From positions 1 to 64,000 of the forward strand of contig JAFDYX010000035.1 in assembly GCA_018267215.1 (NCBI GenBank): a stretch of 64,000 nucleotides of DNA, given 5' to 3'. How positions within the stretch are numbered: the first letter of the stretch is position 1; each line of letters begins with the position of its first letter. The notes beneath the pieces are model-generated. The model did not search any database and was not told where the DNA came from. It worked only from the letters and a program-made list of their open reading frames with translations. The stretch is from Bacteroidota bacterium (GTDB lineage: Bacteria; Bacteroidota; Bacteroidia; Cytophagales; Cyclobacteriaceae). The position numbers were made by a program, and so were the translations under genes. Of this stretch, positions 1-64,000 are shown piece by piece.

Positions 1-331
1 ACACCATAGATTTTAATACTCCCTCGCAATGACGGAAAATACAGTCGTCATCGCGAGTTGGGCGGGTAGTGCGAAAGCGCGAAGCGATCTCCTGGATTGT
101 AGCATAGAGGCATTAGCAGATTGCTTCGGTCGGTAAAGTTCAGTATTACACAATAGGTTTTAATGCTCCCTCGCAATGACGGAAAATACAGTCGTCATCG
201 CGAGTTGGGCGGGTAGTGCGAAAGCGCGAAGCGATCCCCTATATTGTAGCCAATAGACATCAGCAGATTGCTTAGGTCGGTAAAGTTCAGTATTACACAA
301 TAGGTTTTAATACTCCCTCGCAATGACGGAA
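1..331. repeat. 147-bp tandem REP-like repeat (2.25 copies)
   Basis: Two full copies start at 1 and 148 and a third, partial copy starts at 295, giving a period of 147 bp with only scattered mismatches. Each unit holds nested inverted repeats. The outer pair is CGTCATCGCGAG (46-57) with CTCGCAATGACG (170-181), one mismatch from perfect. The inner pair is GAAGCGATCT (81-90) with AGATTGCTTC (118-127). This arrangement is typical of the palindromic REP-like elements common in environmental bacterial genomes. No coding sequence is present and no REP-associated transposase gene is seen in the window. The array may continue to the left. Confidence 0.85.
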
Positions 332-540
332 ATGATATAATAGCTGCGCAAGTAGGCAGGTTAACTTATACCTATTCATTCCGCCCATAAAATCTTACAT
401 CCCGCTATGACAGCAGAATTTATGGATTTGTCATTTTTGAAATAATTAAAGCCATTTTGTTTTTTAGAATTTGTTTTTTTTATGCCAAAACCTTACTTAA
501 TTTTCCGACTATAATCTAAACTGGATACGAGCTTTTGCCT

Positions 541-1911
541 ATGGAACTCTTTCTAAAACCTGATACGTGGCTCGCCCTTCTTACCCTTTGTTTTTTGGAA
601 ATCGTACTAGGTATAGACAATATCATTTTTATTTCTATTGTCTCTAATAAGCTGCCCGAAGAGCAACGACAAAAAGCACGCAACACAGGTTTGTTTCTGG
701 CCATGTTCGTTCGCATCGGTTTTCTGTTGGGTATCACCTGGATCATTGGCTTTAAGGAACCGTTGTTTGCCGTAAAAGATATCTTTCCTGATTTCCTCAT
801 AAAATATTTTCATTTTCATGGCGACCATACCTTTAGTGGGCGCGATCTGATCCTTGGCTTCGGTGGATTGTTTTTGATTGCCAAAAGCACCATGGAGATC
901 AACCACGAAATGGAAGGCGATGGTGAAACGAAAGAAGGAAAAAAATCAGCAGTGCCCACACTGGCCGGCACGATCGTTCAGATTATATTATTGGATATTA
1001 TTTTTTCGTTCGACTCTATCCTCACGGCAGTAGGCATTGTAGATCGCGACAAAGTCATCATCATGATTATGGCCGTCATTGTTTCTATCGGTGTGATGAT
1101 GTTTTTTTCGGGATCCATCAGCCGGTTTATTCAAAAGCACCCATCTATGGAAGTGCTGGCGCTTGGCTTTTTGATCCTGATCGGTTTTATGTTGTTTTTG
1201 GAGTCGCTCGAAATAGCCGTGCCTAAAGGATATATCTATTTTGCCGTAGCCTTTTCGCTGTTAATAGAATTTTTCAATATACGAGTGATCTCCAAGCGCA
1301 AGGCCGACCCGGTAAAACTCTACAAGCCGTTTAGTGAAGCAGAAGCCCAAGAGGCACTGTCGCAAAAGATTGAAGAAATTCAATATAGTGATGACCCCAA
1401 ATATCCGATCGGCAAGTTTGTTTCTAAAGAGAATTACACGCAAGAGGAATTACAGCAACTGATCGAAAAGATTGATTTGTTCCCGTATCAACTTCAGGCA
1501 GTCGTAGAAAATTTGTCGGAGGCACAACTCGACACACCTTATCGCGAAGGCGGATGGACGGTACGCCAATTGGTTCATCACCTATCCGATAGCCACCTGA
1601 ATGCTTACGTTCGCGTTAAGTGGGCACTGACGGAGGAGACACCTACCATCAAAGCCTATAACCAAACTAAATGGGCAGAAACACCCGACACAAGATTAAG
1701 TGTTGAGTATCCATTGGCTATGATTAAATCGCTGCACCGTAAGTGGGTGGGCTTGCTCAAACAATTATTGCCCGACCAATTGAAAAAAGAATATGTTCAT
1801 CCCGACACAGGCAAACACACTCGGTTAGATCAGATGACAGCCTCTTATGCATGGCATGGCGAACACCATTTGGCTCATATAAAATCTTTGAAAAAAAGAA
1901 TGAACTGGTAA
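541..1911 (+). CDS. TerC family membrane protein fused to a BstA/YfiT-type DinB-fold domain
   Basis: Residues 1 to about 255 are a TerC family integral membrane protein with about seven hydrophobic segments and the two conserved acidic helices (FLEIVLGIDNI near residue 20 and LDIIFSFDSI near 150), as in transporters linked to tellurite resistance and manganese export. After a charged linker, residues from about 287 to the end match the YfiT/BstA group of DinB-like metalloenzymes from its first motif (YPIGKF) to its last. It carries GGWTVRQLVHHLSDSH near 337-352 and WHGEHHLAHI near 438-447, which hold the metal-binding histidines. Relatives are bacillithiol S-transferases in Firmicutes. Both parts are in one frame with no stop. 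I prefer the ATG at 541 over a TTG two codons earlier. A fusion of these two families is unusual; its job is not known. Confidence 0.9.
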   Translation: MELFLKPDTWLALLTLCFLEIVLGIDNIIFISIVSNKLPEEQRQKARNTGLFLAMFVRIGFLLGITWIIGFKEPLFAVKDIFPDFLIKYFHFHGDHTFSGRDLILGFGGLFLIAKSTMEINHEMEGDGETKEGKKSAVPTLAGTIVQIILLDIIFSFDSILTAVGIVDRDKVIIMIMAVIVSIGVMMFFSGSISRFIQKHPSMEVLALGFLILIGFMLFLESLEIAVPKGYIYFAVAFSLLIEFFNIRVISKRKADPVKLYKPFSEAEAQEALSQKIEEIQYSDDPKYPIGKFVSKENYTQEELQQLIEKIDLFPYQLQAVVENLSEAQLDTPYREGGWTVRQLVHHLSDSHLNAYVRVKWALTEETPTIKAYNQTKWAETPDTRLSVEYPLAMIKSLHRKWVGLLKQLLPDQLKKEYVHPDTGKHTRLDQMTASYAWHGEHHLAHIKSLKKRMNW

Positions 1912-1938
1912 GTTTGCAGACAAACTTCCACGTTCGCC

Positions 1939-2865
1939 ATGTACGCCCGCCCCGCACTTTTCTTTAATCGTCACCTTGAAACAATTTACCCTGCTTTGTT
2001 TCGAAGTGTGCCACTTACATACAGGCGCGAACGAATTACCACCGCAGACAATGATTTTCTTGACTTGGACTGGTTGAATGGAGGTTTTACAAAGCTGCTG
2101 ATTCTTTCACATGGGCTGGAAGGCAACTCGCACCGGGCATACATCAAAGGCATGGCCCGGCATTTTTTTAAAAACGGATTCGATGTCCTCGCCTGGAACT
2201 ACCGGGGTTGCAGCGGTGAGATGAACCACGCGCTTCGTTTTTACCATAGCGGGGCAACGGACGATCTACAGGAGGTGATAACACATGCACTACGGCAAGG
2301 CTATTCGGAAATTTATTTGATCGGCTTCAGCTTGGGCGGTAATCTAACATTAAAATATTTAGGCGAACGCTCCATTGACGAACGGATAAAAGCAGCCGTT
2401 GCTTTTTCTGTGCCACTCGAACTCTACAGCAGCTGTCTAAAAATTTCAAATAGCAGTAACCGAATATATGCCCAACGTTTTCTGCGGAGCCTGAAAAAAA
2501 AGGTAAAAGAAAAATCGAGCAAGATGAAAAATCTGGATGTCTCGAAGATTGATTCTATCAAAACACTTTACGAATTCGATAACTTGTACACAGCCCCTTT
2601 ACATGGCTTCGCCAATGCTTTAGATTATTATCGGCAGAGCAGCGCTATTCATTTTTTAAAGAATATTCAAATCCCTACATTATTGGTAAGCGCAAAGAAC
2701 GATCCTTTTTTAAGCCACGAATGTTTTCCTGACACTAACGAAAACAAAATGCTTCATCAGGAATACCCCACACACGGAGGCCATGTAGGGTTTACAACAT
2801 TTAATAAAAATGGAGTATATTGGAGTGAACAACGTGCACTAGATTTTATTTTGACACAAGTATGA
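1939..2865 (+). CDS. YheT-family alpha/beta hydrolase
   Basis: This 308-residue protein has the alpha/beta hydrolase layout of the YheT/ABHD1-3 group, which are esterase- or acyltransferase-like enzymes of uncertain substrate. The N-terminal phrase RHLETIYPAL is characteristic of the group. The nucleophile elbow GFSLGG (Ser131), the acid Asp255 in SAKNDPF and the base His282 in GGHVGF form a complete triad. There is no signal peptide, so it should be cytoplasmic or peripheral. It starts 28 bp after the TerC fusion gene, and its stop codon overlaps the start of the next gene by 4 bp (ATGA), which indicates translational coupling. Confidence 0.88.
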   Translation: MYARPALFFNRHLETIYPALFRSVPLTYRRERITTADNDFLDLDWLNGGFTKLLILSHGLEGNSHRAYIKGMARHFFKNGFDVLAWNYRGCSGEMNHALRFYHSGATDDLQEVITHALRQGYSEIYLIGFSLGGNLTLKYLGERSIDERIKAAVAFSVPLELYSSCLKISNSSNRIYAQRFLRSLKKKVKEKSSKMKNLDVSKIDSIKTLYEFDNLYTAPLHGFANALDYYRQSSAIHFLKNIQIPTLLVSAKNDPFLSHECFPDTNENKMLHQEYPTHGGHVGFTTFNKNGVYWSEQRALDFILTQV

Positions 2866-3560
2866 TTGAACGCTTTTCTATCGCGGCCACAGCCGCACAA
2901 TTAGCATCACGGTTTGAAGTAGATGAACCTGTTTCATTTCATGCTCGATATAATATTTCACCGGCACAACTGGTTCCGGTCATCACCGCCAACGATAATA
3001 GAGGTTTTTCCTTTTTTTATTGGGGATTGCCCCCGGCACAGGCAAAGAACAATTCGGTAGCAGAAAAACTGATAAACGTACGCGTTGAATCCATTTCAGA
3101 AAAACCTGTTCTAAAGAAAAATTTAAACAAGAGCCGTTGCATCGTTCCGTTAGATGGTTTTTTTACATGGAAAAAAGCAGGCAAAAAAACACTCATTCCA
3201 TGGCGGTTTGGTACGGAAGGAAATGTATTGCTTTCCATGCCTGCGTTGTGGGAAGAATATGAAGATACCGAAGGGAATACTGTTCACTCATTCATGATCA
3301 TCACCCAAACAGCCACAGACCATGTAGAAGAAATTACAGACCGGATGCCCGTGCTGTTTACAAAAAAGGAAGAAGCCGGTTGGTTGTCTATAGGCTCGTC
3401 AGAACAAGAATTACTTAATTTGTTGCAGTTAAAACAACCGATGAAATTGGTGGGGCATGCTGTTTCTCCCCGGCTTAACGACCCCACTTTCGACAGGCCT
3501 TCGCTGATCTTACCAACCCAACCTGCCGACCAGTTTGGAAACCTTACCCTGTTCGACTGA
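2862..3560 (+). CDS. SRAP (YedK/HMCES) family protein lacking the catalytic residues
   Basis: The 232-residue protein aligns along its whole length with the SRAP family, which protects abasic sites in single-stranded DNA by forming a thiazolidine link through Cys2. The family landmarks are present: RYNISP (29-34), WGLPPA, INVRVES (71-77, the NxRxE block) and DGFFTW (98-103). Three active-site positions are changed. Position 2 is Ile instead of Cys, the Glu of GFYEW (E105 in E. coli YedK) is Thr102, and the His of the IHxRxP block (H160 in YedK) is Thr159. The DNA-contact residues Asn72 and Arg74 remain. It therefore looks like a non-crosslinking paralogue that may still bind DNA. It is coupled to the upstream hydrolase by a 4-bp overlap. 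Confidence 0.85.
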   Translation: MIERFSIAATAAQLASRFEVDEPVSFHARYNISPAQLVPVITANDNRGFSFFYWGLPPAQAKNNSVAEKLINVRVESISEKPVLKKNLNKSRCIVPLDGFFTWKKAGKKTLIPWRFGTEGNVLLSMPALWEEYEDTEGNTVHSFMIITQTATDHVEEITDRMPVLFTKKEEAGWLSIGSSEQELLNLLQLKQPMKLVGHAVSPRLNDPTFDRPSLILPTQPADQFGNLTLFD

Positions 3561-3620
3561 AAACATATCTTTTCAATTCGTTTATAAGGATTCTCAGTAA
3601 ATTTGATTTCTCCTATACCG

Positions 3621-5417
3621 ATGAAAAGACTTTTGTTTTTTTTAATTTTTATTCTGCTTCAGCTTAGCGCGGCCGCACAACTCTTTACCCGAAAGACCTA
3701 CCATGATAAAGAAAACAAGAACATCAAAGAAATTTATCAGGTAAAAGATACTTCCACTAACATACTTCAGGGGCGGTATATCTCTTACTACCTAAACGGG
3801 AACATTGAATCCAAAGGGCAATTTTCTAACAACGAAACCACCGGAGTATGGGAGTTTTATTATGAAACAGGAAACTTGCGCATGCGTGGCATTTTAAGAC
3901 AAAATTCTAATTATGGCTTGTGGGAATATTTTTATGAGAACGGGCAGAAGAGCATGGAAGGCACCATTGACGACAGGAAGAAGGAAGGAGTATGGAAAAT
4001 ATATTATGAGAGTGGAGAACTGAAAGAATTGGGAGAATATAAAAATGACAAACGCACGGGCTTGTGGACTACCTATTTTGAAGATGGCACAAAACGAGGA
4101 GATATTGAATATAGCAACGACCACGGCCGTTATACCGAATACTACCATTCCGGAAAAATATTATCGGAGGGTCCCAAAGTAGGCGCCCGGAATGCTGGGC
4201 ATTGGAAAACCTATACTGAGAACGGAGCTTTAGAAGGAGAGGGAGACTACGAAGCAGGAAAAAAAAATGGCGATTGGAAGTTTCTATTCCCATCCGGCAA
4301 AATATCTTCTGAAGGAAAATTTGAAAATGACGAACCTGCTGGCCAATGGATATACTACTACGAAGATGGCAAGATCAGTTCGAAGGGGAGTTTTGTCAGT
4401 GGCAAGCGAAACGGGTATTGGGTTTCGAGCTATAACAATGGAGCGCTAAAAAGTGAGATCACTTATACAAACGGGGCGGGCGACTACCGAGAGTATTACC
4501 CGGATGGCAAGCTGAAAGTAAAAGGGCAAATAAGCAATGGCAAAAACCAAGGCAAATGGCAATACTTTTATGAAGACGGAAAGCAAGAAGGAGAGTGCGA
4601 CTTTGATGTGGGCAAGGGCACTTATTTTGGTTATTACCCTACGGGTAACCTTCAAACAAAAGGACGCATTGAGGACGATCTGCGAGTGGGTACATGGGAG
4701 CTTTATGAGCAGGACGGAAAACTATCCGGTTACTATAAACCATTTTACGAAGACAAAACACTCTCCGGTTCCATCAATGCGTTGATCGAGCGTTCGAAAA
4801 CACCCGTGGTAATAAAAAAGGAAATCAGAAAGAGACGGTTCGATTATTTCTCGCCACGCTACCCTGAATATCACAGTGTTATTTTACAGGGGAATCCTGC
4901 TTTTGCCTTTTTAGGTTCATTCCCAATTGGTATCGAATTTTATAATGAAGCCAGACTGGGGCATGAGTTCGGGTTCGAAGGTCTTAGAGATCCGTTTTTC
5001 ACCAGCGATTCGCAAGTGCCGGTAGGCAAAATCTTTAACAGAGGATATGCCATTTCGCTCAAGCAAAAATTTTACAACCCTGTTAAGTTAGGTATGTGGT
5101 ATGTGGCGCACGAAATCAGGTTTACTAACTTAATCCATAACTACAATATAGAGCCGCCCCTACAGCCTCTTGTAACTGTGAGTGCGCCCGAACAGCGTGT
5201 GGAGTATGCCCTCATGGTCGGTATGCGCCTGATGGAAAAACTCGATAGAAACGGATTTACAATTGATACTTTTGTCGGCTATGGCGTGGGGTACAGAAAC
5301 GTGTCAGTTGATCAGCAGTTTAAATCAATGTTCAGCTCAGTAAGTACCGATCCCTTTTCGCAAGTAGTTAGATTCGGTCTTAACTTTGGCTATTCATTTT
5401 CATTTGAAGGCAGGTAA
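3621..5417 (+). CDS. Exported MORN-variant repeat protein with C-terminal beta-rich outer-membrane-like domain
   Basis: The ATG at 3621 begins a clear signal peptide (MKRLLFFLIFILLQLSAAAQ); the reading frame also has a TTG six codons earlier that would spoil it. About 14 MORN-variant repeats of 20-25 residues follow, each with the core GxWxxYYxxG, filling residues 40 to about 375. The last 190 residues have no repeats, alternate aromatic and small residues in the manner of a beta-barrel, and end in an aromatic-rich strand (NFGYSFSFEGR). The likely location is the outer membrane, with the repeats as a periplasmic or surface binding rod. No substrate can be named. Confidence 0.75.
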   Translation: MKRLLFFLIFILLQLSAAAQLFTRKTYHDKENKNIKEIYQVKDTSTNILQGRYISYYLNGNIESKGQFSNNETTGVWEFYYETGNLRMRGILRQNSNYGLWEYFYENGQKSMEGTIDDRKKEGVWKIYYESGELKELGEYKNDKRTGLWTTYFEDGTKRGDIEYSNDHGRYTEYYHSGKILSEGPKVGARNAGHWKTYTENGALEGEGDYEAGKKNGDWKFLFPSGKISSEGKFENDEPAGQWIYYYEDGKISSKGSFVSGKRNGYWVSSYNNGALKSEITYTNGAGDYREYYPDGKLKVKGQISNGKNQGKWQYFYEDGKQEGECDFDVGKGTYFGYYPTGNLQTKGRIEDDLRVGTWELYEQDGKLSGYYKPFYEDKTLSGSINALIERSKTPVVIKKEIRKRRFDYFSPRYPEYHSVILQGNPAFAFLGSFPIGIEFYNEARLGHEFGFEGLRDPFFTSDSQVPVGKIFNRGYAISLKQKFYNPVKLGMWYVAHEIRFTNLIHNYNIEPPLQPLVTVSAPEQRVEYALMVGMRLMEKLDRNGFTIDTFVGYGVGYRNVSVDQQFKSMFSSVSTDPFSQVVRFGLNFGYSFSFEGR

Positions 5418-5509
5418 ATAATTATTTTGATAGAAGTATTTAAAAATTTGATATACAGATATTTAGCTATTTATATTAACATCAAACATTTCAATCAACT
5501 ACTTAAAAA

Positions 5510-5986
5510 ATGAAACAACCCGATACGTTAAACCTCGTAGCTGACTTCCACCAAACCTTTAAGCACCCCATATTGCCTGCCCCTCAAATTCCGGGTGAAG
5601 ACCGTTGTCGGCTGCGTATTTCTTTAATTGCTGAAGAACTGAAGGAACTGGAAGAAGCCGTTGCCGACAAAAATATTGTTGAAGTAGCTGATGCCTTGTG
5701 CGACATTCAGTATGTACTGTCCGGAGCTATTTTAGAGTTTGGCTTGGCTGAGAAATTCAGCCTTTTATTTGAAGAAGTGCAACGATCGAATATGAGTAAA
5801 GCCTGTATGTCAGAACAGGAGGCGATTGATACGGTGGCCTTCTACCAGGCTAAGAAAGGCACGGAGTGCTATTACCGTGAAATTGGCGGCCGCTGGCTGG
5901 TTTATAGAAAATCGGATAACAAGACGATAAAGTCTGTCAATTATTCTCCCGCAAACCTCAAACAAATAATCTCCGGTCATATATAA
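5510..5986 (+). CDS. MazG-like nucleotide pyrophosphohydrolase family protein
   Basis: A 158-residue all-alpha NTP pyrophosphohydrolase-like protein. The metal-binding pattern is visible as EELKELEEA near residues 43-51, followed by EVADALCDIQY near 58-68, the ExxE...ExxD arrangement of MazG and PRA-PH proteins. The C-terminal 45 residues form an extension (ECYYREIGGRWLVYR) not needed for the core fold. Such enzymes hydrolyse non-canonical or excess NTPs to NMP and pyrophosphate; the actual substrate here is unknown. Its 3' end overlaps the end of a convergent small gene by 10 bp. Confidence 0.8.
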   Translation: MKQPDTLNLVADFHQTFKHPILPAPQIPGEDRCRLRISLIAEELKELEEAVADKNIVEVADALCDIQYVLSGAILEFGLAEKFSLLFEEVQRSNMSKACMSEQEAIDTVAFYQAKKGTECYYREIGGRWLVYRKSDNKTIKSVNYSPANLKQIISGHI

Positions 5987-6204
5987 AATTCAAACTGAAA
6001 TATGTTTTCCTGCCCACGCAGTTGCAGCGGGTTTAAGGCAATAATGGTACTGTCGTTGTAGGCTTTTATAAAGTCACTACGACTGATTCTTAATTTACTG
6101 ATTCCCGGTTTTACACGGTGGTATTGCATTCGACCCGATTTATTGGCCGTAGCACAGTACATCAAATCGTACTTTATTGGGATGGGGGAGGGGATATATT
6201 TCAT
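5977..6204 (-). CDS. Small hypothetical protein, second gene of a coupled pair
   Basis: A 75-residue basic protein that I do not recognise. It has no signal peptide or membrane segment and is predicted to be mixed alpha/beta. Its start codon overlaps the stop of the gene upstream (6201-6449) by 4 bp as ATGA, the usual sign of translational coupling, which supports both being real. The 3' end overlaps the mazG-like gene by 10 bp in convergent orientation. Two tiny coupled genes behind palindromic sites resemble toxin-antitoxin layout, but neither protein shows a known toxin motif to me. Confidence 0.5.
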   Translation of the reverse strand: MKYIPSPIPIKYDLMYCATANKSGRMQYHRVKPGISKLRISRSDFIKAYNDSTIIALNPLQLRGQENIFQFEFYI

Positions 6205-6449
6205 GAATATCTCTCCGCAAACCTGACTGAGATCATCCGGTTTTGTATGTGGTTATACTGTGCTAATAAGGTATAGGCTTGTATTGGCACGTAATTAAAC
6301 CTCTTCTCATACTCTTCTATCTTCAGGCATAACTCGCTGACATAGAATCTGATCTGGTCAATGTTTCTACATTTACTTGGAGTTTCAAAATTCCTGCTTG
6401 TGAATTTAATCAGGTCATTTTCAATTTTCTTTTTTTCAAATGTGCTCAT
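6201..6449 (-). CDS. Small hypothetical helical protein, first gene of a coupled pair
   Basis: An 82-residue protein, mostly helical, rich in charged residues, with Cys and Tyr scattered along it; the family is not recognised. I chose the ATG at 6449 rather than one at 6521, because the added 24 residues would be encoded inside two operator-like palindromes and read like translated AT-rich spacer. With this start, a 28-bp perfect palindrome touches the first base of the start codon. It overlaps the next gene by 4 bp. A role as a DNA-binding autoregulator is possible from layout alone. Confidence 0.5.
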   Translation of the reverse strand: MSTFEKKKIENDLIKFTSRNFETPSKCRNIDQIRFYVSELCLKIEEYEKRFNYVPIQAYTLLAQYNHIQNRMISVRFAERYS

Positions 6450-6476
6450 ATCATTGTGTATTAATACACAATGATA
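6449..6476. promoter_or_regulatory. 28-bp perfect palindrome, probable operator O1
   Basis: The 28 bases read identically on both strands. The core is TTGTGTA (6454-6460), TTAA, TACACAA (6465-6471). It directly abuts the chosen start codon of the minus-strand gene at 6449. As RNA it could also form a 12-bp hairpin just before the start codon. A second site with the same half-sites and spacing lies 52 bp away, which favours a protein-binding operator. Confidence 0.7.
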
Positions 6477-6505
6477 ATGCTTAATTTTAATATTAAGCAA
6501 TAATT

Positions 6506-6523
6506 TTGTGTAAAATTTCACAA
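6506..6523. promoter_or_regulatory. Second operator-like site O2 with the same half-site
   Basis: TTGTGTA (6506-6512), four bases, TTCACAA (6517-6523): the same left half-site and the same 4-bp gap as the palindrome at 6449-6476, with one change in the right half. Centre-to-centre distance is 52 bp, about five helical turns, so two dimers would sit on the same DNA face. It lies between the small gene pair (minus strand) and the divergent gene at 6653. Confidence 0.6.
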
Positions 6524-6652
6524 TAATTTATAAAAACCTGAAATTATGCTGATTTCGTGGTTTTTGTAGTTCGTTGGCATGCCCTGAATCGTTATCCGGG
6601 TTCATAATGCCTTTAGTTTTTATAATTATCTTTAGGCAAAAAAGTAATTTAT

Positions 6653-7555
6653 ATGGAGCCAAACACAGCACCCATTCAGTTTCTGACAGCTTGGAACGAT
6701 TACATGATTATCGGTACGATTTCAGCAGCTGCGATTGGTATTTTGTTATACCTATTTTACAAGCTACGGGTTTCTATGATCAAAGAACCCAAGCAGGCTT
6801 ACGACTATATCAACCACAATGAGATACGTTGGTTTAAAAGAGTATTCCTTTTCTTTGGCTTGTCGGTAGCTTTTGCCGTGAATCTCTATGGGATGGGTAA
6901 ATTCAATGAGATCGGATTGTGGTTTTATGTGCGGGCATTTTTTTCGATCGCAGCCGCAACTCTTATCTCGTATGTAGCTTCTTTGATACTGGAGTTTTAC
7001 TACCCCACCCGCTTAAATTATAAATTACGCAAGCTTCGCTATACACCCCGAATCAACCCTAAGAACGGAAAAAAGATGAGGCTGCTCAGTGAAGATGAGG
7101 AAGACGTGCACCTCAACGAAGGGATGCAAGCAGAAGAAAACATTTTCTCCATTGACTATGACGTGTGGGTGGATGAAACAACCAGCGATGTAAAAATAGA
7201 AAAATACGATGGCCATCTGGTGGCGTTACAATGCAATAACTGTGGTTTTTATACCATGAAGGTGTGGAAAGAAGAGATCATCGAAAAAAACGAAGACGGG
7301 TCGCCCAGAGAACTATTAAAACACTACCAGTGTTCCTACTGCAAAAATGTGCGGGCTACCCAGTTTAAAATTTCTAATAAAGAAGAAAATGACTACAAAC
7401 ACCAAAAACCCAAACTTCAACGCAATACCCGCAATGTTGAAATGATAAAAATTGATCTGGTCTCAACCTTAGGAGCCAAAAGATCGTTTGAGTTTAAATC
7501 TATCGAAGAGTTAGAGAAATTTTTAAAAGAATTTGATTTCACTAAGTTGGAGTAG
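6653..7555 (+). CDS. Membrane protein with cytoplasmic zinc-ribbon-like domain
   Basis: A 300-residue protein of no family I can name. Three hydrophobic segments lie at about 18-38, 60-80 and 88-110. A long soluble part follows with two CxxC pairs (LQCNNCGF near 193-200 and YQCSYCKN near 225-232), which together would make a zinc ribbon. The segment between the membrane part and the ribbon is acidic (SEDEEDVHLNEG). The C-terminus is a charged helix. The gene stands alone between the divergent small-gene pair and the downstream protease gene. It may be a membrane-tethered binding or quality-control protein, but this is only inferred from the layout. Confidence 0.7.
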   Translation: MEPNTAPIQFLTAWNDYMIIGTISAAAIGILLYLFYKLRVSMIKEPKQAYDYINHNEIRWFKRVFLFFGLSVAFAVNLYGMGKFNEIGLWFYVRAFFSIAAATLISYVASLILEFYYPTRLNYKLRKLRYTPRINPKNGKKMRLLSEDEEDVHLNEGMQAEENIFSIDYDVWVDETTSDVKIEKYDGHLVALQCNNCGFYTMKVWKEEIIEKNEDGSPRELLKHYQCSYCKNVRATQFKISNKEENDYKHQKPKLQRNTRNVEMIKIDLVSTLGAKRSFEFKSIEELEKFLKEFDFTKLE

Positions 7556-7590
7556 GCAGCAAAAAAGCAATCAATATTTTAGTTTGTAAT

Positions 7591-9624
7591 ATGAAGAGGG
7601 GAGTTCTGATTTTTATAATCCTTATCGCGGCTCCATGGTTTTTGGGGGCATTTCCGGCCGACACGTTAGTGCTAAAACCCAAACAGGTTTTTGGGCACGA
7701 AGCTAAAGTCATCTCTTATTTACTGGATCACTATCATTACCGGAAACTGGTTTTGAATGACTCCCTGTCTGGCGCCATCTTGAAAGCATACATTCGGGAG
7801 TTGGATAATAACCGCAGTTATTTTTTAGCCTCCGATATTAGGTCGTTTGATAAGTACAAAAATCAGATTGATGACCTAACCCGAAAAGAAGATGTATCAC
7901 CAGCTTACGATATCTACTCTGTTTTTATTAAAAGGTATAACGAAAGAATGAACTATGTGCTTACCCAACTGGTAGGCAAAGTATTCGATTATACTCGTGA
8001 TGAAGTATATGAAGCAGATCGGGAAGATAAACCTTGGGCAGCCTCGGTTGATGAACTGAATGATATTTGGCGAAAGACAATTAAAAGCCAAGCACTAAGC
8101 CTCAAACTGACCGGAAAAACACCTGATGAAATCAAAGACATACTTAAAAAAAGATACGAACGCTTTCAAAATTCATTTGTAAAATTCAATTCAGATGATG
8201 TATTCAGTCTTTACATGAATGCAATAACTGAATCCTACGACCCACACACCAACTATTTATCGCCCAAGGCAGCCGATCTTTTTAAGCAAAGCATGAGTTT
8301 ATCGCTGGAAGGGATAGGAGCTCAGTTGACAACAGAAAATGATTATACCAAAGTTGCCAGAATTTTGCCGGGTGGCGATGCCGACAAATCTGGAAAACTA
8401 CATGCCAACGATTTTATTATAGGTGTAGCGCAAGGTAAAGATGGCGAGATGGTGGATGTTATCGGATGGCGATTGGACGATGTGGTCAAGCTAATCAAAG
8501 GCCCCAAAGGAACTTTTGTGCGGTTGAATATTATTCCGTCTAAAACCGGCAAAGGCGGGGCAGCCGTGGAAATTACATTAGTGAGAGATAAGATCAAACT
8601 AGAAGACCAAGCTGCTAAAAAAAGCCTGATCCGGTATCGCACTGATGGGAAGGAACTTAAATTAGGTGTGGTTACTTTGCCCAGTTTTTACATGGACTTT
8701 GACGAGTACCAGAAGGGCAACCCTGACTACCGCAGCACAACAAGAGACGTAAAAAAATTAATCAATGAATTAAAAACTGAAAATATAGATGGGCTGGTGC
8801 TCGATTTGCGAAATAATGGAGGCGGCTCGCTGGCAGAAGCCATTGATCTGACAGGCCTGTTTATCGGTGAAGGCCCGGTTGTGCAGGTCAAATCTTCCAA
8901 TAACCAAATTCAGGTAGGCGAAGATGATGATAAAGACATTACCTACGCTGGCCCTTTAGTCGTGATGACTAATCGCTTTAGTGCCTCTGCATCTGAAATT
9001 TTTGCCGGAGCCATTCAGGACTACCACCGCGGTGTGATTGTGGGCGAGTCAACCTATGGCAAAGGTACAGTACAACGTGTGCAGGATTTAACACAGATAC
9101 TGAATGAAAAAGTACCGGTGGGGGAATTAAAATATACCTTCCAGAAATTTTATCGCGTAAGCGGCAGCAGCACACAGCATAAAGGTGTGGAGCCGGACAT
9201 TAAACTGCCCACCGCGTTTGACCCCGAGCAATTTGGCGAAAGTTCTAACCTGAGTGCCTTGCCGTGGGATGTTATCAGTGCCGCTACATACCAAAAATGC
9301 ACAGACGTAAATGATCAACTCATCGCCAGCCTGAATAAATCCTATCAGGATCGGCTCAAGCACGATGCGAGTTTAAAAAAATACACATCTGAAGTAGAAG
9401 AACTACGAGAAAGTTTACATCAAAAAAATATTTCACTCAATGAAGCGGTCAGAAAAAAACAGTTAGCTGAAACTGATAAAAAGAAAATAGAAGATAAATT
9501 GGATACCAAACTGACCACCTCGGCTGATGGTTTGCCGGTAGATGACTTGCAAAAGATGAAAGATGAATATCTGCGCGAAGGCTTGCTGATACTGAGCGAG
9601 ATGGCTATCAAACGGATCGGTTAG
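7591..9624 (+). CDS. prc: Carboxy-terminal processing peptidase (Prc/Tsp, family S41)
   Basis: A 677-residue periplasmic serine protease that trims C-termini of envelope proteins. It has an N-terminal signal segment (residues 1-20), the helical Prc N-domain, a PDZ domain around 235-335, and the S41 core. The catalytic serine is Ser466 in FSASASEIFAG and the lysine is Lys491 in TYGKGTVQ. Asp477 sits at the same spacing as the accessory Asp of E. coli Prc. A DUF3340-type C-terminal coiled region follows. Length and order match the long E. coli Prc type rather than the shorter CtpA. It ends one base before the convergent thioredoxin-like gene. Confidence 0.93.
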   Translation: MKRGVLIFIILIAAPWFLGAFPADTLVLKPKQVFGHEAKVISYLLDHYHYRKLVLNDSLSGAILKAYIRELDNNRSYFLASDIRSFDKYKNQIDDLTRKEDVSPAYDIYSVFIKRYNERMNYVLTQLVGKVFDYTRDEVYEADREDKPWAASVDELNDIWRKTIKSQALSLKLTGKTPDEIKDILKKRYERFQNSFVKFNSDDVFSLYMNAITESYDPHTNYLSPKAADLFKQSMSLSLEGIGAQLTTENDYTKVARILPGGDADKSGKLHANDFIIGVAQGKDGEMVDVIGWRLDDVVKLIKGPKGTFVRLNIIPSKTGKGGAAVEITLVRDKIKLEDQAAKKSLIRYRTDGKELKLGVVTLPSFYMDFDEYQKGNPDYRSTTRDVKKLINELKTENIDGLVLDLRNNGGGSLAEAIDLTGLFIGEGPVVQVKSSNNQIQVGEDDDKDITYAGPLVVMTNRFSASASEIFAGAIQDYHRGVIVGESTYGKGTVQRVQDLTQILNEKVPVGELKYTFQKFYRVSGSSTQHKGVEPDIKLPTAFDPEQFGESSNLSALPWDVISAATYQKCTDVNDQLIASLNKSYQDRLKHDASLKKYTSEVEELRESLHQKNISLNEAVRKKQLAETDKKKIEDKLDTKLTTSADGLPVDDLQKMKDEYLREGLLILSEMAIKRIG

Positions 9625-9625
9625 T

Positions 9626-10204
9626 TCATTGGGCTATGTCTGTAAGAAATTTTTTGAATTTATCTGTATTATAGTTGCGCATGCCTATTTCTTTGTATGC
9701 GATGTGCCCATCCGGAGAGATGACGAAAGTAGTGGGAATAGAAGGCACATTCAGTTGGTCGCTTAAATAACCCGAAGGCATGAAAACCGGAAAAGTGAAA
9801 TCTTTTTGTGCTACATATCTTTTTACTTTTTCAATTTGCTCATCTTTATCAAGCGAGAGCATAACAAACACTACCTTCTCCTTGTCCACAGCTTCATATA
9901 ATTTTTGAATGGAGGGCATTTCCGACCGGCAAGGCGGGCACCACGTTGCCCACATATTGAGAAACACAGTTTTACCCTTATATTTTGAAAAATCTATTTT
10001 ATTTCCGGCAAGGTCTTTGATTGTAAAATTGTAATCAAAGATTGCTTGATCAGTATTGACAGTTGGAGATGCGTTTACAAAACCAGCCTGCAAAACAGCT
10101 GTTTGTGTGATCGTTGCTAATTGCGAGAAAGCACCTGAAAAATATAAAATAGGAATGACCAGAAGCCATCCGTATGATTTCAAAATACCTTTTACCTTGT
10201 GCAT
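9626..10204 (-). CDS. TlpA/ResA-like membrane-anchored thioredoxin
   Basis: A 192-residue protein with one N-terminal hydrophobic segment (about residues 12-30) that anchors or exports it. An AhpC/TSA-Redoxin type thioredoxin domain follows. The redox motif is WCPPC with Cys89 and Cys92, and the cis-Pro lies in NVPSIPTTFVI. This type reduces disulfides in the periplasm, for example during cytochrome c maturation. No cytochrome genes are nearby, so the partner is unknown. It is convergent with the prc gene. Confidence 0.9.
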   Translation of the reverse strand: MHKVKGILKSYGWLLVIPILYFSGAFSQLATITQTAVLQAGFVNASPTVNTDQAIFDYNFTIKDLAGNKIDFSKYKGKTVFLNMWATWCPPCRSEMPSIQKLYEAVDKEKVVFVMLSLDKDEQIEKVKRYVAQKDFTFPVFMPSGYLSDQLNVPSIPTTFVISPDGHIAYKEIGMRNYNTDKFKKFLTDIAQ

Positions 10205-10252
10205 AGGTCAAACATTTTTCCTCAAATGTCTTTATTTTGATAACTTTCCACA

Positions 10253-12055
10253 ATGAATTTTATTAAGAAACTTACATTCTCATTAATTGTTTTTGCTTCA
10301 CCCATCTTGGTGTTAGCCCAAAAGGTGAAGTACAAAGATTTGATTTTTTTATTGAACGCCAAGCAATACGAAAAAGCCGAGCCCTTTTTAAAAAGATACC
10401 TGAAAGACAATACCGATAACCCCAACGCTTTTCTTTACATGGCTATCATTTTTCAGGATAAGGCGACAAGGATGGATCCCTTGCTTCATACCGAGATACT
10501 GACAGCCAACCTGGATTCTGCTGTTATTTTTTATGATAAAGCCTACAAAACGATCACAGAAAAAGAGTTAAAAAGAAATGACGAGTACTATGAAGCCTAT
10601 TTAAGACGAGACCCACGTACCGGAAAATTTGTAATTAAGCTGTCGGATGTTCAGTTGTTTATAGATGACCAGGTAAAGGCATGCAAAGAGAAAAGGGTTA
10701 AAGTCAATCATTTAAAAAATTTCTTTGTAGAATCTGAAAAAGCATATAACCATGCCCATGGTATGTATAAATCTTTGCAAGCTACGTATCCTTCAGATAA
10801 AATGATGTTCCTCCGTTCTGACGAGGAAACGATTACTAAACTTAAAAAATTAGAGGTTACGTACGATTCTGCCGTTACTGCTTTTGATCAATATAAAAAA
10901 GTATCTAAGCAATTAGGAAAAACGGGGCATGATCAGGTTTGGAGCGCTCACGAAATTAAAGATTTCCTTCATGACGGAACTTCGCAGGCTGATTTTATAA
11001 AAGATGACTTGACCGTATGGGATTATAAAAGATGGGCTGGTGAAGCTATGGCTGTTATAGAAAAAGAAATTATTCCTTTACGATCTAGTTTGGTTACTTA
11101 CGATATCGAGTTAAACAAACTGCACGAACGTCTTAAAAAAGATTCTGTTTCTGTAAAAAATGATTTGACCAAATTGGTTAATATATTGTTGGAAGAACGG
11201 TTGAAAAAATACGATGCTGATCCACTGCCATTAGCTGTTTCGGCTATGAAAATAGCAGAGCTTGAATATCAGTCCGATCAGATATTAGATAAACCGCTGA
11301 AAGACTCAGCCAACGTAAAAATCCGACTGAGTGCTATCGCCCGGCAACTCAAAGGGCTGAAAGCAATAGATAGTATTTCTAACCGATTAGCGAAACGCAA
11401 CTTCGAAGAAGAAAACATCAATCATAAATTTTATATCAGCAAGGTTTTTGGTAAGGTCTCCGTTCTTCAAGAAAGTATCAGCTCTATGCAAGAATATGCC
11501 GCAAGGGAAATGTTGAAAAAGCAGAAACAATGGGAGGCCAATAGCCAAGCGTTGAAATGGCTTATTGCTAATACCGATTCGATACCCCTGTATAATGAAA
11601 GCAACCGCGATCTTAGGTTTAAACCACTGGCAATTGAAGAAGAGAGATTAACTTTTGGGCTGGCCTATCAGGATTCTTTGGCTACCGGATATTTTTACAA
11701 AATTACGCCATCGCGTATTGCCGGCTTTAAAGTAAATTTTCCGGTAGATCAATCTGTATTTAAAAAGAGAAACTTCTCATTATTTAAAAGTTTGTGGGTA
11801 GCCAGCGCTTCGGCTGATACTTATTTCTTGTTAATCTATTCTACTGTCAAAAATAAAGAGATGTTTAAGGCGACCCTGGCCAAACTAAACCTGACAGACG
11901 GATTGGTTTGGAGCAATAATCTGGATATGGATTTATTGCCTGCCGAATTGTTGTATAATAACGATAAGGCTGAATTATCAATTAAGCAAGTTGCGCCCGA
12001 TGGAGCCGCAAAAATTATTGTATTGGATAAAAACGGAAAAAGGTTGGGTAATTAA
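10253..12055 (+). CDS. Exported helical protein of unknown function
   Basis: This 600-residue protein starts with a signal peptide (FSLIVFASPILVLAQ) and continues as a lysine- and glutamate-rich, mostly helical chain. Residues 25-70 look like a TPR-type helix pair (LNAKQYEKAEPFLKRYLKDN); long coiled-coil-like stretches follow, and the last 130 residues are more beta-like. I do not recognise a family. A periplasmic scaffold role is possible. It is divergent from the thioredoxin gene with only 48 bp between starts. Its 3' end overlaps the convergent gene at 12052 by 4 bp. Confidence 0.7.
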   Translation: MNFIKKLTFSLIVFASPILVLAQKVKYKDLIFLLNAKQYEKAEPFLKRYLKDNTDNPNAFLYMAIIFQDKATRMDPLLHTEILTANLDSAVIFYDKAYKTITEKELKRNDEYYEAYLRRDPRTGKFVIKLSDVQLFIDDQVKACKEKRVKVNHLKNFFVESEKAYNHAHGMYKSLQATYPSDKMMFLRSDEETITKLKKLEVTYDSAVTAFDQYKKVSKQLGKTGHDQVWSAHEIKDFLHDGTSQADFIKDDLTVWDYKRWAGEAMAVIEKEIIPLRSSLVTYDIELNKLHERLKKDSVSVKNDLTKLVNILLEERLKKYDADPLPLAVSAMKIAELEYQSDQILDKPLKDSANVKIRLSAIARQLKGLKAIDSISNRLAKRNFEEENINHKFYISKVFGKVSVLQESISSMQEYAAREMLKKQKQWEANSQALKWLIANTDSIPLYNESNRDLRFKPLAIEEERLTFGLAYQDSLATGYFYKITPSRIAGFKVNFPVDQSVFKKRNFSLFKSLWVASASADTYFLLIYSTVKNKEMFKATLAKLNLTDGLVWSNNLDMDLLPAELLYNNDKAELSIKQVAPDGAAKIIVLDKNGKRLGN

Positions 12056-12504
12056 TTCCCTGTTAGTTTTTTCCAATCTTGATAGCGAAGGTTAATCCGT
12101 TGCTTCATCTTTTCGTAGTTCTCCCAACTGTCGGTAACATGATAGATAGATGGCAAAGATTTAACTAGCACTTCGTCATAGTCTGCGCGATACAAGCCGC
12201 CTCCATAGTAGTAGTAAGTAAACATATTTCCTTCGCGGTTGAAAAGCTCAAAGCCCAAGTAGCCATCCCATATTTCACTTAAAATGGTGCACGAAATTTC
12301 TTTTCTTTTAAAACGAAAAATCTGGCCGGCAGCTTCATCCTCAAAAAACTCAGAATACAGCTCTGTTTCAATAATCCAGCCGAGGTACATTCCAATGTGA
12401 ACGTATGCCTGCTCAATAGGTAAAGAATCAGGAAAATTACCCAGAAAGTGACTCTTGGCATTATCATAAATAGTCTTTTGCATGTCTGCCTTTTTATCTA
12501 TCAT
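12052..12504 (-). CDS. Small cytoplasmic protein resembling the DUF7832 group
   Basis: A 150-residue acidic protein without signal or membrane segments. The N-terminal phrase YDNAKSHFLGNFPDSLPIEQAYVHIGMYLGWII recalls a family of small proteins (DUF7832 as I remember it), some of which behave like immunity or contact-system accessory genes. No toxin gene is adjacent, so no such role can be assigned here. Start could also be at the eighth codon (Met8). It is tail-to-tail with the 600-residue exported protein gene. Confidence 0.65.
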   Translation of the reverse strand: MIDKKADMQKTIYDNAKSHFLGNFPDSLPIEQAYVHIGMYLGWIIETELYSEFFEDEAAGQIFRFKRKEISCTILSEIWDGYLGFELFNREGNMFTYYYYGGGLYRADYDEVLVKSLPSIYHVTDSWENYEKMKQRINLRYQDWKKLTGN

Positions 12505-12566
12505 AATAGTGGGGTTATTTAATTAATGTAAGATGCTCCATTTTGTATGCAAAATATACATTTTGG

Positions 12567-14432
12567 TCATTTAGTTGTATTCTGGAAAGGTACGATTTCG
12601 CTTAATACAATTTTATTGTTTGTTCGGTTAATGTCGGCCATGCGTTGCGAAGGATCAATTTCCAGGCTTTCAATGTCACTCAGTTTCCGGTTTATTTTTA
12701 CAACATACGAGGGATTTACCCAAGGCCACGTATCGCTAACTATGCGGTTAGCGCCTAAAGTAGCAGGCTTTACGCCCATCAATTCATTCATAGGCAAATA
12801 GTAAAGTTGTTGAGATCCGTCTTTATAAGTAACCATCAGATCTATTGGCATCGGGAATTCACCCACTCGTTTAACCTCTACATACGTTGAGCCATCTTTG
12901 TCGGTAACTACGCCAAACCCGTAATCTATTTTTTTAGTGGTGCCGATCCAGTAGCGAAGATACCAGCCCAATTGCATGTCGCTCACTTTCTCCATCACTC
13001 TGATAAAATCATTGGGGGACGGGTGCTTCATTTTCCAGGTATTGTAATATGCTTTCATGCCACGGTAAAAATTTTCTTCACCTATCAGGTATTTCATCTG
13101 CTCCAAAAATACTTCTCCCATAGAGTAAGCCACCGTGGTATATGCCCGGTTGGTATTGAAATGATCTGAATGCTGATTGGCCGGTTCTTGCAGGTTGCTC
13201 TTTGCCAGATAAAAATAACTTTGATAAGCTCCAGTGTGTGGATTGGGCATTCCCATGATTGAGGCCATCGCCTCTGCGCTTGCAAAAGAAGTATATCCCT
13301 CGTCCATCCAAGGATGTAAAGATTCGTTGGAGGCCAAAGCCATTTGATACCAACTGTGGGCTACTTCGTGTGCCATCGTTCCGATTACACCATCTGCTTT
13401 GCCTTCTCCTAAAATGAGAGTACACATAGGGTACTCCATGCCACCATCACCACCTTGTATGATGGAGTAGCTGTTGAACGGATAACGGCCAAAATGTTCA
13501 TTCAGATATTGAAAGACTTTAACAGATGTATCTTCCATTTTTTTCCATGTTGCCTCTGTTTTCTCACTTTTTTGATAAAACAGATGGATGACAGGGCCGT
13601 TAGGTACTTGTACTTGCGTGTGGGTGTAGTCGGGGTCTGCAGCCCAGGCAAAATCTATCACATCTTTGGCGATGAAATTCCAAGTCAATTCAGAAGAGGT
13701 AGCGTCAGCAACTGTTTTGCCCTGACCGTAACCGTGCCCAATCTTATCAGGGTTTTGGAGAATGCCCGTAGCGGCAATAGTAAACGATGGCTTGATGGTA
13801 ATGCTGACGTTAAAATCGCCCCATACACCATGAAACTCGCGTGCTACATATTGGTAGGCGTGCCATCCTTGAAAATCGTACTCGGCAATTTTAGGATACC
13901 ACTGTGTCATAGAGTAGGCGATGCCTTCGCTGTTATCGCGCCCGGAGCGCCTGATCTGAATAGGTACTTGTGCATTAAATTGCAGATCGAATACCGCCTT
14001 TGCTTTGGGGAGCAGCGGCTTGTTCAATTTTACTTCCATCACAGTCCCTTCAATTTTAAACGTAACGGGAACATTGTCTTGTTTTATCCAGGCAATGTGT
14101 TGAAACCCGATTTCATTATCCTTTAGTTTGGAGATGCGGTCGCCCACGCGCCTATCGGGGTCGCTGATGGTGCGCGAGCGCACGTCCATCATACTACCCG
14201 GCTGAAAGGCATTAAAGTAAAGATGATAATATACCTTTTTGAGAGTATCGGGAGAATTGTTGTAGTACACCAGATGTTGTGTGCCACTGAGTTGGTGCGT
14301 ATCGGTATTCATTTTGATGTTCATCGTGTATTCTACACGTTGTTGCCAATAGCCTGGGCCTGGTTGTGCTTTTAAGAATACGGGTACAAATAATAGGATC
14401 ACCGCATACAAAATGTGCTTTTTTGCTATCAT
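12567..14432 (-). CDS. Exported M1-family metallopeptidase
   Basis: A 621-residue zinc aminopeptidase-like protein with a signal peptide (residues 1-22). The zinc site is HEVAH at 355-359 and the third ligand is Glu378, exactly 18 residues after the second His as in gluzincins. The substrate-recognition block is GGMEYP at 330-335, a variant of GxMEN with Tyr in place of Asn, which is common in Bacteroidota members. A catalytic Tyr is plausible in the following helix region. It follows a beta-barrel gene by 14 bp and may share its transcript. It probably degrades peptides in the periplasm. Confidence 0.9.
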   Translation of the reverse strand: MIAKKHILYAVILLFVPVFLKAQPGPGYWQQRVEYTMNIKMNTDTHQLSGTQHLVYYNNSPDTLKKVYYHLYFNAFQPGSMMDVRSRTISDPDRRVGDRISKLKDNEIGFQHIAWIKQDNVPVTFKIEGTVMEVKLNKPLLPKAKAVFDLQFNAQVPIQIRRSGRDNSEGIAYSMTQWYPKIAEYDFQGWHAYQYVAREFHGVWGDFNVSITIKPSFTIAATGILQNPDKIGHGYGQGKTVADATSSELTWNFIAKDVIDFAWAADPDYTHTQVQVPNGPVIHLFYQKSEKTEATWKKMEDTSVKVFQYLNEHFGRYPFNSYSIIQGGDGGMEYPMCTLILGEGKADGVIGTMAHEVAHSWYQMALASNESLHPWMDEGYTSFASAEAMASIMGMPNPHTGAYQSYFYLAKSNLQEPANQHSDHFNTNRAYTTVAYSMGEVFLEQMKYLIGEENFYRGMKAYYNTWKMKHPSPNDFIRVMEKVSDMQLGWYLRYWIGTTKKIDYGFGVVTDKDGSTYVEVKRVGEFPMPIDLMVTYKDGSQQLYYLPMNELMGVKPATLGANRIVSDTWPWVNPSYVVKINRKLSDIESLEIDPSQRMADINRTNNKIVLSEIVPFQNTTK

Positions 14433-14446
14433 GTTTAGTCAGGTAT

Positions 14447-15400
14447 TTATTTTGGCAATTTATAAAAATCAATAAGTGAATTACTTGTTTTAAAGTTGAA
14501 ATACTTAATGATGCTGAAACTAAGAAACCCATAATTTGTTGAGTAGAGAGTTTCTCCCGGCAAACTTTGAACAAAATTGTAGGTATAATTGGCTTGAAAT
14601 GACCAGTCTTTTAATGAGATAGTCAGCGGAACAGATACATAATAATCTAATATACCGAACTCACTAAAATTTTTCAGATAGAAAAGAGGTTTGCCTTCCT
14701 TAAATCTTACGGTGGGGTTTGAAAAAAGGCGGTAATCCTGCCAGTAGTCGTTGCCAAACATAGCGCTGAATGTAGGATAAAAATACATTTGGCTTAAACC
14801 CAACCAATTTTTTTTCTTCAGGTTTAAAGAAATAGCCGGAATAATACGATGCCCATTCTTATCACCAAAATAAAAGCCGTAGTCAAGACGGAATAAAAAA
14901 GGTTTGACATCAAAAAAATTAGAGGAGCTGACGGAGTTTGTGTAGGGCGAACCATAGCCTTTGCTGCTATAGGAATAAAGATAGCGGCTGTATTCGAGAT
15001 TGAATGTCCATTTTTTGATGGACTTCATGTAGCCCAAAGAAGGGATAGACAGAAATATACTGGGGCTATACTCAGCGCTCCAATAAGTTGCGGCATCTAC
15101 ATACAAACCACTTTTATGATAGTAGGTAACGCCCGGAGATAAACCAAATTGGTTTACAGCAAAGCCCGAATTGACAGACATGATGTTGCTGTTATAACCC
15201 AGCCGGGCTACTATACTGGAGCCGGTTTCGCCTGTAATGGGCGTATTGATCAGGCTGTCAATGAGCTCAAAAATGGAGAGCGAGTCTGGGTCTGTAAAGG
15301 CTGCTTTTTCTTTTTTTGTTTGAGGTGAAGTAGCTGCTTGTTGTGCATGGGCTGCTATGACACTTACACCTACTATTGATATGATGGTAAGGCTCTTCAA
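14447..15400 (-). CDS. Putative outer-membrane beta-barrel protein
   Basis: A 317-residue exported protein with a short signal peptide (VGVSVIAAHAQ). From residue 60 on it shows alternating polar and aromatic residues in strands (LYVDAATYWSAEY, WTFNLEYSRYLYSY), as in transmembrane barrels of about 10-12 strands. No family name is clear. It lies 19 bp after the Spy-like gene in the sigma-factor block, so it may be part of that regulon, and 14 bp before the M1 peptidase gene. Confidence 0.65.
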   Translation of the reverse strand: MKSLTIISIVGVSVIAAHAQQAATSPQTKKEKAAFTDPDSLSIFELIDSLINTPITGETGSSIVARLGYNSNIMSVNSGFAVNQFGLSPGVTYYHKSGLYVDAATYWSAEYSPSIFLSIPSLGYMKSIKKWTFNLEYSRYLYSYSSKGYGSPYTNSVSSSNFFDVKPFLFRLDYGFYFGDKNGHRIIPAISLNLKKKNWLGLSQMYFYPTFSAMFGNDYWQDYRLFSNPTVRFKEGKPLFYLKNFSEFGILDYYVSVPLTISLKDWSFQANYTYNFVQSLPGETLYSTNYGFLSFSIIKYFNFKTSNSLIDFYKLPK

Positions 15401-15419
15401 CGCTGCATGAAGCAGAGGT

Positions 15420-15938
15420 TTAGTTGTTCTTTCGTTGTCTTAACCTCATATTTCGCTCGCGAAAATTTTCAGTTCGCTGCTGCTGCAACCTTCGGTTGTT
15501 CAACAATTGTATGATGGTGGCACGAAAGTCTTTTTCTGCTCGATGCAAATTTAACAGTTGCTGGGCAGTTATTACATTTTTCAGTTTATCGGAATATTCT
15601 TTTTCGAGGTTGATCTGGTCTTGTTTTAGCTTTAGCCCCAAATCTACCAAGGCTTGCTGTTGCTTCGGGTCGGGATTGTTAGGGTTAACGTTTTTCTCGG
15701 CTGCTTTATATTCATTTCTCATTTCAACCCGCTTTTGCATCATTTCATTGTATAAAGGCCAAAATTTTTCTGCTTGCTCAGGCGTTAGTCCCAACTGTTG
15801 GGTGATAAAACCTATTCTGGCTGCTTTAATTTTTTCGCGGGCAGCTGCGTTTGTAACGGCTTGTTGATCGTCTGCTTCCTGAGCCCGGCAGAAACTGATA
15901 ACCGTAATGGCGAATATTAAACTGATAATCTTTTTCAT
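15420..15938 (-). CDS. Spy/CpxP-like periplasmic protein
   Basis: The frame is open from 15992, but the ATG at 15938 begins a proper signal peptide (MKKIISLIFAITVISFCRAQ) and sits 4 bp after the stop of the upstream gene, so I choose it. The mature protein is about 150 residues, highly charged and helical, with LGLTPEQAEKFWPLYNEM, the LTxxQ-type motif of the Spy/CpxP family (sensor-chaperones of envelope stress). The C-terminus is arginine- and glutamine-rich. Its position after a sigma factor and a likely anti-sigma factor fits an envelope stress role. Confidence 0.75.
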   Translation of the reverse strand: MKKIISLIFAITVISFCRAQEADDQQAVTNAAAREKIKAARIGFITQQLGLTPEQAEKFWPLYNEMMQKRVEMRNEYKAAEKNVNPNNPDPKQQQALVDLGLKLKQDQINLEKEYSDKLKNVITAQQLLNLHRAEKDFRATIIQLLNNRRLQQQRTENFRERNMRLRQRKNN

Positions 15939-15942
15939 TTTA

Positions 15943-16596
15943 TTACAACTCGTTTTCCAACTCACTTTGTATATCCTTCTCACTGACGTCATTTTGAAAC
16001 AGCCCTGAGTTGACCTGTAAATTTAATAAATCCAAATCGTGCTCATTAAAATGTATCGCTTCAATCAGTTCGTTTTCGGTGGCTTCGCTTTCGTTCAAAT
16101 AGGCAACGAGATGTTCGGTATCAATTTCAGAAAGTTGTGCGTGCCAGTTTTTTTCATCCGGAGAGAAATAAAAATAACCGGCCATACTGATGACTAATAC
16201 AGGAAGTGCATACTTAAGTACAGGCTTCCAGCCCCATGTAATAACATGTTCTTTCTTTCTTTGCTTTTCCAGCCGGTTTTGCACTTGCAGTGCCAGGTGG
16301 TCGAAGTAGCGGTCGGGCACTTGAAATACTCCGGCTTTAGGTATCTGACTGAGGGCATCTGGAATGGTAAATTCTTCCTGCGATTCGGCAGTTACTTTGT
16401 TATGTATCTTTTGTGTTAGTTGGTCAAAATATCCGTCTGGGGTTTTGAAGATATTTTGAGCCAGATTTTCTTTGGATAGCAGGCCTTCCGAAACGGGAGA
16501 CTCTAATCTTTTTTGAATGAGCAGGGGCAGCCTGTCGAAATACCCATCGGGTACTTTAAAAATGTTTGTTTTCGATATTTTGCCCAACTTCTCCAT
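15943..16596 (-). CDS. Membrane protein with three PDGYFD repeats, likely anti-sigma factor
   Basis: A 217-residue protein with three copies of a roughly 20-residue motif, I/VFxxPDxYFDxLxxxIxxR, at about residues 12-31, 49-68 and 90-110. One membrane segment follows at about 127-145 (VLKYALPVLVISMAGYFYF), then an acidic C-terminal tail. There is no signal peptide, so the repeats should face the cytoplasm. It lies 33 bp downstream of an ECF sigma factor gene and upstream of a Spy-like gene, so an anti-sigma role is the natural inference, though no zinc-binding anti-sigma motif is present. Confidence 0.7.
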   Translation of the reverse strand: MEKLGKISKTNIFKVPDGYFDRLPLLIQKRLESPVSEGLLSKENLAQNIFKTPDGYFDQLTQKIHNKVTAESQEEFTIPDALSQIPKAGVFQVPDRYFDHLALQVQNRLEKQRKKEHVITWGWKPVLKYALPVLVISMAGYFYFSPDEKNWHAQLSEIDTEHLVAYLNESEATENELIEAIHFNEHDLDLLNLQVNSGLFQNDVSEKDIQSELENEL

Positions 16597-16629
16597 TCTT
16601 TTATTTGGATTTAATTCGCAGCTAAAAGT

Positions 16630-17169
16630 TTAATCATTCGATAAGAAATTTTCTATTTTTTTCACGGCATGGTGGAAACTGGCTTTAAGCGCCCCCACGC
16701 TGGTTTTGGTCACTTCGGCTATTTCTTCGTATTGCATCTCCTCAAAGTACTTCATGTTAAATACAAGCCGCTGTTTATCAGGCAGTGTAAGTAAGGCTTT
16801 TTGCAATTTTAATTGAATATCATCACCCGAAATGTGTGCTGAGCTATCGAGTTTTGAGGTAAGTTGCTGCCCCACATCTTCGATGGGCAAAAAGAAACGC
16901 CTCCTTTTTTTAGACAGGTGAGAAAGGCACTCATTAGTGGCTATGCGGTAAATCCAAGTAAACAGTTGAGAGTCTTCTCGGAAATTGTCAATGGCCTTGT
17001 GCACTTTAATAAAGACTTCCTGCGTAAGGTCATCGGCATCATCGTGGTCAATTACCATTTTACGGACAAGCCAATACACCCGCTGCTGGTAGGTGCGTAC
17101 CAACAGGTTGAACCCGTAATTTTTTGTTTCCGGATTCCTTATTTTTTGAAGCAGTTCTTTGTCTTCCAA
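16630..17169 (-). CDS. ECF-type RNA polymerase sigma factor
   Basis: A 179-residue sigma-70 family protein of the extracytoplasmic function type. Sigma region 2 covers about residues 22-90 (DHDDADDLTQEVFIKVHKAI and TWIYRIATNECLSHL), and region 4 covers about 120-172 with a helix-turn-helix (YEEIAEVTKTSVGALKASFHHA). No ATG is available upstream before a stop or for the first 37 codons, so the start is TTG at 17169. It heads a minus-strand block with the repeat protein, Spy-like, beta-barrel and peptidase genes, and probably controls the block. Confidence 0.92.
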   Translation of the reverse strand: MEDKELLQKIRNPETKNYGFNLLVRTYQQRVYWLVRKMVIDHDDADDLTQEVFIKVHKAIDNFREDSQLFTWIYRIATNECLSHLSKKRRRFFLPIEDVGQQLTSKLDSSAHISGDDIQLKLQKALLTLPDKQRLVFNMKYFEEMQYEEIAEVTKTSVGALKASFHHAVKKIENFLSND

Positions 17170-17221
17170 GTAAAGGTTTGTGGGTGAGTAGGCTTGTTAG
17201 ACAAACTTACTCACTGTAGGT

Positions 17222-18304
17222 TTAATTTTTCAGTTTTTCAAGCGAATCTACCAGCCACTCGTACTGTTCTTTAGAATGTGCCGGGAAGTTGGCAAAGCGC
17301 AACTGTGTCTTTTTGTTGGCTCCATAGCCATCGCCCGGCTGAATGCCCATCTTCGTTAATTCATTGTTCAGCCAATCTGTTTTTTCCCCGGTGTTGGCAA
17401 CAATTACCGTCTGCGAGCGTGTCTTTTTATCTTTTACAAAGCCAGACAAGAATGGGTGGTTATCTAATATCTGATAAAGTATGGCCGACTTATACTCGGT
17501 TTCCTTCCGGATTGTTTGGATGCCCCGCCTTAAAAAATCTTCTACCACTTTTCCGAGCAGGTATATCCCCAATACATTTGGTGTTTCAGGTGTTTGATTC
17601 TTTTTAGCATTTTGTAAATAAAACGGAAGCGAATGATAGGTGCCGATGCGGTGACCTTGTGCCAAAAGAGATTCTGCTTTCGCCATACAGCGTTCATTGA
17701 CCAGCCAAACGCCTAAACCTGCAGGCAGCCCAAATCCTTTTTGCACTGAAAAAAAGACAGAATCAATTTTTGTATAATCGAATTGAGGATAGGGAAGCGA
17801 GGACACGGCATCCACCACAATTAACGAATGAGGATGAGTAGTTCGAAACTGATTAACAAAATCCATTGAGAGCGATACGCCCGTGCTGGTTTCGTTGTGT
17901 GTTAATCCGATCAGTTCGGTATCTGGATGAACTTTTACATCCGAAGAGAATGCCTCGCCTAACGGAGCCGTTATTTTTTCTGCCGACTTGCCCAGCAGGG
18001 TTGCGATTTCAAAATACCGATTGGAGAAGGAGCCGTTCACCAAATGAAAAGATTTTTCGATTACCAGGTTTTGTATGGATCGCTCCCATATTTCTGTTGC
18101 CGAAGCCGCAAAAAATACATGGAAGTCTGCCGGAGCACCCAGCAAGGTGCGCAGGTTTTCGGTAGTATTTTTAAAAATGGATTCAAACGCTTGGGTGCGG
18201 TGGCCGAGCGAGGGGATGCCCTCGCGAAAAGCTTTGCGCAGGTGGTCTTCTACTGTAAAATAAATTTGCGATGGGCCAGGGCCAAAGTGAGCGGAAGGTT
18301 TCAT
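17222..18304 (-). CDS. Class V aminotransferase (phosphoserine/alanine-glyoxylate type)
   Basis: A 360-residue PLP enzyme of fold type I. I chose the ATG at 18304 because the protein then opens with FGPGPSQIY, the substrate-binding start of this family. The 20 extra residues upstream look like translated leader. Asp165 (VVDAVSS) would contact the pyridine nitrogen, and Lys189 in FFSVQKGFGLPAG is the Schiff-base lysine. It resembles SerC-like aminotransferases, but no serine-biosynthesis neighbour is present, so the exact amino donor is open. Confidence 0.85.
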   Translation of the reverse strand: MKPSAHFGPGPSQIYFTVEDHLRKAFREGIPSLGHRTQAFESIFKNTTENLRTLLGAPADFHVFFAASATEIWERSIQNLVIEKSFHLVNGSFSNRYFEIATLLGKSAEKITAPLGEAFSSDVKVHPDTELIGLTHNETSTGVSLSMDFVNQFRTTHPHSLIVVDAVSSLPYPQFDYTKIDSVFFSVQKGFGLPAGLGVWLVNERCMAKAESLLAQGHRIGTYHSLPFYLQNAKKNQTPETPNVLGIYLLGKVVEDFLRRGIQTIRKETEYKSAILYQILDNHPFLSGFVKDKKTRSQTVIVANTGEKTDWLNNELTKMGIQPGDGYGANKKTQLRFANFPAHSKEQYEWLVDSLEKLKN

Positions 18305-18369
18305 GAAGAAAAAATATTCAGTGTGCAATTTGTGAAAGATTTCGAGAAACAAACTCAAATCCATTTATG

Positions 18370-18377
18370 TATCTTTG
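18370..18377 (+). promoter_or_regulatory. -7 promoter box of the 6S-like RNA gene
   Basis: TATCTTTG matches the Bacteroidota -7 consensus TAnnTTTG at every fixed position. The expected start, about 7 nt downstream (18384), falls just before the closing stem of the RNA. No good TTG -33 box is seen at the usual spacing. Confidence 0.55.
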
Positions 18378-18383
18378 CAACAT

Positions 18384-18597
18384 AATTCCCACTCGGGTTT
18401 GGGACACGTTTGCTGAACCTAACAAATAAACAATACCGGGTGAAGTTTTCTTTTAAAATCAGGCCTCACTCCGGATTTATCCGGAGCCTCGCCCTAACAG
18501 CAGGTTAACAGTGGAAGATTGCAAAAGAAGGCAGCCCAAAACTTGTCTTAATAAGGGTTCAGAAACATCCTGCCAAACCCGGTGGGTTTTATTTTTG
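18384..18597 (+). ncRNA. ssrS: Structured RNA gene, probably 6S RNA (6S-Flavo/SsrS-like)
   Basis: This 220-bp spacer holds no reading frame but folds into one long rod. The closing stem is CCCAC and CGGGTTTGG (18388-18402, one bulged T) with CCAAACCCG and GTGGG (18573-18586). A second stem joins GTTT and CTGAACC (18408-18419) with GGTTCAG and AAAC (18556-18566). A large AT-rich internal bubble lies inside. The apex is a perfect 8-bp hairpin CTCCGGAT / ATCCGGAG (18469-18486). Long closing stem, open central bubble, roughly 190-nt length, a -7 box at 18370 and a T-tract at the end all fit 6S RNA, which binds the housekeeping RNA polymerase. Assignment rests on structure, not on a covariance-model search. 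Confidence 0.6.
18575..18596 (+). terminator. Short intrinsic terminator at the end of the 6S-like RNA
   Basis: AAACCC, a 3-nt loop and GGGTTT, then TATTTTT. The left arm is also used by the RNA's closing stem, so the two structures would compete. It ends inside the tail of the convergent exonuclease gene. Confidence 0.4.
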
Positions 18598-19392
18598 CAG
18601 GCTTTTGAGTTTTAATTCGGTTAGTTTTCTTTTGGTATCCAACGGAAAATCTCCGTTCATCATCCAGTCGTAGTACGATGGTTCTTCTTTAAATACCTGT
18701 GTTACCAGTTTATTTTTATGCTTGCCAAAGTTGAAGATAACCTCGCCTTTGGGGTTCCTTACCATTCTCCCGGATAAATCAACCAAGTCATCGCTGACTA
18801 ATTTAGAGAGCGACTCCATGTCGTTTTTGATCATGCCGATTTTCCGCTCCTGCGTATCGGTTACATCGCTGCCATCGTATTTTTCAATTTGCGCCTGCAG
18901 CACTTCTAAGCAAGCTTGTGTGTCGGCTTCGGCCGAGTGCGCATTGGTCATTTCTTTCCGGCAATAAAACCTGTAAGCCGAGGCCAGGTTGCGCTTCTCC
19001 ATCAGATGAAAAATCCGTTGCGAGTCAATTATTTTTTTTCGTTGATAATCAAATTCTACATCGGCACGCAAAAACTCTTCTACCAACATGGGCACATCAA
19101 ATTTTAAGATGTTGAAGCCCGCCAGGTCGCAGCCCTCCATAAACCGGGCATAGTCTTTGGCCACTTCCTTGAAGGTGGGTTTGTTTTTTACGTCATCGTC
19201 AGTTATGCCATGAATGGCCGTAGATTCTGGTGGAATCGGTATGCCGGGGTTGACACGATTAGATTTACGGATCATCTCACCGTTGGGCATGACTTTAATT
19301 ACTGCGATTTCAATAATACGATCGCGCGAAATATTGATTCCCGTAGTTTCCAGATCAAAAAAACACAACGGTATTTTTAAACTTAATTTCAT
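18589..19392 (-). CDS. DnaQ-like 3'-5' exonuclease
   Basis: A 267-residue DEDDh exonuclease similar to the proofreading subunit of DNA polymerase III and to PolC exonuclease domains. The acidic and His ligands are visible: Asp13 and Glu15 in FFDLETTG, Asp99 in NILKFDVP, His152 and Asp157 in NAHSAEADTQ. A C-terminal segment of about 70 residues (NFGKHKNKLV) resembles the small DUF3820-like tail found on related Bacteroidota proteins. No polymerase domain is attached. It probably works in repair or RNA/DNA trimming. Confidence 0.88.
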   Translation of the reverse strand: MKLSLKIPLCFFDLETTGINISRDRIIEIAVIKVMPNGEMIRKSNRVNPGIPIPPESTAIHGITDDDVKNKPTFKEVAKDYARFMEGCDLAGFNILKFDVPMLVEEFLRADVEFDYQRKKIIDSQRIFHLMEKRNLASAYRFYCRKEMTNAHSAEADTQACLEVLQAQIEKYDGSDVTDTQERKIGMIKNDMESLSKLVSDDLVDLSGRMVRNPKGEVIFNFGKHKNKLVTQVFKEEPSYYDWMMNGDFPLDTKRKLTELKLKSLQK

Positions 19393-19408
19393 TTGTAAAA
19401 AAGAAAAT

Positions 19409-19978
19409 TTATTGAAAGGCAGTCATAGCCCTGTAAAACTGGCCTGATGAAATGCCAATTTTTTTTACGAGTTCTTTCACGGCACTCATGTTCTTTAAAT
19501 CCTCGGTTGTGGCAAACCCCGTCTCGATTTTTTCGTTGGAACTGGAGATTAGCACTGCCTTACCTTGCTTCAGTTCATGTTTTAAAACAGTGTATGGATG
19601 AGTTGAAACATCCGTTCGCTGTATTTTGGCTATTTCTGACGATACGGGATCTTTCTCATCATAAATGATGGCCCCGCTCTTGGGGGTTAGATCGGCCAGT
19701 TTTGAACAGATCGTTTTTTCATTAACCGATAAACCACTGAGTACCAATACATGATGCTGGTATCCCTCTAAAAGATCATTGGTTTCTTCCGGTTCGATAA
19801 TGATGAAGGGGGCGTCCTCTTGCTGTACAGTTTTTGGTGTATAGCAACTGTATTTCTTATGATTGAATTTTAGAACAAACAAGGTGAGTTGCACAATGCG
19901 CGAGCGGTTTTTCCCCAGTACAAGGATGCGCTGTTTATCAATATTTTGCTGATAGATACCTGAAGGAGAAGTTTGCAT
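19409..19978 (-). CDS. Degenerate Mur-ligase (Mpl-like) protein without the ATP loop
   Basis: A 189-residue protein (ATG at 19978; a TTG three codons earlier is less likely). Its order of motifs mirrors the N-terminal and central part of Mpl-type UDP-N-acetylmuramate ligases: RILVLGKNRSR where those enzymes have GTHGKTT, then APFIIIEPEE where they have the Glu-Asp block, HHVLVLSGLS where they have the IALITGI strand, and SGAIIYDEKDP. The P-loop Lys-Thr pair is gone and the C-terminal ligase domain is missing, so it cannot be a working ligase. It sits 16 bp upstream of the exonuclease gene on the same strand. The relation is by eye and moderate. Confidence 0.5.
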   Translation of the reverse strand: MQTSPSGIYQQNIDKQRILVLGKNRSRIVQLTLFVLKFNHKKYSCYTPKTVQQEDAPFIIIEPEETNDLLEGYQHHVLVLSGLSVNEKTICSKLADLTPKSGAIIYDEKDPVSSEIAKIQRTDVSTHPYTVLKHELKQGKAVLISSSNEKIETGFATTEDLKNMSAVKELVKKIGISSGQFYRAMTAFQ

Positions 19979-20042
19979 TACCAGCAAAGTAAATCAAAAT
20001 ACGGAAGGTTTAAAATTGAATTTTTAATCTATTTCAAAAATT

Positions 20043-20051
20043 TTATCCACA
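20043..20051. promoter_or_regulatory. Perfect DnaA box upstream of dnaB
   Basis: TTATCCACA matches the DnaA box consensus exactly and lies about 90 bp before the dnaB start. A -7-like box, TAGGTTTG, follows at 20097-20104. A single box suggests DnaA control of dnaB rather than an origin. Confidence 0.5.
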
Positions 20052-20143
20052 AAAAAATGTTATCACTTTGTTATAGCGTGTCAATAAATACCGCATTAGG
20101 TTTGTCGTGAATAAATAGAAACTCAATACAACAACCACAACGT

Positions 20144-21652
20144 ATGGAGCACCGATCAACGCCTGCGAGGTTAAGTTCCGTGATGAGCGGGGCGGGCAAA
20201 ACCCGTGCGCTTGCCAGAGATATCTCTGAGAGCCTGGGTAAGTTGCCGCCTCAGGCGCCTGATCTGGAGGAAGCGATTTTAGGCGCACTGATGCTCGAAA
20301 AGAATGCGCTTACCGCTGTCATCGAATTTTTAAGGCCTGAGCATTTCTATTCCGACCAGCACAAAGAAATCTTTGCGGCTATCACAGACTTGTTTAAGTC
20401 TTCCGAGCCGGTAGATATGCGTACCGTTGTAGCGCAGTTGCGCAAAAACGGAAAATTGGAAATTGTGGGAGGAGCTTATTATGTGGCTGAGTTGACTTCT
20501 AAGGTTAGTTCTGCTGCCAATATAGAATACCATGCCCGCATTATTATTGAGTTGGCCATCAAACGAGAGTTGATCCAGATTGCCTCGCAGGTTCATCATG
20601 ATGCGTATGAAGATACTACGGATGTTTTTGACCTGCTGGATAAAACCGAATCGTCAATTTTTAAGATATCCGATTCTAACCTGCGCAAGAACTACGACAA
20701 CATGAAGTCGCTGATGCACCGGGCTATTCTAGAACTGCAGGAAAAGAAAAACCATAAAGACGGGCTTACCGGAATACCCAGTGGCTTCACAAAGTTAGAC
20801 CGGATTACTTCGGGGTGGCAAAAATCAGATCTGGTCATTATTGCAGCCCGGCCCGGTATGGGTAAAACTGCTTTTATCGTTTCAGCCTTGCGCAATGCTG
20901 CCGTTGACTTTAACCACCCGGTAGCGATCTTTTCTTTGGAGATGGCCTCACTGCAATTAGTGAATCGCTTGATTTCGGCAGAAGCAGAATTAGAATCTGA
21001 AAAAATTAAAAAAGGTAATCTGGCAGACTTTGAATGGCAGCAATTAGTACATAAAACCGGCCGGTTGTCTTCAGCCCCGATTTTCATAGACGATACACCG
21101 GCACTCTCCATCTTAGAGTTGCGTGCCAAATGCCGCAGACTTAAAGCCGAGAACAATGTGCAACTGATCGTTATTGATTATCTGCAACTGATGAAAGGAG
21201 AGGGTGGCGGAAACCGTGAGCAGGAGATAGCATCTATTTCGCGTACCCTGAAAGGTATAGCCAAAGAACTAAACGTACCCGTTATCGCACTCTCGCAGTT
21301 AAGCCGCGGAGTAGAAACACGTGGGGGCGACAAACGCCCGCAACTTTCTGACTTGCGCGAATCGGGTTCTATCGAACAAGATGCCGACATTGTCATGTTT
21401 TTGTACCGTCCGGAGTATTATAAGATAACAGAATATGAAGATGGCATGTCATCGCAAGGTGTTGCCGAGGTGATCATCGCCAAACACCGGAACGGTTCGC
21501 TGGATAATGTGAGATTGAAATTTATAGGCAAGTACACCAAGTTTGCCGACTACGATTCGCCCGATGGATTTACAGCCTTAAGTAACATCCAAAGCCGCAT
21601 CAACACACAACGCAACGAACCGCCTGCCAGCGGAGATGATACTCCTTTCTAA
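20144..21652 (+). CDS. dnaB: Replicative DNA helicase DnaB
   Basis: A 502-residue hexameric helicase that unwinds DNA at the replication fork. The N-terminal primase-interaction domain covers about 35-140 (PPQAPDLEEAILGALML). The RecA-like core has Walker A RPGMGKT at 236-242, the DnaB block FSLEMAS, Walker B LIVIDYLQLM and the arginine-finger region DLRESGSIEQDAD. No intein is present. Length is typical for Bacteroidota, with a short extra N-terminal tail. Confidence 0.97.
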   Translation: MEHRSTPARLSSVMSGAGKTRALARDISESLGKLPPQAPDLEEAILGALMLEKNALTAVIEFLRPEHFYSDQHKEIFAAITDLFKSSEPVDMRTVVAQLRKNGKLEIVGGAYYVAELTSKVSSAANIEYHARIIIELAIKRELIQIASQVHHDAYEDTTDVFDLLDKTESSIFKISDSNLRKNYDNMKSLMHRAILELQEKKNHKDGLTGIPSGFTKLDRITSGWQKSDLVIIAARPGMGKTAFIVSALRNAAVDFNHPVAIFSLEMASLQLVNRLISAEAELESEKIKKGNLADFEWQQLVHKTGRLSSAPIFIDDTPALSILELRAKCRRLKAENNVQLIVIDYLQLMKGEGGGNREQEIASISRTLKGIAKELNVPVIALSQLSRGVETRGGDKRPQLSDLRESGSIEQDADIVMFLYRPEYYKITEYEDGMSSQGVAEVIIAKHRNGSLDNVRLKFIGKYTKFADYDSPDGFTALSNIQSRINTQRNEPPASGDDTPF

Positions 21653-21755
21653 AAATCAGACTTAATATTTTTTAGGGCTACACTGCTGCAGATCAGAATA
21701 CTTTTGTAATTTGTAATCTGCAATTAGCAATGTATAATCCGTTCAGATTGATAAC

Positions 21756-22748
21756 ATGAAAGCACTTGTTCTTACGGCTCCGGGCCAAATCGAAATGAAA
21801 GATATACCGACTCCAGTATTGACAGCCGGCAGGGTGTTGGTAAAAATAAAAGCTGTCGCCCTGAACAGGCGCGATGCCTGGATCCGGGAAGGTAAATACC
21901 CTAACATAAAGACAGGGATGATTATGGGCTCTGACGGTGCCGGGGTTGTAGAGAATGTATTTGATGATGCCCACAAAGAATGGATCGGAAAAGAAGTATT
22001 GATTAACCCCAACATAGACTGGGGTGCTAACCCCGAAGTGCAGTCTTCTCGATATACCATTCTCGGCATGCCCGTAGATGGCACGTTTGCCGAATATATT
22101 TCTGTGCCGGCAGACAGGCTGCACCACAAACCGTTTCACCTCGATATGCTTCAGGCGGCATCTTTACCGTTGTGCGGGCTTACGGCTTTCCGGGCATTGT
22201 TCAGAAAAGGAGAGTTAAGAGCCGGACAAAATGTATTAATCTCTGGGTTTGGGGGCGGTGTAGCCCAGTTTGCTTTTCACTTTGCCAAAGCAGCCGCAGC
22301 CAATGTATATGTTACTTCTGGCAGCGACAGTAAGTTGGAAAAAGCCATGAAGCTTGGTGCCAAGGGCGGCTACAACTATAAAAACCAGATCAAATACGAT
22401 GACTTGTGGAAAACAAAAGGTGGGTTTGACCTGATCATTGACAGCGCAGGAGGAGATCAGATAAATAATTTCATAAAAATACTCAGGCCGTCAGGAAAAA
22501 TTGTTTTTTATGGCGCTACCAACGGAGTGCCTTCCAAATTAGATTTATACCGCATGTTTTGGAACCAGCTTTCGCTGTTGGGTTCTACGATGGGCAACGA
22601 TCAGGAGTTTGATGAGATGCTGGTGTTTGTCAGCAAACATCAGATCAGGCCGGTAGTAGATTCCATCAGGCCATTTTCAAAACTAGCCGAATCGTTTGCA
22701 GACATCGCCAAGCCTGATAAAATCGGGAAAATCGTTTTTCAGGTTTAA
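21756..22748 (+). CDS. Zinc-less MDR-family NADPH:quinone oxidoreductase-like dehydrogenase
   Basis: A 330-residue medium-chain dehydrogenase/reductase. The GroES-like N-domain (VALNRRDAWIREGKYP) is followed by a Rossmann domain with FGGGVAQFAFHFAKA around 165-180. The catalytic zinc cysteine expected in alcohol dehydrogenases is replaced, as in quinone oxidoreductases. There is no signal peptide. It faces a small TPR gene tail to tail with 2 bp between them. The substrate is unknown. Confidence 0.85.
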   Translation: MKALVLTAPGQIEMKDIPTPVLTAGRVLVKIKAVALNRRDAWIREGKYPNIKTGMIMGSDGAGVVENVFDDAHKEWIGKEVLINPNIDWGANPEVQSSRYTILGMPVDGTFAEYISVPADRLHHKPFHLDMLQAASLPLCGLTAFRALFRKGELRAGQNVLISGFGGGVAQFAFHFAKAAAANVYVTSGSDSKLEKAMKLGAKGGYNYKNQIKYDDLWKTKGGFDLIIDSAGGDQINNFIKILRPSGKIVFYGATNGVPSKLDLYRMFWNQLSLLGSTMGNDQEFDEMLVFVSKHQIRPVVDSIRPFSKLAESFADIAKPDKIGKIVFQV

Positions 22749-22750
22749 GG

Positions 22751-23065
22751 TTACTCACATTCATCGAGAAGCGTCCGGAGTTCGTTTACTGTTTTTTGAT
22801 TTTTCTGTAAAGCAGCTTCCTTGATTCCATTTTCAATGATGCATACGGCCTCATGGATTTGTGACAGGTTGATCTTCAGCATAGCAGCCTGATAATAGGT
22901 GGGCACATAAGCCGGAAATTTTTTCATTAAAAAATCAAAGACCTCCGATGCTTTGACCTGATCTGTTTTCAACAATTCTAAGGCCAGCATATAGTGGTTA
23001 AACGGATCGGTGGGTTCTTCCGCCACAAATTGTTCGAGCAGGGCAATACGTTCAGAAATCATCAT
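22751..23065 (-). CDS. Small TPR-type protein
   Basis: A 104-residue all-helical protein with about two tetratricopeptide-like units (DPFNHYMLALELLKTD and VPTYYQAAMLKINLSQIHEAVCII). There is no signal peptide. Start is at one of the tandem ATGs at 23065 and 23062. It is divergent from etfB, with about 70 bp between starts. It is likely an adaptor for protein contacts, but nothing shows with which partner. Confidence 0.75.
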   Translation of the reverse strand: MMISERIALLEQFVAEEPTDPFNHYMLALELLKTDQVKASEVFDFLMKKFPAYVPTYYQAAMLKINLSQIHEAVCIIENGIKEAALQKNQKTVNELRTLLDECE

Positions 23066-23138
23066 CAAACGATTCGCTTTTCTTCGGGTTAATCATTAAT
23101 CTTGTAGTCGAAAATTAACTCAATATTCAAGATACTTT

Positions 23139-23870
23139 ATGAAAATTTTAGTTTGTGTTTCTAATGTTCCCGATACGACTTCAAAGATCGCCTTTTCAGA
23201 TAACAATACTAAGTTAGATACGAACGGAGTTCAGTTCATTATCGGCCCCTATGATGATTATGCACTGGCTCGCGCAGTAGAACTGAAAGAGACAGCCGGA
23301 GCCTCTGTTACAGTTATCAATGTAGGATTAGTGGAAACAGAACCGACTATCCGCAAAGCATTGGCAATCGGAGCAGATGATGCCATCCGCGTCAATGCTT
23401 TTCCTACCGATTCATTATTTGTAGCCGCTCAGATTGCAGAACAAGCCAAAGGCTACGATTTGATTTTGATGGGACGGGAGTCTATTGATTTTAACGGTGG
23501 TGTAGTGCATGCCATGGTAGGTGAGATGCTCGGCATTCCTTCTGTTTCCCCTGTGATGAAACTGGATATTAACGGCACAAAGGCAACGATGACAATAGAA
23601 ATAGAGGGCGGCAAAGAGCAAGTAGAAGCTAACCTGCCCTTAGTGGCCGGATGCCAGGAGCCCATTGCCGAGTGGAAGATACCCAACATGCGTGGCATTA
23701 TGTCGGCACGAACAAAACCTCTGAAAGTAGTAGAAGCAAAGAGTGTTGAGGTAACTTCTGTTAACAAAAGTTTTGAACTGCCGGCTCCCAAAGGTGCGGT
23801 AAAAATGATCAGTGCCGATAACGTGGCCGAGTTGGTAACAAGGCTGAAAACAGAAGCAAAAGTTCTTTAA
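23139..23870 (+). CDS. etfB: Electron transfer flavoprotein beta subunit
   Basis: A 243-residue EtfB. The start MKILVCVSNVPDTTSKI, the nucleotide-binding stretch ALAIGADDAIRV and the recognition-loop region (GGKEQVEANLPLVAGCQEP, PNMRGIMSARTKPL) are typical. It forms a heterodimer with EtfA, takes electrons from acyl-CoA dehydrogenases and passes them to ETF:quinone oxidoreductase. It is followed by etfA after 56 bp. Confidence 0.95.
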   Translation: MKILVCVSNVPDTTSKIAFSDNNTKLDTNGVQFIIGPYDDYALARAVELKETAGASVTVINVGLVETEPTIRKALAIGADDAIRVNAFPTDSLFVAAQIAEQAKGYDLILMGRESIDFNGGVVHAMVGEMLGIPSVSPVMKLDINGTKATMTIEIEGGKEQVEANLPLVAGCQEPIAEWKIPNMRGIMSARTKPLKVVEAKSVEVTSVNKSFELPAPKGAVKMISADNVAELVTRLKTEAKVL

Positions 23871-23926
23871 GAGTAGCAAGCAACAATCCACATTCAATTA
23901 ATAAATACATTAAGCCCAGTCATACC

Positions 23927-24880
23927 ATGAACATATTAGTATTTGTAGAAACATCGGAAGGAAAAGTAAGAAAAGCATCTTTAGAAGCCATTGCCTATGC
24001 ACACGCTATGAGGGGCACCACCACAGCCATTGCGCTGGGGAAGGCAGATGCTGCAGAACTTCAGGCATTGGGAAAATACGGAGCAGCCAAAGTGCTGCAT
24101 GCTTCTGACCCAAAATTAGATGAACATGTCCCTCAGGTTTATTCGTCAGTTTTGGCAAAAGCCATGCAAGATGAAAATGCTGATCTGCTGCTGCTGGCCA
24201 ACTCATCGCTGGGTACACCTGTGGCAGCCAAAGTGGCCATCAAAACAGGGGCGAGCTTTGTCAGCAACGTAACAGAGTTGCCCGATCTGTCATCAGGTTT
24301 TACTGTGAAGAGAAGTATTTATACAGGCAAAGCATTTGCACATGTTGCAATGACTGGAGCAAAGAAAGTGATCACACTTAAAAAAAATGCGGCAGAGGCA
24401 AAAGAGACGGGAGGAAACGCACAAGTTGTTGCTTATGCAGCAACCTTGAATCAGGCAGACTTCAATACCAAAACACTTTCTACTGAAAAGGCTACTGGAG
24501 ACATTCTGCTGCCAGAAGCAGAAATAGTAGTTTCAGGTGGAAGGGGAATGAAAGGCCCGGAACATTGGGGCATATTAGAAAACTTAGCAAAAGCACTACA
24601 CGCGGCTACCGGTTGCAGCAAGCCGGTAAGCGACATGGGCTGGAGGCCACACCACGAGCACGTAGGCCAGACAGGCGTGAAGGTGGCGCCACAACTTTAT
24701 ATTGCCATCGGTATTTCAGGAGCCATTCAGCACCTGGCCGGTGTCAATTCTTCTAAGTGCATTGTGGTGATCAATAAAGATGCCGATGCACCCTTTTTTA
24801 AAGCAGCCGATTATGGAATAGTGGGCGATGCATTTGAAGTTGTACCGAAACTGACGGAGGCTATTTTGGCCTCAAAATAA
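23927..24880 (+). CDS. etfA: Electron transfer flavoprotein alpha subunit
   Basis: A 317-residue EtfA. The C-terminal FAD domain is clear: VVSGGRGMKGPEHW, ATGCSKPVSDMGWRPHHEHVGQTG, then the signature YIAIGISGAIQHLAGV and VVINKDADAPFF. The N-terminal half is the shared ETF fold. It is in an operon with etfB. A long stem-loop follows the stop codon. Confidence 0.95.
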   Translation: MNILVFVETSEGKVRKASLEAIAYAHAMRGTTTAIALGKADAAELQALGKYGAAKVLHASDPKLDEHVPQVYSSVLAKAMQDENADLLLLANSSLGTPVAAKVAIKTGASFVSNVTELPDLSSGFTVKRSIYTGKAFAHVAMTGAKKVITLKKNAAEAKETGGNAQVVAYAATLNQADFNTKTLSTEKATGDILLPEAEIVVSGGRGMKGPEHWGILENLAKALHAATGCSKPVSDMGWRPHHEHVGQTGVKVAPQLYIAIGISGAIQHLAGVNSSKCIVVINKDADAPFFKAADYGIVGDAFEVVPKLTEAILASK

Positions 24881-24944
24881 TTTTCTGATACAACCTGTTT
24901 TTATCGCAAGCATTTATGCCCGACACACTTGCAAGTCAGAAAAT
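24880..24944 (+). terminator. Nested stem-loop after etfA, possible terminator
   Basis: The 9-bp arms ATTTTCTGA (24880-24888) and TCAGAAAAT (24936-24944) enclose inner arms GCAAG (24906-24910) and CTTGC (24928-24932). An A/T-rich run with TTTTT follows at about 24954. The loop is long for a plain terminator, so this is a weak call. Confidence 0.3.
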
Positions 24945-24985
24945 AATATTCAATTTTTACCTAAATTGAATTTTAAACGATCCCA

Positions 24986-25597
24986 GTGGCGCAAAAGAAA
25001 ATCAAGTTAGAAATATTAGGCCTTTCCTCCAGCCAATCGCAAACCGGATCATTTGCACTTGTACTTGGCGAAACACCCGGCAACAGACGCTTGCCTATTA
25101 TCATCGGTATGTTCGAGGCACAGGCTATTGCCATCGAAATAGAAAAGATTATGCCCAACCGCCCGATGACTCATGATTTGTTTAAATCATTTGCCAGCAA
25201 CTTTCATTTTCGCGTAGAGGAAATAATCATTTCAGATCTGAAGGAAGGCGTTTTCTTTGCCAAAATTGTTTGCAATGACGGGCTTAAGAAAATTGATATA
25301 GACGCCCGTCCGTCTGATGCCATTGCTATCGGCTTGCGGTTTGATTCGCCCATGTACACATACGAATCCATTTTAGCCGAGGCGGGAATTGTCCTTACCG
25401 ATCAGGACGAGGAAGAAAAGGAAAAAGTGGTTAAACCGGAGAAAACAAAAATTAAAAAAGAGCCAATAAAAAGGAGTGGCGAAGACTTTAAAACCTTTTC
25501 TACAGATAAACTACGCGATTTACTGAAAGAGGCTATTGATAAGGAAGATTATGAGCGGGCAGCCAAAATCAGAGATGAGTTGGGAAAGAGAAACTGA
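24986..25597 (+). CDS. Bifunctional nuclease family protein with UVR tail
   Basis: A 203-residue protein with a GTG start. Residues 1-135 are the bifunctional nuclease (BFN, DUF151) domain, seen in LPIIIGMFEAQAIAIEIE, NRPMTHDL and IDARPSDAIAIGLR. A lysine-rich linker follows, then a UVR motif (LRDLLKEAIDKEDYERAAKIRDEL), the helical hairpin by which UvrB and UvrC or McsA contact partners. The BFN-UVR pairing is known in Bacteroidota. The role may be in DNA repair, but the activity has been shown only for distant relatives. Confidence 0.88.
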   Translation: MAQKKIKLEILGLSSSQSQTGSFALVLGETPGNRRLPIIIGMFEAQAIAIEIEKIMPNRPMTHDLFKSFASNFHFRVEEIIISDLKEGVFFAKIVCNDGLKKIDIDARPSDAIAIGLRFDSPMYTYESILAEAGIVLTDQDEEEKEKVVKPEKTKIKKEPIKRSGEDFKTFSTDKLRDLLKEAIDKEDYERAAKIRDELGKRN

Positions 25598-25659
25598 TGT
25601 TTTATCCCGCTCAAAACAAACTGCACTCTGCCAGATAGCTGCAATCTAAGAAAATACAG

Positions 25660-26904
25660 ATGTCCACCCGCTTACGCCTGATCGTGATGAACTTCCTCGA
25701 GTTTTTTGTCTGGGGGTCGTGGCTTATATCGCTGGGTGGTTACATGATCATCACAAGAAAATTTACCGGGGCACAGGTAGGTAGTATTTATGGTACGATG
25801 GGGGTGGCCTCCCTTTTTATGCCCGCACTTATGGGTATCGTGGCCGACCGGTGGATCAATGCCGAAAGAGTGCTGGGCGCATGCCACATTTTAGGAGCAT
25901 GCTTTCTGTTGTGGGCATCTACCGTTAGCGATGCGGGTACCATGTATGTAGTGATGCTCCTCAACGCAATGGTGTATATGCCTACCATTGCCCTCAATAA
26001 TGCGGTGTCGTACACAGTTTTAAAAAATGAAGGATCGGATGTGGTGAAAACATTTCCGCCCATTCGTGTGTGGGGCACGGTAGGCTTTATCGCAGCCATG
26101 TGGGTGATAGACTGGCAGCAATGGACGTTGAGTCCTTTGCAGTTATACGTAAGTGCCGGATCAGGCTTTTTTCTGGGCATCTATGCCTTTACGATGCCAC
26201 CCTGTCCACCCTCGAAAAATACATCGCAACATAAAAGCCTTATTTCTTCGCTGGGTTTAGATGCGTTTGTATTGTTCAAAAGAAAAAGGATGGCTATTTT
26301 TTTTATGTTCGCCATGCTGCTGGGTGCAGCCTTGCAAATAACCAATACGTTTGGAGGCACATTTCTGGAAGATTTTAAAACTCTTTATGCCGGTTCGTTC
26401 GGTGTTACGCACCCCAATCTTTTGCTCTCTATTTCTCAAATTTCAGAGACACTTTTTATTCTCACTATTCCGTTTTTTCTTACCAAGTTTGGCATCAAGC
26501 GCGTGATGCTCATCAGCATTTTTGCCTGGGTGTTTCGCTTTGGCTTTTTTGCCATCGGTAATCCCGGCAACGGGTTGGCTTTTTTGATTTTGTCAATGAT
26601 CATTTATGGAATGGCGTTCGATTTCTTTAACATCTCCGGCTCTCTGTTTGTAGAACGCGAAGCAGACAAACGGATTATGGCCAGTGCACAAGGCTTGTTT
26701 ATGCTAATGACGAACGGGGTGGGTGCTTTCTTAGGCGGAATGTTAAGTGGCTTAGTGGTAGATTATTTTACGTATGACGGTGCTCGCCATTGGCCCAGTA
26801 TATGGTTTGCATTTGCCGGCTATGCCCTATTGCTGGGTATCATTTTTCCGTTTGTATTTAAAGAGTCACCAGAGCCGAAACAACCACCTCAAACTCTGGT
26901 GTAA
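25660..26904 (+). CDS. Nucleoside:H+ symporter-type MFS permease (NupG-like)
   Basis: A 414-residue protein with about 12 hydrophobic segments. The start RLRLIVMNFLEFFVWGSWL and the block FLMPALMGIVADRW are typical of the NHS (NupG/XapB) family of nucleoside symporters. It sits in the inner membrane. No nucleoside-catabolism gene is next to it. It follows the BFN gene by 62 bp on the same strand. Confidence 0.85.
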   Translation: MSTRLRLIVMNFLEFFVWGSWLISLGGYMIITRKFTGAQVGSIYGTMGVASLFMPALMGIVADRWINAERVLGACHILGACFLLWASTVSDAGTMYVVMLLNAMVYMPTIALNNAVSYTVLKNEGSDVVKTFPPIRVWGTVGFIAAMWVIDWQQWTLSPLQLYVSAGSGFFLGIYAFTMPPCPPSKNTSQHKSLISSLGLDAFVLFKRKRMAIFFMFAMLLGAALQITNTFGGTFLEDFKTLYAGSFGVTHPNLLLSISQISETLFILTIPFFLTKFGIKRVMLISIFAWVFRFGFFAIGNPGNGLAFLILSMIIYGMAFDFFNISGSLFVEREADKRIMASAQGLFMLMTNGVGAFLGGMLSGLVVDYFTYDGARHWPSIWFAFAGYALLLGIIFPFVFKESPEPKQPPQTLV

Positions 26905-26994
26905 TTTAATTTACCTAGGTTTATTTATTGCTACTCATAACTAAAATAAGGTATTAATTATAGAAGAGCTTTTCTGAAATTATGGGTGAGATTG

Positions 26995-27804
26995 CTACAT
27001 CGTCCACAGGGTAACAAAGAAAAGTACAGCCCGGTAAGCCTCGAGTGCTATTTTTAAAAAGACGATCATGGCAAGCGACTTGAAAACAATCTGTAGTCCG
27101 TTATCGTGGTAAAATACTTTTGCCGAGCGTATTAAGAAATAAAGGTTAGTCGTAATGAAAATCCCTGTCAGGACGTATTCGTTAAAATAATGCCCAAGCC
27201 CAAGGGTAGCCAACAAACTAAGAAATAATGCATTGATTAGTATGTTGAAACAAGCCAACTCAATGGTATAGTCAATGTGGTCGGTAAAGTGGCGTCTATT
27301 TTTTTTGTATAAAAAATTCAGTGGGAGTGAGGCAAAAAAAACAAAGACCATCACCATCAGCTTGGCAAAGCCCGTTGTTTTTACATTATACAGCAAACTG
27401 AAGGCAGATAAATCAATATTCATCCGAAGTATTTTCAGGGCTATTAATTTACCGTACCAATGACCTAATGGAGTAAGTAACTGCGTGTTGAGCGAGGCAT
27501 TAAACAATTGGATGACCGGAAAGAAAAAGTAAACCAGATTGAGCACCAGAAACAGAGACAAAGGTTTTAAGTAGCGAACCCTGCGCCCTTCTACAAATTC
27601 GGTAGCCAAGAAACCTGGTTTGCTGACTACAATCCACAACGATTTTAAAACAGATGAGTCGGCAAAAGTAATAGCGACAAGAAAAGTGCTTAAAAACTGT
27701 TTAAAAGAATGGTCGCGTGGGCGGAGCACCTTTTCTCCGCACAGATTACAATAATTTCCTGCGAATTGGTTACCACAACTTTTACAGATATGAGTTGGTT
27801 CCAT
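26995..27804 (-). CDS. DUF3667 membrane protein with N-terminal zinc ribbon
   Basis: A 269-residue protein opening with a zinc ribbon (Cys7, Cys10, Cys19, Cys22). The conserved DUF3667 stretch follows (FADSSVLKSLWIVVSKPGFLATEFVEGRR with RYLKPLSLFLVLNLVYF), and then about five membrane segments. The family is common in Bacteroidota and uncharacterised. It is convergent with the nucleoside permease gene. Confidence 0.85.
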   Translation of the reverse strand: MEPTHICKSCGNQFAGNYCNLCGEKVLRPRDHSFKQFLSTFLVAITFADSSVLKSLWIVVSKPGFLATEFVEGRRVRYLKPLSLFLVLNLVYFFFPVIQLFNASLNTQLLTPLGHWYGKLIALKILRMNIDLSAFSLLYNVKTTGFAKLMVMVFVFFASLPLNFLYKKNRRHFTDHIDYTIELACFNILINALFLSLLATLGLGHYFNEYVLTGIFITTNLYFLIRSAKVFYHDNGLQIVFKSLAMIVFLKIALEAYRAVLFFVTLWTM

Positions 27805-27874
27805 GGCGCAAAGAAATACATCAAAATACAGGCAAGCAAAACTATTTGAGTGAATAGCTCGTCCATATTTTGAA

Positions 27875-28396
27875 TCAGCTTCTAAGAACTTTCAGTAATT
27901 TTTTGCCGCGTGAAATAAAACCGGCACTTTCATAAGGAAGGTTGTCTTCTATAATCGGAATTATTTCCTGCTTTAGTTCGGGTATTTCTTTAGCCAGGTT
28001 TGTCAATACTGTCATGGCAAAAACCCGAACGGCCACGGCTTCCTTTTTGTCAACCAAAAAACGAAAGCATAAATCAACTGTCAGACCATGATATTTTTTG
28101 GGTATGTCAATAAATTGTAATAACCGCATTATGTTCCTTCGGACTGAGACGTGTGCACCTTTTGCAGATGCAAAAGTTAAGATTGTTTTTAGGTGAGGCT
28201 CGATCAGGTGAGGGTGGTTTTGGATGCAATAACTTAGTGGCCAGGCAGCGCGTTGAGTAAGGCGGTAAGGGCCTTTTAAAAATACGCTTACCAGTTCGTT
28301 AAAGCGAACTTTGCTGTTGCCCACCCTCGCTACGATTTTGTCGCATTGCATTTTAGAATGTTCCTTCAGTATTTCATTGACAAGATCATATTTCAT
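27875..28396 (-). CDS. HEAT-like helical repeat protein of unknown function
   Basis: A 173-residue soluble, all-helical protein. Regularly spaced helix pairs (LTQRAAWPLSYCIQNHPHLI, VSVRRNIMRLLQFIDIP, VAVRVFAMTVLTNLAKEIPEL) give a HEAT/ARM-like solenoid. No catalytic motif is visible. It probably binds a protein or nucleic acid partner. It stands upstream of the DUF3667 gene on the same strand, 70 bp apart. Confidence 0.7.
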   Translation of the reverse strand: MKYDLVNEILKEHSKMQCDKIVARVGNSKVRFNELVSVFLKGPYRLTQRAAWPLSYCIQNHPHLIEPHLKTILTFASAKGAHVSVRRNIMRLLQFIDIPKKYHGLTVDLCFRFLVDKKEAVAVRVFAMTVLTNLAKEIPELKQEIIPIIEDNLPYESAGFISRGKKLLKVLRS

Positions 28397-28470
28397 AAAA
28401 TAACTATCTGATAATTAGGATATTTTAATATGTTTATTTAACTTTAAATTTAAATAAAAAAGATGGAGCT

Positions 28471-28563
28471 ATGTTGCTAATTTTTACCATCACAGCCACT
28501 GTATTTTTTCAGATAGGTCTGTGTTTATTCGCTTTTTACGCCAAACAATATAAGGCTGCTTAA
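28471..28563 (+). CDS. Possible 30-residue single-membrane-span peptide
   Basis: From the ATG at 28471 the frame encodes a very hydrophobic helix (MLLIFTITATVFFQIGLCLF) followed by a short basic tail ending in KQYKAA and a TAA stop. A purine-rich AAGATGGAG precedes it. This is a typical shape for small inner-membrane peptides, but short hydrophobic frames also arise by chance in AT-rich DNA. Confidence 0.35.
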   Translation: MLLIFTITATVFFQIGLCLFAFYAKQYKAA

Positions 28564-28728
28564 CCCGGAAATTCGGACGCTTTAGTTGGCCGTCCCCAAT
28601 ACTTGGGTTATCTATTCTTTGGCGTAGGCTATCGCTCATTTTACGTGATGCACATACTGTGCGCATTACAGATTTCAAGAAAAAATTTTCACTTGAAATA
28701 TATTTTTTAAAGTAGCGATAAAATGCTC

Positions 28729-28756
28729 AAAATACCTTTTAAAAAAGGTATTTTTG
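28729..28756 (+). promoter_or_regulatory. Inverted repeat overlapping the gyrB -7 box
   Basis: Perfect 12-bp arms AAAATACCTTTT (28729-28740) and AAAAGGTATTTT (28743-28754) are separated by AA. The right arm runs into TATTTTTG (28749-28756), a full match to the -7 consensus TAnnTTTG, 20 bp before the gyrB start. A repressor bound here would block the promoter. A hairpin function is also possible. Confidence 0.5.
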
Positions 28757-28757
28757 A

Positions 28758-30737
<1,980 letters not shown>

Positions 30738-30743
30738 ACGGCC

Positions 30744-32873
30744 ATGGAGGAAACAATTCACACAAAAACAGACCAGGCTGACAAACTAATATACGAGAGC
30801 AACTACATCAGCCGCGATTTAAGTTGGCTTCAATTTAATTACCGGGTACTCGATCAGGCTCGCCACATAGACCGGAGTATTTTTGATCGGTTGAAATTCT
30901 TGTCAATCACAGCTTCTAACTTAGATGAATTTTGCACCATCCGGTTGGGGAGTTTATATAATTACATTGACTACAGCAAAGAGCGTTTTGATTACAGCGG
31001 GCTGCGCGAAGAACCCTTTCGCGAATATCTGTTGGGCGCTATCCATGATTTTGTAGCCGAACAATGTCATTACTACATACAAAAGTTGAAGCCGTTATTC
31101 GAGAAAAATAATTTCCGGATAGCCGGCTACTCGCAATTGGCGGAGCGCGACAGGGCGCGCGTGGATTTGTATTTCCAGCGCACCATCTACCCGATGCTGA
31201 CGCCCATGTTGTTTGATAACTACCACACGTTTCCGGTGCTTAAAAACAACCGGCTTTTATTTGGCGTGGTAACAAGAGCCCCACAAGACCAGCAGCAACA
31301 ACTGCGGGTATCATTTATGCAAGTGCCCAGCAACATTCCGCGCTTTTATGAAATCCTTCACCCGGATGGCATCATCTCGTTTGTGGGCATTGAAGATATC
31401 ATCCGGCACAATGTACATCACCTGTTTCGCAACATCGAGATAGTAAGCGTTAACCTGTTTCGCATTAATCGAAACGGAGATTTTACACTGGAGGAAAGTG
31501 AAGACATTGAAACCAATTTTTTAGAGGAACTGAAACGTAAATTGCAAACCCGCAGAACAGGCCGCGTGGTGCGCTTAGACATAGAAGAAAACCCCGATCC
31601 GTGGATGATGCGTTTGCTCAAAATCCAGTGGGATCTTGATGACAAAAATATCTTTTACATTCCGAAGGATGCCTTGATAGATTTTACGGGGATCACACAA
31701 ATATGCAACCACACAGAGTTTAAGGGAAAGCGCTTTCAACCCAGGCCACCCGTGCCACCGCTTACGTTCCCTGAGCACGGCAACCACGATTTATTTGAAA
31801 TACTGAAAGAGCGCGATATTTTGTTGCGGCATCCTTACAATTCGATGGAACCCGTGCTGGAATTGCTGGAGAAAGCAGCCGATGACCCGTACGTTCTCTC
31901 CATTAAAATTACCATTTACCGGCTGGCAAAAGATTCGCGTGTGAGCGCTACACTGCTGCGCGCAGCAGAAAATGGCAAACACGTATCGGTATTGTTTGAA
32001 GTAAAGGCCCGGTTTGATGAAGAAAATAATTTGCGCGAAGCACAGCGCCTGCAAAAGGCCGGTTGCTTTGTTATTTATGGAGTCAGCAGCTTAAAAACAC
32101 ACACAAAGTTATTGCTTATCGTACGCAACGAGCCAAACCGCGTGTATCGCTACGTTCACCTCTCCAGTGGCAACTACAACGAAACCACCGCCCGGTTTTA
32201 CACCGATGTAGGTCTGTTGACAGCCAACGAAACGTATGCACACGATGTGTCCGAGTTTTTTAATGTCATCACCGGCCACTCGCAGCCTACCTCGTATGTT
32301 AACCTGATCACCTCTCCGCGCGATATGCGCAACCAGTTGTGTGCTTTAGTGAGGCAAGAGGCGGTCAATAAACGCTTGGGGTTACCGGCCGGCATTGTGA
32401 TCAAGTTAAATTCCATTCAGGACAAAGAGTTGATTGATGCACTGTACGAAGCCTCGCAGGCTGGCGTTATTATTAAACTTATTGTTCGTGGTATTTGCAG
32501 CGTGCGCCCCGGCAGAAAAGGACTGAGTGAAAACATTGAAGTCATTTCAATCGTGGGTGAGTTTTTGGAACACTCGCGTATTTATTATTTTCATCAGGCA
32601 GGAAACCCCAAAGTTTATATCGGCAGTGCCGATGCCATGGTGCGAAGTTTCGACCGCAGGATAGAGTCTTTGTTTCTTTTGCAACAAGAACTGATCAGAA
32701 AACAAGCCATCAATATTTTATTTTATAATTTAAAAGACAATGTAAATTCTTATTCACTGCAAGAGGATGGAAGTTATAAGATACGCGAGCTGAATGGCGA
32801 AATGCCCTTTAACATGCACAAAGAATTTTATACGGTTACTGAAGAGTCGCTGGGCAACGTATCGCTGTTTTAG
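30744..32873 (+). CDS. ppk1: Polyphosphate kinase 1
   Basis: A 709-residue PPK1 that makes polyphosphate from ATP reversibly. All four domains are present, starting with YISRDLSWLQFNYRVL. His453 in KTHTKLLLI is the autophosphorylated histidine and His610 in FLEHSRIYYF is the second conserved one. YVHLSSGNYNETTARFYTD is also typical. It is likely membrane-associated. It lies only 6 bp after gyrB, so the two are probably co-transcribed, an unusual pairing. Confidence 0.96.
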   Translation: MEETIHTKTDQADKLIYESNYISRDLSWLQFNYRVLDQARHIDRSIFDRLKFLSITASNLDEFCTIRLGSLYNYIDYSKERFDYSGLREEPFREYLLGAIHDFVAEQCHYYIQKLKPLFEKNNFRIAGYSQLAERDRARVDLYFQRTIYPMLTPMLFDNYHTFPVLKNNRLLFGVVTRAPQDQQQQLRVSFMQVPSNIPRFYEILHPDGIISFVGIEDIIRHNVHHLFRNIEIVSVNLFRINRNGDFTLEESEDIETNFLEELKRKLQTRRTGRVVRLDIEENPDPWMMRLLKIQWDLDDKNIFYIPKDALIDFTGITQICNHTEFKGKRFQPRPPVPPLTFPEHGNHDLFEILKERDILLRHPYNSMEPVLELLEKAADDPYVLSIKITIYRLAKDSRVSATLLRAAENGKHVSVLFEVKARFDEENNLREAQRLQKAGCFVIYGVSSLKTHTKLLLIVRNEPNRVYRYVHLSSGNYNETTARFYTDVGLLTANETYAHDVSEFFNVITGHSQPTSYVNLITSPRDMRNQLCALVRQEAVNKRLGLPAGIVIKLNSIQDKELIDALYEASQAGVIIKLIVRGICSVRPGRKGLSENIEVISIVGEFLEHSRIYYFHQAGNPKVYIGSADAMVRSFDRRIESLFLLQQELIRKQAINILFYNLKDNVNSYSLQEDGSYKIRELNGEMPFNMHKEFYTVTEESLGNVSLF

Positions 32874-32910
32874 CCGTAGTTTATTAGTCAACTTATTTTT
32901 TTAAACCACC

Positions 32911-33588
32911 ATGACGAAATATTTACTGCTCCTTTTATCAATAACAGCCAACATACAAGGCTTCTCCCAAAACCAAGACTGGGGAAATTTGAAAAAATAT
33001 GCAATGGAAAACCAAACTTTGAAAACCCCTGCAAACAACGAGAAGCGGGTTGTTTTTATGGGCAACTCCATAACCGAAGGTTGGAAGCAAGCAGACAGCG
33101 TTTTTTTTAGCAGAAATAATTATGTTGACAGAGGCATCAGCGGCCAAACTACACCACAAATGCTTCTGCGCTTCCGGCAAGATGTAATCAATCTAAAACC
33201 ATCTACGGTTGTAATCCTTGCCGGGATTAATGACATCGCAGAAAATACCGGTCCGATATCGCTGGACGATATTCTCGGTAATATCATTTCTATGGCAGAG
33301 TTGGCCAGATCAAACAACATTCGGGTTATTTTGTGCTCAGTCCTTCCGGCAAACAGATTCCCGTGGCGCCCGCACATAAAACCTGCCGAAAAAGTAATGA
33401 AGCTCAATTCAATGATTAAAGCGTATGCGACCGAAAATAAAATTACTTACGTAGATTATTATTCTTCATTGGTTGATGGCGAGAAGGGTTTAGATAAAAA
33501 ATTTACTGAAGATGGCGTACACCCCACTATCACTGGCTACAAAATCATGGAACCCATTATTGTAAGAGCCATAAATAATCATGAGTAA
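32911..33588 (+). CDS. Exported SGNH/GDSL hydrolase
   Basis: A 225-residue exported esterase or acetylhydrolase. A signal peptide covers residues 1-19. The four family blocks are complete: Ser53 in MGNSITEGW, Gly78 in GISGQT, Asn107 in AGINDI, and Asp201 with His204 in EDGVHPTITGY. It belongs to the group that deacetylates sugars or polysaccharides in the periplasm or outside the cell. It is 37 bp after ppk1. Confidence 0.9.
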   Translation: MTKYLLLLLSITANIQGFSQNQDWGNLKKYAMENQTLKTPANNEKRVVFMGNSITEGWKQADSVFFSRNNYVDRGISGQTTPQMLLRFRQDVINLKPSTVVILAGINDIAENTGPISLDDILGNIISMAELARSNNIRVILCSVLPANRFPWRPHIKPAEKVMKLNSMIKAYATENKITYVDYYSSLVDGEKGLDKKFTEDGVHPTITGYKIMEPIIVRAINNHE

Positions 33589-33723
33589 ATTATCTCAAAA
33601 GTATCAAAGGTGTAATTGTGAGAAAGAAATGATAGAGGCATCAGTTGTTTTCGAAAACAGACTTTAGCAAGGTTGCTTATCAATACCCACAATCGCAAGA
33701 ATTTTTTAAGAATATATTTCAGG

Positions 33724-34113
33724 TTACAACACGCTAAAAGTTTCAATTTCGATTGGGTTGCTTAGTATTTGATGGATCGGGCATTTATTGGCAATTGCCA
33801 TTAAGCGTTCTGTTTGCGTTGTATCTAATTCTCCTTTCAATTCAATAGCGCGTGTAATTTTTGTTTTGCCCTCTACTTTCTCAACAGATACGTTAACAAA
33901 AATTTCACGCAGCTCCCATTCTTTTCGGTCGGCATACATACGCACGGTTATACATGTGCAGGCCGCCAATGATGAAGCCAATAAATCGTGTGGAGAAAAA
34001 CCTAAGTCTTGCCCGCCATTGCTGAGCGGCTCATCTGCAATGATGGAATTGCTTGTTGATTTTATTTCCGTCTTGTAGTGATCTTTGCCAATGTGCCCGG
34101 TGATTTGACTCAT
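33724..34113 (-). CDS. OsmC/YhfA-family redox protein
   Basis: A 129-residue OsmC-fold protein. The two reactive cysteines are Cys52 in LAACTCITVRMYADRK and Cys111 in NKCPIHQIL, the YhfA-type arrangement. Such proteins reduce organic hydroperoxides. It starts 1 bp after the pirin gene ends, so both form one transcription unit. Confidence 0.9.
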   Translation of the reverse strand: MSQITGHIGKDHYKTEIKSTSNSIIADEPLSNGGQDLGFSPHDLLASSLAACTCITVRMYADRKEWELREIFVNVSVEKVEGKTKITRAIELKGELDTTQTERLMAIANKCPIHQILSNPIEIETFSVL

Positions 34114-34114
34114 A

Positions 34115-35011
34115 TTATTTTGGTTTTATGTTTAGCGGATATTCAGGAAGTGGAATAAATTCAGTTTCGCCTTCGATTTTAGGAAAAGTTTGTTCCTTCC
34201 AGTTTTTCTTTGCTTGGTTAATAAGTTGTTTATCAGACGAAACAAAATTCCAATCAATGAAACGTTGTTCAGCAAAAGGCTGGCCACCAAAAATAAAAAT
34301 CGTAGTGTTATCGTCTATTTCAAACTCGCAGAGTTGAGTGTCTTTAGCTATTAAAATTTCTTTTGGGTTGTATCGGTGGCCTTCGCTGAAAATATTTCCT
34401 TCGAGAATGTACAAACAGCTTTCGCCATATAGTTGGTTGCCAATATTTATTTTTTGTCTGTGTTTTGCTTTGATTTCAATCATAAACAACTGACTATATA
34501 CTGGTACGCTAGATTTTTTCCCAAAAGCTTCACCGGCAATCAACCGAAAATGAACGTCACCCAGTTTCCAGGAGGGTAATTGATCTTCGTCTATGTGTAC
34601 AAATGAAGGGTTCATTTGTTCTAATTTTTTTGGCAGAGCTACCCAAATTTGCAAGCCGTGCAATGTCATTTCGTTGGCTGCTTTATAGCGGTCAGGGATT
34701 CTCTCCGAATGAACAATTCCCTTTCCGGCAGTCATCCAATTTACGGCACCGGGTCTTATTTCTACTTCTGTGCCAATACTATCGCGGTGCATAATCGCAC
34801 CCTCAAAAAGATACGTAAGTGTTGACAGCCCGATATGCGGATGTGGAGCCACGTCTAAATTTTTTGCTTCCTTAAGTGTAATAGGCCCCATGTGGTCGAT
34901 AAATACAAACGGTCCTACCGATCTCTTCTCCCGAAACGGCAAAAGCCGCCCCACCATAAAATTGCCGATACTGACAGAACGCTCTTCAATGATTAGCTGA
35001 ATATTTGACAT
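34115..35011 (-). CDS. Pirin family protein
   Basis: A 298-residue double-barrel cupin. The metal ligands match human pirin in spacing: His57 and His59 in APHPHIG, His101 and Glu103 in HSERIP. Bacterial pirins act as quercetin dioxygenase-like enzymes or redox sensors. It is paired with the OsmC-type gene, a link that suggests oxidative stress. Confidence 0.93.
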   Translation of the reverse strand: MSNIQLIIEERSVSIGNFMVGRLLPFREKRSVGPFVFIDHMGPITLKEAKNLDVAPHPHIGLSTLTYLFEGAIMHRDSIGTEVEIRPGAVNWMTAGKGIVHSERIPDRYKAANEMTLHGLQIWVALPKKLEQMNPSFVHIDEDQLPSWKLGDVHFRLIAGEAFGKKSSVPVYSQLFMIEIKAKHRQKINIGNQLYGESCLYILEGNIFSEGHRYNPKEILIAKDTQLCEFEIDDNTTIFIFGGQPFAEQRFIDWNFVSSDKQLINQAKKNWKEQTFPKIEGETEFIPLPEYPLNIKPK

Positions 35012-35182
35012 CTACAGTGGATTTTAATGTAAACTAAATGTTTAGCAACTAACCTAAAATTAAGCCATTATTGTAATAGTTCCTTATTGATGTTTTCTGT
35101 TAAGGAATATTAGCACTACAAGCCAAAAAAAAATATTTTCTAAATACCACCACATTAAATAGCTTTAGCTTTTAATCTTGTC

Positions 35183-36442
35183 ATGGCTCATTGGAGAATT
35201 AAGCTTTCCCTTTTCTTAAATTACTTTGTCATCGCCATGCTGCTCAATAGTGTGGGCACGGTGATTTTGCAGGTGCAAAACAGTTATGGAGTTTCCGAGT
35301 CGTCTGCCAGCGTACTCGAAGCTTTTAAAGACCTGAGTATTGCAGCCGTATCTTTTTTAGTAGCTTCCTACATCGCACGTATTGGCTATAAGCGTGCCAT
35401 GCTGATAGCATTAGCTATGGTAGGTAGTGCCTGCTTGGTGATGCCCTCATTAGGAAATTTTTGGATGATCAAACTACTTTTTGCCGTTACCGGCACAGCC
35501 TTCGCTCTTATCAAAGTTTCTGTTTATGCCACCTTGGGTATTGTAACGGCTAACAAACGAGAGCACGCCAGTTTGATGAATTTTATTGAGTCGTTTTTTA
35601 TGGTCGGCATCTTAACAGGCTATTTTGTTTTCAGCGCTTTTGTTAATGATGCCGACAAGCAATCCACTTCGTGGCTCAACGTGTACTACCTGTGTGCCGC
35701 TATTGCCTTTACAGCTTTTTTACTGTTACTCAGCGCCCCGCTGGACGAGTCGTCTGTACAAGAAAACAAGCCTAAGCCACTATTGGAAGATTTTTTGGAA
35801 ATGATAACACTGGCAATTAAGCCATTGGTGCTGATCTTCATCATCAGCGCATTTACTTATGTGCTGATCGAACAAAGTATTATGAGTTGGCTGCCAACTT
35901 TTAATAGCAAGGTGCTGCACCTGCCTGCTACACTGAGCATTCAGATGGCCAGCATCCTGGCGGCTTCCACCGCGTTGGGCAGGTTTAGTGCCGGCTTTGC
36001 CTTGCGAAAATTTCATTGGTTTTATGTGTTGGTTATTTGCCTCATTGCTGCTGCCTCGTTGGTGCTGGTGGCCATTCCGCTGGCACGTTCGGCTTCCAAC
36101 AGCGAAATAACAGGCTGGGGCAGTGCCCCTCTGGGTGCATTTGTTTTTCCTTTGATCGGATTATTTATCGCCCCCATTTATCCGGCCATCAATTCAGTCA
36201 TTCTGAGTTCACTTCCGCCACGGCAGCATGGCCCCATGTCGGGGTTGATTGTTATCTTCTCTGCATTGGGCGGCACTACCGGCTCCATTATTACCGGAAA
36301 TATATTTCAAACTTTTGGTGGGCAGACTGCCTTTTACTTCTCGCTCATCCCGTTAACCGTCTTGCTTATATGCCTTTATATTTTTTACAAATTGCAGGTC
36401 AGACAAGAAGTGAAAGTAGAATTTACGTCATCATCGCATTGA
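35183..36442 (+). CDS. MFS sugar transporter next to trehalase
   Basis: A 419-residue protein with about 12 membrane segments of the major facilitator type. The loop between segments 2 and 3 has ARIGYKRAMLI, and the second half has ALGRFSAGFAL. It does not carry FucP-type motifs, so I do not name the sugar. The trehalase gene follows 25 bp downstream on the same strand and has no export signal. The natural inference is import of trehalose or a related disaccharide. Confidence 0.8.
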   Translation: MAHWRIKLSLFLNYFVIAMLLNSVGTVILQVQNSYGVSESSASVLEAFKDLSIAAVSFLVASYIARIGYKRAMLIALAMVGSACLVMPSLGNFWMIKLLFAVTGTAFALIKVSVYATLGIVTANKREHASLMNFIESFFMVGILTGYFVFSAFVNDADKQSTSWLNVYYLCAAIAFTAFLLLLSAPLDESSVQENKPKPLLEDFLEMITLAIKPLVLIFIISAFTYVLIEQSIMSWLPTFNSKVLHLPATLSIQMASILAASTALGRFSAGFALRKFHWFYVLVICLIAAASLVLVAIPLARSASNSEITGWGSAPLGAFVFPLIGLFIAPIYPAINSVILSSLPPRQHGPMSGLIVIFSALGGTTGSIITGNIFQTFGGQTAFYFSLIPLTVLLICLYIFYKLQVRQEVKVEFTSSSH

Positions 36443-36467
36443 ACAATTACCTAATAAATTTTTTCAG

Positions 36468-37997
36468 GTGAAGAATATTTACGAAACAGGAGAGTTGTTT
36501 GAGCAAGTTCAGATGAACCACCTGCTGGGTGATGGTAAAATTTTTCCGGACAGCTTACCCAAAAGGTCATTGAATGAAATCTGTAACGAATTTCTGGTAA
36601 AAAAGAATGACCACTCTTTTAACCTTAATCAATTTATATCAGAAAACTTCGATTTGCCCAGCCCGGGTTTGGATAACTATCGGCCTGACCGTACTGTTTC
36701 TATCGAGGCACATATTTCATCACTTTGGGATATGCTCACCCGGAAGCCCGACAAGGCAATACCCGGATGCTCACTAATCCCGCTTCCTTACCCTTACGTG
36801 GTGCCGGGCGGCCGCTTTCGCGAAATTTATTATTGGGATAGCTATTTTACGATGCTCGGCCTTCGTGAGTCGGGCCGTACAGACCTCATTCAACACATGG
36901 TCAATAATTTTGCTTACCTCATTGATACAATTGGCTACATACCCAATGGAAACCGCACTTATTTTTTAGGCCGCTCTCAGCCACCATTTTTTTCTCTGAT
37001 GATAGAGATGCTGCAAAACCTGCAAGAGGTTTTGCCTTCTTCTAACGAGGAAGAGGTTGAGCCGCTGGTCAGGTATTTACCACAACTTGAAAAAGAACAT
37101 CAATTTTGGATGAGAGGTATTGATGAGCTACACGAGCCTAATACAGCCTTACACCGTGTGGTAAAGCTATCAGACGGCTCTGTGCTAAATCGTTATTGGG
37201 ACGAAAACAACACACCGCGGCCGGAGGCATTTCAGGAAGACGTAATGCTCTCGCGCCAATCAAAGCAAAAGCCGGAAGTATTGTTTCGCCATCTGCGGGC
37301 TGCGGCCGAATCGGGGTGGGATTTTAGCAGCCGCTGGTTTAAAGACGAAACATTTGCCAGTATCCACACTACCGATATTATTCCTGTGGATTTAAACTGT
37401 TTACTATACCACCTGGAAACCACATTGGCCAATATCTATTTACGTTCGGGCAACCAGATGAAGTCCCGTCATTTTCTGATGTGTGCCAACCAACGCAAGG
37501 CTGCCATCAAAAAATATTGTTGGAGCGATGACAGGCATTTCTTTTTCGACTACGATTTTGTGGAGCAAACGCCAAAGAAGCATTATACATTAGCCGCAGC
37601 ATTTCCATTATTTTTTGAGTTGGCTTCTCCTGAGCAGGCGCTGGCTGTAGAGCAAATACTAAAACATGATTTTTTAAAACCGGGCGGCATGACCACTACG
37701 TTACAAGCCAGTGGCCAGCAGTGGGATGCCCCCAATGGGTGGGCACCACTACAATGGGTTAGTTATCAAGGGTTACTTAACTATGGGTTGGAAGATACTG
37801 CCCATAACCTAAAGCATAACTGGCTATCAATTATTCAGAAATTTTATTTGCAGACATCGCGGCTAACAGAAAAATATAATGTGCTCCACGCTAATGAAGC
37901 AGCAGGAGGGGAGTACCCCAACCAGGATGGGTTTGGCTGGACTAACGGAGTATATCTGGCGATGAAAAATTCTGGCAATGGCGATGGTACTCGTTAG
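36468..37997 (+). CDS. treF: Cytoplasmic alpha,alpha-trehalase (GH37)
   Basis: A 509-residue trehalase with a GTG start at 36468. The start is kept because GELFEQVQMNHLLGDGKIF matches the beginning of the family. The two trehalase signatures are PGGRFREIYYWDSYF near 105-119 and QWDAPNGWAPLQW near 420-432. The general-acid and base carboxylates lie in the usual blocks. There is no signal peptide, so it hydrolyses trehalose to two glucose molecules inside the cell after uptake by the adjacent MFS carrier. Confidence 0.93.
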   Translation: MKNIYETGELFEQVQMNHLLGDGKIFPDSLPKRSLNEICNEFLVKKNDHSFNLNQFISENFDLPSPGLDNYRPDRTVSIEAHISSLWDMLTRKPDKAIPGCSLIPLPYPYVVPGGRFREIYYWDSYFTMLGLRESGRTDLIQHMVNNFAYLIDTIGYIPNGNRTYFLGRSQPPFFSLMIEMLQNLQEVLPSSNEEEVEPLVRYLPQLEKEHQFWMRGIDELHEPNTALHRVVKLSDGSVLNRYWDENNTPRPEAFQEDVMLSRQSKQKPEVLFRHLRAAAESGWDFSSRWFKDETFASIHTTDIIPVDLNCLLYHLETTLANIYLRSGNQMKSRHFLMCANQRKAAIKKYCWSDDRHFFFDYDFVEQTPKKHYTLAAAFPLFFELASPEQALAVEQILKHDFLKPGGMTTTLQASGQQWDAPNGWAPLQWVSYQGLLNYGLEDTAHNLKHNWLSIIQKFYLQTSRLTEKYNVLHANEAAGGEYPNQDGFGWTNGVYLAMKNSGNGDGTR

Positions 37998-38004
37998 CAT
38001 TTTT

Positions 38005-39150
38005 TTAGATGAGATGTTCTTTCAATTGATTTACCTTCTCGCAACCCACTTGCTCCATCACTTGTTGCACCTGTGTTTTCAAAACAGAGATGATGTGGTC
38101 GCCACCTGCATCGCCCAGCGCAGCTACGGCATACATGAACGATCTTCCTAAAAATGTAAACTCAGCGCCACGGGCAATAGTTCGCGCAATGTCCGGCCCG
38201 GTGCGGATGCCGCTGTCCATCATGATTTTTATTTTAGACGAAAATTTTTTGGCGATAGGTTCGAGCGATTGAATGGCAGATTGACCTACGTCTATTTGCC
38301 TGCCGCCATGGTTGGAAACGATGATTCCATCCAGTCCCCATTTCACAGCCAACTCGGCATCGGCTTCGGTGGCAACGCCTTTCAATACTAACTTACCTTT
38401 CCACTTCTCACGTACAGGTGCAATTTTGCTTTCATCCAGCCGGCCGGAGAAAGTCCGGTTCATCAGCGCACCCAATTGTTTCATGTCAAGTTTTTTGGGC
38501 ATGTAGGGTTTTAAGGTGGCAAAGTTAGGCTTGCCATGTTGTAATGTCTTCAGTGCCCACGTAGGATGCGACAAAATCTGCAGAATGTTTTTTAATGTCA
38601 TCCGTGGTGGCATGGCCAGCCCGTTGCGGATGTCGCGCGGGCGGAAGCCGAAAGAAGGAACATCGCAGAGGAGAACAAGCACTTCGTAACCGGATGATTG
38701 AAGCCTGCGGATGATGTCATCGCGGAGTTTGTCTTCTGCCGGATAATACAACTGGTACCAGGCTTTTCCTTCCGTGATTTCGCTGATGCGCTCCAGGCTG
38801 GCCGTGCTGACAGTGCTTAAGATAAATGGAACATGATGCTTTACTGCGGCCTTGGCTAAAATCTCCGGAGCGTTAGGCCAGATCAACCCTTGGAGGCCGA
38901 TGGGCGCAATGCCAAAAGGAGCATCGTAGGTGTGGCCAAACAATTCTGTCTTTAAGTCGGCTCCTCGGTAGGATGTTAAATAACGCGGAGCTAATTCAAC
39001 TTGCCGGAGGTCGCTGGTATTTTTGTACAGATTGACGTCTTCATTGCAGCCTCCGTCCAGATACTCGAAAGCAAAACGGGGAATTCTTTTCCTGGCTTTG
39101 TCACGCAGGTCATCTATAGAAGGGAAATTAAAATCATAGCTGTGGCTCAT
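38005..39150 (-). CDS. lldD: FMN-dependent alpha-hydroxy-acid (L-lactate) dehydrogenase
   Basis: A 381-residue enzyme of the L-lactate dehydrogenase/glycolate oxidase family. FMN and substrate residues are present: Tyr30 in FEYLDGG, YQLYYPAED, Lys257 in LVLKGVA, and the catalytic His281 with Arg284 in SNHGGRQID. It is the last gene of the minus-strand fucose operon and overlaps the mutarotase gene by 4 bp. The fucose route releases L-lactate, so oxidation of that lactate to pyruvate is the most likely job. Confidence 0.88.
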   Translation of the reverse strand: MSHSYDFNFPSIDDLRDKARKRIPRFAFEYLDGGCNEDVNLYKNTSDLRQVELAPRYLTSYRGADLKTELFGHTYDAPFGIAPIGLQGLIWPNAPEILAKAAVKHHVPFILSTVSTASLERISEITEGKAWYQLYYPAEDKLRDDIIRRLQSSGYEVLVLLCDVPSFGFRPRDIRNGLAMPPRMTLKNILQILSHPTWALKTLQHGKPNFATLKPYMPKKLDMKQLGALMNRTFSGRLDESKIAPVREKWKGKLVLKGVATEADAELAVKWGLDGIIVSNHGGRQIDVGQSAIQSLEPIAKKFSSKIKIMMDSGIRTGPDIARTIARGAEFTFLGRSFMYAVAALGDAGGDHIISVLKTQVQQVMEQVGCEKVNQLKEHLI

Positions 39151-39488
39151 ACAGGTTCGTTTAAATCAAAAATCTTGTTCATCAATCTCCATTTCTCACC
39201 CGGCTTGCTGCCCGGCAAAGCTTGTTGATAGTTCCACATCAGTTTTTCCCATTCCATCGCTTTCGGGTTGCTTTGATCCAAATCTGATTTTTTATCGAAT
39301 GAAAATAAATCATCTGTTTCCATGATCATAAAAAGCCGATTCTCTACCCGAAAAATTTTCATTGACCGGATACCGGCCTGCCGGATGCTGGCCAATACTT
39401 CTGGCCACACACGCAGATGATAACGCTCGTATTCTTCGATCAGTTTCGGATCATCTTTTAGATCCAGTGCCAAATAAAAACGCTTCAT
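39147..39488 (-). CDS. L-rhamnose/L-fucose mutarotase (RhaM type)
   Basis: A 113-residue small dimeric alpha-beta barrel of the RhaM family, which interconverts alpha and beta anomers. MKRFYLALDLKDD begins the family, so I take the ATG at 39488 although the frame is open to 39545. The catalytic His is in EEYERYHLRVWPEV. The start overlaps the end of fucP by 4 bp and the end overlaps lldD by 4 bp. Context points to L-fucose as substrate. Confidence 0.88.
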   Translation of the reverse strand: MKRFYLALDLKDDPKLIEEYERYHLRVWPEVLASIRQAGIRSMKIFRVENRLFMIMETDDLFSFDKKSDLDQSNPKAMEWEKLMWNYQQALPGSKPGEKWRLMNKIFDLNEPV

Positions 39489-40750
39489 GTTATGGGAACA
39501 GGTCGGTAAAATTTCCAGCCGAAAAAGAAAACAACAATATAGCAAAGCATGGGGATAAAATATCCGTTTTGAATGTTACCGGTCAGGTCGGAGAAATATC
39601 CCATGAAGGGCGGGAGCAAAGCCCCTCCGACAACAGACATCACAATCAAACTTGATCCCAATTTTGTGTCGTTACCCAAGCCGACAATACCCAAAGCAAA
39701 AATTGTAGGAAACATGATTGACATGAAGAAGCCGATACCAATTAACGCATACACCGTGAGCATGCCTTCGGTAAAAATAGCGATGGCCGAAAGAACGATG
39801 TTGATCAAGGCATACACAGACAAAAGTTTATTGGGAGCTATGAACCGCATGAAAAAAGTTCCGGCAAAACGTCCTGACATGAAAGCGAGCCCATAGCCCA
39901 ACCCCAAGTAAGTGGCAGCAACTTGTTGCGAAAGCCCTGCGGTTTGGGTGGCCATATTAATAAAAAAGCTAACGACACAAACCTGTGCACCCACGTAAAA
40001 TAATTGTGCCATCACTGCCCATCGCAGGTGTTTATGCTTAAGTACATGGGCAATATTATTTTTACTTTCTTGCTCGATCATATCGGGCAGTTTAGTGAAG
40101 AGAAATAAAACGGCTACTGCCAATATGGTAAGGCCTAATATAAGGTAGGGCAGTTTTACACTGGAGGCCTCAGCGGTGATAAACCTGGCCAACTCTTCAG
40201 GCGAAAGGAGGGCGCGCTCCGAGGCGGATAATGTTTTCTCTGATAAAATAAATTTGCCCCCAATAAGTGGAGCCAGCACTACACCTAAGCCGTTAAAAGA
40301 TTGAGCAAAGTTTAATCGTTGTGCTGCCGTTTCGGGCGAACCCAAAATAGTGGCATAGGGATTGGCAGCGGTCTCGAGCAAAGTCAATCCGGTGGCGATG
40401 ACAAACAAGGCAATCAGAAAAAAAATATACTGACGGGTGTCGGCAGCGGGAATAAACAATAAGGCGCCTGCACCGAAAAGCAGCAACCCCAAGACTATGC
40501 CGGATTTATAGCCATATTTTTTCATGATCATCCCGGCAGGCAATGCCATAAGGAAGTAACCGATAAATACAGCGGAGTCAATCAATGAAGATTGCAAATA
40601 GGAGAGGGAGAAAGCTTGCCGCAAATGCGGGATAAGAATTGGGTCGAGGTTATTGACAAAGCCCCAAAAGAAAAATAAGCTGGTGATCAGTGCAAAGGGA
40701 AACCACGATCTTTTATCTGATGCGTTTAGGGTTGATACGGATGCTGCCAC
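39485..40750 (-). CDS. fucP: L-fucose:H+ symporter
   Basis: A 421-residue MFS permease of the FucP family with about 12 membrane segments. Family landmarks are FFFWGFVNNLDPILIPHLR, ETAANPYATILGSPETAAQRLNFAQSF (split here by a turn) and the GxxxMSIMFPTIFALGI segment. The start is GTG at 40750, with no ATG nearby. It is co-oriented and coupled with the mutarotase gene, in an operon with fucose dehydrogenase and lactonase. Confidence 0.92.
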   Translation of the reverse strand: MAASVSTLNASDKRSWFPFALITSLFFFWGFVNNLDPILIPHLRQAFSLSYLQSSLIDSAVFIGYFLMALPAGMIMKKYGYKSGIVLGLLLFGAGALLFIPAADTRQYIFFLIALFVIATGLTLLETAANPYATILGSPETAAQRLNFAQSFNGLGVVLAPLIGGKFILSEKTLSASERALLSPEELARFITAEASSVKLPYLILGLTILAVAVLFLFTKLPDMIEQESKNNIAHVLKHKHLRWAVMAQLFYVGAQVCVVSFFINMATQTAGLSQQVAATYLGLGYGLAFMSGRFAGTFFMRFIAPNKLLSVYALINIVLSAIAIFTEGMLTVYALIGIGFFMSIMFPTIFALGIVGLGNDTKLGSSLIVMSVVGGALLPPFMGYFSDLTGNIQNGYFIPMLCYIVVFFFGWKFYRPVPIT

Positions 40751-40785
40751 TTATTGTAGGATTATTGATGGATGAGTTGATCAAA

Positions 40786-41568
40786 TCAAGTGATAGCTCT
40801 GTCCAGGTGCACGTATCCGCCATCAACATACAGCAGTTGCCCGGTGGTATGGCTTGAAACATCAGATAACAGGAAAGCCACCGTATTGGCAATTTCTTCG
40901 GGCGTAGTCATTCGTTTGCCTAAAGGAATTTTATCGGTAATGTTTTTTAGTTTCTCTTGCGGATTGGCAAAAGACTGGATCCAACTTTTATACAACGGAG
41001 TGAAACACTCGGACACTACTACACCATTTACCCGGATACCGTGAGGCAAAAGTTCTACGGCCCACTCGCGTGTAAATGCATTTCTTCCACCATTAGCTGC
41101 CGCGTAGGCAGACGTATTTCCTTGCCCAGTTACGGCTACCTTAGAACTGATATTGACGATCGAACCTTTGTTTTTGATCAAGTAAGGCAACGCATGATGT
41201 GCCATCAGATAATAATGTATCAGGTTTTTGTGTAACGACTGAAGGAAGGCCTCATAACTTCCCTTGGCCAGCCCTACACCATCGTTGATGCCGGCATTGT
41301 TAACAAGCCCATCAATCCGATTTAGCTCCTTCACTGTTTTTGCAACGGCCATTTTACATTCTTCGGCTTGGGTAAGGTCTGCTGTCAGCAATAGAAATTT
41401 TGTTTTTTTGCTAGTGAGTTTCTCGTCCAGATTTTTTAAGGCTTCTGTATCACGATCAACAATTACCGGAATAGCCTTCTCCTCAACCAACCGCCAAACA
41501 ATCGCTTCACCGATTCCTTTCGCACCTCCGGTTACAATAATTACTTTGCCTTGTAAATGTAAATCCAT
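40786..41568 (-). CDS. SDR family L-fucose dehydrogenase with YxxxN instead of YxxxK
   Basis: A 260-residue short-chain dehydrogenase. The cofactor loop is TGGAKGIGEAI, and the NNAG block and Ser142 are present. The catalytic motif reads Tyr155-Ala-Ala-Ala-Asn159, so the usual lysine is asparagine; the codons (TAC GCG GCA GCT AAT) leave no doubt. Lys143, right after the catalytic Ser, is notable. Its place between the lactonase and permease genes makes it the enzyme oxidising L-fucose to L-fucono-lactone. The replaced lysine is unusual for SDRs, though it may be shared by this subgroup. Confidence 0.85.
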   Translation of the reverse strand: MDLHLQGKVIIVTGGAKGIGEAIVWRLVEEKAIPVIVDRDTEALKNLDEKLTSKKTKFLLLTADLTQAEECKMAVAKTVKELNRIDGLVNNAGINDGVGLAKGSYEAFLQSLHKNLIHYYLMAHHALPYLIKNKGSIVNISSKVAVTGQGNTSAYAAANGGRNAFTREWAVELLPHGIRVNGVVVSECFTPLYKSWIQSFANPQEKLKNITDKIPLGKRMTTPEEIANTVAFLLSDVSSHTTGQLLYVDGGYVHLDRAIT

Positions 41569-41574
41569 GCGACT

Positions 41575-42399
41575 TTAAAGTTGATAAAAACGGATGGCAT
41601 TTCCACCTAGTATTTTATTTCTCTCTGCTTGCGAAAAATTTTGAATGTACTGCTGAAGGATTGAAAACTGTTTTTCGTACGATGCAGCCACCAGACATAC
41701 GGGCCAATCAGACCCATACATAATCCGGTCAATGCCAAAAGAGTTAAATACTACATCGAGGTAGGGAATAAAATCTTCATACTTCCAATTGTGCCAGTCG
41801 GCTTCTGTTATCATGCCTGAAATTTTGCAAAAAATATTTTCCTGTTCGGCTATTAACTGAATGTGTTTTTTCCAATTATCAAAAGAATGTGATTTGATAT
41901 TAGGTTTTGCCAGATGGTCAATTACCAATCGTTGATCTGGGAAGTTTTTAACAAATTCCAAAGTAGCCGGAAGTTGACGTTCGTAAATAAGGATATCGTA
42001 AGTAAAATCAAATTTTTTTAATTCTCTCACTCCGTTGATGAAAAGGGCACGTAAGAGAAAATCATTTGGCTCGCTTTGTACTATATGCCTGAAGCCTTTT
42101 AGTTTTTTGTATTGAGAAAAATAGGCAAGCCGTTCTGTTAAGTTATTACTTTGCAAATCTACCCAGCCGACTACACCTTTGATGAAATCATTAGCCTCTG
42201 CCAATGATACCAAAAACTGAGTTTCCGTTTCCGATTGGTCGGCTTGAACAGCCACACACCCTGAAATGTGAGAGCAATCTAATAATGGGTTAAGGTCAGA
42301 TGGCAAGAAATTACGTTGTAACACTTTCATCTCATCTGTTATCCAAGTATCCCGCTTGGGGTTATAATTCCAAAAGTGTTGGTGCGCATCTATCCACAT
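41575..42399 (-). CDS. L-fuconolactonase (amidohydrolase superfamily)
   Basis: A 274-residue amidohydrolase-2 type barrel. The N-terminal metal or lactone motif is DAHQHFW, and the C-terminal part has MYGSDWPVC. It matches L-fucono-1,5-lactonases, which open the lactone to L-fuconate. It is the first gene of the minus-strand fucose operon and lies 6 bp before the dehydrogenase gene. It is divergent from the fuconate dehydratase gene, with a 108-bp spacer that should hold both promoters. Confidence 0.9.
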   Translation of the reverse strand: MWIDAHQHFWNYNPKRDTWITDEMKVLQRNFLPSDLNPLLDCSHISGCVAVQADQSETETQFLVSLAEANDFIKGVVGWVDLQSNNLTERLAYFSQYKKLKGFRHIVQSEPNDFLLRALFINGVRELKKFDFTYDILIYERQLPATLEFVKNFPDQRLVIDHLAKPNIKSHSFDNWKKHIQLIAEQENIFCKISGMITEADWHNWKYEDFIPYLDVVFNSFGIDRIMYGSDWPVCLVAASYEKQFSILQQYIQNFSQAERNKILGGNAIRFYQL

Positions 42400-42507
42400 C
42401 GAATTAAAATTAATGAATCATATCTAGATGGCTGCAACAAAAAAGAATTTTGGCCCGAGATAGTTATACTTTCTTAAAATATCCTTTTCTTAGGCATCAT
42501 TAAGTCC

Positions 42508-43815
42508 ATGAATATCATTATAGCACATGCAGAAATAAAAGACATCCGTTTCCCTACCAGCCTTACTTTGGATGGCTCGGATGCCATGAATACCGACCCC
42601 GATTATTCGGCTGCCTATCTCATTCTTAAAACTAACCATCCCGGTTTAGAAGGCCATGGATTTACATTCACTATCGGAAGGGGCAATGAAATCTGTACGG
42701 TGGCCATCCAAGCTATCTTACCGTTGGTGTTGGGTAAATCGCTGGAAGAGATAACAAAAGACATGGCGGGTTTTTGGAGAGGTATAACCGGAGACAGTCA
42801 GTTGCGCTGGCTGGGGCCTGAAAAGGGCGTGATTCATTTGGCTACGGGCGCAGTAGTCAATGCCGTGTGGGATTTGTGGGCAAAGGCAGAAAAGAAACCA
42901 CTTTGGAAATTGGTGGCCGATATGTCGCCCCAGGAGTTGTTGGCCTGTGTTGATTTCTCTTACATCACAGATGCTATTTCACCGGCAGAAGCACTACAAA
43001 TGCTGGAGGCAAACGAACCGGGGAAAAAGGAACGGGTAGATTATCTGCTGGCCAACGGTTATCGGGGCTACACCACATCACCGGGATGGCTCGGTTACTC
43101 CGAAGAAAAAATCAGAAGGCTGAGCCGCGAAGCTGTGGCAGAAGGATGGCAGGCAGTGAAAATGAAAGTTGGAAGCAACTTGTATGAAGACAAACGAAGG
43201 GCAAAAATTATCCGCGATGAAATAGGAGAAGACACCCTGCTGATGATGGATGCCAATCAGAAGTGGGATGTAGGCGCAGCCATTACAAACATGAACCAAC
43301 TGAAGGAATTTAATCCGTATTGGATTGAAGAACCCACCAGCCCGGATGATGTGTTAGGTCATGCCCGCATTGCGAAAGAATTGAATCCTATCCGTGTGGC
43401 CACCGGAGAGCATTGCCAGAACCGGGTTGTGTTCAAACAACTGATGCAGGCCAAGGCCATCAGCGTTTGCCAAATAGATAGTTGCCGGGTAGGAGGGGTA
43501 AACGAAAACCTTGCCATCATGCTGATGGCTGCCAAGTTTGGCATTCCGGTTTGTCCTCATGCGGGCGGAGTAGGGCTTTGCGAGTTAGTACAACATCTTT
43601 CGATGATTGATTTTATTTGCATTAGCGGAAGCATCGAAGGTCGAATGATTGAATACGTAGATCATCTGCACGAGCATTTTGTTGACCCGGTAATTATCCG
43701 CGATGGCAAATATCTGGCTCCATCTTTGCCGGGGTTTAGTAGCCAGATGAAGAGTGAAAGCCTTTGCGATTATGAATTTCCTAACGGTGAAATCTGGAGA
43801 AACTTAAAAAAATAA
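42508..43815 (+). CDS. L-fuconate dehydratase
   Basis: A 435-residue enolase-superfamily enzyme of the mandelate racemase subgroup, converting L-fuconate to 2-keto-3-deoxy-L-fuconate. The catalytic base is in VKMKVG (Lys218, Lys220). Mg ligands are Asp248 (MMDANQKWD), Glu274 (IEEPTSPDD) and Glu301 (ATGEHCQN). His351 in CPHAGGVGLCE is the second base. It is the first gene of the plus-strand fucose operon. Confidence 0.94.
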   Translation: MNIIIAHAEIKDIRFPTSLTLDGSDAMNTDPDYSAAYLILKTNHPGLEGHGFTFTIGRGNEICTVAIQAILPLVLGKSLEEITKDMAGFWRGITGDSQLRWLGPEKGVIHLATGAVVNAVWDLWAKAEKKPLWKLVADMSPQELLACVDFSYITDAISPAEALQMLEANEPGKKERVDYLLANGYRGYTTSPGWLGYSEEKIRRLSREAVAEGWQAVKMKVGSNLYEDKRRAKIIRDEIGEDTLLMMDANQKWDVGAAITNMNQLKEFNPYWIEEPTSPDDVLGHARIAKELNPIRVATGEHCQNRVVFKQLMQAKAISVCQIDSCRVGGVNENLAIMLMAAKFGIPVCPHAGGVGLCELVQHLSMIDFICISGSIEGRMIEYVDHLHEHFVDPVIIRDGKYLAPSLPGFSSQMKSESLCDYEFPNGEIWRNLKK

Positions 43816-43826
43816 CAACTGATAAA

Positions 43827-44603
43827 ATGGAATCAAGTTTAAGCCTATCGGGAAAGAATGCTGTCATAACAGGAGGTGGCAGCGGCATTGGCCGGGCTAT
43901 TTCAAAATGCTTTGCCACGGCAGGCGCCCATGTGTTTATTTTCGATCTCGATCAGGTAAATGGTGAAAAGGTAGCCCAAGAAATTAGGTTGAAAAATGGA
44001 AAAGCGACATTCATGTTGTGCAACATCACATCTTCGGAAGAAGTAAGCCATACCATAGAAAAAGTAAAACCTACGATAGATATATTAGTAAACAATGCCG
44101 GGATTGCGCATGTCGGCAATGCTGTAACTACTTCCGAACATGATTTTGAAAAACTTTTTCAGGTGAATGTGAAGGGCACATTCCTTTGCTTACAATCGTG
44201 CCTGCCCCGTATGATTGAGCAAAACAAAGGTGTGATACTAAATTTAGCCTCCATTGCTGCCATGGTAGGCTTGCCTGACCGCTTTGCTTATTCAATGACA
44301 AAGGGTGCCATGCTGGCCATGACCTATTCGGTAGCAAGAGATTTTCTTAAACACAATATTCGTTGCAATTGCATTTCACCCGCCCGGGTGCATACACCGT
44401 TTGTGGATGGTTTCTTGTCCAAGAACTATCCGGGAAAAGAAAAAGAAATGTTCGAAAAACTTTCGAATACTCAGCCGATAGGCCGCATGGGTACAGCCGA
44501 AGAAATTGCCCAGTTGGCGCTGTACCTTTGTTCTGATCAGGCATCTTTCATTACAGGCACAAATTATCCTATTGACGGAGGCTTTGTCACATTGAATACA
44601 TAA
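43827..44603 (+). CDS. SDR family 2-keto-3-deoxy-L-fuconate dehydrogenase
   Basis: A 258-residue SDR with an intact catalytic set: cofactor loop TGGGSGIGRAI, NNAG, Ser142, Tyr155 and Lys159 in YSMTKGA. It oxidises 2-keto-3-deoxy-L-fuconate to the 2,4-diketo acid. It is 11 bp after the dehydratase gene and 4 bp before the hydrolase gene. Unlike the fucose dehydrogenase on the other strand, it keeps the lysine. Confidence 0.9.
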   Translation: MESSLSLSGKNAVITGGGSGIGRAISKCFATAGAHVFIFDLDQVNGEKVAQEIRLKNGKATFMLCNITSSEEVSHTIEKVKPTIDILVNNAGIAHVGNAVTTSEHDFEKLFQVNVKGTFLCLQSCLPRMIEQNKGVILNLASIAAMVGLPDRFAYSMTKGAMLAMTYSVARDFLKHNIRCNCISPARVHTPFVDGFLSKNYPGKEKEMFEKLSNTQPIGRMGTAEEIAQLALYLCSDQASFITGTNYPIDGGFVTLNT

Positions 44604-44607
44604 TATT

Positions 44608-45465
44608 ATGAAACTAATACGATTCGGCCAACCCGGAAATGAAAAACCCGGAGTCATTAACAAACATGGTAAGCGCATAGATGTAAGCACATTTGACGAG
44701 GACTACCATGAAAAATTTTTTGAAACAAATGGGATAGACCGATTGGCCAACTGGCTGATGCAGAATGAAAAAGATTGCCCGGTTGTGGATGATCAGGTGC
44801 GTCTTGGCCCAAGTATTGCGCGCCCCAGTAAAATTATTTGTATCGGATTAAACTATGCTAAGCACGCGAGAGAAGGCGGGATGGAAATCCCCAAGCAGCC
44901 GATTATTTTTTTTAAATCTACCACTGCGATAGTTGGCCCTCATGACGATTTAGTCATCCCTCATAAAAGCATAAAGACAGATTGGGAAGTAGAGTTGGCG
45001 CTGGTGATAGGAAAGAAAGCCACCTATGTTTCAGAAGAAAAAGCCATGGATTTTGTGGCAGGCTATATCCTTCACAATGATTACAGTGAGCGCGAATTTC
45101 AGTTGGAGCATGGAGGCCAATGGGTGAAGGGGAAAAGCGCTGATACGTTTGCGCCTCTAGGGCCATTTTTGGCAACCCGTGATGAAATTGCCGACCCGCA
45201 TCATTTGAGATTGTGGCTGAAACTGAATGGAAAAATGATGCAAGACAGCAACACGTCAGATATGATTTTTAAAATCCCTTTTCTGATCAGCTATGTTAGT
45301 CAGTATATGACCCTTTTGCCGGGAGATGTGATTACCACCGGAACTCCTGAAGGGGTGGGGCTAGGGTTAAAACCACCGGTTTATCTGAAGCCCGGTGATT
45401 TTGTTGAGTTGGGAATTGAGGGGCTGGGAAGTTCATCTCAGCATGTGAAGGCCTACCAACCCTGA
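44608..45465 (+). CDS. FAH-family 2,4-diketo-3-deoxy-L-fuconate hydrolase
   Basis: A 285-residue fumarylacetoacetate-hydrolase fold protein. It shows ICIGLNYAKHARE, then the metal-binding blocks DWEVELALVIG and HNDYSEREFQ, and TGTPEGVGLG. In this gene set it should split 2,4-diketo-3-deoxy-L-fuconate into pyruvate and L-lactate. It is the last gene of the plus-strand operon, and its end faces the D-aminoacylase-like gene. Confidence 0.9.
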   Translation: MKLIRFGQPGNEKPGVINKHGKRIDVSTFDEDYHEKFFETNGIDRLANWLMQNEKDCPVVDDQVRLGPSIARPSKIICIGLNYAKHAREGGMEIPKQPIIFFKSTTAIVGPHDDLVIPHKSIKTDWEVELALVIGKKATYVSEEKAMDFVAGYILHNDYSEREFQLEHGGQWVKGKSADTFAPLGPFLATRDEIADPHHLRLWLKLNGKMMQDSNTSDMIFKIPFLISYVSQYMTLLPGDVITTGTPEGVGLGLKPPVYLKPGDFVELGIEGLGSSSQHVKAYQP

Positions 45466-45474
45466 CGGTACATT

Positions 45475-47148
45475 CTATTTTTTCCACCCCGGCCCGCGCA
45501 CAAGCCTGCCGGGCTTTTCGCCTGTATGTTCTCCGTTTTTAATTACCTGAGTTCCATTTACCCAAACGTGCTGTACCCCTGTTGAATATTGATGGGGGTT
45601 TTCAAATGTAGCGTGATCTTGAATGGTTGCCGGGTCAAAAACAACCACATCGGCAAAATATCCTACAGACAATTGTCCACGTTTCTTAATCTTCAAATTT
45701 CCGCATGGAAGCGATGTAAGCTTGCGGATAGCTTCTTCCAACGGAATTACTTTTTCATCGCGCACATATTTGGCGAGCAGGCGTGCAAAATTTCCGTAGG
45801 CGCGCGGATGATCTTTATATTTTAAAAACATACCCTCGGCAGCGGGCGCCCCGGCATCCGACCCAAAGCTAACATACGGCAATTGAATTTGCCGTTTGAT
45901 GTTTTCTTCGCTCATCATAAAGTAAGCAGTCTCCACACGTGTGCTGTCATCAATCACCAATTGAATTACGGTTTCTTCGGGTGTAAGCTTGTATTCTTTC
46001 GAAACCTCTGCTAAAGTTTTTCCTACATACTTCTTCATATTTTCTTTTGCGAAGCTGAGGAACAAAACATTTTCCGGGCCGCCACACGTGCGCAACATGT
46101 TTTCCCATTTATCTGTTGGCGTGCGCATTTCTTCCAAGACTTTTTTCTTTATCGCAGGATTTTTAAGTCTTCTGATCCATTCATTGATTCCGCCTTCCTG
46201 CACCCATGGCGGCATGGAGGCGTCCAAGCCAGTGGCTCCGGCTGTGTAGGTGTACATATCGGCAGTAATTTTATATCCCTGCTTGTTGGCTTTGTCAATT
46301 TTGGCAATAACAGTGTCGAGTTTCCACCAATTATCTTTGCCGGCCATTTTCAGATGATATATTTCTGCCGGCAAGCCAGCCTCGCGCGCAATGCGTATGG
46401 TTTCATCCACAGCAGCAAAAATATTATTGCCTTCGCTTCGTATATGGCTGATGTAGATGCCGCCATACTGTGCAGCTACTTTGCTCAACTCAATTAATTC
46501 ATCGGTGCTAGCATAATTATCGGGTGCATAAATCAAGGCAGTAGTTATGCCCATGGCGCCTTCTTCCATAGCTTGCTTTACTAATGCTTTCATGTGCTCG
46601 AGCTCCTCCTTGTTGGGGGCGCGGTTGGCATAGCCCAGTTCATGGATGCGGATGGTGTTGGCACCTACGAATGATGCTACATTGGGCGAAAACTTTCGCT
46701 TCTCCAGACTTTGAAGATATTCGCCCAGCGTAGTCCAGTCAATATTGTATGCCCAATCAGGAACTTTCTTCATGTAGTCTATCGCCTCTTTTTTCATTTG
46801 ATCGCTGAGCGGCCCCATAGAGCTTTCGCCTAACACTTCGAGTGTGATGCCTTGACGAAGGTCGCTTGACAAGCGGCTATCAATCAGCAAAGATGTTTCT
46901 GCATGACTCATCATGTTAACAAAACCGGGAGAGACAGCTACGCCAGTAGCGTCAATTTCATTTTTACCGACAGCATTTTTTAAATCGCCAACAAATGCAA
47001 TGGTATCTGCATTAATACCTATATCGGCCATTACGCCCGGTTTGCCGGTGCCGTCATAAACTGTTCCGTGTCGGATGATGATGTCGTAAGATTGTTTTTT
47101 ACAAGCGATAACAGCGATGAATAAAAAAAGGTAAAGCAGATACTTCAT
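45475..47148 (-). CDS. Lipoprotein of the N-acyl-D-amino-acid deacylase family
   Basis: A 557-residue amidohydrolase. A lipoprotein signal ends in VIAC (Cys16), so it is membrane-anchored outside the cytoplasm. TVYDGTGKPG, ISHIRSEGN and YHLKMAGKDNWWK are family blocks. The first metal motif, normally HxH after PGFID, is replaced by PGFVNMMSHAET (Asn78, His82). This form occurs in a subgroup of the family, so metal content may differ. It would release D-amino acids from N-acyl forms, perhaps from peptidoglycan. It is convergent with the fucose hydrolase gene. Confidence 0.85.
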   Translation of the reverse strand: MKYLLYLFLFIAVIACKKQSYDIIIRHGTVYDGTGKPGVMADIGINADTIAFVGDLKNAVGKNEIDATGVAVSPGFVNMMSHAETSLLIDSRLSSDLRQGITLEVLGESSMGPLSDQMKKEAIDYMKKVPDWAYNIDWTTLGEYLQSLEKRKFSPNVASFVGANTIRIHELGYANRAPNKEELEHMKALVKQAMEEGAMGITTALIYAPDNYASTDELIELSKVAAQYGGIYISHIRSEGNNIFAAVDETIRIAREAGLPAEIYHLKMAGKDNWWKLDTVIAKIDKANKQGYKITADMYTYTAGATGLDASMPPWVQEGGINEWIRRLKNPAIKKKVLEEMRTPTDKWENMLRTCGGPENVLFLSFAKENMKKYVGKTLAEVSKEYKLTPEETVIQLVIDDSTRVETAYFMMSEENIKRQIQLPYVSFGSDAGAPAAEGMFLKYKDHPRAYGNFARLLAKYVRDEKVIPLEEAIRKLTSLPCGNLKIKKRGQLSVGYFADVVVFDPATIQDHATFENPHQYSTGVQHVWVNGTQVIKNGEHTGEKPGRLVRGPGWKK

Positions 47149-47429
47149 GTTAGGTTTAGGTTTAAGCTACTGACAATAAAGTTGAAAATAAGAAGATAAA
47201 AGAAAAACTATAAATCCTAAAAAATTAATCTTAGGATAAGGCATTTACGAAAAACTATTCTCTATCCTGTGTTAAAAGACAAACACAGAACAAACCTTTT
47301 TATTCGTTATAAACTTATCTATTGTTTATAGACCACTTAAACTAATCTTGCGCCTATCGAATGAAATAATGACTTTATCATTTCTTTTTTTCTTTACTTT
47401 TTTCGCGAATTGAAGAAAGAATTTAAAGC

Positions 47430-49070
47430 ATGAAAAGAAGAAACTTTATACAAATGGCCGGCATGGGGGTGGCAGGCTCATTATTCTCACTTCCGGTTAC
47501 AGGCAATCCTGTTCCTTTAGAATCATTATTGGAGTCGCCACTCGTGGCATCACAAAAAAAACAATTGGCCAATGTTGCTTTAAATACAGCCAAAAGTTTG
47601 GGCGCCACCTACACAGATGTGCGCATTGGCCGCTACCTAAACCAGTTTATTAGTACGCGCGAAAATAAAGTTCAGAACATCGTTAATACTGAATCGTACG
47701 GTGTAGGCATACGTGTAATTGTGAAAGGCGCCTGGGGGTTTGCCGCTACCAACGAAGTAACTGCTGACACCATCAAGAAAGCAACCGAAAAGGCTGTGGC
47801 TATAGCCAAAGCCAATTCTAAATTCCAAAAAGAGCCGGTCAACTTAGCTCCGGTGGTTGGCTATGGAGAGGTTACGTGGAACACGCCCATACAAAAAAAT
47901 GCTTTTGAAGTGCCCGTGTCTGAAAAAGTAGATTTGTTGTTACGAACTAATAGCGCTGCGCTCAAGAGCGGAGCAAGTTTTGCCAACTCAAATTTATTTC
48001 AGGTAAACGAACAAAAATATTTTGCTTCATCAGATGGGTCGTACATAGATCAGGATATTCACCGCATCTGGCCTACCTTCAGCGTGTCGGTAATTGACCG
48101 CGCCTCGGGTAAATTCAAATCGCGCGAAGCCATGAGCGCCCCGATGGGGATGGGCTATGAATACATGATGCCCAAAGCCGAAGACAAATTGGCGGGTCCA
48201 TCAGGCATGGTACTTTATAAAAATAGTTATGATATTGTAGAAGATGCGGCCATTGCTGCCAAGCAGGGAAAAGAAATGATTTCTGCTAAATCAGTAGAGC
48301 CGGGAAAATATGATTTAGTGCTGGAGCCTAACCACTTGGGGCTCACTATCCATGAGTCTATCGGCCATCCGTTGGAACTCGACCGCATTTTAGGTTACGA
48401 AGCAAACTATGCCGGCACCAGTTTCGTGTCTCTCGAAAAACTGAAGTCAGGAAGTTTTCAGTACGGAAGCAAACACGTAAACATCTTTGCCGACAAAACT
48501 CAGGTAGGCTCATTGGGCGCGGTGGGCTACGATGACGAAGGTGTGAAATGCAAACGATGGGACTTGATCAAAGATGGTGTACTCGTCAATCTGGAAGCTA
48601 TCCGCGATCAGGTTCATTTGCTCGGACAAAACGAATCGCACGGTTGCTGTTATGCCCAAAGTTGGAACGATGTGCAGTTTCAGCGTATGCCCAATGTGTC
48701 GCTTGCGCCCGGCAAAGAAACATACAGCAGTGCCCAGATGATTAAAGATGTAGAGAAAGGAATCTATATCGCAGGTCGCGGTTCCTACTCCATAGATCAG
48801 CAACGATACAACTTTCAGTTTGGCGGAACCGTATTTTATGAAATCAAAAACGGTCAGATAACAGGCTTATTGAATGATGTAGCCTATCAAGCCAACACAC
48901 AAGAATTTTGGAACAGTTGCGCCAAAGTATGCGATGAAAGCGAATATCGCATGTTCGGTTCATTCTTTGATGGCAAGGGGCAGCCTTCGCAGGTTAGCGC
49001 TGTTTCACACGGCAGTTCGCCCGCCCGGTTTAACGGAGTCAATGTAATTAACACAGGCAGAACCATATAA
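47430..49070 (+). CDS. tldD: Tat-exported TldD-family metalloprotease, paralogue 1
   Basis: A 546-residue TldD homologue. It opens with a twin-arginine signal (MKRRNFIQMAGMGVAGSLF). The zinc motif is HESIGH at 308-313, which fits the TldD HExxxH. A vicinal cysteine pair (Cys406-Cys407 in SHGCCYAQSW) takes the place of the E. coli residues before the RMTN block, which here reads RMPNV. It is the first of five tldD/tldE genes and 17 bp before paralogue 2. TldD/E of E. coli cleaves unfolded peptides and matures microcin B17 and the CcdA antidote in the cytoplasm. This one is predicted to act outside it. Confidence 0.9.
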   Translation: MKRRNFIQMAGMGVAGSLFSLPVTGNPVPLESLLESPLVASQKKQLANVALNTAKSLGATYTDVRIGRYLNQFISTRENKVQNIVNTESYGVGIRVIVKGAWGFAATNEVTADTIKKATEKAVAIAKANSKFQKEPVNLAPVVGYGEVTWNTPIQKNAFEVPVSEKVDLLLRTNSAALKSGASFANSNLFQVNEQKYFASSDGSYIDQDIHRIWPTFSVSVIDRASGKFKSREAMSAPMGMGYEYMMPKAEDKLAGPSGMVLYKNSYDIVEDAAIAAKQGKEMISAKSVEPGKYDLVLEPNHLGLTIHESIGHPLELDRILGYEANYAGTSFVSLEKLKSGSFQYGSKHVNIFADKTQVGSLGAVGYDDEGVKCKRWDLIKDGVLVNLEAIRDQVHLLGQNESHGCCYAQSWNDVQFQRMPNVSLAPGKETYSSAQMIKDVEKGIYIAGRGSYSIDQQRYNFQFGGTVFYEIKNGQITGLLNDVAYQANTQEFWNSCAKVCDESEYRMFGSFFDGKGQPSQVSAVSHGSSPARFNGVNVINTGRTI

Positions 49071-49087
49071 AACCATAATTAAAAAAA

Positions 49088-50728
49088 ATGAAGAGACGAG
49101 ATTTTATTCAACTGGCAGGCGCAGGGGCAGGCGCAATGATGATACCGTTTGCTTCTTTTGCCAACGTGGTGGACCCCTCGCGTTTTTTAGAACCTTTGTT
49201 AGATACAAAGCAAAAAAAACAATTGGCTGACGTGGCCTTAAACGCAGCTAAGTCAATGGGCGCCACCTATACGGATGTGCGGATAGGCCGATACCTCAAT
49301 CAGTTTGTTACTACCCGCGAGAAGAAAGCGCAAAACATTGTCAACACAGAATCATTTGGTGTTGGTATTCGTGTTATTGTAAACGGCACCTGGGGTTTTG
49401 CCGCCAGCAATAATGTAACGGCTGACGGTATTAAGAAAACAACGGAACGTGCTGTGGCCATTGCCAAAGCAAACTCCAAGTTCCAAAAAGAACCGGTGAA
49501 GTTGGCAGCCACACCTTCGTACGGAGAGGTGAGCTGGAAAACGCCCATCGTCAAAAACGGGTTTGAAGTACCTGTGAAAGACAAAGTGGACTTGTTGTTG
49601 AGCGCCAACGCCAAGGCAATGGAGAAAGGCGCCAACTTTGTAAACAGCATTATGTTTTTGGTTAATGAACAAAAATATTTTGCTTCATCCGAAGGCTCAT
49701 ACATAGATCAGGACATCCATCGTACATGGCCGAATTTTAATGTCAACGCAGTTGACCGCGCCACCGGCCAGTTTAAAAGCAGGCCTGCCTTCAGTGCCCC
49801 GGTAGGGATGGGCTATGAATATTTGGATGGAAAAGCTGAAGACAAAATTCAAGGGCCGGGTGGAATCATCCTTTATGGTAAATCCTATGATATCGTAGAA
49901 GATGCTGCCATGGCTGCCGAGCAGGTAAAACAAATGATTGCTGCCAAATCTGTAGAGCCCGGAAAATATGATCTGGTGTTGGAGCCCTCTCACTTATGGC
50001 TGACTATCCATGAGTCGGTAGGCCACCCCACCGAACTCGACCGTGTGCTTGGCTACGAAGCCAATTTTGCCGGTACCAGTTTTCTGACACTCGACAAATG
50101 GAAAGCCGGCAACTTTAATTTTGGAAGCAAGCATGTCAACATCGTGGCCGACAAAACACAAGTGGGCTCGCTGGGGGCCGTTGGTTATGATGACGAAGGC
50201 GTGAAGTGTAAAAAATGGGATTTGATAAAAGATGGAGTGCTGGTAAACTATCAGGCTATCCGCGATCAGGTAAACATTATCGGGCAGCGCGAATCGCATG
50301 GCTGTTGCTACTCGCAAAGTTGGAGTGACGTACAGTTTCAGCGCATGGCCAATGTTTCCTTGCAGCCGGGCAAAGAAAGTTTAACTCCCGACCAAATTAT
50401 TGCCGGTGTAGAGAAAGGAATATACATCGTAAAAGACGGCTCGTTTTCTATAGACCAGCAGCGGTACAACTTCCAGTTTGGCGGTGTGCTTTTCTTTGAA
50501 ATCAAAAACGGAAAAATTGCGGGCATGCTCAAAGACGTAGCCTATCAAGCCAACACGCAGGAATTTTGGAACTCGTGTGCGCAAGTTTGCGATGAGCGCG
50601 ATTACCGGTTGAATGGCGCATTTAATGACGGCAAGGGTCAGCCTTCGCAGTCTAACGCAGTTTCACATGGATCGGCAACGGCTCGCTTCAATGGTGTAAA
50701 CGTAATCAATACAGGAAGGACAATATAA
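49088..50728 (+). CDS. tldD: Tat-exported TldD-family metalloprotease, paralogue 2
   Basis: A 546-residue protein, very similar along its length to the upstream paralogue and equal in size. The twin-arginine signal is MKRRDFIQLAGAGAGAMM. The zinc motif is HESVGHPTELDR, and the vicinal Cys pair is SHGCCYSQSW. It differs from paralogue 1 in that motif (Val, Thr in place of Ile, Leu) and agrees with paralogue 3, so it pairs with the following tldE as a D-E unit. It is 29 bp before tldE1. Confidence 0.9.
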   Translation: MKRRDFIQLAGAGAGAMMIPFASFANVVDPSRFLEPLLDTKQKKQLADVALNAAKSMGATYTDVRIGRYLNQFVTTREKKAQNIVNTESFGVGIRVIVNGTWGFAASNNVTADGIKKTTERAVAIAKANSKFQKEPVKLAATPSYGEVSWKTPIVKNGFEVPVKDKVDLLLSANAKAMEKGANFVNSIMFLVNEQKYFASSEGSYIDQDIHRTWPNFNVNAVDRATGQFKSRPAFSAPVGMGYEYLDGKAEDKIQGPGGIILYGKSYDIVEDAAMAAEQVKQMIAAKSVEPGKYDLVLEPSHLWLTIHESVGHPTELDRVLGYEANFAGTSFLTLDKWKAGNFNFGSKHVNIVADKTQVGSLGAVGYDDEGVKCKKWDLIKDGVLVNYQAIRDQVNIIGQRESHGCCYSQSWSDVQFQRMANVSLQPGKESLTPDQIIAGVEKGIYIVKDGSFSIDQQRYNFQFGGVLFFEIKNGKIAGMLKDVAYQANTQEFWNSCAQVCDERDYRLNGAFNDGKGQPSQSNAVSHGSATARFNGVNVINTGRTI

Positions 50729-50757
50729 AAACGATCACAAACCAGTAACAGAAAATT

Positions 50758-52095
50758 ATGGCAATACTTTCAAAAGACGAAGCACAGCAAATCCTTAAGA
50801 AGGTAATCGGCTTCTCTAAAGCAGACGGCATTGAAGCAACCTTGAATGGCAACGACAGCGGCAACATCCGTTATGCCCGCAACAGCGTATCCACATCAGG
50901 CGAAGAGAGCAACGTAAGCTTAGGTGTCAACTCCTACTTCGGAAAAAAATCGGGCACGGCCACCATCAATGAATTTGACGATGCCTCGCTCGAAAAAGTA
51001 GTGAGGCGCTCGGAAGAGTTGGCACAATTGGCTCCCGAAAACCCCGAATTCATGGAGCCGTTGTCGCAACAAACCTATATGGAAACAAAAACTTTTTTTG
51101 ATTCTACCGCGAAGATTACTCCCGAGTACAGGGCGCAGGCTGCCGCCAACAGCATCAATCCGGCAGCCGCTAAAGACATTACCGCAGCGGGCTATCTGAC
51201 AAACAACAGAGGGTTCAGTTCGGTGATGAACAGCAAAGGTTTGTTTGCTTACAGTCAGGCCACAAGCGTTGACTTCACCGTTACCATGCGCACCAACGAT
51301 GGCACCGGCTCAGGCTGGGTAACCCGCAGTTTTAATGACGTAAGCAAACTCAACACTGCCGAAGCCTCAAAGGTGGCTATTGACAAGGCGCTGCAGTCGC
51401 GCAATGCCAAAGCAGTTGAGCCCGGAAAATACACCGTTATCCTGGAGCCGGCAGCAGCTGGCGATTTAATCGGCCTGATGTTTTTTGGCATGAATGCCCG
51501 CCAGGCAGATGAGGGGCGCAGCTTCATGTCTAAAAAAGGAGGTGGCACAAAACTCGGTGAGAAAATAGTGGACGAGCGTGTGAATATCTATACTGATCCG
51601 CAAAATGAAGATGTGCCAGCAGCCGGGTGGTCTAACAACGGACTGGCCCGTAAAAAAATGGACATCATAAAAAATGGCGTAGTCACCAATTTGTTCTACG
51701 ACCGCTACTGGGCATCACAAAAAAATGTAGAGCCCGTGCCGTTTCCCGGCAACCGGATTATGCAAGGAGGAAATGCTTCGCTGGAAGACATGATCAAAGA
51801 CACCAAGAAAGGAATACTCGTTACTAGGTTCTGGTACATCCGCCCGGTAGATCCGCAGACTTTGCTCTACACCGGACTTACCCGCGATGGAACTTTCTTC
51901 ATTGAAAATGGAAAGATCAAGCACCCGGTAAAAAACTTCCGCTTTAACGAAAGTCCGATCATTATGCTGAACAATTTGGAAACATTGGGCAAGCAAGTAA
52001 GGGTTGGTAATGGTGAAGGCTTTGGCGCTCCCTCATTGATTCCCTACATGAAGATCAGAGACTTTACGTTTACTAGTTTATCGGATGCAGTGTAA
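50758..52095 (+). CDS. tldE: TldE/PmbA-family partner subunit, paralogue 1
   Basis: A 445-residue TldE/PmbA homologue with no HExxxH, as expected for the non-catalytic subunit of the heterodimer. N-terminal blocks include IRYARNSVSTSGEESN and TINEFDDASLEKVVRRSEELA. The C-terminal block has FRFNESPIIMLNNLE. There is no twin-arginine, Sec or lipoprotein signal, although its partners carry Tat signals. It is followed by a strong terminator. Co-export bound to TldD is the simplest explanation. Confidence 0.9.
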   Translation: MAILSKDEAQQILKKVIGFSKADGIEATLNGNDSGNIRYARNSVSTSGEESNVSLGVNSYFGKKSGTATINEFDDASLEKVVRRSEELAQLAPENPEFMEPLSQQTYMETKTFFDSTAKITPEYRAQAAANSINPAAAKDITAAGYLTNNRGFSSVMNSKGLFAYSQATSVDFTVTMRTNDGTGSGWVTRSFNDVSKLNTAEASKVAIDKALQSRNAKAVEPGKYTVILEPAAAGDLIGLMFFGMNARQADEGRSFMSKKGGGTKLGEKIVDERVNIYTDPQNEDVPAAGWSNNGLARKKMDIIKNGVVTNLFYDRYWASQKNVEPVPFPGNRIMQGGNASLEDMIKDTKKGILVTRFWYIRPVDPQTLLYTGLTRDGTFFIENGKIKHPVKNFRFNESPIIMLNNLETLGKQVRVGNGEGFGAPSLIPYMKIRDFTFTSLSDAV

Positions 52096-52122
52096 AACGA
52101 TCGACTAACGTAATACATTATC

Positions 52123-52157
52123 AAAATCCCCGGAAAGTAAAACCGGGGATTTTCTTA
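52123..52157 (+). terminator. Intrinsic terminator after the first tldD-tldD-tldE unit
   Basis: Perfect 11-bp stem AAAATCCCCGG (52123-52133) and CCGGGGATTTT (52143-52153) with a 9-nt loop, followed by a T-rich tail. It ends the three-gene unit and separates it from the second D-E unit. Confidence 0.85.
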
Positions 52158-52223
52158 TTTGATTTGTACCATGTATTTTCATGGATAAAAAATTACTTTC
52201 CGTGTTAACATTTATCGGAATTG

Positions 52224-52231
52224 TACGTTTG
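52224..52231 (+). promoter_or_regulatory. -7 promoter box of the second tldD-tldE unit
   Basis: TACGTTTG is a full match to TAnnTTTG, 35 bp before the tldD3 start and downstream of the terminator. This supports an independent promoter. No clear -33 box is seen. Confidence 0.45.
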
Positions 52232-52266
52232 AATAAAAATATTTTACCACACTTTAACCCGCTACA

Positions 52267-53907
52267 ATGAAAAGAAGAGACTTTATCCATCTGGCAGGCA
52301 TGGGCGCAACAGGGGCTACGCTATTGTCGCAGTTTCCTGCTTTTGGCAAAGCCATTCCGCCTGAACGCGCCCTTGAAACGGTGGACGTTGCCCTGAAAAA
52401 ACAATTGGCCGATGTGGCCTTAAATGCTGCGCGCAGCAAGGGCGCTACCTACACAGATGTGCGATTGGGCAGATACCTCAATCAGTTTGTAGTAACCCGT
52501 GAAGACAAAGTAGAAAACATTGTCAACACGGAATCGTATGGCATGGGCATTCGTGTTATTGCCAACGGGGGGTGGGGTTTTGCTGCCACCGACAAATTAG
52601 ACAAAGACAGTATTGCCAAAACAGCCGAGATGGCCGTAGCCATTGCCAAAGAAAATTCCAGGCTGCTTTCTGAGCCTGTCAAGTTAGCCCCGCAAAAAGG
52701 GTTGGGGGAAGTAAGTTGGAAAGCACCTATCGAAAAAAATGCTTTTGAAGTTCCCATAAAAGAAAAAGCTGATTTACTGCTGAATGTCAACGATGCCGCC
52801 ATGAAGGCCGGTGCCAACTACATTACCTCTTTGCTCTTCTTGATCAACGAACAAAAATATTTTGCTTCTTCGGATGGCTCATACATTGATCAGGATGTGC
52901 ATCGCATTTGGCCTGCCTTCTTCATCACTAAAATTGATGCAGCTACCGGCAAGTTTGAAACCCGTAACACATTAAGTGCCCCGATGGGCATGGGCTACGA
53001 ATACCTCGACTGGCGGCCACAAGATAAAATCCATAGCGTAACAACTCTCTACAAGGGGCGTTACGATATGCTGGAAGATGCGAAAGCAGGAGGAATGCAG
53101 GCTGGAGAAAAAATAAAAGCTAAATCGGTGGAGCCCGGCAAATACGATTTGATATTAGATCCGTCTCACTTGTGGCTCACCATCCACGAGTCGGTAGGGC
53201 ATCCGACAGAACTCGACCGCGTGTTGGGTTATGAAGCCAACTTTGCCGGCACCAGTTTCCTGACACTCGATAAATGGCAATCTAAAAAATTCAATTTCGG
53301 AAGTAAGCTCGTCAATATTGTAGCCGACAAACAACAAAAAGGATCGCTGGGTGCTGTGGGCTATGATGATGAGGGCGTGCCTTGCGGCAAATGGGATTTA
53401 ATTAAAGACGGAGTACTTGTTAATTATCAGGTGATCCGCGACCAGGCGCACATTTTAGGTTTGAACGCCTCGCAGGGATGTTGCTATGCCGACAACTGGA
53501 GCAGTGTACAGTTTCAGCGCATGCCCAATGTTTCGCTGCAACCGGGCAAACAAAAAAGAAGCATTGACGACATGATTAAAAATGTAGAGAAAGGAATCTA
53601 CATCATTGGCGATGGATCTTTTTCGATTGATCAACAGCGCTACAACTTCCAGTTCGGAGGGCAGTTGTTCTACGAAATCAAGAACGGCAAAATCGTAGGC
53701 ATGCTCAAAGATGTAGCCTATCAGGCCAACACACAAGATTTTTGGAATTCGTGCGCTGACATAGCCGATGAAAGCGATTATCGTTTAGGGGGCGCCTTTG
53801 GCGATGGCAAAGGACAACCGGCCCAGAGCAACTCTGTATCGCATGGCTCGGCAACAGCCCGTTTCAATGGAATTAATGTAATCAACACATCACGAAATAT
53901 CGGATAA
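52267..53907 (+). CDS. tldD: Tat-exported TldD-family metalloprotease, paralogue 3
   Basis: A 546-residue TldD homologue of the second unit. The signal is MKRRDFIHLAGMGATGATLL with twin arginines. The zinc motif is HESVGHPTELDR. The vicinal cysteines are in SQGCCYADNW, and RMPNVSLQPGK follows. The same length as the other two copies indicates duplication without internal rearrangement. It is 4 bp before tldE2, closer than the corresponding gap in the first unit. Confidence 0.9.
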   Translation: MKRRDFIHLAGMGATGATLLSQFPAFGKAIPPERALETVDVALKKQLADVALNAARSKGATYTDVRLGRYLNQFVVTREDKVENIVNTESYGMGIRVIANGGWGFAATDKLDKDSIAKTAEMAVAIAKENSRLLSEPVKLAPQKGLGEVSWKAPIEKNAFEVPIKEKADLLLNVNDAAMKAGANYITSLLFLINEQKYFASSDGSYIDQDVHRIWPAFFITKIDAATGKFETRNTLSAPMGMGYEYLDWRPQDKIHSVTTLYKGRYDMLEDAKAGGMQAGEKIKAKSVEPGKYDLILDPSHLWLTIHESVGHPTELDRVLGYEANFAGTSFLTLDKWQSKKFNFGSKLVNIVADKQQKGSLGAVGYDDEGVPCGKWDLIKDGVLVNYQVIRDQAHILGLNASQGCCYADNWSSVQFQRMPNVSLQPGKQKRSIDDMIKNVEKGIYIIGDGSFSIDQQRYNFQFGGQLFYEIKNGKIVGMLKDVAYQANTQDFWNSCADIADESDYRLGGAFGDGKGQPAQSNSVSHGSATARFNGINVINTSRNIG

Positions 53908-53911
53908 CACT

Positions 53912-55246
53912 ATGGCAATTTTAACCAAAGACGAAGCTCACGCTTTACTGAAGAAAGTATTGAGCTATTCTAAAGCTGATGAATGTGAAGTAAACCTGTC
54001 GGGTACTGATAGTGCCAACATCCGGTATGCCCGCAATGCTGTTTCTACCAGTGGCAAAGTAACCCAAAGCCAGTTGGTGGTGGCCTCAGCTTACGGAAAA
54101 AAACAGGGCGTGGCTACCATCAATGAGTTTGATGATGCCTCGCTCGAAAAAGTAGTGCGCAGGTCGGAAGAGCTCGCGCAACTGGCTCCCGAAAACCCGG
54201 AGTTTGTTTCTTTTCTGGGGCCACAAACGTATGCTGAATCGGTTACCTATGTGGAGAGCACAGCTTCCATTACACCTAAACTGCGGTCTGATTTAGTAGC
54301 TCAGAGTTTAGAGGTAGCCAAGAATGCAAAAGCAGTGGCGGCAGGATTCTTGGAAGACAACACAGGCTTCAGCGCCTTGATGAACACCAAGGGGCTTTTT
54401 GCCTACAACACTTCTACCAACACTAATTTTTCTGTTACGGTAAGAACGGAAGATGGCAAAGGATCTGGCTATGCTACACGCGGCTACAACGACATCACTA
54501 AATTAGATACAAAAAAAGCAACACAGATTGCAACCGAAAAGGCAGTAAAATCGGCAAACGCCAAAGCGATTGAGCCGGGCAAATACACAGTTATATTAGA
54601 GCCGGCAGCCGTTGCTGTTTTGTTAGAAAATCTTTTCTTCCGTTTAGATGCCCGCCAGGCAGACGAAGGCAGAAGTTTTTTAAGCAAGGCAGGCGGAGGT
54701 ACCCGCCTGGGAGAAAAATTGATGGATGAGCGGGTAAACATTTATTCTGATCCGCTTAACCCTGAGTTGCCCACCAACACATGGAATGGCGATGGGCGCC
54801 CTCAGGAAAAAACAACGTGGGTAGAAAAAGGCGTAATTAAAAATCTTACTTACTCCCGATACTGGGCACAGAAAAAAGGAGTGAAAGCTGTACCCGGCCC
54901 GGATGCCGCCATCATGGAAGGAGGCACTAAGTCTATTGAAGAACTGATAGCCGGAACCAAGAAAGGAGTGTTGGTAACAAGGCTTTGGTATATCCGCGAT
55001 GTAGATCCGCAGTCGGTGTTGCTCACCGGGCTTACCCGCGATGGCACTTTCTATATCGAAAACGGAAAAATTCAATACCCAATCAAAAACTTCCGCTTCA
55101 ATGAAAGCCCGATTATCATGCTCAACAATTTGGAAGAACTCGGTAAAGTAGAGCGCACGGTTAGTGTAGAGTCGAACAACAACTACTTATTACCTCCGCT
55201 TAAAGTAAGAGATTTTACGTTCTCCAGTTTATCGGATGCGGTGTAG
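53912..55246 (+). CDS. tldE: TldE/PmbA-family partner subunit, paralogue 2
   Basis: A 444-residue homologue of the tldE at 50758, with identical blocks such as ATINEFDDASLEKVVRRSEE and a near-identical C-terminus (VRDFTFSSLSDAV). There is no export signal. It is 4 bp after tldD3, so the two subunits are likely made together. A strong terminator ends the unit. Confidence 0.9.
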   Translation: MAILTKDEAHALLKKVLSYSKADECEVNLSGTDSANIRYARNAVSTSGKVTQSQLVVASAYGKKQGVATINEFDDASLEKVVRRSEELAQLAPENPEFVSFLGPQTYAESVTYVESTASITPKLRSDLVAQSLEVAKNAKAVAAGFLEDNTGFSALMNTKGLFAYNTSTNTNFSVTVRTEDGKGSGYATRGYNDITKLDTKKATQIATEKAVKSANAKAIEPGKYTVILEPAAVAVLLENLFFRLDARQADEGRSFLSKAGGGTRLGEKLMDERVNIYSDPLNPELPTNTWNGDGRPQEKTTWVEKGVIKNLTYSRYWAQKKGVKAVPGPDAAIMEGGTKSIEELIAGTKKGVLVTRLWYIRDVDPQSVLLTGLTRDGTFYIENGKIQYPIKNFRFNESPIIMLNNLEELGKVERTVSVESNNNYLLPPLKVRDFTFSSLSDAV

Positions 55247-55267
55247 TATTTTTATGTTATGCTTATC

Positions 55268-55302
55268 GAAAGAGGCTGTGCTTGCAGCCTCTTTCATTTT
55301 TT
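55268..55302 (+). terminator. Intrinsic terminator after the second tldD-tldE unit
   Basis: Perfect 11-bp stem GAAAGAGGCTG (55268-55278) and CAGCCTCTTTC (55285-55295) with a 6-nt loop, then ATTTTTT. It closes the TldD/E part before the DUF4159 gene. Confidence 0.85.
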
Positions 55303-55367
55303 AAATCCGTTAATATAATTTTTTGCTGCTTTTTCATTTTAGTGGCTGAACTTGCATAGTGGATAGC

Positions 55368-55991
55368 ATGCTTTTGGGAAACAAATTCTTTTTTACGCGA
55401 CTTCAATACGAATCAGGCGACTGGGATGTAGATCAGCGTATGCCATCCAATGTGTTGAACTCTTTAATTGAATACACCACGTTACCTGTTGACACCAACG
55501 AGAATATTGTGCCGCTGAGCAGCGATGAAATTTTCCGATGTCCGTTTTGTTATTTAAGCGGGCACAAGTTGGTGGAGTTTACAGCACGCGAGCGCGAAAA
55601 CTTTGTGAAGTATGTGCAGAATGGCGGGTTTGTATTTGTAGATGATTGTAATCACGATATAGACGGGCTGTTTGCCAAATCTTTTGAATCTCAAATGGAA
55701 ATACTTTTTGGGAAGGAGGCACTAAAAAAAATACCCAACAGCCACCCGCTTTACTCTTCCTTCTTTAAGTTTGATGGGCCGCCCACTACCGCACAAGAAC
55801 TGAACGGATGGGGAGACGACATCGTTCATAATTACCTGAAAGCGATTGAAGTGAAAAATAAAATAGGCGTGCTGTATAGCAACAAAGATTATGGATGCGA
55901 GTGGGACTATGATTTTAGAAACAAACGGTTTTACAGGATAGACAACACACGCTTCAGCGTAAACATTGTGATGTATGCACTCACCTGCTAA
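55368..55991 (+). CDS. DUF4159 family protein without export signal
   Basis: A 207-residue protein. I take the ATG at 55368; a GTG at 55359 would add three residues, and a stop lies 12 bp before that. The DUF4159 core is visible in FTRLQYESGDWDVDQR, FCYLSGH (ThuA-like glutamine-amidotransferase-type fold) and GGFVFVDDCNHDI. Many family members are exported, but this one has no signal peptide. It leads the MoxR-DUF58 gene group and sits 42 bp before moxR. Confidence 0.85.
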   Translation: MLLGNKFFFTRLQYESGDWDVDQRMPSNVLNSLIEYTTLPVDTNENIVPLSSDEIFRCPFCYLSGHKLVEFTARERENFVKYVQNGGFVFVDDCNHDIDGLFAKSFESQMEILFGKEALKKIPNSHPLYSSFFKFDGPPTTAQELNGWGDDIVHNYLKAIEVKNKIGVLYSNKDYGCEWDYDFRNKRFYRIDNTRFSVNIVMYALTC

Positions 55992-56033
55992 CGAAGCACA
56001 ACCCAATAGATAATAACAATAAAAAGATAACGC

Positions 56034-57038
56034 ATGAACGTAAGCGCAACAACAGAAAAATCGGTGCAGGATTTAATAGAAAGGCTCCGGGCACTTAAAG
56101 CAGAGATCAGTAAAGTGATTGTCGGGCAAGACGATGTAATAGATCAGATGCTCATCTCTTTTTTAGCCGGTGGCCATGCGCTGCTCGAAGGTGTGCCCGG
56201 GCTTGCCAAGACGTTAATGATCCGTACTTTGTCTGAAGCGATTGATTTAAAGTTCAGGAGAATTCAATTTACGCCCGACCTGATGCCCTCTGATATTATC
56301 GGTACGGAAGTATTGGAAGAAGACCACACTACAGGCAAGCGCATTTTTAAATTTATACACGGGCCGATTTTTGCCAACATCATTTTAGCTGATGAGATTA
56401 ACCGCACCTCCCCCAAAACGCAGTCGGCTTTGCTGGAGGCCATGCAGGAGTTTGAAGTAACCTATGCCGGCATCTCATACAAACTGGAAAAGCCATTCTT
56501 TATTCTGGCCACACAAAACCCCATTGAGCAGTCGGGCACATTCCCGTTGCCGGAAGCACAATTAGATCGCTTTCTGTTTTACATCAAAGTAAATTACCCT
56601 ACTGCAGAAGAAGAAATTTCTGTTTTGGAAAACACAACTGGCAAAAAGCGTTCTGAAATCAAAAAAGTAATTGACGGCAGCCAACTGTTGGCCGCACAAT
56701 CTTTAGTACGCGAAGTACACATTAACCGCGACCTGATTGCGTGGGTAAGCCGTTTGGTGCGCGCCACCCGGCCGGGCGATAGCGAAAGCAGTTTTGTGAA
56801 TGAGTGGGTTCGGTGGGGGGCAGGCCCACGTGCCGGGCAGGCCATGATTTTAACAGCCAAAGCCAGCGCCTTGCTGCGCGGAAACTTCTCTGTGTTAGAA
56901 GAAGATATAGAAAAGGTAGCATACCCTGTGTTGCGCCATCGTATTCTGATGAACTTCAAAGCCGAAGCAGAGGGTGTTACGGCAAACGAAGTAACCCAAC
57001 ACCTGCTGGAAAAAATAAGAATCAAAAAAAATATCTAA
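56034..57038 (+). CDS. MoxR-family AAA+ ATPase
   Basis: A 334-residue AAA+ protein. Walker A is GVPGLAKT at 53-60, Walker B is ILADEINRT with Asp120 and Glu121, and sensor 1 is in ATQNPIEQSGTFPLPEAQLDRF. The lid domain follows. MoxR proteins act as chaperones that help mature complexes or metal cofactors, commonly with a VWA or DUF58 partner. The DUF58 gene starts 3 bp downstream. Confidence 0.95.
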   Translation: MNVSATTEKSVQDLIERLRALKAEISKVIVGQDDVIDQMLISFLAGGHALLEGVPGLAKTLMIRTLSEAIDLKFRRIQFTPDLMPSDIIGTEVLEEDHTTGKRIFKFIHGPIFANIILADEINRTSPKTQSALLEAMQEFEVTYAGISYKLEKPFFILATQNPIEQSGTFPLPEAQLDRFLFYIKVNYPTAEEEISVLENTTGKKRSEIKKVIDGSQLLAAQSLVREVHINRDLIAWVSRLVRATRPGDSESSFVNEWVRWGAGPRAGQAMILTAKASALLRGNFSVLEEDIEKVAYPVLRHRILMNFKAEAEGVTANEVTQHLLEKIRIKKNI

Positions 57039-57041
57039 CCG

Positions 57042-57935
57042 GTGAATCCGCACATCAGGGAGTTGCTGAAACCTGAAATACTCAATACCGTGAACGGACT
57101 TGAGTTGGTAGCGCGTATTATCACGGAAGGATTTATGAGTGGCGACAACAAAAGTCGCTCAATAGGAGTGGGGCAAGAGTTCAGCCAATACAGAAGCTAT
57201 CAGCCTGGCGATGACCTGCGGCAACTGGACTGGAAAATGTTTGGACGTACGGAGCGCTATTACATTAAGCAATCGGAAATAGAGACCAATGTTACCGTAA
57301 AGTTTATTGTAGATACGAGCCTCTCTATGTCGTATCAGGAAGAAGGCATGAGCAAATTGCAGTATGCTAAAATTACGATAGCAGCATTAGCTTATCTGGC
57401 CCGAAAACAAGGCGATGCCTTTGGCCTATTTGCACTCAACAATAAGAAACTAAAAATTGTTTTGCCGCGCTTCGAACAGCAGCAGTTTATACGTTTCTTA
57501 ACAGAACTGATCGGCTTAAAAAGCGAAGGTCTGTGGCCGGATGCAGGCTTAGAGCAAATCTATGACCACCGTGGTAAAGAGATGATAATCTTTTTTACAG
57601 ATTTATACGACCAACAAGATGATATCTTACAGTTTATAGCGCGGTTAAAAACTTCAAGAAATGAAGTAATTGTTTTTCATCTACTCGGAAGGAACGAAGC
57701 GGAATTTAATTTTAATGGTTCATTTACTTTTGAAGATATCGAAACCGGTGAGCGTACAAAAGTGAATACGCTTTTGCAAAAAGAGGAGTATCGCCACCGT
57801 ATGGAACAGTGGCTAAGCCACTCGCGCAGCCGGATGCTTGAAAAACAAATTGACTACCACACAGTATATCTGGATCAGCCGGTGGAGGCCATGCTGAGAA
57901 ATTTCTTGACAATACGAAAACGGATGTTGAGATGA
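57042..57935 (+). CDS. DUF58 protein (VWA-like partner of MoxR)
   Basis: A 297-residue protein with a GTG start. The DUF58 signature is in the first half: GQEFSQYRSYQPGDDLRQLDW and RTERYYIKQSEIETN. The VWA-like MIDAS pattern is DTSLSMSY near residue 90. There are no membrane segments. It is 3 bp after moxR and overlaps the next gene by 4 bp (ATGA). It should form the usual MoxR partner complex. Confidence 0.92.
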   Translation: MNPHIRELLKPEILNTVNGLELVARIITEGFMSGDNKSRSIGVGQEFSQYRSYQPGDDLRQLDWKMFGRTERYYIKQSEIETNVTVKFIVDTSLSMSYQEEGMSKLQYAKITIAALAYLARKQGDAFGLFALNNKKLKIVLPRFEQQQFIRFLTELIGLKSEGLWPDAGLEQIYDHRGKEMIIFFTDLYDQQDDILQFIARLKTSRNEVIVFHLLGRNEAEFNFNGSFTFEDIETGERTKVNTLLQKEEYRHRMEQWLSHSRSRMLEKQIDYHTVYLDQPVEAMLRNFLTIRKRMLR

Positions 57936-59137
57936 CGTTTGTTAATCCCATCTTCTTGTGGTCCATGTTGGGTATATCAATTCCTTTGGCAATTCATTTT
58001 TTAAGCCGGAAGGATGGTGTGATCATTCGATTGGGAAGTTTACGCCACGTAAGAGAAACCAGCACACAACATTTTAAAGGAATAAAACTTAATGAGATAC
58101 TGCTATTGATACTGCGTTGCTTATTGATTATTATTTTGTCGTTGCTTTTAGCGGGACTTTCCATGAACCGTACAAGCAGCTTGAAGTGGGTACTGGTAGA
58201 AAAAGGGATAGAAAAAAATAAACAAGTTAAATCGTGGATTGACAGTCTTGAAAAGCAAGGCTACGAAGAACATTGGTTTACCGAAGACTTCCCAACCATT
58301 GATGAAGAGGCTACTTCTTCGGTCAGTTATTCAACATTAGTTAGTGAGTTAGATAAGAAAGGTGTGGGTGATGCTATTTTATTCTATTATCAAAAAGCAG
58401 AAAATTTTAAAGGGAAGAGAATCGCTTTGCCTTCCACTTTTCGTGCGATGTCCGTTGAACCGGGTGATAAAAAATTTCTTCTTCGCGCCATTCCGTGGCA
58501 CGACAGTGTTTATCTGCGTATAGGAAATTCGTCTGCGAAGGGTACAACCTACGAAGATCAGCTAACTCGGTTGGCTCCTGATACAGTCAGTGTATCGCCA
58601 CCACATCAAATTAAAATAGTTGTTCACTTCGATCAAGTACATCAATCCGATAAAAAAATTCTGATAGCATCTCTTCGTGCCGCAGAAGAACTGACTAAAA
58701 GCACATTTATTATTCTTGAAAAAGATGCTGCACATATTGATACTGATTCTGCTGACTGGGGTTTTTGGTTAGGTCAGCAACAGGTCAATAAAAATGTAAT
58801 CAATACTGTGGTGTTGCAGCCTGCTCCCTCCACACATTTAGTTGAAAGAACTGAACGGAACAACTGGCAGATAACCGAGCGGCTCAACGAAGACGTTGCC
58901 ATCCATCGTAACCTCACGCTGTCATTGGCATCGTTGCTCACATTCAATGATTCTCTGATGAACATCGCATCTGCCCACGATCACCGTATGCTGCCCGACT
59001 CCATGGCGTGGGCTTCTACACCAACAAATGAGAAGAAGGCAGAACTGTCGCAGCAATCGTTGGCTTCCTATTTAATAATAGCCTTCATTTTTGTATTGAC
59101 AGCCGAAAGATTATTGGCATGGAAACGAGGACAATGA
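57932..59137 (+). CDS. BatA-like membrane protein
   Basis: A 401-residue protein with the BatA N-terminal domain (FVNPIFLWSMLGISIPLAIHFLS) and two further membrane segments: about 56-75 (LLLILRCLLIIILSLLLAGL) and near the C-terminus (LASYLIIAFIFVLTAERLL). The middle is a soluble, presumably periplasmic domain without a recognised VWA MIDAS. Overlaps of 4 bp on each side couple it to DUF58 and to the DUF4175 gene. Confidence 0.85.
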   Translation: MTFVNPIFLWSMLGISIPLAIHFLSRKDGVIIRLGSLRHVRETSTQHFKGIKLNEILLLILRCLLIIILSLLLAGLSMNRTSSLKWVLVEKGIEKNKQVKSWIDSLEKQGYEEHWFTEDFPTIDEEATSSVSYSTLVSELDKKGVGDAILFYYQKAENFKGKRIALPSTFRAMSVEPGDKKFLLRAIPWHDSVYLRIGNSSAKGTTYEDQLTRLAPDTVSVSPPHQIKIVVHFDQVHQSDKKILIASLRAAEELTKSTFIILEKDAAHIDTDSADWGFWLGQQQVNKNVINTVVLQPAPSTHLVERTERNNWQITERLNEDVAIHRNLTLSLASLLTFNDSLMNIASAHDHRMLPDSMAWASTPTNEKKAELSQQSLASYLIIAFIFVLTAERLLAWKRGQ

Positions 59138-61356
59138 TACAGGCAAGCTCACATAGCATAAAGAGACTTTTGCGAAAATACTTTCTTTTGCGTCTGACAG
59201 AATCTTTGCTGATTGGATTAGCTGCCGGCTTAGTGCTCTATTCTATTTCTGTATTCTTTGCTTTGAATTTTTCTTTGTGTATTTACTCAGCCTTTGGTGC
59301 TGCACTTACTGTTTTTGGATATTTAAGTTATCCGCTGTTAAAGATACGTTCTAACGATGTAGTTAGGTATTTGAATCAGCAGTATCCAACATTGGAACAA
59401 AGTGCTGACTTGCTTCTGCAAAAAGGAGAGTTAGGTTTACTTCAGCAAGTACTACATAAAAAGGTTGATGAGCAATTGGAAAAAATATACTCCACTATTC
59501 AGCTACCTCATCATTTGCTGAGGGCTTTTGTTGTTTTTATAGTGTGTAGTAGTTTATCCTTTCTCTTGCTTCAACTAAAACCGTTAGATTTTAAAACTGC
59601 ATCGCAAGCACCGCCCGGTACTGTTGGGGCACACAAAGATAAAATTCCATCGGCTATTCAAGCATTTGAAGTTGTTGTGTCGCCACCGGCATATACAGGT
59701 TTAAGCAAATCGGCATCTCAATCCCAGTTTTCTCTTGCCGTTCCCGAAGGCAGTCTCGTATCATGGAAAATTTGGTTTAGCGGTTCTGTAAAGAAGGCAT
59801 CACTACTTTTATCTGGTAAGGATAGTCTGGTGTTCTCAAAGAATGAAAATTACTTTACGCTTAAGAAAGAAATTTTGCAATCAGGATTTTATCAATTAAA
59901 GTGGCAGGACGAACATTCTATTTATTATTCTGATTTCTATCGGATAGAATCCACCGCAGATGCTCCGCCTAAAGTTGAGATCACTAACCTTAACCAATTT
60001 ACTAAAATAAGTGTTAACGACCCTCATCAAATAGCTGTCACTGCAAGGATTAGCGATGATTATTCTATTTCTGATGCCAGTATTGTAGCTACTGTCAGCA
60101 AAGGCAGTGGCGAGTCTTTGAAATTTCGTGAAGAACGGCTGCAGTTTGATAAGCCACATGTTATGCGGGGAAAGATTTTGCAAGCCGAGCGACTGATTGA
60201 TTTAAAACTGTTACGGCTCGACCCGGGTGACGAACTTTACTTTTATGTAGAAGCAACCGATAACAAAACGCCTATACCCAATAAAGGACGCACCGAAACA
60301 TTTTTTATTGCCCTTCAAGATACTACCCAGTCTGTTTCGATTGTGGATGATGCACTGGGTGTGGATCTGATGCCCGACTATTTTCGCAGCCAGCGCCAAA
60401 TTATTATTGACACAGAAAAATTACTGAAAGAGAAATTACAAATTCCCATTTCCAAATTTAACGCTACCAGCAATGAATTAGGTTTCGACCAGAAGACACT
60501 TAGATTAAAATATGGACAGTTTCTTGGCGAAGAAGCCGATAGCGGCATCGGTGCGGAAGCTACTCACGAGAAAGTGGAAAATACCAAAGAGGAAAATCTT
60601 GCGCTCAAGTTCGGGCATCAGCATGATACGGAGAACGAGCATCATCTGGTTGAAGAAAAAAAAGATCATCATCATGAAGGTGAAAACGCAGAAGACAAAA
60701 AAAATCCGTTAGCTGCATTTTCCCACAACCACGATAACACTGAGGTAGCTACATTCTTTGAACAATCAATACGAGCTAAACTAAAAGCAGCCCTGACGGT
60801 GATGTGGGATGCCGAACTGCATTTGCGATTGTATCAACCTGCGCAATCATTGCCTTATCAATACCAGGCGCTGAAGTTGCTGAAGGAGATCAGCCAAGCA
60901 TCTCGCATCTATGTACACCGCTCCGGCTTCGACCCGCCACCGCTCAAAGAAGAAAAACGATTGACGGCCGATCTCTCCGATGTAATTTCACCTTCTGCTC
61001 AGTCAACCATCGATGATAATGATCCATATACCCATATTAAAAGCACCATCCGGCTCATCGAACAGTTGCTTCATACAAACGATATTGTGACACCACACGA
61101 CCGACAAATCATCAATAAGGCAGGAGAGGAGTTGGCACAACTGGCGCTGCAAAACCCTTCTTTACTGCCTGGTCTTTCTCTTTTGAAGGATTTGACTGAT
61201 GCACAAAATCTTGTCGAAAAAGATAAACTTATTCAACTTGAAAAAATAATGTGGCATTCGTTGCCGGTTCCGATGCGGTCGCCATCGCAGCAAGGCAGCC
61301 CGCAACATAAAGCCAACCAATTGTTCTTTCAACAACTAAAAAAGGTGAATGAATAA
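59134..61356 (+). CDS. DUF4175-type membrane protein with histidine-rich segment
   Basis: A 740-residue protein. I choose the ATG at 59134, which overlaps the stop of the previous gene as ATGA; an ATG five codons earlier is possible. There are three membrane segments in the first 150 residues, then a long beta-rich periplasmic region with an FVVSPPAYTG-like Ig-type start. A helical part follows. From about residue 495 to 533 nine histidines fall within 39 residues, among Asp, Glu and Lys (FGHQHD, EHHL, DHHHE, SHNHD). This could bind zinc or copper. The last 200 residues are helical. It overlaps the next gene by 8 bp. Confidence 0.8.
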   Translation: MIQASSHSIKRLLRKYFLLRLTESLLIGLAAGLVLYSISVFFALNFSLCIYSAFGAALTVFGYLSYPLLKIRSNDVVRYLNQQYPTLEQSADLLLQKGELGLLQQVLHKKVDEQLEKIYSTIQLPHHLLRAFVVFIVCSSLSFLLLQLKPLDFKTASQAPPGTVGAHKDKIPSAIQAFEVVVSPPAYTGLSKSASQSQFSLAVPEGSLVSWKIWFSGSVKKASLLLSGKDSLVFSKNENYFTLKKEILQSGFYQLKWQDEHSIYYSDFYRIESTADAPPKVEITNLNQFTKISVNDPHQIAVTARISDDYSISDASIVATVSKGSGESLKFREERLQFDKPHVMRGKILQAERLIDLKLLRLDPGDELYFYVEATDNKTPIPNKGRTETFFIALQDTTQSVSIVDDALGVDLMPDYFRSQRQIIIDTEKLLKEKLQIPISKFNATSNELGFDQKTLRLKYGQFLGEEADSGIGAEATHEKVENTKEENLALKFGHQHDTENEHHLVEEKKDHHHEGENAEDKKNPLAAFSHNHDNTEVATFFEQSIRAKLKAALTVMWDAELHLRLYQPAQSLPYQYQALKLLKEISQASRIYVHRSGFDPPPLKEEKRLTADLSDVISPSAQSTIDDNDPYTHIKSTIRLIEQLLHTNDIVTPHDRQIINKAGEELAQLALQNPSLLPGLSLLKDLTDAQNLVEKDKLIQLEKIMWHSLPVPMRSPSQQGSPQHKANQLFFQQLKKVNE

Positions 61357-63094
61357 TCCGGTTATTTTTCATCCTCTCTTTCCCACATGGCTAAATGTAG
61401 TGCTGTGCTTGTTGTTTGTGTCTCTTGTTTTTATCGAAGTCCGTAAAAAATATAAGTTTAGAACACTGCGCCTAGTGGCACAGAGTGTAGCATGTTTAGC
61501 TGTAGCCGCGCTGTTGTTCCGCCCTTATGTAAAAAGCAATGTTGCAGCCGGCTCTATTCTTCTGCTCACACAAGGCTACAAACCTGCGCAAGCAGATAGT
61601 ATTCTTAAAACAGAACCGAGCCTTCAGGTATTTAAAACAGAAGATTGCAACGCACTAACAGATACAAAAATTTTGTCGTATGCCGATATGGAAATGAAGG
61701 TGAACTGCAAACAAATAAAATATATTTTAGGGTCGGGCATTTCCTTGCCGGAGATTGAACGACTAAACCACACAGGCTTTTCTTTTTTTCCTTCTCAGAA
61801 AAACGGAATTATCAAATTGGTATTACCGGAAGAAGCTACTACCGGCCGGCCGGCCATCGTATCGGGAACAATCCGATCTTCTGCAAAAACTAAACTGATC
61901 TTGCGAGGCCCCGGTGGCAACGAAGATTCTATTCGGTACGAAAAGGCAGGCACACACACATTCAGATTTTCGTTCAGACCGAAACAAGCCGGTCGGTTTG
62001 TTTATTATTTAAGTGTGGAAGAGGAGGGAAGAGAACCGGTGTATGAGCCCATGCCTGTTAACGTTAAACACGAAAAGAAACTGAAAATATTATTCTTGCA
62101 AAAATTTCCTTCTGCAGAAATCAGATCACTCAAGAATTATTTATCTGAACGTAAACATGCCATTACCATCCGATCGCAAACTTCAAAAAATAATTATGTA
62201 TTTGAGTACGCCAACACCATTCCGGACAAAGTAACAAATTTGACCGACCCAACACTGAAACATTTTGATTTGGTTTTTATTGATGCTGCTTCGCTGCGCT
62301 CGCTTTCACAAGCTGAACTTACCAATTTAAAAAATGCAGTTCATGATGGCCTGGGTGTTATTGTATCGCCTGATGAGAAGAAGGATAGGGGAACTGCTTG
62401 GCTGCCGTGGCAAGTGGTTGCCGATAAAGTTGATACAGTTCATCTGCTAATCAATGGAAGGCAATTTGTGTTGCCCAAATACCCCTTGCAAATTACTTCA
62501 GCGAAACATATTGATCCTGCTATTGTTGCTAACCACAAAACGTTGGCAGGCAATATGCAAGTTGGCTTGGGGCATATTGGTTTTATGCTGTTGCAGGAAA
62601 CCTATCAGTTAAACATTTCAGGAAACTCCGATGACTACGCTACGTTGTGGGTTGATTTAATTTCTAAAACAGCACGTGCAGCCCAGGGTAACGCTATCCG
62701 TATTACTTCTTCTTTTCCGTATTACGAAAACGATCCGATTTATTTTGATTTAATATCTGATCATACCGAAGTGCAAGCAGACGGAAATGCTGTGGCCATG
62801 TCGGAAGATGCAATCATTGATAATGTTTGGCATAGTAAAGTTTATGCCGGAAAGCCGGGCTGGCATCTGCTCACATCTGCCCTGAGCGACTCACTTCATT
62901 ATTTTGTCTGCACACAAAATACATGGCAACCACTGCGGATAAAAGAACAACAAATAGCAAACACAATAGCTACTACGGGTGAACAGCAAACCACAAATGA
63001 ATTAAATTATGAAATGAAAGAAATACCATCTGTCATTTTTTTTCTGCTATTTTTGATATGCTCGGCTTTTAACTGGCTGGTACCAAAACTTTAA
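61349..63094 (+). CDS. Membrane protein of the MoxR-DUF58 cluster
   Basis: A 581-residue protein with N-terminal membrane segments (about 12-30 and 37-55) and a C-terminal one (VIFFLLFLICSAFNWLV). The part between is a large soluble domain. Residues about 240-360 read like a class-I glutamine-amidotransferase-like fold (KILFLQKFPSAEIRSLKNYL, FDLVFIDAASLRSLSQAELT), a pattern seen in the last membrane protein of related MoxR-DUF58 clusters. No catalytic Cys is apparent. It is translationally coupled to the DUF4175 gene by an 8-bp overlap. Confidence 0.7.
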   Translation: MNNPVIFHPLFPTWLNVVLCLLFVSLVFIEVRKKYKFRTLRLVAQSVACLAVAALLFRPYVKSNVAAGSILLLTQGYKPAQADSILKTEPSLQVFKTEDCNALTDTKILSYADMEMKVNCKQIKYILGSGISLPEIERLNHTGFSFFPSQKNGIIKLVLPEEATTGRPAIVSGTIRSSAKTKLILRGPGGNEDSIRYEKAGTHTFRFSFRPKQAGRFVYYLSVEEEGREPVYEPMPVNVKHEKKLKILFLQKFPSAEIRSLKNYLSERKHAITIRSQTSKNNYVFEYANTIPDKVTNLTDPTLKHFDLVFIDAASLRSLSQAELTNLKNAVHDGLGVIVSPDEKKDRGTAWLPWQVVADKVDTVHLLINGRQFVLPKYPLQITSAKHIDPAIVANHKTLAGNMQVGLGHIGFMLLQETYQLNISGNSDDYATLWVDLISKTARAAQGNAIRITSSFPYYENDPIYFDLISDHTEVQADGNAVAMSEDAIIDNVWHSKVYAGKPGWHLLTSALSDSLHYFVCTQNTWQPLRIKEQQIANTIATTGEQQTTNELNYEMKEIPSVIFFLLFLICSAFNWLVPKL

Positions 63095-63189
63095 TATACC
63101 AACAATGTCTCCATACGTTTGTTAGTGATATATTTAATCAACCATCTGATTAGAATACGATACTGAAAAAAAATAAAATGGAGGACTAC

Positions 63190-64000
63190 ATGAACAGAAC
63201 ATACTTGTTTTTATTTTTTCTTCTCATCTGCTATCAGACCTTAGCGCAACAGATTACTTTCAAAGTAATCCCTTTGGGTGTAAAAGGCGGAGGCGATGAA
63301 AGTAATCTCTCCTCGTACATGGTAGCGCCTGTCAACTCAGACGAATACGTTTGTTTAGATGCAGGCACATTGCGATCTGGAATACAAACGGCAATAGCAA
63401 AAGGTAGTTTTTCAAAATCAATAGACAGGGTGCTGAAAGAAAATATTAAAGGTTATCTTATTTCGCATGGTCATCTTGATCATGTAGCCGGAATGATTAT
63501 CAATTCTCCGGATGATACTACTAAGAATATTTATGCACTACCCTCTGTTTTAGAGGTTTTAAGGAACAGTTATTTCACTTGGAAGAGCTGGGCAAATTTT
63601 ACCGATGAAGGCGACAAACCGGCATTGAATAAATATCATTATGTGCCGCTTGATTCAGGAAAGGAAGTGCCGTTGACAAATACTTCTTTGTCTGTAACTC
63701 CGTTTGTACTGAGTCATGTAAAGCCTTATCAAAGCACCGCATTTTTGGTGAGGCATCAAGATGTTTACTTGTTATATCTCGGAGATACCGGGGCGGATGC
63801 AGTGGAACATTCTGATAAACTGAAGCAACTATGGCAATCCGTTAGCCCGCTGATCCGGTCTAAAAAGTTAAAAGCAATTTTTATGGAAGTATCTTTTCCC
63901 AATCACCAACCTGATAAGCAACTGTTCGGCCATTTAACACCTCAATGGCTGATGCAGGAAATGAATACTTTAAGTTCGCTCACCGGTAAAGATGCATTAA
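63190..64000 (+). CDS. Class II 3',5'-cyclic-nucleotide phosphodiesterase, cut by the window end
   Basis: The gene is incomplete at the right edge. The ATG at 63190 is preceded by GGAGG at 5 bases, a good ribosome site, and begins a signal peptide (MNRTYLFLFFLLICYQTLAQ); an ATG four codons earlier lacks such a site. The metallo-beta-lactamase fold is shown by SHGHLDHVAG (His93, His95, Asp97, His98), matching the HxHLDH signature of class II PDEs (CpdP type), followed by SHVKPYQSTAF and LGDTGAD. It probably hydrolyses cyclic nucleotides or similar phosphodiesters outside the cytoplasm. Confidence 0.85.
   Translation, partial: MNRTYLFLFFLLICYQTLAQQITFKVIPLGVKGGGDESNLSSYMVAPVNSDEYVCLDAGTLRSGIQTAIAKGSFSKSIDRVLKENIKGYLISHGHLDHVAGMIINSPDDTTKNIYALPSVLEVLRNSYFTWKSWANFTDEGDKPALNKYHYVPLDSGKEVPLTNTSLSVTPFVLSHVKPYQSTAFLVRHQDVYLLYLGDTGADAVEHSDKLKQLWQSVSPLIRSKKLKAIFMEVSFPNHQPDKQLFGHLTPQWLMQEMNTLSSLTGKDAL

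Follow-up and report, generated by a model that had tools for sequence, protein, structure and literature searches.

Roughly 60% of bacterial genomes carry homologues of TldD and TldE, whose everyday role is described as elusive in PMC5810440. The best-known pair, E. coli TldD/TldE (PmbA; MEROPS M103, PDB 5NJ5), cuts peptides inside the cell, with TldD as the catalytic half and TldE as its helper. A passage in the Discussion of PMC5810440 states that activity in E. coli depends on having both proteins and that the homodimer of TldD is not stable enough for purification. By ultracentrifugation, according to this passage, TldD and TldE of E. coli are each able to form homodimers, and Hu et al. 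2012 is cited for an active TldD homodimer from Sulfolobus. From sequence comparison the passage proposes that some TldDs, e.g. that of Gemmatimonas, carry Asp at the position of the metal ligand Cys454, giving a more thermolysin-like site. An open literature search found no paper on an exported or Tat-signalled TldD/TldE. A parallel for such an arrangement is the Tat hitchhiker complex, such as the [NiFe] hydrogenases, in which one subunit carries the Tat signal, its partner has no signal and the two genes are adjacent.

The window is the whole stretch of DNA that was analysed, 64,000 nucleotides from a member of the Bacteroidota. It contains a multiplied TldD/TldE locus followed by a set of recurrent neighbours, with the following features:

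47430-49070, + strand, D1, TldD copy 1, 546 aa (ORF list; PmbA/TldD Pfam domains)
49088-50728, + strand, D2, TldD copy 2, 546 aa, starting 17 nt after D1
50758-52095, + strand, E1, TldE copy 1, 445 aa, starting 29 nt after the D2 stop
52123-52153, + strand, terminator-like hairpin separating E1 from D3, with an 11 bp stem, a 9-nt loop and a T-rich tail
52267-53907, + strand, D3, TldD copy 3, 546 aa (ORF list; PmbA/TldD Pfam domains)
53912-55246, + strand, E2, TldE copy 2, 444 aa, starting 4 nt after the D3 stop
55268-55295, + strand, terminator-like hairpin after E2, 12 bp stem, then a T run
55359-55991, + strand, DUF4159 protein, 210 aa, Pfam PF13709, no signal peptide seen
56034-57038, + strand, MoxR-type AAA+ ATPase, 334 aa, Pfam AAA_3
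57042-57935, + strand, DUF58 protein, 297 aa, Pfam PF01882
57932-59137, + strand, BatA-like protein, 401 aa, Pfam PF07584
59119-61356, + strand, M745 (name given here), 745 aa, recurrent neighbour
61349-63094, + strand, M581 (name given here), 581 aa, recurrent neighbour

The D1 gene product begins with MKRRNFIQMAG and contains HESIGH at 308-313 and DGKGQ at 514-518. D2 begins with MKRRDFIQLAG and contains HESVGH, while D3 begins with MKRRDFIHLAG and contains HESVGH and DGKGQ. These Tat-type N-termini share the start MKRR[ND]FI, after which come some 20 residues that carry no charge and are mildly hydrophobic. E1 and E2 share the start MAIL[ST]KDEA with no uncharged hydrophobic stretch after it, and both are without a signal and without HExxxH. 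An earlier sequence-only reading of this DNA had described five genes in the order D-D-E, terminator, D-E, terminator, with three TldDs of exactly 546 residues opening with MKRR and a hydrophobic stretch and two TldEs lacking any signal. The ORFs agree with this description in full, and the two hairpins are terminator-like. The hairpin at 52123-52153 gives -16.6 kcal/mol when a 51-nt stretch is folded, and it is omitted from the terminator scan because its 9-nt loop exceeds the loop limit of the scan. The scan itself returned 14 terminator-like sites, compared with 10.7 +/- 3.5 in shuffled sequence, so the site count by itself carries no weight.

All five proteins contain the three PmbA/TldD Pfam domains (PF01523, PF19290, PF19289) above the curated cut-off, with the first and second domains of E1 barely over it. 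The whole 3.38-Mb assembly has five PF01523 matches, which are D1, D2, E1, D3 and E2. D2 and D3 exhibit 73% and 66% identity to D1, and E2 is 61% identical to E1. The AlphaFold model of D2 (pLDDT 71.3) best matches the E. coli TldD chains and that of E1 (pLDDT 89.6) the solved TldE/PmbA structures, so that D and E each match the corresponding subunit of the E. coli pair. As in E. coli, HExxxH is found in D only; the TldEs combine the TldE fold with the absence of HExxxH, which is also absent from the window-type TldEs listed. The window D model is, however, only 19-20% identical to E. coli TldD, from which it also differs in its Tat-type N-terminus and in DGKG in place of CGK, and the D and E genes are adjacent and multiplied. 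The proteins also fall far below the NCBIfam equivalog cut-offs, with 66-79 bits for D against 513 for TldD (PRK10735) and 35.5 and 55.8 bits for E against 438 for PmbA (PRK11040).

The window TldDs carry the residues of a TldD-type catalytic subunit, HExxxH and the tether residues equivalent to Glu270/Asp272, which are kept in 129/129 aligned TldDs. The third ligand of the solved E. coli TldD, Cys454, has no Cys counterpart at the Lys516 or Asp514 column. The motif DGKG is read in 151 of 152 readable TldDs, and L134, the only TldD with Cys at the Asp514 position, reads CGKG. In MAFFT alignments, run in three modes, Cys454 of E. coli falls at K516 and Lys456 at Q518, a two-residue offset from Asp514; the Asp514 register is a chosen re-alignment by the C/D-G-K motif, backed by L134. 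In this register, Cys454 appears to be replaced by Asp514. The D2 model, built from an alignment of 35 sequences, has pLDDT <50 at the metal site. The ligand change is not presented as a new observation because PMC5810440, in the passage above, already proposes Asp for Cys, e.g. in Gemmatimonas. The window TldDs may resemble the Gemmatimonas TldD in this respect; the passage is silent on signals, TldE and neighbours.

The export signal was scored by a home-made rule (not SignalP/TatP) that combines RRxF near the N-terminus with an uncharged run of 13 or more residues. It was applied to 80 related loci, to the window itself and to further stretches from Bacteroidota genomes, with 856 other ORFs of 150+ aa from the 80 loci and the window as controls. 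RRxF is present near the N-terminus in 148/154 TldDs, two of the six exceptions being incomplete frames, and RK replaces RR in four TldDs (both copies of L132, L135_D1 and L136_D1). The full rule holds for 147 of the 154 TldDs, including all three of the window, and for 0/126 TldEs and 6/856 control ORFs. This upholds the sequence-only reading in assigning Tat-type N-termini to the three TldDs and none to the TldEs. Alignment with E. coli TldD reveals no such N-terminal extension in the latter. A uniform AxA cleavage site was sought in the TldD N-termini and not found, thus the signal may stay on as an anchor. The host genome encodes TatC and a TatA-type protein, although TatC was found in 391 of the 392 Bacteroidota genomes searched, which makes the presence or co-occurrence of Tat genes uninformative as a test. 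With RRxF, a weakly hydrophobic run and Tat genes present, D1, D2 and D3 are predicted to be Tat substrates. The start of TldE lies a median of 29 nt after TldD, and 123/129 adjacent pairs lie within 150 nt. In the window the distances are 29 and 4 nt, which leaves no room for a hidden TldE signal. In lacking both a signal and the space for one, TldE fits the partner of a Tat hitchhiker.

Two further groups of TldD-like proteins occur in other Bacteroidota. The Cys-type TldDs (L141-L143, L145-L151) resemble those of the window in having an RR-type D and an adjacent, signal-less E, but differ in carrying CGKxGQ and HEA[VI]GH and in having one pair per fetched stretch. An RR-type N-terminus is present in 10 of the 12 fetched, each of these 10 beside a signal-less TldE; six pass the stricter signal rule, and all 11 of 11 D-E pairs lie within 57 nt. 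No window-like DUF4159, MoxR or DUF58 match was found in the fetched Cys-type stretches. The Sec-type proteins (L119, L121-L127, L137, L158) share the TldD third domain with HExxxH, but have a Sec-like N-terminus, HEI[FL]GH and no TldE match in the stretch. Among the C-termini of nine of them (all but L137), eight have Cys in the ligand motif, and in L124 this Cys was not seen. A redox rule, in which Asp would mark exported and Cys cytoplasmic enzymes, was rejected, as 10/12 Cys-type TldDs are RR-type and 8/9 Sec-type C-termini keep Cys. Since the Cys-type group pairs an RR-type TldD with a signal-less TldE, the Cys-to-Asp swap is not needed for the export signal. The locus had been put forward as the best candidate for an undescribed system in this window; the division of the signal between D and E is found again throughout the 80 loci and elsewhere in the phylum, so it is better regarded as a branch of a known family.

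Duplication and the existence of more than one D-E pair had also been proposed from the sequence, with trees of the D and E copies as the check, and both are supported by the TldD and TldE trees (rooted on L133 and L134 by choice). The D3 paralogue clade comprises 39 sequences (support 0.98) and the E2 paralogue clade 34 (0.99), and the two form matching clades; these trees mark D3-E2 as a paralogous pair of old origin. D2 forms a clade of its own with 20 sequences (support 1.0), seen only in relatives of the window, and D1 groups with single-copy flavobacterial TldDs at a weak support of 0.68. The idea of D2 as a young copy found no support, as its clade branches just outside D1 and the flavobacterial TldDs (supports 0.95 and 0.68). 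Over the 17 loci carrying all five genes, D3 tree distances show their highest correlation with E2 (0.84), and D2 distances show theirs with E1 (0.69); D1 gives 0.53 with E1, below its 0.64 with E2. The two trees disagree in part: E1 of L069-L085 and similar loci is nearer the E2 clade (0.88), and the D1 genes of the same loci fall nearer D1 and D2 (0.68).

The sequence-only reading ended the locus at 55246, which is too early. The altered ligand motif and the route by which a signal-less TldE would join an exported TldD are likewise additions to that reading. DUF4159, MoxR, DUF58 and BatA genes usually lie downstream of TldD/E, and the conserved neighbourhood reaches 63094. Among 81 loci, the DUF4159 family is found in 66, MoxR in 65, DUF58 in 62, M745 in 43 and M581 in 39, and other BatA-like families occupy the BatA position in relatives. 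A Pfam search of M745 and M581 gave no family at E 0.01, and no publication on DUF4159 was found in an open literature search. A single operon from D1 to 63094 is not claimed, as a terminator-like hairpin sits after E2; a crude terminator-like match lies between TldE and DUF4159 in 26 of the 63 relatives with DUF4159 directly after TldE. DUF4159 was also counted by hand in genomes related to the window at class level or more closely, where 24 were judged to carry window-type TldD (by frame lengths where not fetched) and six other PF19289-bearing genomes were set aside as judged or seen to be of other types. The window-type genomes have two DUF4159 matches in 18 cases and one weaker match in six (E 3.9e-52 to 8.6e-57); DUF4159-positive genomes without PF19289 have a single match in 52/52. 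Outside the class, up to four matches occur in genomes without PF19289 (e.g. G167, G258), so DUF4159 copy number is uninformative there. In 40 selected regions from the genomes of this count, with flanks of only a few kb, window-like neighbours were present at 8/15 window-type loci, 0/15 Cys-type or otherwise unsorted loci and 0/10 Sec-type loci. Two of the eight, L131 and L136, show only M745 and M581.

The reading we favour, at a probability of roughly 0.55, is that the genes D1 to E2 encode a Tat-exported, extracytoplasmic TldD/TldE metallopeptidase in which TldE crosses as a hitchhiker. Export, co-export, metal chemistry and peptide substrate are all parts that we infer. TldD would fold, take up its metal and bind TldE in the cytoplasm, and its twin-arginine signal would direct the complex, already folded, to the Tat translocase, with the signal-less TldE crossing alongside. 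Outside the cytoplasm, the complex would trim unfolded peptides via a narrow channel, as in E. coli TldD/E, with the metal held by both His of HExxxH (308-313) and probably by Asp514, standing in for Cys454. Two or more D-E pairs may work in parallel, D3-E2 being one and E1 partnered by D2, D1 or both another; the sequence-only reading also suggested different substrates for such pairs. Compared with the [NiFe] hydrogenases, TldD/E have no known redox cofactor, and co-export is proposed here by analogy.

TldD might instead be exported alone and act outside as a homodimer or singly, with TldE remaining inside, e.g. as a pre-export chaperone or in another role. The lack of a Tat-type signal in all 126 TldEs and the ten fetched loci with a Sec-like TldD-like protein and no TldE match are consistent with this, as are the homodimers described in the passage of PMC5810440; the active Sulfolobus enzyme in particular takes weight from co-export and adds it here. 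However, the same passage has E. coli needing both proteins, TldE lies close to TldD in nearly all adjacent pairs and the D3 and E2 clades match, and we consider export of TldD alone somewhat improbable. It is very doubtful that the TldD N-terminus fails to function as a Tat signal and that the proteins are cytoplasmic or held at the inner membrane face. The four RK variants, the lack of a uniform cleavage site and the home-made nature of the motif rule point that way, but the near-universal RRxF, the rarity of the full pattern among control ORFs and the absence of the extension from E. coli TldD argue for a signal.

A different chemistry, with the exported pair acting chiefly as an amidase or N-deacetylase like some TldD/E relatives, is distinctly unlikely. 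The family includes N-deacetylases, going by the title of Vobruba et al. 2022 as cited in PMC10885120, and the altered ligand motif could accompany altered chemistry. Against this, HExxxH and its adjoining residues are kept, and the recurrent neighbours are DUF4159, MoxR, DUF58, BatA and the M745/M581 families, not biosynthetic genes.

MoxR/VWA pairs are thought to mature other metalloenzymes. By analogy, MoxR, DUF58 and BatA could form a cytoplasmic and membrane machine that loads the TldD metal, joins TldD to TldE and hands the complex to Tat, although we regard this as an unlikely proposal. If true, it would to our knowledge be the first peptidase heterodimer that a dedicated AAA+ system puts together inside the cell before its export as an intact complex.

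The presence of a signal-bearing TldD beside a signal-less TldE suggests that both leave the cell interior as one folded complex. Many members of the phylum have an export signal on TldD, multiplied copies and a MoxR AAA+ module beside them, which provides a testable handle on the site of action of the enzyme, on the riding of TldE through Tat and on maturation by MoxR/DUF58 proteins.

ORF calls together with Pfam domains bear out the five-gene D-D-E-D-E order, with three TldDs of 546 amino acids, that had been proposed from the sequence alone. The features are as follows:

47430-55246, + strand: PmbA/TldD-family set D1-D2-E1-D3-E2 (three TldDs, D1 to D3, and two TldEs, E1 and E2), from ORFs and Pfam
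52123-52153: hairpin with a T-rich tail between E1 and D3
55268-55295: hairpin with a T-rich tail 3' of E2

Identity to D1 is 73% for D2 and 66% for D3, and E1 and E2 share 61%. The whole assembly contains five PF01523 matches, all of them these genes. Among the 80 related loci, the closest relatives are Bacteroidetes metagenome assemblies (identity up to 90%), and the other nearest loci are Flammeovirgaceae, Cyclobacteriaceae, Cytophagales and Ohtaekwangia records. Judged by these titles and identities, the source is probably a Cytophagales-like bacterium of the phylum Bacteroidota. The databases hold many such proteins under the name TldD/PmbA family protein, including one from a Bacteroidetes bacterium that is 95% identical to D2, among the best 120 of at least 8000 matches. 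Directly upstream, on the opposite strand, is an amidohydrolase (Amidohydro_3; 45475-47148, -) with a lipoprotein-like N-terminus by reading. The preceding region (42508-45465) encodes an enolase-superfamily protein, a short-chain dehydrogenase and, by reading only, a fumarylacetoacetate-hydrolase-like protein, perhaps a sugar-acid catabolic set.

N-termini were compared across the window's type, with 154 TldDs and 126 TldEs taken from the 80 related loci, the window and further fetched stretches. The full Tat-type rule required RRxF near the N-terminus followed by an uncharged run of at least 13 residues, and the control set was composed of 856 other ORFs of at least 150 amino acids from the 80 related loci and the window. 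RRxF is present in 148 of the TldDs. Of the remaining six, two have incomplete frames (L019_D1, L081_D1) and four read RK instead of RR (both L132 copies, L135_D1 and L136_D1); in L128_D3 the RRxF is followed by an uncharged run too short for the full rule. The rule was passed by 147/154 TldDs and 6/856 control ORFs, whereas 0/126 TldEs passed it, so by motif the predicted Tat-type start on TldD and its absence from TldE both hold. The TldE start lies a median of 29 nt past the preceding TldD and within 150 nt in 123 of 129 adjacent pairs. In the window the two gaps measure 29 and 4 nt, too short to conceal a TldE signal. Alignment comparison found no such motif at the N-terminus of E. coli TldD. 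The source genome encodes one TatC and one TatA-type gene.

The HExxxH motif is intact in 129/129 aligned TldDs. The third metal ligand of E. coli TldD is Cys454 within C-G-K-x-G-Q, whereas the window's type carries D-G-K-G-Q, found exactly in 150 of the 154 TldDs; the exceptions are DGKGE in L133, CGKGE in L134 and two frames that stop short of the motif. DGKGE also occurs in L154 and L157. Asp514 was taken as the counterpart of Cys454 because the motif is shared and L134 carries Cys exactly at that position, although automatic alignment disagrees, placing Cys454 opposite K516 in the first MAFFT alignment and in three MAFFT modes. Under either register, no Cys falls at the site. PMC5810440 proposed Asp for Cys in 2017 for the Gemmatimonas TldD, so the idea is not new; the addition here is the breadth of the Asp reading among TldDs of Bacteroidota that carry a Tat-type N-terminus. 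At the metal site the D2 model is of too low confidence to be informative; its overall best match is to E. coli TldD chains. The E1 model (pLDDT 89.6) best matches solved TldE structures.

Trees of 153 TldDs and 126 TldEs were rooted, by our choice, on L133 and L134. The D3 clade (39 TldDs, support 0.98) and the E2 clade (34 TldEs, support 0.99) match, each uniting the window's relatives with Runella, Emticicia and Dyadobacter records. The trees thus place D3-E2 as an old paralogous pair, and the matching clades uphold the sequence-only reading of duplication with more than one D-E pair. The D2 clade (20 sequences, support 1.0) is found only in the window's relatives, just outside D1 and the flavobacterial TldDs. 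For the other pair of Runella-type loci the trees conflict, with D1 nearer D1/D2 (0.68) and E1 nearer E2 (0.88). Uninterrupted D-D-E-D-E occurs in 14/80 loci. Tree distances in the 17 loci with all five genes correlate most highly for D3-E2 (0.84), followed by D2-E1 (0.69), and D1 correlates at 0.64 with E2 and 0.53 with E1. Shared species history enters into all of these values, and they do no more than hint at pairing. Further multiplications are seen in L128 (D-D-E-D-E), L132 (D-D-E), and L130 and L078 (three consecutive D-E pairs each), and a separate origin of some of these is weakly suggested. The three D copies of L130 group with L075_D1 (0.70), and all three of its E copies come together in a single clade (1.0). 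In L019 (10043-13171; Bacteroidetes bacterium OLB12), neither the first nor the second TldD frame is complete, possibly through assembly errors.

Past the hairpin after E2 follow DUF4159, MoxR, DUF58, a BatA-like gene and two proteins without a Pfam match (M745 and M581, of 745 and 581 amino acids). DUF4159, MoxR and DUF58 occur in 66, 65 and 62 of 81 loci, and M745 and M581 in 43 and 39, with many loci ending too early to show these two. In 63 relatives the gene directly after TldE, in the same orientation, is DUF4159, with a median gap of 99 nt. In regions that we picked out of evenly drawn genomes, window-like neighbours accompany 8/15 loci of the window's type, 0/15 Cys-type (CGKxGQ) or unsorted loci and 0/10 loci of TldD-like proteins with a Sec-like N-terminus. 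The window DUF4159 protein has no signal peptide by reading. A second DUF4159 protein of the source genome, on contig C22 (L162, 6776-7429), has a Sec-like N-terminus, and no MoxR/DUF58/BatA of the window kind was found around it within the 15 kb fetched. Of 392 Bacteroidota genomes, 293 carry some kind of DUF4159 protein.

Proteins pass through Tat in the folded state, and the known hitchhiker partners are carried across the membrane without a signal of their own. A hitchhiker would be expected to leave one member of a closely spaced gene pair with a signal and the other without, and here the signal is confined to the catalytic TldD. For E. coli, PMC5810440 describes proteolysis as requiring both TldD and TldE, the metal as held by TldD alone, and the TldD homodimer as too unstable for purification. 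A signal on D only recurs in the Cys-type group, in which the N-terminus is of RR type in 10 of 12 TldDs (6 of them satisfying a stricter rule), each of the ten adjoined by a signal-less TldE, and two (L140, L144) have no signal. The pattern points to co-export, because E. coli needs both subunits and Tat carries folded hitchhikers. Export of TldD alone is also possible, since ten fetched loci encode a TldD-like protein whose N-terminus is Sec-like, with TldE matches absent from the fetched stretch, and a Sulfolobus TldD homodimer is reported active (cited in PMC5810440). These proteins (L119, L121-L127, L137, L158) form a separate group, mostly of about 560-600 amino acids with HEI[FL]GH; L124 is a 1086-amino-acid version, and the same-genus genome G146 carries L119 alongside a second PF19289 match.

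Co-export is the most likely reading: TldD would fold, take up metal and bind TldE in the cell interior, Tat would export it with TldE attached, and outside the pair would trim unfolded peptides. What the sequences show is the pairing of D and E genes, the motifs at the N-termini, an intact HExxxH, the paralogy and the neighbours; export, co-export, chemistry and substrate are what we infer. In the boldest reading, the MoxR-DUF58 module may mature TldD/TldE ahead of export. No description of an exported TldD/TldE or of the DUF4159 neighbourhood was found in the open-access literature, judged mostly by titles and abstract openings.
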